From positions 6,191,620 to 6,255,619 of the forward strand of contig NC_091135.1 in assembly GCF_041381155.1 (NCBI RefSeq): DNA of 64,000 bases, given 5' to 3'. Positions 1 through 64,000 of the stretch are shown piece by piece. The notes beneath the pieces are model-generated. The model was not told the DNA's origin. It did not search any database and was given only the letters and a program-made list of their open reading frames with translations. The position numbers and the translations under genes were made by a program. Numbering within the stretch: the first letter of the stretch is position 1; every line of letters begins with the position of its first letter. This DNA comes from Argopecten irradians. Its lineage: Eukaryota > Mollusca > Bivalvia > Pectinida > Pectinidae.

Positions 1-177
1 AAATAAAAATTGATGATGGTGATTCAAATTAAAAAGAGGGACTACATTTATGAAACACAAAGCACAAAAAAATGAATATAAATGAAAGTGTGCAGTCATA
101 ATTCATAAGCAGTACAGTCTGTATTTCTATAAATTTGGACTGAAAATAGAGCAATTTCAACTATTTATTGTAGTTAC

Positions 178-3344
<3,167 letters not shown>

Positions 3345-5780
3345 CTGCGAAACAACATATCAAAAATAAGTTATATTATAATCATCTAATGTAATAATTT
3401 GCAGTATCGTTAGAAATTGTTTGACAGAGATCAAGAGTTATATCAAGGTAGTCTTCTATCTCTGTCTGTTTTCTTTGAGAGTCAATAAAGTTTTACCTGG
3501 CCTGGTCACTGAGGATAAACCCAGTCCTAACCCGCTACAATATTATTCATGTGCATGTGTATGTTTTGTGCTAAATGTGCTGCTGCTTGTAAGACTTGTT
3601 GTTATTCGTTTACAGTGTTAAATCTAGGATTTAGCATTAAGGGTTTTCAGGACCAATGGTTTTAAGAATCGTGAGTCCCAGGATGTGGGGGGGAGGGGGG
3701 GGGGGTTCCTCCCCTAGAAAAATTTAATATTTTTTTTTTTTTTGAACATTTTTGTTGATGTTGAAAAATCACAAAAATCACTCAAGGCTGATGATTCTAC
3801 TATAATTCTAAGGCCGCTAAACGGCCCCATTCCCCTTCTAGCGGCCCCATTTTCAATTGCCCGATTGTTCTTAAAATTCTCAAACAGCTTGCCTGTGAGC
3901 TGTGACTTTCTATGTAAAAAAGTCGTAAGACTATCCAAAAATTTCTGTTCCGTATTTTAGTCGTGTCATTTCAAGCGTTTAGGTGATGTGTAGCGTTTGA
4001 GTGAAAGCTTCTATGTGATCAAAATATCAAACACGCTATAAGATGAAACAATTTGCGTTGAAAACATGAAAATTCCAAGTGGGATCGATTTGTAAAAGAT
4101 GATTTGTCAAATTTTTGATAAATTTATAAACAATGAAGTTAACATAAATGAACTAGTTCACAACATAGACACATCGGTTTTTTCCTAGAAATAACTGAAC
4201 GATCATCTGGCAGTCTGTGCATAGGCGACAGTCTCTCGTCACATCTGTCACTTCGTTTATCGCCTCATTATTGACTATTTATTTGAAATAGTAAATAAAT
4301 AAGATAGTTATGACTTTGAGTCATGTAAATAATTATATTACTACAAGATTTTTGCGAAATTTCCCCACAACTTTGCACTGAGTAATATGAACAGTTCGCC
4401 GGTCGTTGGCGTTCAAAGTGAAACTGAAGTCTGAATATTGAATAATTATGACGATGATTTTCTCGGATATGGATAAATAATTTATCTTATTTCAAAACGA
4501 TTATCAAAGTTAGCAAATCAGTATTTCATTCCATTGCATGTACTTGAAAGGTGAAAGTGATATTTTCTTGAACAGGAAAGCTGCTTTCACCAGAAAAAAA
4601 ATTAAACACTTTTGTGTCAATTTGTGATGGATGGTAGTCGAGAAATCTTTCCATTTCTGATGTTTTTACTGAGAGAAAAACTTATAAAACTTAAAAAAAA
4701 ATATTATGATATTATTTCTCCAAAACTTCTATGATATTAGTTTATTGAAAATTTTAACGTATGTCTAAAAGCTTGACACACAAAACATTTAATTAATGAA
4801 TATAAATCTATAATGTAATAGAAAATGTTAGATTTCATTTGAATGATAAAATATGTTAGATTTCATTTGAATGAGAAAATGCGATGCCAGGGGCCCTGTT
4901 TGAAAAATGGTGGAATCGACCTTGTCACAGCATATATCATGAATATCTGCGTTTGAACTCCTATTTCTTGTCATGCCATTTACTTTCCCGTTATCCGTAC
5001 AGATGTTACAGAACTATAAGTTTTTCTCACTGTCATACTTCAACCATGAGAACAGTGATAACCATTTTTTTTATTAAAGGTTCTCATTTTTAGAGCGGGT
5101 TCATTTGATGCCAGTTCCCCTTATGTTGCTTTTCCCCTTCATCTCTATCATCGGCATGAGGCGTTATTAACCAAAACGTTTTCGGCCCCTTTTCTAATTT
5201 CAATTTTATGGGAGGCATGTTTTCCATGTGTCAACAACAACAGCCATCTTCTAAAAATGTTGTGCGTCCCACAGACGTGCAATGTTAAAACAGGTGCTTC
5301 CTTCTCGATTTTCCTGTGTACTAGACGCAGGAGGCACACATAGATCAATCGCTGGTTTAAGTTTATCGGATGACTTCTCTATTGCTGTATGTATTTTCTA
5401 GTAAATGAAACTGTTCTTAACTTCTTACAACCAACCTCACAGTTACCCGAACCTAAAATCAGAAAATTGCTTCCACAACTTTTCCTTAAATCAGTCATCA
5501 TTTTTTTTATGAATATAAAATTGATGAGACTCACTAAAAATTAGAAAGTTAATTGATATTTCAGACTTAGTAGATATTGTGAATATCTTAGGCCAGCCGT
5601 TTGCTAATATTAAGGATTAATGACTTAGCAGCTCTCGCACCGCAGTTGCAGATGCCGGGATCTCTCGATGAACAAATCAGTAACGAATATTTAGATAGGA
5701 ATTTGTCAATATAGTTAAAACTGATAACTTTCGTGGACAATCAACGAAATATCTACATATATGATTACGAATGACAAAAA
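3345..5780. other. Intergenic stretch, no supported gene
   Basis: AT-rich sequence between the CUL2 5' end and the 1-kb duplication. It should hold the CUL2 promoter and first non-coding exon, but nothing there can be placed with confidence. A 69-codon reading frame at 4884-5093 contains a WWNRP word loosely like membrane-bound O-acyltransferases; this is too weak to call. Confidence 0.5.
3687..3706 (+). other. G-rich tract, possible G-quadruplex
   Basis: A nearly pure G run (7 G, one A, 12 G), about 360 bp upstream of the CUL2 start codon on the opposite strand. It could fold as a quadruplex or simply be a homopolymer error hotspot. Confidence 0.4.
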
Positions 5781-7823
5781 CTTCGAACGTTCAAACAGTT
5801 ATTTTTAGACGTGATAAAACATTTCTCTTTATTTTTATCAATAAACTTCCTCAAATGGGCCGAACTTTCATTTCTACCGATAATACTAAAACTGTCATTC
5901 TGTCAAAAAAGGTTCATCGATATATCTATAAATTGTCATGAAACAAAAGTATCAAATAATCCATCGAGGAACATATACCTGGAACAATATGGTTGAGTTA
6001 ATCTTCGGTAAATTAAGAAATAATCCCCTCAAGTGTAACCGCACAGGAGGTCGCCATGTTCTCACGTTTCGCAACGAGAAGCCTACGAGACTTTTAAGTG
6101 GCAAATATATTTTTCAGAGAACATAACAGGTGCGGAAGTCACGAAAAATGCAAATCAATATATTTCTAACGTAATAACATTTTTAGTTCTATTTCTAAAA
6201 ATTTGTTTACTGAATTATCTTTAAAAACACAATTTTATTATGATTAACATTAGACGGAAAAATGTCTACATAAAAATAATATTTTTTCCGTAAGATAAGA
6301 AAAATATTTCGTAATATTTATAAACCAAAATTAGTTTAGACAGCACCGCTTCCCACACGACTTGGATACGAACGGTCTTGTCGAGAATATTCCTGTAGTT
6401 CGCCTGTAATACCTATCACTGGTTAGAAGGAGAGGTAAGAAATGCACATAAAGATAATTTAAAACAGTAAATAACACCAAATTAGCATTAAATTACGTTA
6501 AGAACCAACTGTAACAATTTCACTGCCTGCTTTCTCTTTGCTATTCCAACTTCCAAGTAGATATTTAAAGCTCACCAGCCACTGCATATGCATTCCAAGA
6601 AAAAGAAGTACAAGCATTTTGCATTTTGTATAAATAGATAGTTCAACAATAAATTAAAAAATATATTACTTCTTTAAATTCTTTCGAATTCTTTATTTTC
6701 ATTCACATTTTCAGCATGGAAGATCCAATATTAAAAAATTCCAGAAAATTCTATGCAATAAATATAATAACTATCAAATGGGCTCAAATTTTTTTACACT
6801 CTTCGAACGTTCAAACAGTTATTTTTAGACGTGATAAAACATTTCTCTTTATTTTTATCAATAAACTTCCTCAAATGGGCCGAACTTTCATTTCTACCGA
6901 TAATACTAAAACTGTCATTCTGTCAAAAAAGGTTCATCGATATATCTATAAATTGTCATGAAACAAAAGTATCAAATAATCCATCGAGGAACATATACCT
7001 GGAACAATATGGTTGAGTTAATCTTCGGTAAATTAAGAAATAATCCCCTCAAGTGTAACCGCACAGGAGGTCGCCATGTTCTCACGTTTCGCAACGAGAA
7101 GCCTACGAGACTTTTAAGTGGCAAATATATTTTTCAAGAGAACATAACAGGTGCGGAAGTCACGAAAAATGCAAATCAATATATTTCTAACGTAATAACA
7201 TTTTTAGTTCTATTTCTAAAAATTTGTTTACTGAATTATCTTTAAAAAACACAATTTTATTATGATTAACATTAGACGGAAAAATGTCTACATAAAAATA
7301 ATATTTTTTCCGTAAGATAAGAAAAAATATTTCGTAATATTTATAAACCAAAATTAGTTTAGACAGCACCGCTTCCCACACGACTTGGATACGAACGGTC
7401 TTGTCGAGAATATTCCTGTAGTTCGCCTTTAATACCTATCACTGGTTAGAAGGAGAGGTAAGAAATGCACATAAAGATAATTTAAAACGGTAAATAACAC
7501 CAAATTAGCATTAAATTACGTTAAGAACCAACTGTAATAATTCACTGCCTGCTTTCTCTTTGCTATTCCAACTTCCAAGTAGATATTTAAAGCTCACCAG
7601 CCACTGCATATGCATTCCAAGAAAAAGAAGTACAAGCATTTTGCATTTTTTATAAATAGATAGTTCAACAATAAATTAAAAAATATATTACTTCTTTAAA
7701 TTCTTTCGAATTCTTTATTTTCATTCACATTTTCAGCATGGAAGATCCAATATTAAAAAATTCCAGAAAATTCTATGCAATAAATATAATAACTATCAAA
7801 TGGGCTCAAATTTTTTTACACTC
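5781..7823. repeat. 1.02-kb near-identical tandem duplication
   Basis: Copy 1 is 5781-6800 and copy 2 is 6801-7823. Reading the two against each other shows only about eight differences, mostly one-base homopolymer indels. Both start CTTCGAACGTTCAAACAG and end GGCTCAAATTTTTTTACACT. Short reading frames of 61 to 95 codons are shared, but they look like chance open frames without recognisable domains. The duplication is either very recent or an unmerged-haplotype assembly artefact. Confidence 0.9.
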
Positions 7824-7949
7824 ATATCTTCTTCAAGTGAATGATAGATGCTCTGCATATTTATGAATTCCAGTTAGATAAAGAACAATTAATGAATAAG
7901 AATTTTATTTATTATACTTGTAAACAAACATGTTAAGACATATAATTAA

Positions 7950-8793
7950 TAGGGCTGAAACGATTAGTCGAATAATCGGAGGGGATTAGATTAATGAAGC
8001 TGATCGCTGATAATCGATTAAAGATTTTATTAATCGTTAATTGTAACATGCATAGCAAGTGCATTGTAAGCTGACTAAACACGTTGACAGATCATGGATT
8101 TCTGAGTAAGCCATTCCGACTGGAGTTTCATCTCTTTATGTACATGTTTTGAACTCAACAAAGCATATGTGATGTGAGAAATACTTGTTAAATTACGTCT
8201 CTGTGGAAGTTAAAGTCATTAATCAATGAAAAAGTGGATGTCATGAGAAAGCTTGCAGCACGCTGTTCGCCAATTTTCACTAGCGATCAACTTCATGTTG
8301 TTACGTCACGGAGGCCTAATCGCCGCCGGGACGCTCAGGAGCGGAAGGAGCAGTAATCTTGAACATTTAAATTTTACTATTGCATGTGTTTATCATATAA
8401 AAAGAATGTTTTTGTTCATATTCAAATTGAAGATAAGAGTTGTTGATTTATTTTATTTTTTTTATCACGGAAATAAAAAAAGTTCACAGCGGGTTAGCAG
8501 ACTGGATTTAAACGATGTTACAGAAGACGATACAGGAACAGAATTCAGAGTTTATTTGGGATAAAATACATTTGTTTTGTAAATAAATCTATTCTTTTTT
8601 GTTGGTAGGCTTATATTTTGTAATATCGTACAGTAGGTGTTATTTTTAGTTGATACCAAAACATGTCGGACGTTTTCAGTACTGTTGTCAGTAGTGAAAC
8701 AATATAGTTGCCTTCAATTCAAACGATTATTAAATAATCGATTACATGTGACCGAATAATCGAATACAAAAATTGATAATCGTTTCAGCCCTA
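7950..8793. mobile_element. Non-autonomous hAT element with intact target duplication
   Basis: An 844-bp element with ends TAGGGCTGAAACGATTA and the reverse complement. It is flanked by perfect 8-bp direct repeats ATAATTAA at 7942-7949 and 8794-8801. The TAGGG-type ends and the 8-bp target duplication are hAT hallmarks. Subterminal copies of CGAATAATCG and similar words repeat near both ends. A 103-codon frame inside (8253-8564) shows no hAT transposase motif, so the element looks non-autonomous. The intact duplication suggests a fairly young insertion. Confidence 0.9.
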
Positions 8794-8899
8794 ATAATTA
8801 ATATACACAACACAAAGCCCTACTCATAACTTGTGCGAAAGGAGCGGGTCGGTGTGTACATAGTATTAAATATGGCCTCTGTCACTCAGCTGACGGAGC

Positions 8900-9075
8900 A
8901 TGCTTTTTTGGCTCAGTCGGTAGAGCCATAGATTTCCACGCTGGAGACCCGGGTTCAATTCCTGGTCGGGGCACTCGACAGGAATGGGTATTTTCCCTGT
9001 TCTTCTACACTTGAATGACCAGCTACGGAAGGACATTAACATTGCACATGCACAATACATCGCCCACAGGTCAGC
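8900..9075 (+). mobile_element. tRNA-derived SINE
   Basis: It contains an A-box-like TGGCTCAGTCGGTAGAG at 8909 and a B-box-like GGGTTCAATTCC at 8951, spaced as in an RNA polymerase III promoter. A non-tRNA body follows (CGACAGGAATGGGTATTTTC). It cannot be folded into a complete tRNA, because the acceptor stem is absent. Confidence 0.65.
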
Positions 9076-10306
9076 TATCAGATTCTCCAGACAACACCCA
9101 CTCTATACACACAGAAAGAGAAAGAGAGAAGGATAAGTCTGAACAACTCAAAGCTTTTATACAGACTGGCAAAATAAAAGTAGAATTTATAGAACCGTTC
9201 CTTTGTAGCTTCCTGGTGTAGTTTAAGAAACCACGATTGGAAACACAAAACAAAACTGAAAGTATAACGGTTTAACCTACCTTCATGATAAATATAACCT
9301 CGTTTATGGGTATGAGAACAGAACTGAAAGTGAAAGTAGAATATATATCTTAGATACACGTCAACCCTTCCAATGAATAGTCACATCAATGATAATACAT
9401 GTTTCATACGTATACTTATACTTATATAGTATCAAGTAAGTCATTAACATACAAATACTACTCATATACACTCACACCCCATCGTGGCCTTGGTCAACAT
9501 ACAAACATAAGCAATTTCCACATGTAACTGTAGTACAGTACATATATAAGTAATAAAATAAGCATAACTATTTATTTTCTCATATACAGTTTTAGTCTTT
9601 GACTGCAGCTGAGTCAAAAGGATGCAACTTAAAACGAAATGATAGAGAAGTTTGTATATGGAAAAATATAGCATGACTAGGCTTTGAACCCATAACAAGC
9701 AAACGTTTTGTAGATACTAAAATTCTCATCTCATCAGTTGTAAGTTCTGAGAATACATGTACATAATGTGGAAAATTTTAGAACATTCTCATGCATTGTA
9801 CTAGTGCATATATAGGATTGAAGCAAATCTGGCGTTTCAAGGAATATTGATCCATCATGATAATATACAGTGGTCAAATTTATCTGTTAATAACAGGAAA
9901 AAGTTATCCATCTAGATACATTGGTTTATACATGTGCTTATGTATTCTCTTTGAAATTTGAAGCATACATAAAAATATAGTTATTTAATTCTGACTGGAT
10001 GTTGACATATACTTTTGTTACAACAAATGCCATATGAAGGTCTGCTTGATGAAGCAATATATATGTGGTCAGACCTCCTGAATACATATGTGTACGGACA
10101 TAAAAGTTATGCAGTGGTGCATGTGCACCGTGCTTGATTTGACAGTAAAATACATTTAGTCTTAAGTTCAGACAGTGACAAGAGTTTAAGCAGTTTGATA
10201 TCCCCTATAATATATAAACAATCTGGATGCTTTGAGTTTTATTTTCTTTAATGGCAGATCCATTTTAAACCAAAAATATTATCACTTCATGTAGATTTAT
10301 TAACAG
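9076..10306. other. Region upstream of SPAG1
   Basis: No supported gene. A 5'UTR acceptor for SPAG1 (TTATTAACAG) ends at 10306. The SPAG1 promoter and first exon should lie in or left of this stretch, but no TATA or CpG signal stands out. Confidence 0.4.
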
Positions 10307-10323
10307 GGTAGCAGAATCTTGCA

Positions 10324-13300
10324 ATGACGGAGAGAAGCCTGTTGGTATCAGACAGAACAAAGAGATATGACATCCCGCTTGGCCATCTAGACTATGGCTA
10401 TATTGAGACATGCCGCGATAGTAAGGAACTGGAGAAGATCCTGGTTATCCTCAGGTAAAGACCTATGCAATGCCGATAATTTTGATACACTAAATATTTA
10501 ATTACTGAATTTACTTCTGATTTGTGCGATGATTATGTATGTGTACTGTACTTACTTTGGATTTTGAAATAGGATATTTTGAACAGAACATTCTTTGATA
10601 CTTGCATTTTATTACTACTTACAGTAAAACAAGGTTATTATAAATAACAAACCTACGAGAAACAAAATTACTTTGTTATAAAAATAGTTTATTATACACA
10701 TATTGTAGATTAATCTTATTGAAATCTCAACAGGGAATGAAAACTACTACAGTATAAACATGAATTTGTTGTAAGCATGTTCGGTATTTACAGATTTACT
10801 GTACAGTATTTGTAATTGTTGAAAATATTTATATATTTATTGGCTGAAAAAAACTCAAGAATCTGATGCCATCGCTACGGAAAAAAATTACTGTTATTCA
10901 AACTACAGATAGGATCTATCTTCTGTATGTTGCTCCTGAATGCTGATCAAGTATATTTGAGTGTTATTGAATTAATATGTTTTCTGTAAATGGATTGAAT
11001 TATTTACATGTTATTGTTTGCAGGAGTGGTGAAGAGGGTACATATCCAGACCTTGAAAAGGCATGTGAAGAAAGACTTGGAAGTTTGAATCCAAAGAGGT
11101 ACAACGTAGTTAAGATAACATAATCTTTGCTATCAAAGGTTATTCAGTATACTATGCTCTCTGAGGATGTCACTGAATACCATTGACTGGTTGATAATAA
11201 TCTTTAAATTACAATAATAGCTTGTTTTGTTTAAGTCTATCTTTTTAAACACTTTTTTTTTTAATTCAAGCTTGCATTTAAACATTTGTATCTGTTACAT
11301 ACTACATTTGAATTCTTGAAAATAAAAGATTTGGATTCTAACATTTGAAATGTTTTATTATTCTGCTGTCGTGTATTGAGACAAGCTGTTTCAAATATTT
11401 CTTTATTTTGCAGTCGTGTATTGAGAAAGGCAGATCCCTTACTAAAACCATCAGATCTTGAGAAGGATGAATGGAATGAAATTGATAAAGGACTGCAGGT
11501 GAGAACAAAGAGTAAAAAAATCCATGATAGAAAATGATTTTATAAAAATTGACAATAGAAAAATATCATATCATGTAAAAATGTTTCCACTTCTTTCCTT
11601 TACAAACTTCTGCCTTTCATTGATTCAATGAGCAGTGCCTGTTGGTTGTGTAGGCATGGCCTTCTAGTCTGTTTTCAGTCTTGTCTAGTCAACTTCTGTA
11701 ACGACCAATAAACCTCTAGTGCTGAGATCCATTATTAGACTTGTTCTATGCTTTAATGAAGTACCATAGATATGTGAAATAAATGACATTGAAATTTGTT
11801 CAGTGTAATCCATATATAATCGGTCAAAAATTTTAACCAACTTCATCTCAACACATCATCCACTATTTCCTAGTTGGGCGTCACTTAAACCTTCAAAGGA
11901 AGTCTCTATAGGTCTTTGATTGGTCAGTTTTTCTCCTTAAATTACCTACAGTTTTACTATGGCATAGTCCAGGGGTGGATATTACGACAGTGATAGTAAC
12001 CACTGGAATATTGAGGATACTCAACACACCAGAGTTACAGAAAACTGATGTACCTGGCTTGCAGCATGCTATTTTAAATGTTATTATTAAAATAGGATTA
12101 CAAGTGAGGAATGCTGGCCTTGTGAGCTGTTTGATAAGCATTTCTTTTAATGATATGGATAATTATGATACTTAAAGCTGTTTGGTTTTGTGTAGAATTG
12201 GAGCTCATCCATGAAGTATAGGGATGACTCAATCAGCTCTCAAAAGATTGTCCCTACAAAAGCTAAGGGGGAGGAGTTTGATGACAGTGACCTTCCTCCA
12301 ATCAGATCCAGTGTAACATCTATAAACGGCACCGCTGTCAATGGAACTGCCGATCAGGTCATATCATGTTTTTTTTTTAAATACAAGAAAATAACAATAT
12401 TTTTGGTGAATTTTCAGCTTTAATGAAAATATTTTTAGAATATAGATTTGTTAATTCAAAGTGAACGAGGTGAAATTAACTGACAGAAATGTGATTACTT
12501 ATAAATACTAATTAACTAATTCAGAATATTAATTAATATTTACTGAATTTCATTTGCTTACAGTCAGATAAAGCAGCAAAAAGTAATAAAAGGGTAAAAC
12601 CAAGAGACTACAAAGAATGGGATAAGTAAGTTTGATACCTTCATCCTCATTTTTAATTCCTTAATTATTAATTCCCCTGTTTTATATATGTAATAATTAG
12701 ATTGACAATATCTATTTTATTCTTACATTCAACTTCCTTACTTTGACCTTTTATGTTCATGTTTCATTACTAATGTAATTTGCTGAATCACGTCATAAAA
12801 ACTAATCGATTTAACATCTTACGATGTCAGTAAGTTATATCTCTTCACTAAAGTACTTGCTGGTAATATATGCATTTATGTTTACATAGAAAGGTCTATG
12901 TTGTATTTTGTTCTTGTCTAATACATGCATCAACATATAATATGTTTTGTTCTCTATGAAAACAGGTTTGATGTGGACAAAGAACTAGAAAAGGTTGAGC
13001 AGGAGGGGGAAAAGAAGAAAGAATATGCATCAAATGCTGCCCCTAATATTGAAAGCCAAATTAACTCTACAGGTTAGTGTAGAGTTAATATGTTACCTGG
13101 TAATATTTGGTTCGATGGTATAACATTGTATTAACAGCCAGGGTTATAAGAACATTCAGTACAAAAGTCATATTGACTAATTCACATACCATATGATAAG
13201 TTTGTGTTTCTCTTGGTGATGAAATGACACTAAAAGATGTTATTATACCTCACATTTATTTAGAATGTTCTGATTGGATTAAACTTGATCACATGACATT

Positions 13301-16300
13301 GATTAAGTTAGATATCTCCCCGTAATCAGGATGTGACGAAAAAAACTGTCAGGGAAATAACCCCTCAGGGAAATAACCCCTTGGAAGCTCCGCATGTGAC
13401 CGGAAGTGGACGTCAACTGCAACGTCAGCCACCAACTATGACAACGCTGTTGCATATTTTTTGCAGTCAGACAAATTTAGCAACGTTGTTGGGAAATATC
13501 TTTTATTATTTTAACTAGAGATTTAGATAGCTTGTTTATGTTGAATATAACAAATCTATGGATTTTTAAAAATTTTGTTCGCTATTATAAAATTTTTATG
13601 TCCCTGTAATTGTATAATATCCTGCGCTAATTCCATTTTTGCAGAAAGATTACAAAGAGTTACGTTCCATCACCACTTGAGATATACTAGTCCTGCACAA
13701 ACGTTTTTGGGTATTATGTGGTTCATGAATTAGTCCCATTACAGTGAGGTATCAGTAATCTAAATAAGAACTTCAACGGAGCGCAATTTTGACAGAAAAT
13801 TAAAATCAAACTTTTGGATCAGCAACGTCTAGTGTATATTGTGCATTTTGTTCAGTAATTAGATATTATCTTAGAAACATATGTGTGGTGGCATGGTGGT
13901 GTAAGCCACAGGTATAGGTTTGGCTCGGTGATTGGGTGCTGTAGATCAGGAATTCAAGGCCCAATAGGGCAGGTGCCTTAAGATTGTCTTCCTTTATCAC
14001 TTCTGTTTCTAGTTTTAAAAAAGGGAATAAAAATTATATACAATCATAGTTTGAGACCGGATATTTCGACTGTCGATAGTGACCAACCTCGGATGAGTCG
14101 AATACCCCGTATTCCTCGAACTATTGACCTGGTCCCCTGCTGTTCGAGTTATAGGGGTTTTACTGTATATGAATAGAGTGATTGGGGTTTTGTCAGAATC
14201 AGAAAACTGCTGATGATAATGATGATATTGACTGCCACTGATATATACATACTGAGTTTGTCCATCCTTACAGGTATGTCTGAGGAAGAGAAGCTGAGGA
14301 AGGCCACCAGAGAAAAAGATAAAGGCAATGAGGTGAGAGTTGATCACAGTTTTCACTCTTGAATCTCCATATCACAAAAATATATACCTATACCTATAAC
14401 TATACACTATAAACTTGAAAATTTATTCGAGAAGAGAAATTATGCTGACTACACGAAGACCATTTTGACACAAAAACTTCATCAATACGTAATATTATGT
14501 TTATGTATGAACATTGTTGATAGCAGTTCAAAGGTATACCAATTGGGAAAATGACACTGTCATGAAATGTTTGTACCTGCTAAATACAAAATTAAGAATT
14601 TATTCATGTTTAGTTGTTTACAGTATTTTGAAGTATTGTAACTATAAGTAGTCTAGCCCAATACCACCCTAAAACTATCAATGCCGTTGACTTGAAAGAG
14701 GCAAAGAAGATATACTATTTGATGTTACAGGCGTACAGATCCGGAGACTATGAGGAGGCCATCCTTTACTATTCCCGTAGTATATCTTTGATTCAGACAG
14801 CTGCCTCCATCAACAACAGGGCTTTAGCATGTAAGTTATGAAAAATATATGTCTAAATTGTTTAATATGATAAATTGTGTAGTGTGTCAAATATTCAGAC
14901 GGCGTCCTCAATCAAAAGATGTTGAGGACTAAATTTGCCTGTTAGTTATAGCAACATCAAAATTGCAGTAAAAGTAAAGTAATAAACTTATTTTTAGAAA
15001 GTCGTGTGTCAGAGAGATAATCCTTGATCTCTACATTCTAAAAGAATGCAACTAACTAATTATGGTCATACTTTTGAAATCAACTTCATTGTTTACATCT
15101 TGGAAGCAACCAAACACTGTATATTCATTTGATAAATCTGTTTCAAATTGATTGGCTTTTATTTAATCATGTATATATGTGTCTAATTAACACAAAACTA
15201 AGTACATATGAAATCATTTATTTTGCCCTTGTGCATGCACAATCTGTAATTCATTCCATATAGGACATAGTGCCATGGAATTTTTTGGGACACAATTAAT
15301 TATTTTCAATATTTTTAGGTCACCTAAGACAAGTCTCAAGTGACCTATTGTAATCACCTTTTGTCCGTCGTCGTCCGTCGTGCGTCGTATGTCCGTAAAC
15401 AATTTACATTTTCGACTTCTTCTCCAAAACTGCTGAAGCAATTTCAATGAAATTTTGCACAAACCTTCTAAGGCATAAGGCCAATCAAAATTGTGAATTA
15501 TATGGTCCCCACCCCCCAGGGAACTATGGGAGGGGCCAAAAGGGGTAAAATTGACTAAAATTTCAAAAATCTTCTTCTCCACTCACAGATGTGATGGAAT
15601 TAAATACTCTTCATAGATAGAAAGGTCATAAGGTCCTTTACAAAAATTGTGAATTATATGACCCTGGGGTCTCAGGTTTCCCCCTGGGGAGGGGGTTAAG
15701 TTTACTATAGTTTATATAGGGAAAACACATTTTTGAGTATTATTTGATCATTTGTAATAGGAAATGAGTCAAATATTGTCAGAATTATCAGTATGAGATT
15801 GCCATTGAATCCTATTAACCAATTTTCCATGACTGACCCCCAGGGGCCTTAGGGGCGGGGTCAAAAGGGGTCAAATAGGCTATATCTTCAAAAATCTTCT
15901 TCTGAAATTCTGGAAATGGTAGAATCACATACTCTTCATAGATGGAAAGGTCTTGAGGTCCTTTACCAAAATTGTGAATTATATGACCCTGGGGTCTCAC
16001 GTTTCCCCCTGGGGAGGGGGTCAAGTTTACTATAGTTTATATAGTGAAAACACATTTATGAGCATTTTTTGCTCAATTTTAATACGAAATGAGTCAAACT
16101 TGTTTAGAATTATAAGCATGAGATAACATTTTAATATCATATCTATATTGGTCCTGGTCAACCCCCTCGGGGCAGAGGGGCGGGGCCAAAATGGGCAAAT
16201 AGGCTAAAACTTTAAAAATCTTCTTCTTAAATACTGGAAATGGTAGAATCAAATACTCTTGATAGATGGACAGGTCTTAAGGTGTTTTATGAAAATTGTG

Positions 16301-19300
16301 AATTATATGACCCTTGGGTCTCAGGTTTCCCCCTAGGGAGGGGGTTAAGTTACTATATATAAGTTTATATATGGAAAACACATTTTTGAGCATTATTTAG
16401 TCATTATAATAGAAAATTAGTCAATTGTAGTCAGAATTATCCCTATGTAATGGCCATTGAATCTTATTACCAAATTTTCCATGACTGATCCCCAGGGGCC
16501 TTAGGGGCGGTCCCAAAACCGGTCAAATAGGCTAAAACTTCAAAAATCTTCTTCTGAAATTCTGGAACTGGTAGAATCAAATACTCTGCAGAGATGGAAA
16601 GGTCTTAAAGTCCTTTACAAAAATTGTGAATAATATGACTTTGGGGTCTCATGTTTCCCCCTGGGGAGGGGGTCAAGTTTACTTTAGTTTATATAGGAAA
16701 AACACATTTATGAACATTATTTGCCTATTTTTCATAGGAAATTAGTCAAACTGGGTTAGAATTATTAGCCTGAAATAGCATTTTAACATCATATCCATAC
16801 TGGTCATGGCTGACCCCCAGGGGCCAGAGGGGCGGAGCCAAAAGGGGTCAAAATGGTAATTTCAAAAATCTTCTTTTTGAATTCACAGATTTGATGGAAC
16901 CAGATACTCTTGATAGATTGGAAGGTCTTAAGGCCCTTTACAAAAATTTGTGAATTTCATGGCCCTGGGATCTCAGATTTTCCCCTAGGGAGGGGGTCAA
17001 ATTTACTATAGTTTATATAGGAAAAACACATTTAGGAACATTATTTGCTTAGTTTTCATAGGAAATTAGTCAATCTGGGTTAGAATTATTAGCCTGAGAT
17101 AGCATTTTAACATCATATCCATATTGGTCCTGGCCGACCCCCAGAGAGGGGTGGGGCCAAAAGGGGTCAAAATGGATAACATTTCAAAAATCTTTCTCCT
17201 GAATTCACAGATTTGATGGAACCAAATAATCTTCATAGATTAAAAATTTATAAAATCACTGACTGACTTCAAGGGCCTGATGGGCCAATATATATTTATA
17301 GTGTTTATATGCATGTCTTTGTTTCATTCTGTGTCTGAACTCAGGTGACCGCTAAGGCCCATGGGCCTCTTGTTATAAAATAAGAAATACAAACTTTTCC
17401 ATGGTTATGATGTAAAGTAAGTAACTTTTGTAACTGAAGAAAAATACTGAATCGTCTGTTCCTGTTTTTCATAGTAAAAAAGATACCATTTGTCAGTAGT
17501 GTAGCATCTATAGCAAAATATGTACTTATATTAAGCTTGTTATAAAACTCAACTGCTTGAACATCTTTTTTGACAAATATTGATTGTGTTTTCTTTTCAC
17601 AAATAGCTTATTATGTGATGTGTCAAATTTATATTATATACAGATCTGAAGATACAGAAGTGGGATAAAGCTCTGTTTGACTGTCGTGTAGTCCTGGACA
17701 TGGAACCGAACAATATCAAAGGTTTGAAAATGCTGAAACTAATGGACATGCTGAAATAAAACAACACCTGCATAGTCTAAAATAACATGACAGCCGAGTA
17801 GTTTGTCATTTTTTCTTAAATTCTGCTAAAGGCAAATCTGCTCTAAGCTTTCTAAACAACTTTTGTTTTGCCTTCAAATGTCGTAGCTGTTTTGTCTTGG
17901 ATTTCTTAATTCACCATATCTGTTATCAAACAGCTGCTACTTAGTGGTATGGGTTCCAAAACTTTCTATGAAAATTGAAAAGAAGATCTAATGTGTATAG
18001 TGTAGCATTCATGTTATTTGACAAATCCATGTTTTATTATATTATTATTGTTATTTATTGTATTAAAAGTTATAAATAAAACAAACAAAAACAAAAACAA
18101 AAACAAATGCTGGTTATTTTTAGGGACATGAAAATGATTGACATGATTCCTTCCGTTTTAGCATTACTTCGGAGAGGATCTGCTTACAAAGGAAAGAAGG
18201 ATTATGAGAAGGCTCGCGCTGACTTCCAACAGGCACTGGACCTAGAGCCTGCCAATAAAAGGGCAGAGGTAAGGATTTGTGAAATAAACTTTATTTACTT
18301 TACATCAATTCTGAAACATGTTATAAATCTTATACAGATCACTTTTGATGGCCCGGATGTAATCGGGCGAGGGGCCATGGAATGGGGAATAACCACTAAA
18401 GTGAAACTGAAAGATGAGTGACTATACCATTACACTACCCAATCACTCAAATAGTAGAGGCTATTAGAACATATGAATAATGAAAGAAAATGATTAAGTT
18501 AAAAAAAACTGGAGGAGCAAATTTATGAAATGTTATTCTCTGATATAACAGAATTGACAGAAACAGTACAGTAAAATGTGTTTATATCGCACTACTGGGG
18601 ACCAATAAAATCACTTTGTTAAAAGCATAGTTCGTTAAACATATATTAGAATATATTTAGGAACCTTGGGGGAAATAAAAACGTTTTAACCAAATTTGTT
18701 GCAAAGTTTGTTATAAATGTCTTTTACTGTATATGGTATTCGTCTTGATTGACACCTTTTTGCTGTTTTCTTTTGTGATGATAATCATTGTTTTTATCTA
18801 CCTGTTTCATTAGGAGTTACTGGAGGAACTGAGTGCAATGGATAAAGAAAAGGCAGAAGAAAAAAGAAAAAGAAAGGAAAAGGGACGGAGAATGGTGATT
18901 GAGGAAGTGGAAGGAGATGAAGAAGAAGAGAAAGATGAAACAGCAGACATGTCTCCAGACCAGCCCCAAATGAATGGACATGCATCTGTTGAAGAAGTGA
19001 GCAAAAGCTCATCTGAATCAGAAGTACAAGACGGAGGTGATCAAGTTTTAAATGTTGAAAGCAGCAAAGTGACAGATTCTGTGATAGAGGAGAAGGGAGA
19101 TAACTTGGGTGATGTGACTACAGAGTGTGACAGACTGAAGTCACCTATTGTTTCAGATATGACTGAGGAGGAACAAAGTGAGAAAGTCACAAGTGGTTCT
19201 GATCAGGCAGCTAATGAAAAGTGTGAAAAAGTTATTGACTCCGATGTTGGGTCGAACCAACAGAGTGATGAACGGACTAGTCCGGGTGATTCAGAAGTCA

Positions 19301-22300
19301 CCAAACAAAGTATTCAGTCGTCAGGGGACAATAAAGCTGCCACTGAAAGTAAAAGTACAGCAAACAGAGACAAAGACAATGAGCCAAGTGCTGGTGAGGA
19401 AGTGACTGAAAAGCTGCCAGAGAGGCCAGTCCTTATACAGACTGAACTGCCATCTCGTGTGGCCCAGCTGCGTGAATCTGGAAATAATCTCTTCAGAAGT
19501 GGGCAGTATGGCGATGCTTTGGAAAAATACAAATCTGCCATTGAAATATTAGACAAAGGTGGGTCGTTCATTTCTGAATTCATTCATACAGTTTCCACAT
19601 TTCTTAAGCAATAATTACTCAGATTGTCTTGTAGATAGACATTATATGAATCATTGCTTTCCTATTGAATTTTCATAAGAAGTGAATAAATATGAGTTTA
19701 ATTTTGTGTGGAGAAAACTTCTCACTCTGCTCTGCAATACAAATTCACAGGAAGACATATTTGCACATTTGTAAATTTCTAACAGAAATAAGCTTTGCAG
19801 GTTTGCTTACTTATCATTCTTTCCATTTTATTTGCAGGTATTTAATTTGCAGAAAATAATTTGAGTTTGAATAAAGCAAAATTTTAATTAATTTCAGCAA
19901 ATTAAAGCAACTAAAAGCATGAAATGGTATCTATATTTCAATCCACTTTTCTCTCCTTGACCATTTTCTTATCAACTTGTTTTACCCTGAATTCGACAGA
20001 GAAGTCTGATCAAGTGGTGAACCTGTCCTTACTGTACAGTAACCGTGCGGCCTGTGAGCTGAAGGTGGGTAACTGCTCGGCTTGTATAAAGGACTGCAGC
20101 AAGGCGTTGGATCTAGTCCCTCACTCCATCAAACCACTGCTACGTCGGGGCAGTGCCTACGAGACCACGGAGAGGTAAATATATCAACAACGCACAGCCA
20201 AATCAATACAGCTGTGTTATCCATTGTGTTGCTTATCTCATTCAAACATTATTTTACTGATGTTTTTCTTATATTTGTATGAAAAATAGCTATTCTTTTT
20301 TTTTTTTTATTAGATATAGTTTATAAATACTTGTATTATAGTTTACAATTTCAATCCAACTATGTTTGCCCTGCAGGTAGGGCGTTAGAATTGTACCTGC
20401 TGCCCCTATTGCATGATCGTAAAAGGCGACTAAATTTAGGATCTTATCTTTTCTCTTCTGCCTAACTGACTTTATCTTTCCTAATGCCTCCCTTGGCACT
20501 GCCTCACTTTTGGCCTTGAGTTGAGCGTTCGCCCCTGTGAGGAAGGCTCTGGGTTCTGTCCCCTGGCCGAGACACACCAAAGTCTATAAAAGTGGTAGTT
20601 TCTGCTCCTGCTTAGCGTTCAGCATACAGGGAGTGGGACGACTGGTTCGCCCGTTGTCAGTATAATGTGACCGGGTGGGGTGTGTTGCTTGGTGTCTTCG
20701 GCGGCATGCTTCATTGATATAGCACTATAAAAAGGGCAACAGTTCCACTATACAAGAAGACTCAACAGGAACATACCGCAGTCTCCCAGTACACTCACCT
20801 CGCACAACATACACGCAACACACCGCATGCATGGGAGGCCGTCCTTACATGACCATAGCTGTTGATAGGACGTTAATAAATCAAACAAACAAACAAAATC
20901 CAACTATGTACTGTTGAATCTTGTTATATCAGAATTGGAACAAACTGTGGTAAGACTTCATGTGATTTAAGTATGCAAATAATTAAGAAAAAACAACACT
21001 TTGATCTAATAGGGACTTGATGATGTGAATTGAACAAATTCATTTTACTAGGTCCAATTACGTATAAGAATGTTCATCCTCGATACTCCAGGGGTTCCGT
21101 TCACTTACGATCTCTACACCCCTGGACTATCTCATAGTGAAATTGAAAGCAGCTCAGCAGAAAACATTTGACCAATCACAGGCCAGCAAATATTTCCTTT
21201 GAAGACTACAGAGAGAGCGACGCCTAACATCAAAGCCACATAGTCAACCACAGTGTACTGTTATACGGCTCTTTTGATGTACATCAAACGACTGAATTAC
21301 CTGTTGTTCTGTTGCCTCCAGTTTTACTATGAGATAGTCCAGGGGTGAAGAGATCGTAAGTGATCGGAACCCCTGGAGTATTGGGGATGAAGAATGTTAG
21401 GCTATAAATAATACAAAAAACAACATGTCTATTGTCTAGGTGATTGATCCATATTATTTGTTTATAAACAATGTATAGAGTAAGGATTGGGATTATTATA
21501 CATGTATTGATAAATCAACCTCTGTTGCCTAGGTACCGGGATGCGTATGTAGACTACAGACATGTTCTAACTATAGATAGATCTGTAGAATCAGCTTATG
21601 CTGGTTCATCAAGGTAAGTCAGTTCTTAAAAATTCAGATTTTGATCATATTCTTCCAGTCATTTCCTTTCTATATGTATGAACTATTTATCTGGTTGTAT
21701 TATTCAAATCCCATATTGGGCAGTTGCCAGGTACTATTGCTGTCCGTTGGTTTTTCTCTGGGTACTCCGTCTTTCTCCTACTCATAAACCTGGCATGTTC
21801 TTAGATTACCCTGACTGTTAATGGGATGTTTAACAAGTCAAACCAATGTATAATTTATTGAAAACATCTTTGAACTTTCAATTTCTGTTTTTCAATATGA
21901 TGTGATGACATCCAAGTTAATGGTTTAACATGTGAACAATTTCAAGATATTTAGAACATTATTTAAAACAAAGATAAATAAGATTGGTGTTTATCTCCTT
22001 ATTTTGGAGGTTGCCAGGTACTGACTGCTGGTCGGTGGTTTTTTCTCTGGTTACTCCGGCTTTCCTCCACCAACAAACCTGGCTTTCCTCCACCAACAAA
22101 CCTGGCACGTCCTTTAATAGACTAAAAAAATATGCCTATTCTAACAATGGTTAGATATCTCTCTTACTACTTTATAATTTATCCTTGAGTAAATCTTAGT
22201 GTTTTTGCAGTAGGGTAGATGTTTGTTAGAGTTTGAAAAATAAATATTGTTATTTCAGATGTCAGACTAGTTTAAGTCAAACAGATGGTAATAGATGGAG

Positions 22301-25300
22301 GGAGAAGTTACCTCCCCTGAAGTCAGTTTCTCCATGGGAGATTCCATTGATAGTCGATACATTTGGGAACCCAGTCACCAGACCTGTGGTTACCCCTACA
22401 GCTCCCAAAGTTCCCATGACAACAGCCAATCAGGAGGCAGCAGCAAAGTCAGAGAGTATGACACCTCCTGCACCAATTTCCTCAAAACCATCACCGGAGA
22501 AGGAGCTTTCAGAGGAACAGAAATTTGAAAATGCAAAGTCAGAAGGCAATAAATGTGTTCAGAAGGTAAAATTTCAAATTCCATCTTCGCATATTAGAGT
22601 TATCTGCCCTTGAGGGAAAGTACTGACTTTAGATTTATGAACGGAAAAAAAACATTGATATATCGGAAAAATATTACCTTACACTCACAAACACCAGTTG
22701 TCAAATCAATTCCTATGTATAAAATCAGATCATTCTGTGCAAATACAAAATTCACCAATAGCACAGTCATACTCAAGTGACATTCCAATGGTAGTTCAAA
22801 GTAAGGTCGTATAAGACAGGTAGTCACTTAAGCCAGGGTCAATAATGAAAATGATTACGAAATTATTTAAACAATTAATGATTAAAAATATTAGGGTCCC
22901 AATATAATTAAGGTCGCAGAAGACAGGAAGTTGCTGGATACAGGGGGTCATTTAGCTGCAATATTGTAGCACTAAAGACTTTTTGACAGAAAATGGTGTC
23001 GTCTTCAGAGCTACAATTGGTGCCTATTACTTCTAATGGAGCAAAGTAATGGTTATGCAAACCATTATTTAAACGTTTGCATGCATTTTATCGTACTTGT
23101 TTTATATAGCTTACCTACTAGGCCATAAAAATGAACCATATCAAATATCAAATTTTCAGCGAGACTTTTTTTTACATATACACATATTAAGGCGTTTCTG
23201 AAGAAAATTTATACAGTAAGTCTACAATGTACGAATTTGACGTTTTGTGAGCGGTGTGGTAGATATTAAGAATGGTACTTATGTTTGTTTTTGACAAAAA
23301 TAATATATAAATGCTTGTATATGCACAAAATAATTGGAAACCTACAAAAAGTATAGAAAATTGTGCCCGAGTGATTTTCGGAGGAACTGCTCCGCTAGGA
23401 CACATAGGGACCAATTTGTACATATATTCATTCTAGGGGTCGTTAAGACAGGTTTGACTGTACTTTGAATTGAATGTTAATTCCTGGTTCTTACATGTAT
23501 GATATATCGACTATTTTGCTGTTGTAGGGCGATTTTGTAAAGGCCATTGACAGCTATTCAGAATGTGTAACACTGATGCCAGACAGAGCAGTCGGGTACA
23601 CCAACAGGGCGCTGTGTTATCTCCGTCGTAATCAGGTTAGTCTGTGGTCTGTTATTCCATTCATAACAAACCCTATAGATCACCTTGATTCCTATTTTTA
23701 ATTTCTTGTATTACCGTTGATGACTTTTCTCCACACCCTCTGTGTGCCAAAAATATTTTAAGTCCATGATATCCATGCTATCTCCACCATCTCCGCTATT
23801 TCCGCACAAAAAAAGTTCTAAGTTCAATATTTCCACAAGATCTCCATAAGAAAAAAAAGCTTAGTCCAAATTCTCCATAATCTCCACAAATTTTCCGCGG
23901 AATTGTGTCCTTTCTCCGTAGAAATTCCGCGGAGAACTTGCTACATCTAATTAATTCTGAAATGTTTTCCGTAGAGTTTCCACAGAATCTGAAAGGTTTG
24001 AAAGGTTACAAGATTGTGAAGCCATATGGGATGTTGTTAGATTCTCCTTGAAACAGAGTGAGAATAAGGATATGTATTAAAATCAGATTAATCGTCTTTG
24101 TCAATTTGGTTGTAAAGTGTAATTTTTCTAAACCAGATGTCACCAGGACCAACATATTTGACAGTTTAGACAGGTTTCCGGATTATATATGTTTTAATTG
24201 CCATAAATTAAGGAGGAAATGCAATACAATTAAGCTGGAATGCACAAGGATCCTGATTAGGCAAGGACCGGTTTAGACAACTTATACTGTACATGTATAG
24301 GCAGGTTAACTGAATGTGAAGGTCGTTAAATTACAGAGACTACATATACTATTCTTAATATTGATAAAATCTATATTTTCCTCCAGCCTTCCAGTGCCGA
24401 GGCTGACTGTAACATGACCACATATACTATTCTTAAATGTTGATAAAATCTATATTTTCCTCCAGCCTTCCAGTGCCGAGGCTGACTGTAACATGACCAC
24501 ATATACTATTCTTAAATGTTGATAAAATCTGTATTTTCCTCCAGCCTTCCAGTGCCGAGGCTGACTGTAACAAGACCACATATACTATTCTTAAATGTTG
24601 ATAAAATCTGTATTTTCCTCCAGCCTTCCAGTGCCGAGGCTGACTGTAACATGACCACATATACTATTCTTAAATGTTGATAAAATCTATATTTTCCTCC
24701 AGCCTTCCAGTGCCGAGGCTGACTGTAACATGACCACATATACTATTCTTAATATTGATAAAATCTGTATTTTCCTCCAGCCTTCCAGTGCCGAGGCTGA
24801 CTGTAACAAGGCATTAGGGATGGAAGCTGACAACATTAAAGCCTTGTTCAGACGTAGTCAGGCGCGTAAGTTGATGAAGAAGTACAAAGAGAGTCTGGAG
24901 GACCTCACACATCTCCTCAAAATTGACCCCAAAAACGCTGCGGCAAAGAAAGAGATGACTGTGGTGAAAAATTACTATAGAGAGGTAAATAACGTCTTTG
25001 GATACTAGCTGTCATACATTTTTTTTATATTTCTATAAATAAGGAATGTATAAACATTTGTTAAGTGATTATGGAATGGTTTCATTCATCATAGTTCGGT
25101 TTTGCAAGTTTATTTCTATATTATAATATTTTTTTTAGGATTTATGTATATTGGAGAAGATAGAGATAACTTTTATAGTAGCTTACTGAATCATAACTGA
25201 ATAAAATTGTTATATATACAGGTAAACTAAATATTTCCTTAATTCTTCAGTAAACAACAAATTACTGGTTATTTGTAATTATCAGGAACTTCAAAAGATG

Positions 25301-28300
25301 AAAGACAATTTGGGTTCATCAGCAAACACGTCCAAAAGTGATGGTAAACAGAGGAAAAGAATGGTGATACAGGAGACGGAATCTGACGAGGAGGAGGAGG
25401 AAGAGAGTTCAAAGGTCAAGGCCGCTGATAAGTCTAGTCCAAACGTTTCAAATAAAACACAAACTGCTTCGGCGAAGAAATCAGAGACAAAATCAGAACA
25501 AAAGAAACCAGAGATGGAAAAGAAAGGAAAGAAGATGGTAATCGAGGAGATCGAGACATCTAACGAGGGAGGGGGCAAACACAAAGGTACATTGATTAAT
25601 TGGTTTACTGTTACATTGACCCATCACACACAATTAATTATCATAATTAGCTACCTTATGATCTGAATATCCTCAATCAATAAATTGGCAAGGACTTGAT
25701 AGAATCTTTCTGTCACTAGATTACCTTTATTTATTGGAATTGAACCATCATAATACATCTTTTTCTGAGACCAGCTCAATGTGCGCTCTTCTTAGAAAAA
25801 AAGTTATCTCAGAAGATCTTCCAGCTCATAGATGGAAGAGCTTCCAGATGTAGAAGAGCTTCAAATTGAGTGAAGACAGGAGCATCCATGTCTTACAGGA
25901 TTCTCTAGTTCCTATTACAGTAAAATTCTATCATAATGTATGAAGAATTGCGCATTTATTCTTAATACAGATCACACCAGCATCTTCTCAAATTTTAATT
26001 CTCATTTTTTTTTTCACAGCTCCAGAAAAGTCAAAGACATCACAGAAGAAGCCAAGCCAAAGTAAGAACATCAAGTCGACCAGTACAGGACTACCTGTAG
26101 TGCCACCCACCGCTCCGAAACTCGACAAAGCTACACCGTACGAGTTCATACAGGCATGGAATTCACTGAAGAAGGTACAAGATCTCCAGCCCTATGCCGA
26201 TTTACTTAAGCAGATAACACCAGCAGATCTACCTAAAGGTATGAATATATTCCGAATTTGCATATTACAGAGTTATCTGCACTTGTGGGTAGGTATTGAT
26301 TGTGACGTCATGTGTTTGCGAGCGTAACGTCATATGTTTCGGAGAAAACGACATGAATTGTGCTCACAAAATAATGACGTAACAATCGATACCTACCCGC
26401 AAGGGAGCTAACTCTGTAATATGCAACTGGGAAGATTGTTTTATATATAAATGTATCATTTCTAGGTTTTCCGCTCAGATTTTGTTATTTTTTTGTCTCA
26501 AAAGTGATAATTGTATACAATATACTTTCAATGTTTTTCACAGGCATGAGGTGAAATGTCTCTTGAACTCATAAACTGTGACTATTCTTTTTTTGTGGGG
26601 ATCTTATTTTTTTCCAATTACATTTATAGGCAAGATGTTAATTGGCTTAATCCATTTTTCTGAGTGTATTCTTATGTAAATATATTACATTAAGAAATAT
26701 CAAATGTTTATAACCAACACACTTACATGATTAAAACATAGTATATATCATTCCCCATCATGGTTCCTATAAGATGTCTATAATGTGTGTATAACAAACT
26801 ATACTTATAAACAAAATGATTACATTGGTCCCCAGAAGTTCTTTTAGTACTACCTTGTTTTATATATAAAAAACAATATGTACGAAGTGATTTGGTTTTT
26901 CAACTGAGTATACTTTGTTATACAAATACCCTCTTGTATACTTGTATAAATAACCAAGATTACAGCATTGATGCTAATTTTAACATTTATTTATGATTTC
27001 TTAGTTATGTAGAAAATGAATTGAATATTTAAGACATTTATTTTCTGTTTTCCAGTGATCAGTAACAAACTTGATGGTCCAATGCTCACCACCATTGTTC
27101 AGTGTCTGGGTTCAAAATTCACAGAAACAGGTGAGCATTAATTTAATATCTAAATCATGTTTCAGGTGAGTACAAGTTTGTTAAGATGGTTAATTTTAGA
27201 ATCAGGTAAACCACTTGGTATTGTTTTCTGCCTAATGCTTTCAGGTATATTAATTATATTTTAAAGATGCTCCACCGCTGACAAATGGTATTTTTTCACT
27301 ATTAAAAACAGGAGCAGACGATTTAGTATTTTTCTTCAGTTACAAAAGTTACTTACTTTACACCATTACCACCATTGAAAAGTTTGAGCTCCTAATTTTA
27401 CTTCAAGTTAAAAATATGAAAAATAATTAATTGCATCCCGAAAAAAATCCGTACCACTATATCCTATATGAAATGAACTACTGAATGCGCATGTACCAAA
27501 GGCAAAATAAATTATTTTATATTATTTTTTGTGTTAATTAGACTATTATATACACGATTAAACACTAATTATTGTTCAAATGATGAATATCATTTTTGGT
27601 CTGTCGGCAGTGGAGCATCTTTAAATGAATTATTCAAAAATAAATTATCACAAAAAAATATATCAGTTCACCTTGTATGGTATAAAAAGCTATTTTGTTT
27701 CAATGTGTAACACATTTTTTAGCTTGAGTCACCAGTAATGAATATTTATTTTTAGAAATATTGGTAACTCGTCTTTGATTACAATGTCTTTTACAGGTGA
27801 GCTAGACACCGCGTTCAGGATATTGACAAATTTATCCAAGGTGGATAGATTCCAGACCATATCCATGTTCATGTCAGCAAAAGAAAAGTCAGGTCAGTAA
27901 GCTTTTTATATGAGTTGCTTTAATAATTTGAACAGTTTTAAAGTCTTTATATGGCCTAGCATTAGAACTTCTCTTTCTCATCCATTTTGTGAAAATAGAG
28001 TTCATATTGGAAGAATTCGTAATAGAAGCAAGCTGATAGAAATGTGTAAAAACTCTAAAAGTTCTGAGTATTTGCATTTAAATATATTCTGCATTTGCGT
28101 ATTACAGAATTATCTGCACTTGCGGCTAGGTATTGATTGTGACGTCATATGTTTGTGAGCGTCACGTCAAAACTTTTGGAGGAAATGATGTGAATTGCGC
28201 TCACAAAATAATGGCGTCATAATGGATACGTACTGGCAAGGGAACTAACTCTGTAATCTGGTTCAAGATTGATCTGTACTTGTGTTTGCTTATCCTTCCA

Positions 28301-28992
28301 AAATACAGAATCATAACCAATGATTTATAGATATCTCTACAAAAATCTTTATTTATTGGATTAAATACCAGGCTCCAATTTCTCGAAACAAATATGCAGA
28401 CTTAAGTCAAATTTAAGTTTTTTTTCTTATGTAACTTATATGAAAGCTTAAGACTTAAATCAGTTTTGAACTTAAGTTTGTTTCTAGAAATTGGGGCCAG
28501 GTTGCAAAATTGCAAATGTAAATTTCCTATATACTTGAAAGAACTGATAGATTTTGATTATGTTCTTGGGAAGGACATATACTGTGAACCAACCTGTTTT
28601 CGTGACAGGATTCCGTGTCTAACAATATTTTCATGGGATTTAATTTCATGATCTTTCGGTAAAATGCTATATCTTTAATATCTTTTTGCAAATTCTAATC
28701 GCTCGCAAAATACATGAAAATATGTTGCACACAAAACAAAATTTGTTCACATTATCCAACCAATTCTAACACTATTGGGTAAATGTTATGTTAAGTGTTC
28801 TTAGGGTTACCTACCAGTAACTTTGAAATTTAGCTTGGCTATTTACTGAGCCATTCACTTGGTATTAAATGAAGTAAATCTTTTTTGTTTACAGTCGTAG
28901 AACGTGTACTGACCCGGCTACAGAGCCAGAAATCCCCGACATATGATCAGTCCGACCTGAACAAGTTAAAGAAGTGCTATGATATCAGATGA
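10324..28992 (+). CDS. SPAG1: SPAG1, dynein-arm assembly factor / R2SP co-chaperone scaffold
   Basis: Cytoplasmic TPR scaffold that, with PIH1D2 and RUVBL1/2, brings HSP70/HSP90 to axonemal dynein clients. Coding exons: 10324-10454, 11024-11098, 11414-11498, 12196-12357, 12564-12625, 12966-13072, 14274-14332, 14731-14830, 17644-17721, 18162-18268, 18814-19558, 20000-20174, 21533-21613, 22259-22565, 23528-23635, 24781-24984, 25286-25586, 26020-26238, 27056-27130, 27797-27892, 28895-28992. These sum to 3375 nt, or 1124 residues plus stop, with every phase matching and GT-AG throughout. The N-terminus (SLLVSDRTKRYDIPLGHLDY) is typical of SPAG1. Three TPR blocks lie near residues 217-330, 535-655 and 740-862, and an RPAP3/SPAG1 C-terminal domain at about 995-1115. 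The long exon 11 encodes an acidic, Ser/Lys-rich linker, making the protein longer than human SPAG1 (926 aa). The model is firm; the acceptor of exon 16 is duplicated upstream. Confidence 0.95.
11830..12030. mobile_element. Degenerate long-TIR MITE, family C fragment
   Basis: It shares GTTTTACTATGGCATAGTCCAGG and nearby words with one arm of the well-preserved 21066-21400 element. Eroded. It sits in SPAG1 intron 3, just upstream of exon 4. Confidence 0.5.
14046..14175. mobile_element. Fragment of a dispersed DNA-transposon-like repeat
   Basis: The words ATTTCGACTGTCGATAG, CCCCTGCTGTTCGAGTTATA and GGGGTTTTACTGTAT resemble the ends of widespread invertebrate Tc1/pogo-type MITEs. Only one end is clear. 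It lies in SPAG1 intron 6, close to exon 7. Confidence 0.4.
15110..17508. mobile_element. TTAA-type MITE, family A, split copy
   Basis: The left half (about 15110-15315) and right half (about 17376-17508) match the two halves of the 2566-2927 MITE in order. The shared words include CATAGTGCCATGGAATTTTT and GTAAGTAACTTTTGTAACTG. They are separated by the 2.06-kb repeat at 15317-17375. The nested insertion shows the MITE was there first. Confidence 0.75.
15317..17375 (+). repeat. 2.06-kb interspersed element with internal ~325-bp tandem units, copy 1
   Basis: It begins GGTCACCTAAGACAAGTCTC and ends CAGGTGACC...GGGCCTCTTGTT. Internally a unit of about 325 bp repeats about five times, marked by gaccctggggtctcag at 15660, 15985, 16309, 16637 and 16961. 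Each unit carries CCCCCTGGGGAGGGGGT and CCCAGGGGCC words. A second, inverted copy is at 30291-32476 and a terminal scrap at 59380-59412. No coding sequence; class unknown. It lies in SPAG1 intron 8. Confidence 0.8.
20377..20899 (+). mobile_element. SINE-like interspersed repeat with (CAAA)n tail
   Basis: It reads CCCTGCAGGTAGGGCGTTAG at the left, has a middle GCCCCTGTGAGGAAGGCTCT, and ends ATAGGACGTTAATAAATC with CAAA repeats. The right 380 bp recur at 39231-39614 at high identity. Its final GACCATAGCTGTTGATAGGA resembles the 3' end of the tRNA SINE at 45091-45302, suggesting a shared LINE-recognition tail. It lies in SPAG1 intron 12. Confidence 0.75.
21066..21400. mobile_element. Long-TIR MITE, family C, best copy
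   Basis: A 335-bp palindromic element with terminal inverted repeats of about 80 bp containing ATACTCCAGGGGTTCCG and CACCCCTGGACTATCTCATA. It lies in SPAG1 intron 12, upstream of exon 13. Degenerate relatives are at 11830-12030 and 32720-33010. No coding capacity. Confidence 0.85.
21690..22116 (+). mobile_element. Two SINE 3' fragments
   Basis: Fragments at about 21690-21840 and 22008-22116 share GTTGCCAGGTACTG, TACTCCG...CTTTC and AACCTGGCA with the body of the 45091-45302 SINE. In the second, CTTTCCTCCACCAACAAACC is locally duplicated. They lie in SPAG1 intron 13. Confidence 0.65.
24337..24807 (+). repeat. 79-bp tandem array duplicating the SPAG1 exon-16 splice acceptor
   Basis: Six units. 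Each holds intron sequence (ACTATTCTTAA...GATAAAATCT), a pyrimidine-rich TTTTCCTCCAG acceptor, and the first 27 coding bases of exon 16 (residues PSSAEADCN). Acceptors precede 24387, 24466, 24545, 24624, 24703 and the true exon start 24781. Spacing is 79 bp except the last interval, 78 bp. The last unit therefore stays in frame with its neighbour, while upstream units meet a TGA. Confidence 0.95.
26260..26425. mobile_element. Palindromic MITE, family B, copy 1
   Basis: About 166 bp with inverted ends TGCATATTACAGAGTTATCT. A conserved inner GGTAGGTATTGATTGTGACG runs into a TGACGTCA word. Other copies are 28096-28260 and 48150-48318, with a possible end at about 22590. It lies in SPAG1 intron 18. 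Confidence 0.8.
27265..27620. mobile_element. TTAA-type MITE, family A, copy 2
   Basis: 356 bp with inverted ends AGATGCTCCACCGCTGACA. TTAA is on both sides (27261-27264 and 27621-27624). It lies in SPAG1 intron 19. Confidence 0.85.
28096..28260. mobile_element. Palindromic MITE, family B, copy 2
   Basis: Matches 26260-26425 along its whole length, including ATTACAGAATTATCTGCACT and GTATTGATTGTGACGTCATA. It lies in the last SPAG1 intron. Confidence 0.8.
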
Positions 28993-30132
28993 TGAAGCAG
29001 TGATGATAATGATGGAATTTAGTCCCTTATAATATATTATATATTATACCGATGAAGGTTTGGTGCATCAAAACATGCCATCAAAGTGACTTCTTATATA
29101 TACCTTGTCCACAATTACACAGGAATTTAAGTTATTGTAACAATTTCATTCATGTCATATTAACATTGCAGCAGGAGTGCCATTTTACAAATGATTTAGA
29201 ATCATGAAAAGTTTGTCTGATGATAGTATCAAGGATATATAGCAAGTCTGTCAGCATGCAATGTCATACCAGTTACTGTGTGTCTGCATGCAATGTCATA
29301 ACCGTTACTGCGTGTCTGCATGAAATGTCATAAATAAGGTCTGCATGCGATGTCAGCCATACAAATATTCATACTGTGGTTGTTTGGTTAAGCTCCATAC
29401 AAAAGAAGAATTAAATGTCGCTGTTAGATAAGAAGTCCTTCTCTGGAATTTTCACACCCAAGAAGCAAAAAAAATGTGAAATATGATCCTAGTGTGTCTT
29501 TTAAACTGTGAAGTCACCGTGACACTGGTGTTGTTTTTCCGTTATCCTTTGCTCAATAAGTTAACGCTGTTAATTTCAGAGATGATATATTTAGAGTGGT
29601 GATCTTCCGCAACTTTGATGTTCACAAAATCATCCATAATGTTTCCCATAAGATTCCAGTGGATGATTTACAATGGACTTAGAATTTGAAATAATCGTAA
29701 ACGTTTCTATATGCAACAAAACTTAGGAATTTTAGTGGGAAATATCTTGACATATGATGCAATTAATAATTGTTTAATTGTTTTGTTTGTCATTGGTTTT
29801 TTTGGTTGTGAAGTATCAGATAACCTCACTCCTTTAGTTAAGAATATTCAGTTTTATTGTCAATCCTTTTGTTAAGTTGGCGAAGATCAATGGTGTTGTA
29901 AATATACATTCTTTAAGTTATTTTCATGACATCAGTATCTAGGCACATCCAACAGTATGTATTTTTTGTTGCATATTTTTTTTCACAACAACTATGAAAT
30001 GTTATTTTCCATTAATTCAGTCACCACTTGAAAACACACAGTTAGGCTACTATCTAAATCAAAAACTTAGATCTGTCTTTTATTCAAATTTCTGGTGTGA
30101 ATGAGAAAACTTTCGAGAGACCTTTTAATTGA
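28993..30132. other. SPAG1 3' flank up to the assembly gap
   Basis: Probable SPAG1 3'UTR and intergenic DNA. AGCATGCAATGTCATA-type words are repeated three to four times at 29255-29350. The remaining MOB4 C-terminal coding sequence should lie leftward of the gap on the minus strand, but no match to it was found here. Confidence 0.5.
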
Positions 30133-30142
30133 NNNNNNNNNN
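30133..30142. other. Assembly gap (10 N)
   Basis: Ten Ns, probably a placeholder rather than a measured size. The damaged MOB4 exon at 30197-30279 and the missing downstream exon suggest poor sequence or lost sequence here. Confidence 0.99.
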
Positions 30143-30196
30143 GACAAATTCTAGGAGGTTTCTGGACACTTTCATGTACAGGTATGGACACTAAAC

Positions 30197-33100
30197 CTGC
30201 TAGGAAGTATTTTGTTTGCTATTAAGAAGACAGGCAGCTCCATCTTGTGTGTGGTCTGGTCGTAATCTATGGCTGGTCACTGCAAAAAAAAAACAAGGAG
30301 GCCCATGGCCTTTAACCGGTCAACGGAGTTAGAATATATAATGAAACAAATTAAAGACAGATTAATCACGATATGCTGGGTCCTTGAAGTTTGGTCAGGG
30401 TTTTATAGAATTTCACTTTTTTGACTTTGAAGAGTGATTTGCTTCCATCTAAACGCTGAGAACCTTAGAGGTATTTTTTGAAATTTTTAATTAAACTTTT
30501 GACCCTTTATTGTTCCTGGCCACTTCTGCTGGTGCACCCCAAGGTCCTCCGAGGACGGAATTATGAATGTTAAAATGCTATATCATAGGCTAATAATTCT
30601 TATTCCAAGTTTGACTATTTCCTACGAATAGTGCGGCCAGATAACTGATCTCCAAATATTTCTTTTCCTAATATAAAACCTAATGTAACACATGACCACC
30701 TCTTCGGAGAGTGAACGTTTAGAACCCCAAGGTGCCAATATCACACAATTTTTATAAAAAAACCTTAAGAACCATATCCATCATAAAACTTGATTTGATT
30801 CCACTATATCCACCAAATTTTAGTAGATTTCTTGCGAAGTTTTAAGCCTATGTTGGAGAGCTCCTTTTTTTTGGGCCACGCCCTCTCAGTGCTCCCAGGG
30901 GCATCGGTTTCCAGGACCAATGTGGGATATGATATTAAAATGCTAACTCAAGGCTATGATAATTATATCTAACACATTTTGATTCATTGTCTCTAAGAAA
31001 ATTTGAGCAAGTACTATTCTCCATTAATGTGTATTTCATTTAAAAACTATAAGTAAACGTTGACCCCTCCTCCTCAATGGGAAAACGCGTAGACCTCTAG
31101 GGTCATATAATTCCACAATTTTTGTTAAAGACCTTAATGACCTTTTCTTATTTTATGAAAAGTATTATTGAATTTCTACCTATTTCCAGAGATTTTCAGA
31201 AAGAAGATTCTTTGAAAATTTTAGCCTATTTGAATTTGCACCCTTTTTTAAGCCCCACCCCCATCAGCCACCAGTGTTGAGTCGGCCAGGACCATATGTG
31301 ATATGATTAGTACAAATTGCTATCTCAGGCCAAGATAATTCTAATAACCAAGTTTTGACAAACTCTTTACCTATGACAAATTGAGCAAAAGCCATGCTAC
31401 ATAAATTGTGTTTGTCCCCTATATAAACTATAAGTAAACTTGACCCCTCCCCCAGGGGAAACGCGGAGACCCCAGGGTCATCATAATTCACAAATTGTCT
31501 TGTAAAGACCTTAGCGACCTTTCTATATTAAGAAAAGTATTTGATTCTACCGTTTTCCAGAATTTCAGAAGAAGATTTTGAAGTTTTAGCCTATTTGTGA
31601 CCCCTTTGTACCCCACCCCTAAAGTCCCTGGGGTCGGCCAGGACCAAGTGTGGATATGATATGACATAAAATGCTTATCTCAGGCTAATAATTCTAACCA
31701 AGTTTTGAGTCGTTTCCAATGAAAATTGAGCTAAAACATGCTCATAAAATATGTGTTTTCCCTATATAAACTATAGTAAACTTGGACCCCTCTCCCCAGG
31801 GGCAAACGCGAGACGCCCAGGGTTCATATAATTCACAATTTTTGTAAAGGACCTTATGACCTTTCTATTTAAGAAAAGTATTTGATTCTAACCATGTTCC
31901 AGAATTACAGAAGAAGATTTTTGAAGTTTTAGCCTATTTTGTCCCCCTTTTGACCCCAGCCCCTAAAGTCCCTGGGGGTCAGTCCATAGAAAATTTGTTA
32001 ATAGAGATTAAAATGGCCATGCTCATACTGATAATTCTGACCAAACATTTGACTCATTTCCTATTACAAAGACCAAATAATCCGCAAAAATGTGTTTTTT
32101 CCCACATAAAAACTATGTGTAAACTTAACCCCCTCCCCAGGGGAAACTAGAAAACCATGGTCATATAATTCACAATTTTTTGTAAAGGACCTTAAGACCT
32201 TTCTATCTTGAAGAGTATTTTGATTCTACCACATCTGTGGAGTAGAGAAGAAGATTTTGATGAAATTTTACTCAATTTTACCCCTTTTGGCCCCTCCCAC
32301 AGCCCCCTGTGGGTGGTGGGGACCATATAAATCACAATTTTGATTGGCCTTATGCCTAAGAAGCTTTGTGCAAAATTTCATTGAAATTGCTTCAGCAGTT
32401 TTGGAGAAGAAGACAAAAATGTAAATTGTTTACGGACATACGACGGATAGAATACTTCGTCTCAGGTGACCTAATAAAAACAAAACAGTTTTATATTAGG
32501 CATCTATAGAACTTGCCTGCAAAATTCAGGCAAGTAAACTTATTTCTTCGTAATTCTGCAACAACTTTGCGAAACAAGCATGTAAAATTCAGCATGTAAA
32601 CAGCATGTATACAGTATGTAAACAGCATGTAAAAACTCTCCACCATATACACCAATAATTTGTATTTTCCTGGCTTAGATGGATCCATATATACCAGGTA
32701 TGAAGTTCTGGAGTCTCACGTCATGGTAATGGACATCCTTTAATCCAGGGGTTATGGTTATATTTATGTCAGAGCAAAACTGAAGGAAGTTCAGGAGAGA
32801 AAAAATGGCCAATCACAGGCCTGCAGAGACAGTGATGCCCAACTTCAAAACCCCAGTCAACCACAGTATACCGTTATTCAATTATTTTGATATACATCAA
32901 AGGACTAAACTACCTATCTCATCACACACTGCCTTCAGTTTTGCTATGAAAAATACCAGAAGTGGATGTAACGATTGTGATAGTAACCCCTAGATTATCA
33001 TGAATGGGTAATGATGAGAGATCTAGCCAATGTTATTGCATCAGAAGTCAAAATGAAGCTTACAATGACCTTGTTATGACACAACACACTGATAACTGGA

Positions 33101-36100
33101 CTCATAAACCTTTGAGTTTATCAAACAGAAAAGAAATACTTTAGGGATAATCACATGCGCTTAGCATGGGATTAAATCAATTTTTGATTATAAATGTACC
33201 TCTTTAGGGGTCTTGTGGGCAGCACAAAGGAAGATCCATTGCTCCGTGGCTGTCATCTGCGTACAGGTCTCTGGATTACATTCATTCTGTAAAAACGCCA
33301 TTTTTTGTTAATGAAGACAATTTTGCTCAACATCATTAGACAATTAAGGCAATTGTTTCCTTGACCCATATCTTATTTACAATCAGCACCCCACAGACAT
33401 AAACTACCGTATTCACCGTAATTAGCGCCCCTCCCCCTATACGTGCCCCTCCCCTTTTCTGGAAATATAAACGCCCCCTTTCCATGGATTTAACGACGTT
33501 TTACAACATGTGATGCCTCTAACATCAGCATTGTATCCTATATTGCATAAACTTTCGAGTATTTTACAAGTGAATCACAACATAATAATATGTCTCAAAG
33601 GATAGAAGGCATTTGCATGTATACTGGAACAGATTAATGTACCATGAGCACAGAAAGAATATAGATTCAAAATATTCCTGACTTTTTTCGTCCACAGCTT
33701 AAATTTTGTTTCATTAATAATCTCCCCCCTTAAGCTTTGTTACAATTATTTAAGTGCCCTGGACGCTAATTACGGTGAATACTTCTTAGGATTAACCCTT
33801 TCACCCCTATGTAACTTTATTAGACTCTACCATCAATTGATCTGGATGAGTAACTTATAGCCTACATGGTGAAAGGGTTAAGTGTTATATTATGTGTAAT
33901 TTAACCAATTTTACTTAAATGATCTATGCACAAGTTCATGAATAGGTAAAAACAAAGATTATTATCTTTGTGACTTACATTTAACTGTAGTTTGACTGCC
34001 AAACCATTCAGCTCCATACAAAACTGTCTGTAAAATACAATATATTCATATTAAACAAAATATAAATAAATTTCAGCATTGCCATACAGATTTCCCAGTA
34101 CATATTATCTTAAAAGAAATCACATGTGCCACATTTTTTTAAATTCTAATGACACCTATATCTAAAATGTGTTTAAAAACAAAACAAAAAAACAAAAAAA
34201 ACCAACAACCATGTGGGTGAAATATAATAAGGTCCAGAAATTAATTGATCACTTTAATTGCATGCTATCTGCTGACTCAACCCCTCCTGGCAAATTCAAG
34301 TAAAAGTCAAAATATTAAATAACAAACTGTTTATAAATTGCTTCAATCATACTGAATACTATTTTGCCTATCGTAATAGCACTAAATTTTGATGTCGATT
34401 ATCACAGCCATTAATGCACATTGGACTGTTCTAATCAGTGTTGTACCATTTGTCAATTATAATCGACATCTAATCACACATGAATGTATATGTTCATTGA
34501 TAAAGATTTATTACCGTATTCTCCGTAATGAGCGCCCCTCAGGCTTCCCCCCTATGTTTAATGATGAAATCTCAATAGATTCCCAACACTAGTTCTATAA
34601 TTACCTGAGATGTTCGTATTTCCATACTCCTTCATCCTGTCCTTCTGGGGGAGTCAAGATTTCCTCAACATTGGTAAAGTCTTTTCTTATTGCCTGTTGT
34701 ATAAACTGCAGAAAAATCGTTTTCATCATTACAAAAATAAAGTTATTAGATCTTAATTATACAAAGAAAAAGAAATATTATTTTGAAATATAGCATATTT
34801 TTGGATAATTGCGAATGTATTATCAATATTATATTTATTTGTATAGGAGGTGGCAGCTGCTATGCAACTTAGAATCTAAATAAGCTTCAGTCGATTCACT
34901 CCCCCCTCCCCTCCCTCCAACCGATGAGTGAACAAAAGGGAGTATGTAGCTCTGATAGCAAAATTTGATTGCAACTTGTAGTTTCTTCCTCCAAAACGAT
35001 TCAATTACACAGAATCATAATAAGCAATAATTAGAAGTCAAAGTCGTATCAATACCTGTTGTACAGCAAGAGTACTATCCATTTCTTCAAAGGATTCATC
35101 ACTCCAGCTGCACCAGTTCTGTAACGTATAAAGCACAATATACAATGTAGCTATTTGCTTGAATTCTTGAAACTTTGGTAGGAGGCCTAGAGTTTGACGG
35201 ATTCCAATTATATACCGTATTCAACCCAATCAGCACCCCTCCCCATTTTTTGAGGCCTTCATTTCAATTATCCAGGCATAAATAAAGACTAAAAACTGTA
35301 TAGATTTGCAATAATTTCGTCTTATTAGCACTTTTTCAATTTTTTAAACGCCCTGGGCGCTTATTGGGTCGAATACGGTATACTGTACATCAACATTTTG
35401 TCTCTTGCTTAATCAAATGCCATATTTGAGAGTGCAAAACAATTTTTGGTGTACCTACATCTATGTATATATCAAGTTCCAAATCAGATTTCTTTGAAAT
35501 ATTATATATTTATTACCTGGTATTTACTGTTCATGAATTAAAATACAGAGTTTGCGCTGCATGGGTGCTCCACATATACAAAATGTAGTGGCTCCTACAA
35601 TGTACTCAGATAAAATGAGGTTCCCCTATAGGGAATAATGACTGTCAGATATAAGTGCAAACCCTGTAAATACATATTTTGTAAGTTTGGTTTTAGCACC
35701 AAATCAAATCTTTTTCTGCATGTGATATCATTCAACCTTTTCTCCCATAATACTCATGATCAGTTATTACGATATTACCGTTCTTGACCAAATAAGCACC
35801 CATGTCCCTACTAGCATATCCCTCGATCCCTTTCGAGACCACAGTTTCAATTGCCCGGACATAAATAAAGACTAAAACTTTAAAATATGTATAGGGTTAA
35901 AATTTGCTTTGCAATAATTTTATGCCAAATAAAAAAATATTCTTGTTTCCAGTTTTTTATTTTTTCTCTTCATCCCAGTTTCTCCCTGTGTCGAATAACT
36001 GCAATAGACTTTATTCAACCTTATATAAGCCATGGATTTGCTTCCCAGTGGATTATTAGTGTCCTTAAATTTTACAGAAGTTTGTACCAAAATTCCTGAT

Positions 36101-37912
36101 TTTGTGCAAAACCAAACAAAATTTTGGTTGTTTATTTGTTTGTTTGAGGACAAAACTGAGTAAAAGTATTTGAGAAGGCACTGATTTTATATAGGGTCGG
36201 TCGGGTACGGTTACCAGAAACACAGCATTTTTTTGTATGTCCTTATTATAAGCACCTGTTCATTTTTTCAATTTTTTAAATGCCCTGGGCGCTTGTTGGG
36301 TCGAACACGGTATATTGAAACAAGTCCATGCACATAAACTTGAACTGGGCCTTGGTGGGCAAGGGATATAAAAAAGTGATAGGATTCACGTAAAAACCCC
36401 TAGATTGAGGGTGTATATATGTATATATATATTTCATTGCAATTGTAATGTGTACAATGTACATTTGTTGTACATGGATCAATATGTAACATGTAATCAG
36501 ATACTCATAGATATAATAATACTTCGCTGATGTAATTATGTATGTTGTACATACAATGTATTAGATAGAGCTTGAGATGTATGATAAGATTATTGTGTAA
36601 ATCAATAGACCACTTAAAGGCAAATGGATTATGGATCACATACAATTAGTAATTTTAAATTACAATAGCTATCATAAATTTCCGATATTTCCTTAATATC
36701 ATTAAAGGGACAATTCAATCTAAGACAACATTAAAATTTGTACATGTATCTGGGAAAAAACCGTTCTTATGGAAATTAGATCAGTCGGTTTTACTGTGAT
36801 ATGCTCGAAAAGCCCATGGTGGTGAATTGTGTGTGAAGCTTTCAGACTCGCTCGCTGTCCGCCATTACACATTGTGGTCGAACATCTTGTATGCCGAACC
36901 CTGTCCCTTGCTCGTAGAGTAATGCAACTTTTGTCTAGAACTGCTCAAATCGCTCTGACAGTAATGGTTTACCTTATTAGATGAATTGTCTTGCCTTAGA
37001 ATCATTTTATTACCTCCTCAGTGGTTATGTAATTCATTTGTTTAACGTGCATGACTTTGGCTCGGGAATTGGTACAGAGTACATTCTGTACCTGCTTAAT
37101 CGTATTGATCAACGATTTGTAGTTACAACGGTATCAATTAAAATACTTAAAAATAACATGGAATTTGTCAATATCTTGAGTTAAATGTTTCATAAGAAAT
37201 GTAGAACAATACATTTATGCCATATTTTGCTTCTTGGTTATGTAAAAGAATTAGCCCGAGTGAATTGTCCCTTTAACACATGCATGTACGCAGTACTAGT
37301 TAAAGATATAGTCTATAAGGATTTTCTAAATACTCATGGTTAAACCATTATTAAAACTTGAATTTCTTATCAAAGGGGAACATACATGTATAACCATTGG
37401 GAAGACAGTAATTGATTTCGTACAGCTGAAAGTTGAAACTGTTAAAAAACCAATAACTAAATGGGGATTTCTGACTAAATGAGAATTTTCTGTCTTTTCG
37501 TGATCAGTGATTAAAAAAATTGTTTCCTTGAAACTGTTCACTTCAATGGGTAATCTAACTCAATTGTTGGTATATGTCTTTCATAGCTCAATTATAAATA
37601 TCAGCCATCAGCTTATAGGTTCTAGTGCTAATCAAAAGTTTTCAAAGGTCTAACATGTACAGTTAGGCTCTGAAGGGGAAAACCGGAAGCGACAAACAAC
37701 AGTAAGTACAGATCCCACTGACATAGCCTAGATCATACAACCCAATTGCAATAAACCATTGGATCGATAAACATCGTATCTCTAACAGAATGCTGGATAT
37801 ATATTGAGGTATTAATGATAAAATAACGGGGACGATATATTGCCTCTGTTTTGGTTCCTGGCCTGTTTCGGCGGAGAACCGCTGTGCTCCCGTCGGCCAT
37901 TTTCATCTTCAT
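30197..37912 (-). CDS. MOB4: MOB4 (phocein), STRIPAK subunit; C-terminus missing at gap
   Basis: MOB-family adaptor of the STRIPAK (striatin-PP2A-kinase) complex. Minus-strand exons: 37900-37844 ([19 protein letters not shown]), 35118-35056 ([20 protein letters not shown], then Q), 34705-34605 ([15 protein letters not shown]), 34027-33979 ([16 protein letters not shown]) and 33286-33200 ([18 protein letters not shown]). A sixth, damaged exon at 30279-30197 keeps PAIDY and DGAACLLNS. Phases agree through exon 5. The match to human MOB4 is close, with a two-residue insertion (LN) before the NECNPETC stretch, where the zinc-binding cysteines begin. Two further in-frame ATGs lie upstream (37912, 37906); the 37900 ATG has the best context. 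Intron 1 has a GC donor. The C-terminal exon(s) with the rest of the zinc site and the helical core were not found and probably fall in the gap. Confidence 0.92.
30291..32476 (-). repeat. 2.19-kb interspersed element with ~325-bp units, copy 2 (inverted)
   Basis: Reverse-complement counterpart of 15317-17375. It starts AAGGAGGCCCATGGCC and ends with TTGTTTACGGACATACGACG and CAGGTGACCTAATA. It lies in the MOB4 intron between exons 5 and 6. It shows more small indels than copy 1; these may be age or low-quality sequence next to the gap. Confidence 0.8.
32720..33010. mobile_element. Family C MITE, eroded copy
   Basis: It retains AATCCAGGGGTTATGG, ATGGCCAATCACAGGCC, GTCAACCACAGTATACCGTT and ACATCAAAGGACTAAACTAC from the interior of the 21066-21400 element. 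It lies in the MOB4 intron between exons 5 and 6. Confidence 0.65.
33405..33781. mobile_element. MITE, family D (ACCGTATTC ends), copy 1
   Basis: 377 bp with ends TACCGTATTCACCGTAATTA and the reverse complement, and inner GCGCCCCTCCCC. TA borders suggest Tc1/mariner-type mobilisation (inference). A fragment of the same end is at 34513-34550. It lies in the MOB4 intron between exons 4 and 5. Confidence 0.8.
35213..35381. mobile_element. MITE, family D, copy 2
   Basis: 169 bp with inverted ends TACCGTATTCAACCCAAT / TTGGGTCGAATACGGTA and inner CGCCCTGGGCGC. It lies in MOB4 intron 1. Confidence 0.85.
35776..36313. mobile_element. MITE, family D, longer copy 3
   Basis: About 538 bp. The left end (ACCGTTCTTGACCAAATAAG) and right end (GTTGGGTCGAACACGGTAT) match family D. 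The interior is longer than in copies 1 and 2. It lies in MOB4 intron 1. Confidence 0.7.
36706..37272. mobile_element. TTAA-type MITE, family E
   Basis: 567 bp with inverted ends AGGGACAATTCA / TGAATTGTCCCT. It is flanked by TTAA at 36702-36705 and 37273-37276. Open frames inside (such as 36981-37184) show no transposase motif. It lies in MOB4 intron 1. Confidence 0.8.
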
Positions 37913-38304
37913 TTCACAGTGCCCTCTTCAACACCAAGGGAGATAAGTCTAATTTTTATCAACCACTAAAACTATTTTAATATTTTTAGGTCCTTCTTAT
38001 AAAGTGACTCTACGGGGAATACTAAGTATAGGTTTTGACTAGTTAAATATTTTTTTTTTTATAATTTTCTTTTTATTCAGGTTGTTCATCATTGCAATTT
38101 ACAAATTATCATAACTATCAACTCGTTAACTCTCACTCTTATATATACAAGAAATTCACTTACCCATCTGATTCACACAATAGGTATTACATTAACAAGT
38201 AGGACCATATACCCATCTGTACAAACTCATGCATGCATGCACACCTACTTTCATACACCTACAAGATGCTTTGTTATATAAATTTTATTCTTGTAAATCT
38301 ATAA

Positions 38305-39006
38305 GGAAAGGACCAAGAAAAATGCCATAGGGAGAATGTTCAGTAAATTGCAATGTTTTAGAAGAAAGAGAAATTAGATAAAGATCAAAGAAATTTAAGA
38401 AAATGAAATAGAAAAAAAAAAAAGAAAAAAAAAAAAGCAGAGAGGTTAGAAGAAGGGAAAGATAGTTGATGATAAGATGGTAGCGACTAGAAACAAAAAA
38501 TGGAAACTGAAGAACAGATTTCAATATCTAGTATATGATAAGACGGTAGCGACTAGAAACAAAAAAATGGAAACGGAAGAACAGATATCAATATCTAGTA
38601 TAAATACTTCGGCTTTTGTGGAGGGCTTTATAAAGAAATTGAATTATGAATAAATCAAACTTGTAGCATAAACAAAGGGGCATAACTACTAGAAAAGGAC
38701 CAAGAAAAATGCCATAGGGAGAATGTTCAGTAAATTGCAATGTTTTAGAAGAAAGAGAAATTAGATAAAGATCAAAGAAATTTAAGAAAATGAAATAGAA
38801 AAAAAAAAAGAAAAAGAAAAAAGCAGAGAGGTTAGAAGAAGGGAAAGAAAGTTGATGATAAGATGGTAGCGACTAGAAACAAAAAAATGGAAACGGAAGA
38901 ACAGATATCAATATCTAGTATAAATACTTCGGCTTTTGTGGAGGGCTTTATAAAGAAATTGAATTATGAATAAATCAAACTTGTAGCATAAACAAAGGGG
39001 CATAAC
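38305..39006. repeat. ~388-bp direct tandem duplication
   Basis: GGACCAAGAAAAATGCCATA begins unit 1 near 38308 and unit 2 near 38696. Unit 1 also holds an internal 72-bp duplication around GGTAGCGACTAGAAACAAAA. Both units end ACAAAGGGGCATAACT. The sequence is low-complexity and A-rich, with no coding content. Confidence 0.85.
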
Positions 39007-39230
39007 TGCTATAAAGAAAGAATACGTGGTAAAAGAAAAAAATATAACTATGAAATGCACAGTTTTAATATACATGTATCACAAATTAATAAGTGAATCC
39101 CATTTTTTTCCATTCTTTATCCAATTTACTCTTATTATTTTCGTCCTTACCATAGGCAATATATTTTTGAATTGTATAGTTGTCTTAGTTAAATAATTTT
39201 TTATGATCATTTATTTGAACTATATTTTCT

Positions 39231-39614
39231 ACTTTGGTTGAGCGCTCGCCCCTGTGAGGAAGGCTCTGGGTTCTGTCCCCTGACCGAGACACACCAAAGT
39301 CTATAAATGTGGTAGTTTCTGCTCCTGCTTAGCGCTCAGCATAACGGGAGTGGGACGACTGGTTTGCTCGTTGTCAGTATAATGTGACCGGGTGGGGTGT
39401 GTTGCCTGGTGTCTTCGGCGGCATGCTTCAGTGATATAGCACTATAAAAAGGACAACAGTTCCACTATACAAGAAGACACAACACGAATATACCGCAGTC
39501 TCCCAAAAAACGCACCTCGCACAACATACGCGCAACACATTGCATACATGGGAGGCCGTCCTTACATGACCATAGCTGTTAAAAAGACGTTAATTAATCA
39601 AACAAACAAACAAA
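39231..39614 (+). mobile_element. SINE-like repeat, second copy (5' truncated)
   Basis: Highly similar to 20515-20899, from GTTGAGCGCTCGCCCCTGTG to the (CAAA)n tail. Confidence 0.8.
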
Positions 39615-40032
39615 AATTGATATGTCAAAAATAATTAATGTACCAGTAATTATAATGTGTTAAGTTTCCATAACATTTAAACAGAACAATACTTGTCAGA
39701 TGTAGTTTGCTTCCTTTATAGGCGGGATTTTGCTCTCTTTTTTTATTTTGGCTTGAAAGATCGTAGGACTCTGTTGTTTGTTATAAAAGAACTCAAGTGA
39801 AAACAATATTTATTTACATTTCATTCAAAATGAAATGAAAGCTATCTGCTACGATGATATAATGATGACAATCTTGTTTTATATCATCGCATTGCCCAGG
39901 TCTCGGGATCGTGGACCCTGCTTTCATGGAGACCTTTTCTTTTTTTGCTATTATTATCGTTTATATTTATTTTGAACGATTGCGGAATATTGTAAAAATA
40001 GCCTTTAAATGGATCGGTCTATAATTTGTACT

Positions 40033-40092
40033 CCGATTCTGCCCGATTCTGTCCGATCCTGCCCGATTCTGCCCGATCCTGCCCGATCCTGT
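40033..40092 (+). repeat. 10-bp minisatellite, six units
   Basis: Six units of CCGATYCTGY, starting with CCGATTCTGC; variants differ at one or two positions. Confidence 0.9.
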
Positions 40093-40237
40093 AAATCGTC
40101 TTTGACCCGGAAGTGGATTCCTCGGATGTTTATGACATGAAAATCCTCAAAATCTGCGTCCTTTGATCTAGACGTCATGGGAACTTTGGGATTCCTTGGG
40201 TAAATACATAAACATCTCAAGGTCTGATGCACCTGGG

Positions 40238-42788
40238 TATTCTACAGTACACATAAACAATAGCTAACGTGACGCTACCCAAATTGGAACACTTTTTGAT
40301 GATATTTGTGAAAAATTTCTAACGTGTGCATAAATCTAGATTTTTCTCTTAACTTTCCACAAATAGATGCCTTTAGTTTTCATTTCATGATTTGTTTACT
40401 TGTCAGCAGTGCATATATTTTGAAATAGAGAGCTTGAAGCATGCCCGGTCTAACTAGCCCCATGTGTAACAGGAGCGTAGTCACGTTCGTCTGTCGCTAT
40501 GAATACTAGTAGGTAGTATTTAGTGTCACTACTATGTGTACGTTGCACCCAGGTTCAATGACGTTCAACCCGGGGTTCCGTAGGAATATAGCGTGGTCAG
40601 AGAGTAAACAACACATGATTGTGATACAGGGTATTTTATTGCACCCGCAGATGCTTAAATATCAACAATCAACATAACAAGTGTAAAGTTAACAACAACA
40701 AAGTATAACGTTACACATGGACATAGAAGGACCCTACCGCTGGTTTCAACTTACAGAACTATATACTACACAACTACTAGCCTAATTTATAAAGGGACAC
40801 AGATCCCCCAACCCCACAGACACCAATAAAGAGACAGACACGAGAGAAGGAGAGCAGAGAATGAGCCTACCAGCAGGTCAGTGCTAATGTAGACTGAAGT
40901 TACACGAATGAATGAATGAAGAGTTTTACGTACCGTGACGCTAAATATAACGTTTTGGGGCACGAGTAATAGTTACACGGACTACAGCGGGTTTATATAG
41001 CGATTACACAATGGGACAAATTTAGCCAATAAGATACCTTGTTACAAATTGAATGAAAGTAAAGGAAGTAAAGGAAGTAACTTTCCCCACCACTCTTTGT
41101 AGAATCGGGGGTCCCCCAGGGCTCTGTTCTCGGCCCAAGTTTGTTTTTATATTACATCAATGATATGCCACTTAACCTCTCATCTTCAGTTAGATTGTTC
41201 GCCGATGACACTATCTCATACATTGTACATAACCATTACATCGAAAAAAGATTTAGAAACACTCCAAAATGATCTAGATAAACTAGCTGACTGGGAAAAA
41301 AGGTGGAAAATGGAATTCCACCCCCAGAAATGTAATGTTCTTTCGATTACCAAGACTAAACATTCAATCAAACATAATTATCATCTTCATGGTCACTGTT
41401 TGGAACACACTGATAAGGCAAAATATCTGGGCGTAACAATCCAACACGACTTCAAATGGGACTCCCACATCAGCAACATCACATGCACAGCCAATAAGAC
41501 CCTTGGCTTTATTAGACGAAATCTCAAAATTAATTCAAAAAAGATTAAAGAACAAGCATACAAATCCTTAGTACGTCCCACACTTGAATATGCCTGTACA
41601 GTGTGGGACCCATACCAGAAGGGAGACATTAATAAGCTAGAAATGGTCCAACGCAGAGCTGCTCGATATGTCACTAACAGATTCCATAACACCTCAAGCG
41701 TTAGTGACATGCTTGAACACCTAGAGTGGCCTAGCTTATCGGCTAGAAGGAAAAACGCACGGCTTACTATGCTTTTCAAAATCACTCACGGCATAGTAGC
41801 TATTAATAAAGACCAATACTTGACCTCACAGTTACGCCCTACCAGACACTCCCATACACTTGCATACCAAATACATTACTGTAGAACTGATTCTCGCAAA
41901 CACTCCTTCTTTCCCCGCACTATCCAAGACTGGAACTCTCTTCCGCAAGATCTTGTAATCTCAAAGTCACTTGACTCCTTCAAAACTCGTCTTTCATCTC
42001 TAAATTAATTATTTTCTTCTCTTCCCCTGTTCATAGCCACACCTTCAACAATATCGACATGATCTTCAATATGATGAAGTAGGTCGATTATTTGGTAGAT
42101 GTAGATGTAGATGTAACTAAATTGAGATACCCGGATGACAACAGGAAACCAGCGGCAATAAACAATACGGAAATATAACACCAGCAATTAGGCATTACAA
42201 AACAGATGACATAATATTATTTATATTAAACAAAACCACTTTCACACACAACCGGCTGGTCATACAATTTACAAATATCAATCCTTTCACACATGTTTCA
42301 GCAGGTTCGAGTCCCCAAAATGTACTCCAACTTAGAGATATAGCACGACGAGACACTTTTGGAACATTACGTCGTGTCTAACGTCAGCAAAATAACGTCC
42401 GATAAAAAAACGGCTGACCAGTCGACTCTCATTTTATGGGAGTACACAAAATGGAACACCTCCTAAATATAGTTTGATTAAAAAATGTATATACATCATA
42501 AAAAATGTTGGAATTCGCTTAAGGAAAGTTTAAACATTACTTTCGCTTTTAAATACAGATAATAAGCAACTGGAAAGAAAATTACATCATAAAATTGTCA
42601 AAGTTACTATTCAGCACCTTATTTTTTGTTCAGGGCAGTTACTGGTAGTTTATATTGAAAAAGGAAAATTCTGTTTCACATATTTTAAAAGTGTTCCATG
42701 CATTTTGGGTAGCGTCACGTTATGTTTCTAACGATACTTACATTGTTCCTATGTGTACTTAGCTTCTGTTTATGTGTACTGTAGAATA
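40238..42788. mobile_element. 2.55-kb terminal-inverted-repeat element, host of a LINE insertion
   Basis: The left end reads TATTCTACAGTACACATAAA, then AACGTGACGCTACCCAAA and GGAACACTTTT. The right end reads the reverse complement of both blocks, with about 38 extra bases between them. The LINE tail at 41083-42112 lies inside. Without it about 1.5 kb remains, with no transposase recognised, so the element is probably non-autonomous. The superfamily could not be assigned from the ends. Confidence 0.75.
41083..42112 (+). mobile_element. 5'-truncated non-LTR retrotransposon (LINE), reverse-transcriptase C-terminal part
   Basis: It begins in the RT palm ([20 protein letters not shown], then LFADDT, the catalytic box) near 41100. 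One frameshift near 41235 separates this from the long frame 41160-42008, which covers the RT thumb and the tail typical of jockey/CR1-like LINEs: WKMEFHPQKCN, YLGVTI, LVRPTLEYACTVWDP, MVQRRAARYV and WNSLPQDLV. The 3' end is a (TAGATG)n tail at about 42096-42112. GTAACT occurs on both sides (41077-41082 and 42113-42118), possibly a short target duplication. The element is inactive because it is 5' truncated. Confidence 0.9.
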
Positions 42789-43482
42789 TCCTGTAGCACT
42801 CCTGGATGAAGGACTTTGGCCTTCATTCAAAGTCACAGTTGTCAAAAAAGATAAAATCTTTAAACAATTTGTCAATAACTAAGAGGCCTAGAGACCTGCT
42901 ATTTATATATATACTACCAACTAAACTGCAAATGTTTAGGTGCTAAAACTAGATGGGATAGAATTTTTATCTTAGAGAGCTTTCGACCCTTCTGGTGTAT
43001 AAAAGTACTATGAAGAATAAGATTTTTACCATTTACACATAAGTTATGCAGTTGTAAAAAAAAAAAAAATGCAGTTGTATTTCAAAACAAAAATGATGAT
43101 GATATTTTGCATTCATTACACACACACATGTACATTGTATCGCTATGCCTCTGTAATGATTTGAAGCAAAGTTAACCTTTATAGACATACCAATCCAGAA
43201 AATTAAATTCTAGTGACCGTTATCCATTGCTGTAAAAACATATCCTGCATCTATTCATGCATGTACAAAGTGTATTGTCGTACATACATGTATTACACTG
43301 GTACATATATACCTGTTTCATTATATTAGCATCTAATTAATTAAAACAATTTACTTTTCTGTTTCAGTTCTTCTGAAAGTACCTGGGTTTAGCTATAAGA
43401 CATGCTGAATGTGTGATTTCACAATGTACAATTTAGCCTTAATGCCCCATGGATTCTAATTCTATTTTGTAATTAACTGTTT

Positions 43483-46400
43483 ATGATAGATATGGCTTCA
43501 GGCACCGGATTCCTAACATATGAACATGAACGTTTTAATCCGGTCACTGAAACATCAGCTTATCAAACATCAAATAGACCAACACCATCACCTACCATCT
43601 CCGTTTCTAATGACAGTACAGGTATTGATTTGTTTCTACCAAGTAGAATCAGTGATGATGACTTTAGTACTCATAAATCTATTCATAATCACTATGAAGA
43701 TTCAAGTCGCAACTCCCCGATTCAGGAACACACAAGCTTGCAATCGGATGACCTTGAAACTGACTCATGTTTTGACCTTCAACAAGAAAATACAAATATG
43801 GATGACCTTGAGACTGATGGTCCTAATTATTATGACCCACCTGAGCTACTCTCGTTACAAGTTTCAATGTCTTCTGGTCAGGAAAATGCGTCCATTTCCA
43901 GCATTCCAGTATCGTCAAGCAATGACAACTATCATTTGTGTATGGATTCAAATTATGGTAAGAAATCTGATTGTGATGTAGAAACAGATACTGATTATGT
44001 TCAGCAGGATAAAAGTGAAGAAACAACTGTGAAAGCATTGGGACCTGATGTGTTGTATGATCATTGGCCACAGGAAAATGGATGTGCCTTCCGAACCAAG
44101 GCTGTGGACGTGGACAGACGACGTCATACGAAAAAAATGTAAGTCATTTGTATGATAAAATCATCAATATTAATGTCGTGTCTAAATTTTGTACTTTTTA
44201 GATACTATCAAAGATGGATAAAGTATAATTACGTTATATTTTGTATGTCAAAAATTTGCAATACTTCCCATAATTCGAAAGTATAGTAATTCAGTTATAA
44301 GAATACAGTATTTGACCCAATAAGCAACCAATATAATTGATAAAAATAAGAGAGTATGTAATTAAGACCCAATCTTGGAGGTCGGATTATCCTTTTTCAT
44401 CATTATTGCAAAAAGAAAGACATAATTGATTTGCAAATGAAACCAAATAAAGAAACCATTGTTTTTTCATATTTTCAATCTGCATTTAATTCGAGATATA
44501 GTTAAATTGAGACTTCAAATAACAGAGCAAAACATGTACAGTATTGGGTCGAATGCGGTACGCTGTATATGCATTAATTTATTTACCCATTTTTAGTACA
44601 TTTCATAGTATTTGATATCCCCACTTTATTCTTGATATTCATTTTATACATGTTATTAAAAAATTAAGATACCATTGGAATCTTGTTTTTCTAAGATTTG
44701 AATGAAATTTGTCTTTACTTCCAGGGGTAATGAAAAGATATCTAAAACGTATGAAGATTTCGTTTCCTTGGAATACAGACATGACCATTTGTACAGAGGG
44801 CGGTGTTTAATTGTCAGTAATTCAGAATTTCGAGACAAATATAATCGACCAAGAAGATCTGGATCATTGAGAGATGCAAACACCCTGAAGAAACAAATAA
44901 AGGCCATGGGGTTTCATCCTATCAGAACCAAAGACGGATCAGAAGAAATGATTCATCAGAATTTGTCACGAAACGATCTGCTGGAGATATTGTCTGATGG
45001 TTTGTATACTGCTATAGAGATAACAGGGGTAGGGATGGGGGTGCTTATTATGTCTTTTATTTACCAGGTACATATACTCTAATAATTGAGGGACCGCTGT
45101 GGCCGAGTGGTTAAGATAACCCGACATATTACCACAAGCCCTTCACCTCTGGGATGCAGGTTCGAATCCCATGTGGGGCAGTTGCCAGGTACTGACCGCT
45201 GGGTTTGTGATTTTTTTCTCCAGGTATACTCTGGCTTTCCTTCACCAAAAAACCTGGTACGTCTGTTCATGACCCTGGTTGTTAATAGGACATTAAAGTA
45301 ATAGAACCAAGCCAATAATTGATTCAGATTGTGTTTTGAGGTGGATTGTAATGTTGATGTTTATACATGTATTTACATTCACCAGCTGCCTCTTCTACTT
45401 ACACCATATAAACTAACCAAGGCAAAGTGAAATCTATGGGAGTATAACTGACACCCAATGTGACCATTATGACGTCACTAATTAATGTTGACATGCATGG
45501 TTGAGTCAACTGATCACTGTCAAAAGAGTTGTTCCATCTTGTAGATGGATCCTCGTTGCTAAACGGTTTTCTTGGTTTAACTAAACAATGCAAAATGCAA
45601 AAAACCCTAAAATGAGTGAAAAAGGTAAATATAAGTATTAAACTATCTTCCTATGGCATCTCCATGTATGGTCTATATAGTTGCCAGAGCTTTGCAGACA
45701 ATCATTTCATTAGCGCGCATTATGAAGATTGTCTGCAAAGCTCTGGCGTCTATATAGACCATAGATGCCATGCATAGGAAGACAGTTTAATACTTAAATA
45801 TACAGCAGGCCCTACATACCCTGTATAACATACATAACAGTTTCATTAGGTAGATACAAGCTACTGCTGTGAATATGTTACCAAAGACTTTTTGTTTACA
45901 CACATCAATAATGAATAAAAAATGAACTAGTCGAAACGGCCAGGAATCGCCAACATTGACGGTCTGGCTGATCACAAAAAAAGAAGAAAGTTGTACTTAG
46001 AATATATGCAGCTAAACTAGATTTTCAATTTTGATTTTCAGTCACAGATTCGTCGCTGAATGACCACTCGGACTATGATTGCTTTATGTGTGTGATCCTC
46101 TCCTATGGAATGCCCGGTGCTGTAGTTTGTCCTGGCGAGACAGAGGATGCCTTCCTGGAGACGACCTCCATTTTAGAATATTTCTCATCTGGAAAATGTC
46201 CGTCCCTAGCAATGAAACCAAAACTTTTCTTCATACAGGTATGTGAAAATACTCACTACCAGCATTTAATGTCAAAAGTTTATGAGATTGATTGACAAGT
46301 TATCATTTCTGTTCCGTATTATCAGTCAGTTACAGTGTGACATGTTGTGAATTGATTTAAATGTGACTTCCTGAAACAGTAATAATAGCTGATATCAGGG

Positions 46401-48662
46401 CCCATTTTCATCAACATTCCTTAGCTTTAAAGATGCTCCACCGCTGACAAAGGATATTTTTTCACTATCAAAAACAGCAGCAGACGATATAGTATTTTTT
46501 TCAGTTACAAAAGTTACTTACTTTACACCATTACTATCGTTGAAAAGTTTGAGCTTCTAATTTTACTTCAAGTTAAGAATATTAAAAATAATTAATTGCA
46601 TCCCGAAAAAATTGCACTATATCCTATATGGAATAATTTACTTAATGCGCCTGCACCAAAGGCAAAATAAACTTATTTTATATCATTTTTCTTGTTGATT
46701 AGACAAATATATACACAATTAAACACCAATTATTGTTCAAATGATGAATATCATTTATGCTCTGTCGGCGGTGGAGCATCTTTAAGGAATTCTTCAACTT
46801 CAAATTCTCCATAGGAAAGCATTACAAGAGTTAGGGAAACCTTAACTTAAGTTTTTCACTTAACTTGTTTAATGCTTTTAATTTCTTTCCTATGGAGAAT
46901 TTTAAGTTAAGAAATCTGTGGGAGCGTTGATAAAACTGGGTCATGGACTAGGTCTCAGACTGGTATGGGGTGTGATATCAAAATTGTCATCTAATAATCA
47001 CTAATTATCACCAAGGTCATGAGGAGCTCGAATAATAAATATTTGACTGTACATTGTCTTTAATCTCATATCGATACAATCCTAATCCTATTGCTTAGCT
47101 ACAGACCTACATATATGCATCAAAATTTGAATTTAATGGATTTTTTATTTTAAAAACTAGGGCTGTGTATGATATGCTGTTCAGTGTTCACCAATATCAA
47201 ATTCATTTATCTTAGAAATTGCAATGTCTTTCAATTACATTATTGTATCGCATAACGCATAATGTTCTTTGTATTGAGTAGAAGGAAATAGAAAATTAAC
47301 TTTAAAAAGGTGTATAAACAATTTCTTTACCATTGCAATTTGACAACAATTGATGGATATGCTATTGTGCATTTACATTTATCATTTATGTAATTAATAC
47401 AAATCAGAATTCTTGATTTGTAACTTTTTTGAGGCTTAAGTCTCAGTACTTTCAGTACTTTGATTTATTTTAAAAACTAGGGCTGTGTACCTTTTGAAAT
47501 GACTGAAGACAATGCAATGGCATCCACTCCAGCTCCTAAAGAGAAGTGTTCTATGGTGAAGACTATTGTCCCATCAATGGCAGATTGTTTAGTACAGTTT
47601 TCGGGTGTAAGTGGTAGGTATCTCCCAAATTCTGTCGGGTACATCAGTTTTAGTGCCTTTTTCTCTAGTTTAAAAAGACCAAAGTGGGCATAGGGCCATT
47701 TTAATTGAGAATTTCACAAAGTAGCTACATGTAATGAGATTTGAAAGTATGCTGTATTTCACTTTTTATCACTTCCTGGTCTTCCATGTAAATCTGAAAT
47801 ATGAATTGTGAAATTTGGCTGCCAAGTGGAGAAACAATATAATTACATAAAATAACAACTTAATTTCATTTGGAATATAGCGATGAAATTACAAAACGAA
47901 AATGTATTTCAGATTTAGAATATGAATATGCCATGAGCCATTCATAATATTATCATTGATCAACTTCTTCTCATTGACCAAAAGCTTAGGCTACTGATAT
48001 AAGGTCTAGCCTGTAGCATCCTGGGAGGAAGGACTACTAAGTTTGTTCAAATGACCTTAGGTTTGAAACAAATATTTGTGATAAGACAACTATGGAATTT
48101 TGACCTTTCTAAAAACCAAATTAAGCATTGACATTTGTATTCTGTATTTGTTAATTACAGAATTATCTGCCCTTACCGGTAGGTATTGATTGAGATTTCA
48201 TGTGTTTGAGAACTTACATAAATTAGTACTTTGTGGAGAAAATGACTTGAATTTTGCACACAAAATATTGATGTCACAATGGAGAACTACCTGCAAGGGA
48301 GATAATTCTGTAATATGCAAAGGCAGTTACTTGAAGAGAGATCTTACAGATGTTCACTCTTATTTATTTATGTTGCAGGATGTTATGGCTGGGGGAGAAA
48401 TAGCAATCGAGGTTTATCTTATTTTGTGCAAGCCTTGTGTAGAAGCTTCAACAAGTTTTGTGTGTTGAAACTTGAACAGGGCCAGAGGTCACAGGAAATG
48501 ACCTCCCTCCTGCTCACCACCAACCGGACATTCATGGATATCCTGGAGGATGATGATGTGGACATTAGTGAATTGTTTTGTTTGCCAACAGTATTTTCTA
48601 CACTAACAAAACATATGCATTTCTATCCTAAACCACCAACAAACCATCTGGAAACTGGATAA
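43483..48662 (+). CDS. Caspase-like protein, probable pseudo-caspase (catalytic His to Tyr)
   Basis: Peptidase family C14 fold. Exons 43483-44138, 44725-44999, 46042-46238, 47481-47613 and 48379-48662 join in phase to 1545 nt (514 residues). Residues 1-219 are an acidic, Ser/Asp-rich prodomain with no visible CARD or DED. It holds LETD at 91-94 and 109-112 and VETD at 166-169. The large subunit follows: GRCLIVSNSEF, then RRSGSLRDANTL with the substrate-binding Arg kept, then CFMCVILSYGMPG, where caspases have SHG. Next comes LFFIQGCVPFE, where caspases have QACxG, so Cys is kept. The small subunit has GCYGWGRNSNRG, SYFVQALCRSFNK and LTKHMHFYPKP. Loss of His predicts little or no protease activity and a regulatory role like cFLIP (inference). 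An alternative start is the ATG at 43492. A 5'UTR acceptor may end at 43370. Exon 2's donor (GTTTGT) is weak. Confidence 0.88.
44301..44571. mobile_element. MITE, family D, eroded copy
   Basis: Left end AATACAGTATTTGACCCAAT; right end AGTATTGGGTCGAATGCGGT. It lies in intron 1 of the caspase-like gene. Confidence 0.65.
45091..45302 (+). mobile_element. tRNA-derived SINE, near full length
   Basis: The head GACCGCTGTGGCCGAGTGGT, with an A box, and GGTTCGAATCCCATGTGGGG, with a B box, copy a class-II (Leu/Ser-like) tRNA. The body GTTGCCAGGTACTGACCGCT and tail GTTAATAGGACATTAAAG are not tRNA. Fragments of the body occur at 21690-22116. It lies in intron 2 of the caspase-like gene. Confidence 0.85.
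45646..45792. repeat. Fold-back element with ~65-bp arms
   Basis: Arms contain GTCTATATAG and GCCAGAGCTTTGCAGACAAT and their complements around a short centre (about 20 bases) with TTAGCGCGCATTAT. It lies in intron 2 of the caspase-like gene. If transcribed it would form a long hairpin. Confidence 0.85.
46431..46781. mobile_element. TTAA-type MITE, family A, copy 3
   Basis: 351 bp with ends AGATGCTCCACCGCTGACAA / CGGTGGAGCATCT. TTAA is at 46427-46430 and 46782-46785. It lies in intron 3 of the caspase-like gene. Confidence 0.88.
47144..47169 (+). repeat. Duplicate of the caspase exon-4 splice acceptor
   Basis: The 26-bp stretch that spans the real acceptor (47464-47489; core TAAAAACTAG then GGCTGTGTA) occurs identically 320 bp upstream. 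Splicing to the copy would read GCV and then TGA. Confidence 0.85.
48150..48318. mobile_element. Palindromic MITE, family B, copy 3
   Basis: Ends ATTACAGAATTATCTGCCCT / AGATAATTCTGTAATATGC and inner GGTAGGTATTGATTGAG match 26260-26425. It sits about 60 bp upstream of the last exon of the caspase-like gene. Confidence 0.75.
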
Positions 48663-48846
48663 AGTTATCTCAATCTAATTAAAATTATACTTGTAATTTC
48701 ACTCCACTATGATGCTCTACGATATGCTCCAATACAAGATCTGAAAACTCTTCATTTGGGGTCACCTCAGGCCTAGAATGGGAACATCTTGGGATGTTCT
48801 ATTAGACGTTTATACTGCCAAGAGAATACTTAAGCACTGATGTCAC

Positions 48847-48965
48847 TATTTTTTAATTTTATCGGGGTATGAAAAAAAAAAATGTTTGCAAACTGTGTGA
48901 TTCGCACAAAAGTTTGCAAACAATTTTTTTTTCATAACCTGATAAAATTAAAAAATAGTGACATC
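48847..48965. repeat. Fold-back element with ~55-bp arms
   Basis: The arms contain GTCACTATTTTTTAATTTTA and its complement, meeting at two copies of GTTTGCAAAC. A partial relative lies at 57745-57860. It starts about 185 bp after the stop codon of the caspase-like gene, so it may fall in the 3'UTR. Confidence 0.85.
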
Positions 48966-49449
48966 AATACTTATAATTAATTTTATACTCTATTTGATAA
49001 AATGAAGTACATTTTGTATGTTTAAATGTAACATTATAGTGGTTTTTCAAGGGATTCTTTTTTCCGAATCAATACGCAACGTCAATGTCGCTATTGTGAC
49101 GTCACGATAATGTCGGGGTTTCGCGCCATTCTCGGATTTTTTTATTCATACAAAAAAAATATTGGCCAATCAGAAAGCCAGATTTTGTATGAAAACAAAG
49201 AAAAATTAATTATAACACACTGAAGAATTTTTAGACGACACACTGATTGGCTTACCATAGAGGTCATGCTGAGGTGACCCCGAACAGAGAGTTGTTAGAT
49301 CTTGTATTTCAGTGTATCATTGAGCATCATACGAACAGAAGAATAACAAGTTTAATTTTAATTAGATTGTAGTAATCTTTAATAAAGGGGAAAGTTATCT
49401 AATAAATAAGGTTAATGCTACATAGAAATGTTAAAGTTACCTAAACAGG

Positions 49450-49928
49450 TTAAAGTTACTCAGAGATAAACAGAATTTACTTGGAATAAAAGTTAAAGTT
49501 ACTCAGAGATAAACAGAAGTTACTTGGTATAAAAGTTGAAGTTACTCAGAGATAAACAGAAGTTACTTGGTATAAAAGTTGAAGTTACTCAGAGATAAAC
49601 AGAAGTTACTTGGTATAAAAGTTGAAGTTCCTCAGAGATAAACAGAAGTTACTTGGTATAAAAGTTGAAGTTACTCAGAGATAAACAGAAGTTACTTGGT
49701 ATAAAAGTTGAAGTTACTCAGAGATAAACAGAAGTTACTTGGTATAAAAGTTGAAGTTACACAGAGATAAACAGAAGTTACTTGGTATAAAAGTTGAAGT
49801 TACTCAGAGATAAACAGAAGTTACTTGGTATAAAAGTTGAAGTTACACAGAGATAAACAGAAGTTACTTGGTATAAAAGTTGAAGTTACTCAGAGATAAA
49901 CAGAAGTTACTTGGTATAAAAGTTGAAG
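49450..49928 (+). repeat. 43-bp tandem array, ~11 units
   Basis: Units read GTTACTCAGAGATAAACAGA then AGTTACTTGGTATAAAAGTT, nearly identical. A more degenerate region to about 50400 keeps GGTTAAAGTTGCTAAGCAAC-type words and looks like an older outgrowth of the same theme. Confidence 0.95.
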
Positions 49929-50929
49929 TTACACTAAACAGAAATTACACTGAAAAAAAAATTCTGTAAAAGTAGTTTTTGGTAAAGTCTTGTACCTAGA
50001 AACAGGTTAAAGTAACTTGATGGTAAAGGTATTCCAGTTACCTAAAACTCGCTAAAGTTACCAAGTAACGATGGTTAAAAATGGCTAGAAACATGCCACT
50101 GTTATATACATTTAGCAATAAATGTTAAATATTGTTTATTGTTAATAAGTAATGTAACTAAATAGCAAAAGTTTAATGAACATCGTAACAAAGTTTACAA
50201 AGTAAACTATGGTAAGGTAATTAAAACAAAAATTAAATGTACTTCGTAACAAAGTGTAATAACATATTAAACAAGGTTAAAGTTGCTAAGCAACAAGGTT
50301 AACCTTGTCACAAAGTTCAATTGCATATTAAATCAGGTTAAAGTTCCTAAGCAACAAAGGTTAAATGTACGGTGTAACAAAGTTTAATCGCATACAAGGT
50401 AGCAAAGCAACAAATTGATAAGCAATAACATTGTAGTAGCAAATGTAAAAGTTATCTCGTGAGGCAACTTATATGCTAGAATGAAAATTAAAAATTGTCA
50501 AGGTCGAAGTTCTGTTGAAGCTTGATAAAGCAAATGAGATTTGTGTTAGTCTTATAAAATTCTAGATTCTTATTCTCGCTTGCCTACAAATAAGGATCTG
50601 ATAACATTCCATCATGAGTTTATGTTTCGGAGCCCTTTTTCAATTAGCTAGCCCTCGGTACCTATTGAAGGAGGTCTTTTAGTGAATGAAATATCGCAGT
50701 GGGATAATGCTACACTGTTATTGAATACACCAGCAGGATATCTCGCCCGTATTATGAAACTACATTCTGCATTGGATGTGCTATATTCATATAACTCCAG
50801 TGACAGACATTTTTATTTATGGATACGAGTAAATAAGAGAAAATGAGGATTGAGTGTGCCATGATATTCGTTCCTTTATATATGTGTGATTTATCAGGGC
50901 ATCAATGAAGTATAACTGTACTATAAGAC

Positions 50930-53068
50930 TGTGATATAATACTAGATAGACTGGGTTTGTGCAATAGTGATCATGATAAGATGGAGACGTAGCTGCAAAA
51001 ACGCTGATATTGATGTAGTAGTTCATTGACATATACATTGTAACGTAAACTGTACTGTTAGTTAAATTTCGTGAGGAGAAATTTTCGCGATTTTCTCTTT
51101 TGTTGCAAGCGCATAGTACAGAACGTTGTACAGAACATTCACCAAAAGACAATATATTGGATGTACAACAAGGAAGTCAAGAGTGTACAGTGAAAACAAA
51201 ATGTACAGAACATTCATCAAAAGACAATATATTGGATGTACAAGAAGGAAGTCAAGAGTGTACAGTGAAAACATAATGTACAGAACATTCACCAAAAGAC
51301 AATATATTGGATGTACAACAAGGGAGCAAAGAGTGTACAGTGAAAACAAAATGTACAGAACATTCATCAAAAGACAATATATTGGATGTACAACAAGGGA
51401 GTAAAGAGTGTACAGTGAAAACAAAATGTACAGAACATTCATCAAAAGACAATATATTGGATGTACAACAAGGGACTAAAGAGTGTACAGTGAAAACAAA
51501 ATGTACAAAACATTCATCAAAAGACAATATATTGGATGTACAACAAGGGAGTAAAGAGTGTACAGTGAAAACAAAATGTACAGAACATTCATCAAAAGAC
51601 AATATATTGGATGTACAACAAGGGACTAAAGAGTGTACAGTGAAAACAAAATGTACAAAACATTCATCAAAAGACAATATATTGGATGTACAACAAGGGA
51701 GTAAAGAGTGAACAGTGAAAACAAAATGTACAGAACATTCATCAAAAGACAATATATTGGATGTACAACAACGGAACAAAGAGTACAGTGAAAACAAAAT
51801 GTACAGAACATTCATCAAAAGACAATATATTGGATGTACAACAACGGAACAAAGAGTACAGTGAAAACAAAATGTACAAAACATTCACCAAAAGACAATA
51901 TATTGGATGTACAACAAGGGAGCAAAGAGTGAACAGTGAAAACAAAATGTACAAAACATTCACCAAAAGACAATATATTGGATGTACAACAAGGGACTAA
52001 AGAGTGTACAGTGAAAACAAAATGTACAAAACATTCATCAAAAGACAATATATTGGATGTACAACAAGGGACTAAAGAGTGAACAGTGAAAACAAAATGT
52101 ACAAAACATTCACCAAAAGACAATATATTGGATGTACAACAAGGGACTAAAGAGTGTACAGTGAAAACAAAATGTACAAAACATTCATCAAAAGACAATA
52201 TATTGGATGTACAACAAGGGACTAAAGAGTGTACAGTGAAAACAAAATGTACAAAACATTCATCAAAAGACAATATATTGGATGTACAACAACGGAACAA
52301 AGAGTACAGTGAAAACAAAATGTACAGAACATTCATCAAAAGACAATATATTGGATGTACAACAACGGAACAAAGAGTACAGTGAAAACAAAATGTACAA
52401 AACATTCACCAAAAGACAATATATTGGATGTACAACAAGGGAGCAAAGAGTGTACAGTGAAAACAAAATGTACAGAACATTCATCAAAAGACAATATATT
52501 GGATGTATAACAAGGGAGCAAAGAGTGTACAGTGAAAAAAAAATGTACAGAACATTCATCAAAAGACAATATATTGGATGTGAAAACAAAATGTACAGAA
52601 CATTCATCAAAAGACAATATATTGGATGTACAACAAGGGAGTAAAGAGTGAACAGTGAAAACAAAATGTACAGAACATTCATCAAAAGACAATATATTGG
52701 ATATGAAAACAAAATGTACAGAACATTCATCAAAAGACATATATTGGATGTACAACAAGGGAGCAAAGAGTGAACAGTGAAAACATAATGTACAGAACAT
52801 TCACCAAAAGACAATATATTGGATGTACAACAAAGGAGGGAAAGAGTGTACAGTGCAAACATAATGTACAGAACATTCACCAAAAGACAATATATTGGAT
52901 GTACAACAAGGGAGCAAAGAGTGTACAGTGAAAACATAATGTACAGAACATTCATCAAAAGACAATATATTGGATGTACAACAACGGAGTAAAGAGTGTA
53001 CAGTGAAAACAAAATGTACAGAACATTCACCAAAAGACAATATATTGGATGTATAACAAAGGAACAAA
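50930..53068 (+). repeat. 75-bp tandem array (~26 units) with its unique left flank
   Basis: Units run from 51126 to 53068, each with GTACAGAACATTCATCAAAA, GACAATATATTGGATGTACA and GAGTGTACAGTGAAAACAAA. Some units lack the middle or carry small deletions. Because 75 is divisible by 3, several frames stay open on both strands; these are not genes. The left flank 50930-51125 (ATAGACTGGGTTTGTGCAAT, GAGGAGAAATTTTCGCGATT) recurs at 53692-53810 plus 56990-57150 with only one degraded unit. The layout (conserved flank plus variable central repeats) resembles bivalve pearl or Helitron-like non-autonomous elements (inference). Confidence 0.9.
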
Positions 53069-53691
53069 TAGTGTACAGTACAGAATAAAGAGTGTTACTT
53101 CTCATATGATATGCCGCAAAGCCAGTAATTTTTGCTATGGTTAGTAATAGAAGTGAGTAATTGAACATATATATTTATACACTGGTAATATTTCTTCACG
53201 TCTATTTGACGTCTATTCTTCACGTGAAGGTCCTTTTTAAAGTTATTTGTTGCATTTTCACATGGATTTCATGTGCTTTTTGACTCGGTTCATGTGAAAT
53301 TCATGTGAAGAAATATTGCCTGTGATATTGAATGTCCCACTTTTGTGCCTTTACGCTCATATATCAAATAGTCTATTTTTTTGCAAGAGTATTATTTTCC
53401 GCGATATCGATTTGCTTCATGAAATTCTGGGTTATTGTAAAACATATGTTATCTGGATGTCCAAAATATTGAACTTCAAGCGTTTATTATGACGTCATTA
53501 TCATTGTGACGTCACAATTGTCGTGCCAGCAATCACTGCAGACGGCTGTTCCATCTATGACGATAACGAATGATTATTTCATTATAGATGCAAAATTCCT
53601 TGGGATTTCATCATAAAGTTGTAACCAAATGTAAATATAAGCATTGAACGTTTTTCAAAGACAAATATATACGGATACTAGTAATACAACA

Positions 53692-56600
53692 GCTGTGATA
53701 TAATAGATAGACTGGGTTTGTGCAATTAATGGTGATACAAGGGAGACGAAGCCGTAGAAACGATTATATTGATGTAGTAGCGTTTAGGCATAAACGTATA
53801 CTCGGGTAAAACACAATAAAGGGCTCTTTTAAAACTATCCAATGTTATACAGTCATACCAGCTTCAATTACTAAGTTAATTCAATTTGTTAACCATTTTC
53901 AACAAATGTGAATAGCACTGTAACTGTGTTCCAAATTTCATGAGAATTGCTTTGATAGTTTTTGAGTTATACAAAGAGGAAATGCTGAAAATGACCCATT
54001 TTTCGACGTTATGCTGTTGCACTTAAAAAAACCTGTTTTTGCTAGACCAAATAAACACATTGTAAAATAGGTTTAATGCAAAGATTAAAATAAAAACAGA
54101 TAGGATATTCTTTTATGAATCAAATGATGTATCATTCATAATGATACAATAAAAAATGGCGATAAAAATCTAATTTGTTTTAACTACCTGCTTCGTTATG
54201 CGTTTTCACCTTTCAAAACTTGCCCCATGTTATAGCCTAGAAATTTATAAATTTTATACTTAAACTATGGATTTTATAGCTAAGTCCTACTTGCAACTAG
54301 TAATATTTAATGATACAGCAAAAAAATTTCGATTTTTTTCAAAAAAGAAGTTTTACAAGGCACTTTTCCTCTGTAAAAGAAAAAGTTAAAAAATATGTAG
54401 TGTCCGTAACCAGTACCATTATTCCTATATAATGCTTTGAAGATCTATTTCTTTTTTTGTGTGTAGTAACTACTTGGTTTAATATACCATAACATAAAAA
54501 AAATAATTTCCTTATGAGTATTGCTTTAGAACTACAGGGTCGTGAAGGTTACGGACACTACAATTTTGCTGTAGTGTCCGTAACCTGATTTCTAACTGCA
54601 TGTTTTCAGATAGTGTATAACAAACCCTTGACACATTTTATTGGTAGAATATCTAAAAATTAAACAATGTACACCACAAATTTTATATTTTTGAAAGTGT
54701 ATGTCACTTTATATATTGTTTTGACTAAATAAGCTATCAAGCAAACAACGTCGAAAACATCTTGCGTGTGGGTCCTGAAAATTCCGGTTTTTCAAACACA
54801 CAGGTTGCCAAGTAATGAGGCATTGAAAGCTGCATATGGTTTTCTGAAGACATCTGAAGGAGATCCTGAGGCCATATACTGCAGAATTTGTGGATATTTT
54901 GCTTGAAGGTAAGTAAAACTTGTCACATGGAACAAATGTAGTGTCCGTAACCATATTGTTGATTATTTATAAGAGCTTTGATATGAGTATTTTTATGAGT
55001 TTTAGTACAACACATTATCAATTATTGATTGAATACTAGCAAAATCTGTTTTTAACCTCAATTTATCTTTCACAAATACTTTAGTGAACAGATTTTCTCT
55101 CTGGTTATGGATTTTTTGGTATGAAAATTAAGTTTAATTGAAATATGAATAAGAAAATTTTGACAATTTTACTATAAATGATTTTTAGAATCATTCTTCT
55201 GATCACAAGATACATGGAAAAAATACATTTAACATTAATCATTTCAGATTTTATTTACAAGATACCTACATTTGATCAATATGTCACTGGTTACGGACAC
55301 TACAAAAATGTCAGACCTTCCAAACAAGTAGTGTTTTAAAGTTTTTTCTCATTATCTTTTAAGATTATGAATATTTATGTTACTTCATATGATAAAAGTA
55401 TACCTTATGTTATTTCAATCTAATAAGTATAGTTGATATAAATAATTTTTTTCTTCAATTTAGACCAAGTTTGAACTAAGATCGAGAGGTGGAAGACTGG
55501 AAGTACTCAAGAACAGACCATGCAGGAATTAAGTAAATGAAAAAATGATCTGCAAGACTTTGAAATAACCAAATCAAATGACTATGAAGAGCATGCATGT
55601 ATATGATGTTCTAAAGAAGATCATGAAAGAAAGTGGATAAGTCTGCAAAATTTGAAAAAATTAAGACAGCTAAAACATCACATCATCAACTGGAAAACCT
55701 AAGAAAATCCGAAATTGAAAAAACAAATGTCATTAAATGATGATTAAGAAATGTGCTTCTTTGACTATTTTTGAGTTCAGTTGATAGTGAGTAGCAAGTC
55801 CTGATTAGTATGATGAAAAGAAATGGTTCTTATTATACTTGGCTCAAGCAAAAACACCAAACAAATAAAAAAAAATCAAATTGTTCCGATTCCGACTACA
55901 TTTGCAGGAAGGGAGCATAAAAACACTAGAGTAATTCAAATTAATCTAAGTCATTTGATGTTATAAGAGATCTACATAATTCATTTTTAGAAAAAAAATA
56001 TCTAGTAATTAGATGTTGATTATTCATAAAAACTCATATTTCAAGTTAAAAGTACATGTATATACACTGTATATATGTATCATATAGATTTTTGTAAATT
56101 ACTGTAATGCAACAAGTCCTTTAAGTGAATTAAATGCCTCTTTTATTGTAGTTAAACAGATTTTCTGATTTGAGATTCAAATAAAAATGTAGAACTGAAT
56201 GATATACAAGTAATTTAATCTAGTATAAAATAATACATAATTAAACTGTATCTTTGAGATTTTATTATATTAGTAATCAATCTGCATGTTTAAGATATAT
56301 GTCAATGGCCATTGATAAAATAATGTATTGACAAATAAATGTGTATGCAGCACAATTAAATAATGAAGAAATTATGTATAATTTACCATTAGAAATAATA
56401 AACAAATACTCTCTCTACATATTTTATTTTTCTGTAGTGTCCGTAACCCTACCAATATTTCAATGTAGATTATTTTCTACCGTTAATTTTACCAATCTGA
56501 ATTGAATATTTGTGATTTGTTATTAGGGCTGGTGTTTCTTTTATTGTTTTAAGTTTTTATATGGCCATAATTATGCTTGTAAGGAAATTGTTTGTATTGT

Positions 56601-57150
56601 TTTTAAACATTTTGAATGACGAATTTTGGATGTACCACAAAGTTTGTTTTTGCTTGGAGATTATCCATTTTCAACAGACCAAGTAAGTTTTATAACCTTA
56701 TTTTAATATGGCTACACATGTTAGAAGAAATAAAATTGTTAAAATGCATGATGCTTATGAGATATTATCTGTTATATTGCATTAGTAGTGTCCGTAACCT
56801 GGTATTGGGTACCCCAATAAAACACTAAAAAAAATTGACTTCAACATAAGTCATTTCAAAACCGTCGCTGTTTTTCAATATTTGAATATTAGTCATTAAT
56901 ATGAAATAGTTTTCATTTAATTTCTGGAATGTTCAATTTTGACCCCCAAGTGCAACATAGGTGAGCCCATTATTGTGTTTTACCCGTGTTGTATTATTAG
57001 TTTAATTTCGCGAGGAGAAATTTTTGCGATTTTCTCTTATTGGCAACGCAGTGTACAGAACATTCATCAAAAGAAAATACATATATTGGATACGCAACAA
57101 GGGAGCAAAGAGTGCACAGTAAAAAGGAAATATTTAAAAAAAAGATACAT
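53692..57150 (+). repeat. Second copy of the array-flank repeat, split by a 3.2-kb insertion
   Basis: 53692-53810 matches 50930-51045, and 56990-57150 matches 51055-51205 including one repeat unit (ACAGAACATTCATCAAAAGA). The two halves are separated exactly by the inverted-repeat element at about 53812-56986. Confidence 0.8.
53812..56986. mobile_element. 3.2-kb terminal-inverted-repeat element carrying seven 15-bp motifs
   Basis: The left end GGGTAAAACACAATAAAGGG and its reverse complement at the right end form inverted repeats of about 24 bp. GTAGTGTCCGTAACC occurs at 54397, 54571, 54938, 56434 and 56785 on the plus strand. It occurs inverted at 54547 and 55289. The pair 54547-54585 forms a perfect hairpin. 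A plausible spliced exon at about 54805-54910 (after AAACACACAG, before GTAAGTA) reads SNEALKAAYGFLKTSEG and YCRICGY. No transposase domain was recognised, and the superfamily is unknown. Confidence 0.7.
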
Positions 57151-57159
57151 TGGGTAATT

Positions 57160-59744
57160 AACACTTCTGATTCTAAACAATCAGCGAGATTTTCTGGTGT
57201 ATCATCTCTCTGTCAACATTAAAAGAAACTAAAACTACACCTGAATATATTGAAGGCATGCATGAGAAGACCAGCCTCATACTAAGGGTTGGAATACAAT
57301 ATTCACAAAAAGTATGTTCAAACATATACTAAGCTAGCTCGACTCTACGGGGAATAGAAATCAACACATCATTTGATAAACGTTTACTTGTATGCCAAAG
57401 TGATACTGCACTGGGAAACATGACCAAAGGAGTCCAACTGAAAACTTGTCGAAGATCCGAAAATGATGACTGATATCTGTCTTAAGTGTAATACGCAATG
57501 CCTAGTACAGGAAACACATGGGTGAAATAATTTGTTTGGTAAGGGCGAATGGCAGTCTGCAAAAGAGAAGCAAAGTTCTGCTTTTAAACATGTATCTGGT
57601 ACGCGAATTAGGACTTTTTGGACGATTTGATCTCTGAGGAGTGAATGAGGACTGATCCTCGGGAAAATAATCCATTGAAAAATTACTAAAATGGAACATT
57701 TAAACATGCTTTATTTAACAAATGGATTATAAAACTAATTATAAGCATTGATGTCATTATTTTTTAAAATTTTTATCGAGTTATGAAAAAAAAATATTAG
57801 CAAACTTTTGTGAGAATCTACGCGGATTCACTCAGTTTGCAAACAAAATTTTTTCAAGTGAAAATCTTATTCACAACACCACCTACGAAACTTTAAAACA
57901 AAGCTGGATAAAACAACCGGTCGCTACTATATCATGTAGATTTGTGTAATAATATTATACATGTAACTGGAATAAATTTAGTCATACACATGTATATACT
58001 GTTAGTACATCAAGTGACAGAATACTAGATTCCGATTGGCTACACACAAGGATACTACGTCTATCTGCAAAAGTGCGCGGTGAAGCGGGCACTATTGAAG
58101 TGGAGCGCGATTGAACATGCATATATTGTGACGTCACTTTTACATGACGTCATTATAACAGACAGGGAAGGAAGCAAAGAAACACAGATTTTTGCGAAAA
58201 TTTATATGCAGTACTTATAATGTAATTGAACATGGTGTGAAAATGAAATAGCGTTACGAGAAGTCGCTAAAGTGTTCAGTTTTCATTCATAGCCAACATG
58301 AATGCCAAGTGGAAAGAGGCAAATTTAATAAGGCGTGCTAGCGCTTCATGTAGAATTTGCTTCTGCGCTTATCTGCGCTTGGTAAGGTTACATAACAGTT
58401 TTTCCATGATGATTTTATGTCGGAATCTTTGGTTCTAGATACTGTATGTGCATTTGTAACATTTTTGCTGCAATTTATTTTCTCGAGTTCTGGACCTTGT
58501 CCGCGACATGTAATCGCATACGAAAAGTTTGCTTACAGTAGTTTGTCCGAAATCGATTTGCGCTACAGCGGTTTGTCCGAAGTCAATTGGCGCTCATCGT
58601 CACGGTTACTAATGTAATCAGCCTACACTACGTTGCGGTCCGATAACATGGGTTAATTGAAACGATCTGCGTCGTTTTCCCGAAGACAGTCTCTTCGCCA
58701 ATTTTGACCAATCAGAATGAAGCTTTTATAGCGTTTTGTAAGAGACATAATCAACGGAGCATAATGGAGTTTAGACACTGGATTTCCGAGGGTGATCTGG
58801 GCTAAACTACAATATTTCCAACATACTTAGGGAACGATGTTTCTTGGTAGATATAAAAATTAACTTTTTGATATTTACAGTTAAGGGTGATTTTATTACG
58901 GTACGATTTCCCATATAACCGTATAGTTTATTACAATAACAACTATTATGGCTTTAAAAGTCTCAATTAACTGTTGTTTGTGTAACATGGCTATTTAACT
59001 ATCAGTAATACATCTTTTTCACCCATAAAGTAATCAGTCTGACGGTTTTGTCATTGAGAGGTTATATGCTGCCGGGACAAATTACCTATTTTATTGGAAA
59101 TAGTTACTCAGGATTCCAATATTCGTGGTAGTATTTATTAACATGGCAGTCAAGTAGAATCCAAAGGATATACCTGGTAGTTTCATGTGTTATACCATAA
59201 GGTTATAATTTCTTCGATAAGGATGATGGACGGATGATCTCTAGCAAGTATTGCCACCAAGACATACCTTTCAACGAAACTAAATGAGCTTGAACTTCTT
59301 CTATTAAAAGAGTTCTTATGTATTGCATTGAATGTTTGCCACTACTTTATTCTTTGTGGTGTTGTATTGTGCCAATAGTCAGATGACCGTTAAGGCCGAT
59401 GGACCTCTTGTTTTTAATTCCATAGTGGTGCTATTTTCTATTATTCCAGCGAAATTTTCGTGCCAGCATAGCAAAAAAACTAATGCCAGCATAGCGAAAA
59501 AACTAATAAGACCTTTCGAGATATTCTAGTTAAAGGAAGTTTGTTTTATTAAATATTTAATAGTTTTGTTTTCATAGATTTCACATCTTTTCTTAGCATC
59601 ACTATCAGTACTTTTCCTATTGCAAATACAAAGTAGCTACACAATCTAAAATGGTTTGATATTGTATTTCAAACTTGGGACATAACCCCTATCGGGATTC
59701 GGAAAGCGGACGCAAAACTGTAAAGCTTATACACACATGTATTA
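57160..59744. other. Gene-poor stretch
   Basis: No supported gene. It contains a partial fold-back relative (57745-57860), a TGACGTCA-containing stretch at about 58130-58155, and a terminal scrap (59380-59412) of the 2.1-kb repeat family. Short open frames have no recognisable domain. Confidence 0.5.
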
Positions 59745-60717
59745 TTTTCAAGTTATAAGAATCAAAAGTTGTGTATCATAACAAGATACATTTAATTTAG
59801 TTTACTTAATAATTAATAATGAATATAGTACAAACAGGTCGTTGGTTATTTTTATACACTTAGAGTATGACAATACCTTAAACTAAATCAATATGGCTAT
59901 TTCCAAGTGAAATCACAAATTAAGCAAATGGGTTCAACGTTAACGCTATGCATTAGCGTTCAGGAGACAGCGAGGAGATATGATAGAAATTTACAAAATA
60001 ACCAACGCAATGTACGATCGTGAAGCTAAGGGATTTTTGAAGATGTGGAAAGATGTTTCGTAGCGGTCCGGAAATAGAGGAAATTCTTTATAAGTATACC
60101 CTCAACAATGTAACACTGTAAAGAGAAAAAAAAACAGTTTTTGACTACGTACTGCAGCGGTGTGGAACAACTTACCAGAGAGTATTGTTTGTGCTAAGAA
60201 CTTAAATTGTTTTAAAAATGAACTGGATAGACATTGGAAAAATATCGATCTATTTTATGATTTCAAGGCTAATTGACAACCTGAGGTGATATTACAATCA
60301 ATAACTGCATTCATAAAGTATGTACAGAATTTGAGTCTGGTGGAGAGGATATATTATCCTGTACCAGAAATCTGTCATTTAACGTCGTCAATTATTTAGT
60401 GGTAAACAACCTCCACTGCCATTTAAGTAGGAATTCATCCACTTGTTATTAGGTTTTGCCTTGAAGCATGACTAATTGTTCCTGGTGTATATATATACAC
60501 TGATGGATAAAGCTACAGACAATGCAGGGGGTGCACAATGTCGCGAATGGCAATACACTGCTATGTACTTGTTTGCATGGCCATTGCAGTACAGGGTGTT
60601 TCATTTTACGCCATTTTAAAAGGTGTCGGTAATGCCACTTTATTGTTAGGCCAAACCACTGATATTTTAAAGTTCTCAAAATGTGCAAAACTTTGCGAAA
60701 ACGAGGATTGTACATCA
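59745..60717 (+). pseudogene. Truncated duplicate of the PAN-domain gene, with a LINE insertion upstream
   Basis: It matches 61830-62362, including the TATA-like TATATATACAC about 40-50 bp before the start. The frame starts at 60538 (MSRMAIHCYVLVCMAIAVQ, a signal peptide) and runs to LCENEDCTS. Identity then stops and the frame ends at 60747, before the rest of the domain. The upstream part carries about 430 bp of LINE sequence (59960-60390) that the other copy lacks. Probably non-functional, though transcription from the duplicated promoter is possible. Confidence 0.75.
59960..60390 (+). mobile_element. LINE 3' fragment inside the duplicated promoter region
   Basis: It encodes RRQRGDMIEIYKITNAMYDR near 59969 and AAVWNNLPESIVCAKNLN, CFKNELDRHWKN near 60160, typical C-terminal tails of invertebrate LINE reverse transcriptases. 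ATTA is present at both borders. It is absent from the paralogous segment at about 62050. Confidence 0.8.
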
Positions 60718-61639
60718 TGTGTAGTATTGATATTCTTTTTAGTTTAAACACACTTTATTTGAAAATCAAATGTAATTCTGTTTCGCTCTTTAATCTATAT
60801 AAATTAAATTTTCAATAGTTTATAGTTTCTATCCGCCTAAGTGGGAAAGATAATCTTAATGTGTATCTTTTGAGTTTGAGTTACTAGCTAAAATACATTT
60901 CTTTCCAAATATTATTTGATTTCTGGTATTGAAAAAGAAACCATTTGTTTTACCCAAGAGCATATCTAGTTTTTAGGCTTTTTTGTGCTGTTAGGGAAAA
61001 TGCGAGAACAAAAATGCACTAATTTTATCGAATATATGTTAGTTTACAAAATTCCATCACTACTTGTTGTTTTATTACGGCAACTATGGTCAATTTTGAA
61101 TTTCCCTAGGACAAATTTTATTTTATTTTTAGAAAATCCTCTCTGGCTACAATCAGCATTTGAATTGTTTTGAGCATCCACTATAAGATTATACATGAGG
61201 CATGTTTTCGAAATGATTTAAAATTATAGACAAAATCGATAACATGCCAAATATTTGATGCCACCCCAATAACCTTAATTTATATTCTGTCGAAAATTTG
61301 ACATTTTTTGCTTGCAAAATCCATTTGTACTCAAAATAATTAGTAAATATTATTATAAATGGGTATACAATAAAGAATGAAGTATCCTTCATTAACAAAA
61401 CTAATAATAATAAAAAAAATATGTTCAAAAGGTGGCCACAAGGGGTCCCCTTGACACATACCCAGAGTATTCTTAGAAGACATCATTTAAGGTCCTTTAT
61501 GGTTTTTTTTTGCTTTTTTTAAAGGCAAAATAAATAAAAAGCACATATTAAGTAGTAATGTACCTAGACCTATAACATTACACAATTTGAAAAAAAAATC
61601 TGAGCACGGGCAATTTTTGCACTCCCACCTTTCGCGATT

Positions 61640-61835
61640 TATTCTACTTACTCACGGGTGATTATTTTCGTGAATTATCTTTCTAACCTTTTAAAGTCCC
61701 ATTATAATAACAGGCTGTAATACGTGAAACCATGATTTTGATAAATTTCGCGAGCTATTAAATTTCGCGACTGTGGATGGATCCGCGAATTTATCGAAAT
61801 TAAAACAACCGCGAATATAAGCAACTATACAGTAT
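61640..61835. mobile_element. Dispersed MITE-like repeat fragment
   Basis: TTTCGCGA-type words in both orientations and CGCGAATATAAGCAACTATA resemble ends of common invertebrate MITEs. It lies between the two PAN-gene copies. Confidence 0.4.
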
Positions 61836-62147
61836 CTGAATCAAAAGTTGGGTACCACAACAAGATGCATTTCATTTAGTTTACTAAATAATTAACAACG
61901 AATATAAAACAAACAGATCGCTATTAATTTCTATACACCAGAGACAAATACATTTATATTTGAATTGGGTATGGCATTTACATTAAACTGAATCAATATG
62001 GCCATTTCCAAGTGAAATCACAAATTAGACAAATGGGTTCAATGCTATGCATTATTTAGCGGTAAACAACCCTCACTGCCATCTAAGGAAGAATTCATCC
62101 ACTCGTTATTAGGGTTTGCATAGAAGCATGACTAATTTTTCTTGATG

Positions 62148-62158
62148 TATATATATAC
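62148..62158 (+). promoter_or_regulatory. TATA-like box of the PAN-domain gene
   Basis: TATATATACAC lies 27 bp before the ATG at 62185 (end to start) and is conserved in the duplicate copy (60490-60500). The short spacing implies a very short 5'UTR if this is the TATA box. Confidence 0.5.
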
Positions 62159-62184
62159 ACTTATGGATAAAGCTAGGATGCACA

Positions 62185-63071
62185 ATGTCGCGAATGGCAA
62201 TACACTGCTATGTTCTTGTTTGCATGGCCATTGCAGTTCAGGGTGTTTCTTTTTACGCCATTTTAAAAGGTGTCGCTAATGCCACTTCATTGTTAGGCCA
62301 AACCACTGATGTTGAAAAGCTCTCAAAATGCGCAAAACTTTGCGAAAACGAGGATTGTGCATCATTTTCATTTAATCAGCAGCAAACAACTTGCAGGCTG
62401 TATTCTTCCAGGCATATCCCTTCACTGGATTCTCCAAATGATGGCTATTCGTACTTTCAAAAGCGGGAAGAAGGTATTTAATATGTTGTTACAATTACAA
62501 GGTGGATGAATTGTAAACGGTGTACATATGTGGTTGCTATGCGCAATTTGGTTATGTTTGCCTCGTAAATGCCATAGTTATTGTCTATCCACACGATAAT
62601 CTTTGTCATTTCGCCCGCGAATGAAATGACGGTAAACTAGGGGCTAGGATAATTATGATTTTCACGAGGCGGAATAACGAAATAACACATAATACCCATC
62701 ATATTTACATCATTTGTCATATTAAAATTCACTTATTACATACTTGGGAATTTCGTGGTTTAATCTCTTTGATAGTAGCTCAATAAAAACGCCCACTCAG
62801 TTTTTCAACAACGTTTAAAAGGTATTTGTATTTTTGAATTGCATACTGCCTACATATATATTAACATGTGGATTGAAGAATGCAATTGTCATCAGTGATA
62901 TAATAGTGAATATTCGTCCCCATTGACATTTTAATATAATAAAAAATATGGTTAATTATCTTTGTGTAATGAAACTAATTAATTATATTTTGGTAATTAT
63001 AACGTTTAGGTGAATTCACGAACTACACCAGATTGGCGCAGAGATTTTTCTTTGAGGACAGAGAATGGACG
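62185..63071 (+). CDS. Secreted PAN/apple-like domain protein, first two exons
   Basis: Exon 1 (62185-62473) encodes a signal peptide (MSRMAIHCYVLVCMAIAVQG). It then has a Cys pattern KCAKLCENEDCASFSFNQQQ followed by CRLYSS and YFQK, the usual layout of molluscan PAN/apple modules, which often bind protein or carbohydrate at the cell surface. Exon 2 (63010-63071) joins in phase (GEFTNYTRLAQRF...EDREWT) and has a GTAGGT donor, so the gene continues off the right edge. The function of the full protein is unknown; such modules often head receptor or lectin-like proteins. A truncated duplicate lies 1.6 kb upstream. Confidence 0.75.
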
Positions 63072-64000
63072 GTAGGTACCTACAAGCAATTTTAGAAAGT
63101 ATTTATGGCCTCGGGATATATCACTTACTCGGGTTGATAACTCACCGTATCCACCTGAAAATAGGTCGATAATTGTATAATAAACATATTATTTATGACA
63201 TCAAAAGGATAGGTTAAGATTTGTATATGAAGGTATCATCCCCTGTGTAAACTCTGTACTTCTATGAATTACTCATTTGTTGCGGTTGAAGAGAACCACG
63301 GTGATGAAAAATGTGTATGCACCATGACAAACATTATGTATTATTGTGGACTAGCAACTTGATGTACAATGTATAGCTTGTAAATTTCCAAATTAACAGT
63401 ACATACAGGATTGAAATTATAACTAAACCTTTTTGTCGTATATTCATTTGTTTCGTAAAAGCACATAGCTATATCTTATTAAACCTATAGTAAATTTAGG
63501 TGCAATGCTTAGTACTCTTCCTTCTACAATTTGAAAACATCGGATGTCCTACTAGTGTTGATGTTGAAACTGCCCGCACAGAAGGTACAGAAGACCGAAC
63601 AAATAGTGCAGAAGAATGTTTTGTATTAAGCTTAAAACACTTTCTCAAGTTAGTATCTTTCTTAATAGACTATGGTTAATCTCCAGTCTTAGATTATTCG
63701 ATGAGCCAGAAGTCTGGTTCCAGGATCATTAAACGGTTTTATGTCAAAATCAGTCGTGAGTTTAAACTTAGTCAATTACAGATGACGTTACAAAAAGTTA
63801 GTCACTTTTTATTGGCTAAGCAAAAATTTAAGTCTAAGACTGTTTCATGATCATGGGGCCATACAAAAAATGTATTCATCTCGATGATTCAGATTTGTTT
63901 GCATCGAGGAAGTATTCATATAATTAGGTATATAATTTACAAGATTACGGCCTCCTGTGTGTGTTTTGGGAACCGCATTATGTTTGTTTTGTGTCTCTTT
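63072..64000. other. Intron of the PAN-domain gene, or flanking DNA
   Basis: No further exon recognised. A short match to the fold-back family (ACTCGGGTTGA) lies near 63130. Confidence 0.5.

Follow-up and report, generated by a model that had tools for sequence, protein, structure and literature searches.

Minisatellites that extend over intron-exon boundaries, termed mirages, are described in amphioxus for Adh3, globin genes, TnC and PGBD5 (available sections of PMC3087553 and PMC3902484). The mirage of the globin gene BflGb6 combines the 3' end of an intron with the 5' part of exon 2, is found in haplotypes with six and with three units, and shows an 'exclusion of cluster boundaries' from homogenisation (PMC3087553, same sections). 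RT-PCR suggests that BflGb6 is spliced regularly (PMC3087553), and the available part of PMC3902484, which adds PGBD5, cites the mirages of Adh and TnC as being without aberrant mRNAs. The choice between near-identical acceptors has been studied in other systems. Reed and Maniatis, as told in the available part of PMC9225289, found that when two 3' sites compete the upstream one is chosen. According to the same part, human exons with both flanking introns longer than 250 nt follow exon definition, in which preference goes to the sites nearest each other over the exon, and both classes of human 3' sites prefer the upstream site, a preference that long introns reduce and do not abolish (PMC9225289, section 9).

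The array described here lies in SPAG1 of Argopecten irradians, within a window of 64,000 nt, the whole stretch of DNA that was analysed. At positions 24338-24809 a 78/79-bp unit, in which an intron end is followed by the opening 28 bases of a TPR exon, stands six times in tandem (Table 1). The tandem repeats include an intron-exon boundary, which is fixed by homology, and the array is apparently a further mirage of the published type, outside cephalochordates. Like BflGb6, it spans the 3' end of the intron and the 5' part of the exon; it differs from the amphioxus mirages in its gene, in its non-lancelet genome and in unit size, 78/79 nt as against 150-160 in BflGb6, 157 in BflGb9, 10-72 in Adh3, and 60 and 108 in PGBD5 (values from the available sections of the amphioxus papers). 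A literature search, beyond whose reach many subscription papers lie, returned no junction-spanning array of such build in a mollusc. As in the duplicated sites of Reed and Maniatis and in the human alternative pairs (available part of PMC9225289), near-identical acceptors face one donor, but the SPAG1 array is natural, six-fold and carries 28 exon bases per copy. Very probably it is an ordinary mirage minisatellite grown inside SPAG1, with splicing mainly at 24781 and with the upstream acceptors as little-used decoys. The evidence for this reading, and for others, is discussed below.

Table 1. Features of the SPAG1 array and its surroundings (positions in the window)
Feature	Positions	Strand	Remarks
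Upstream SPAG1 exon (TPR)	23528-23635	+	donor CAG/GTTAGT after 23635
Intron carrying the array at its 3' end	23636-24780	+	phase 0, 1145 nt
Dispersed repeat in intron	24112-24291		kin at many places in the genome; ends 46 nt before the array
Copy 1	24338-24415	+	acceptor before 24387; 78 nt, starting with GACT and lacking the inserted A
Copy 2	24416-24494	+	79 nt; acceptor before 24466
Copy 3	24495-24573	+	79 nt; acceptor before 24545, with the 23-mer core of the real site
Copy 4	24574-24652	+	79 nt; acceptor before 24624, with the 23-mer core of the real site
Copy 5	24653-24731	+	79 nt; acceptor before 24703; its use would add 26 in-frame residues
Copy 6	24732-24809	+	78 nt; real acceptor, before 24781, and first bases of the real exon
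SPAG1 TPR exon	24781-24984	+	204 nt, phase 0-0, donor GAG/GTAAAT

The gene had been named SPAG1 in an earlier reading made from the sequence alone, and homology bears this out. The two exons on either side of the array intron encode 104 residues of TPR sequence, for which SPAG1 (9hb4_G, E 4.4e-41) is the best match in the PDB. The alignment runs without a gap over the junction at 24781 (residues 4-98 against 640-734), which speaks for 24781 as the acceptor used to make the normal protein. When joined, six exons spanning 20002-25585 give one open frame. Three N-terminal exons at 10324-11498 can likewise be joined in a single frame; neither join covers exons lying between 11.5 and 20 kb. In the 3' part, 27757-27897 matches RPAP3_C (PF13877) at 29.6 bits (cut-off 23). 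SPAG1 membership was judged by two features, both of which are present: TPR arrays closest to those of SPAG1 and a terminal RPAP3_C domain. A Pfam search at an E value of 1 returned no family for the N-terminal 97 residues or for the exon at 26022-26174. A second AG lies 9 nt into the TPR exon, at 24790, in frame and in every copy, and a form three residues shorter is possible. As an acceptor this AG was rejected: it would shorten the TPR by three residues, and the gap-free SPAG1 alignment lends it no support.

Tandem Repeats Finder (TRF) reports the array at 24338-24808, with a period of 79, 6.0 copies, 97% matches and a score of 879. Among 200 dinucleotide shuffles of 23636-25285 (1650 bases), 57 gave a row scoring at least 30, and the highest score was 55. 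The sequence-only reading, which had counted six copies of a unit carrying a polypyrimidine tract, an AG and nine exon codons, is thus confirmed in number, position and composition, the identical exon part being 28 bases. Successive acceptors are spaced by 79, 79, 79, 79 and 78 nt. The six copies do not differ between intron base -13 and exon base 28 (nine codons and one base), and only five columns vary: -47, -29 (an indel), -27, -14 and exon base 29. Columns -29 and -27 divide the edge copies, 1 and 6, from the core copies, 2-5; the core copies have in common an inserted A and a change of A to G, neither of which occurs at the edges. Column -47 sets apart copy 1 alone, while -14 and exon base 29 are mosaic across the copies, the pattern that exchange or conversion would give. 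The division of edge from core seen in BflGb6 is therefore found at two of the five SPAG1 columns and is absent at the other three. The exon part of the copies was also considered for signs of purifying selection, an idea that was set aside: its first 28 bases are invariant, but with five variable columns overall this proves nothing.

The state of the two edge copies suggests that the founding unit was probably 78 nt long and open in frame. A 78-nt unit is open in two of the three frames, that of the gene included, so the first duplication would have been tolerable even if the extra acceptor was used. In the founding event, a 78-nt stretch comprising the last 49 intron bases and the first 28-29 bases of the coding exon was probably tandemly duplicated; the array junction is consistent with a 2-nt AG microhomology, by itself weak evidence. 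Growth to six copies would most likely have proceeded via unequal exchange, slippage or conversion, the inner copies presumably acquiring their common +1 insertion later than the founding. A search of the intron upstream of the array for older, degenerate copies found none (best local score 22, against a mean of 18.6 and a maximum of 29 in 200 shuffles). The dispersed repeat in the same intron has its kin elsewhere: of 520 candidates 40 matches were scored, itself included, and the top others are 80% identical.

Tandem arrays are frequent in this genome. We sampled 20 stretches of 10 kb at round coordinates, and arrays with 3 or more copies of a period of 40-200 bp and at least 90% matches occupied 20,926 of the 200,000 bp, with 9 of the 20 stretches containing them; by the same criteria the window holds 2,908 bp in 64,000. 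Given this frequency, an array lying over a splice junction is not surprising. The genome is set apart from that of a lancelet by its GC content of 34-36%, by a long FMRFamide precursor and by what appear to be 16 chromosomes, as suggested by the sizes of C16 (34.5 Mb) and C17 (1.07 Mb); such a number fits some scallops. The SPAG1 array indicates that junction-spanning minisatellites are probably no peculiarity of lancelets.

The motif yUnAy marks branch points and was used to spot candidates. Every copy carries a polypyrimidine tract and one or more yUnAy-like motifs: TTGAT at -23 is present in all six, and TTAAT at -29 in copies 1 and 6 only. The A inserted in copies 2-5 has two effects, breaking the frame and removing one of two candidate branch points. 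Over the 23-base acceptor core, copies 3 and 4 are identical to the real site and copies 1, 2 and 5 differ from it at -14 only. In the sequence-only reading the upstream acceptors looked as good as the real one; near-identical as the cores are, this is to be corrected for the branch region of copies 2-5, which are without the TTAAT candidate. A ranking of the acceptors by a home-made matrix, built from 14 sites of SPAG1 (the ambiguous 12196, 13330 and 14657 being excluded), was dropped: the array acceptors, at 2.3-3.1, fall inside a range that runs from -2.2 up to 9.5, and they are outscored by 8 of the 79 AGs in 23660-24984, so the matrix does not discriminate.

Reading frames from the donor at 23635 separate the six acceptors. 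The first four lead to a TGA after 18 codons, the fifth keeps the frame open and adds 78 nt, or 26 residues, and the sixth gives the standard exon; the frame computation agrees with the sequence-only reading, which had foreseen the stops and had derived the 26 residues from the last interval of 78 bp. The stops precede the end of the exon by 541, 462, 383 and 304 nt, distances at which decay of the mRNAs from acceptors 1-4 would be expected. Donors were scored with a matrix of 14 hand-picked SPAG1 donors, leave-one-out, and the best donor-like GT in 24337-24860 reaches 0.6 as against 5.1-10.9 for authentic SPAG1 donors. The unit having no credible donor, extension of the exon is the only likely aberrant product, and the use of single units as micro-exons was rejected.

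The introns around the TPR exon measure 751-1145 nt upstream and 301 nt downstream. Given this setting of exon definition and the example of amphioxus, 24781 is likely to be the main acceptor of SPAG1; the choice would be favoured by definition of the exon from the donor at 24984 and by the fuller branch region of copy 6. Products of acceptors 1-4 would enter nonsense-mediated decay, the upstream decoys being used little or at a low level. In the human data long introns reduce the upstream preference without removing it, so upstream sites may be used at a low level here.

A stronger form of such use would be active competition, the interpretation favoured by the sequence-only reading, in which the five upstream acceptors are used appreciably, the number of copies tunes SPAG1 through nonsense-mediated decay and copy 5 supplies a protein with 26 extra residues. 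The cores, identical to the real site or one base off, the tract and candidate branch motif in every copy, and the upstream choice reported for human alternative pairs and by Reed and Maniatis (available part of PMC9225289) all speak for it. So does one alignment of the extended exon, in which the insert coincides with a TPR helix, at the cost of a 3-residue gap (domain 35.6 bits, mostly from the downstream part), although when the extended exon was searched alone its best SPAG1 alignment began at residue 28, past the insert. We nevertheless regard competition on this scale as unlikely, since amphioxus mirages with intact signals are reported to splice regularly (available sections of PMC3087553 and PMC3902484), the flanking introns exceed 250 nt and belong to the class with reduced upstream preference (PMC9225289, same part), and copies 2-5 are short of one candidate branch point.

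A more far-reaching proposal builds on the same signals. The array might act as a length-variable splicing rheostat, in which more copies would yield more unproductive SPAG1 mRNA, the acceptor of copy 5 would place a 26-residue insert in the last TPR domain, and the insertion of copies 2-5 would have spread by blunting the decoys through loss of a branch point. We hold this to be distinctly doubtful. If true, no earlier mirage in the literature searched would have shown a functional effect or come from outside the cephalochordates. Apart from this proposal, arrays of this type, if common in minisatellite-rich genomes, would contribute to variable splicing and to errors in gene models in a way so far overlooked, and the SPAG1 array offers a clean natural test of how the spliceosome chooses among six near-identical acceptors.

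That the array is an artefact of assembly, with a single unit stretched to six or two haplotypes stitched together, is very improbable. Assemblies do err at tandem arrays, and one of the amphioxus mirages had been put together wrongly in a draft (available sections of PMC3087553). The copies, however, vary at five columns in combinations that simple stuttering does not yield, and the contig is 73 Mb long. A 505-bp query matches one place in the 846-Mb genome, with no second haplotype copy seen, and a protein search of the genome gave five matches, namely the two exons of the window and three weak ones elsewhere. A second gene copy or second haplotype was rejected on the basis of the single DNA match and of the strong protein matches being confined to the window exons. 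The copy number of six could still conceivably have been influenced by an assembly or haplotype effect. Intron gain under way, with inner units becoming small exons or new introns, is extremely improbable: the array shares with the Rogers model a tandem duplication of coding sequence close to splice signals, and the route proposed in the amphioxus globin paper begins with such arrays (available sections of PMC3087553), but a new intron needs a donor, and in contrast to that model the SPAG1 unit has none that is credible by the scores given above.

Several observations concern other parts of the window and genome. At 51127-53079 a tandem array has a 75-bp unit in 19.6 copies by one row, with longer rows at higher-order periods of 123 and 225 bp, and parts of it are open in several frames. 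Another, at 49449-49932, has a 43-bp unit in 11.3 copies with 97% matches, and the arrays at 15528-17240 and 31044-32228, of about 325 and 343 bp, have consensus units that resemble reverse complements of one family. The open frame of 301 codons at 41103-42005 resembles, by eye, the end of a non-LTR reverse transcriptase. A caspase-like gene lies at 43477-45079; its segment 44702-44970 scores 21.1 bits against Peptidase_C14, just below the cut-off of 21.4. An Rfam tRNA match of 35.3 bits at 8902-8973, for which ARAGORN (bacterial code) made no call, is perhaps a tRNA-derived SINE. Elsewhere, at C1:53753306-53753770, two matches to an AAA-domain exon cover the same model positions 306 bp apart, perhaps a local exon duplication. 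A search of the assembly for COX1 gave no match, so that the mitochondrion is apparently missing from it. A second neuropeptide pattern had 0 matches, which says little because the pattern lacked the alanine codon of APGWamide. An FMRFamide pattern matches the genome 15 times, as against one match for the reversed control pattern, and 12 of the 15 fall within a single 0.8-kb stretch on C8; the stretch translates to a repetitive FMRFamide precursor.
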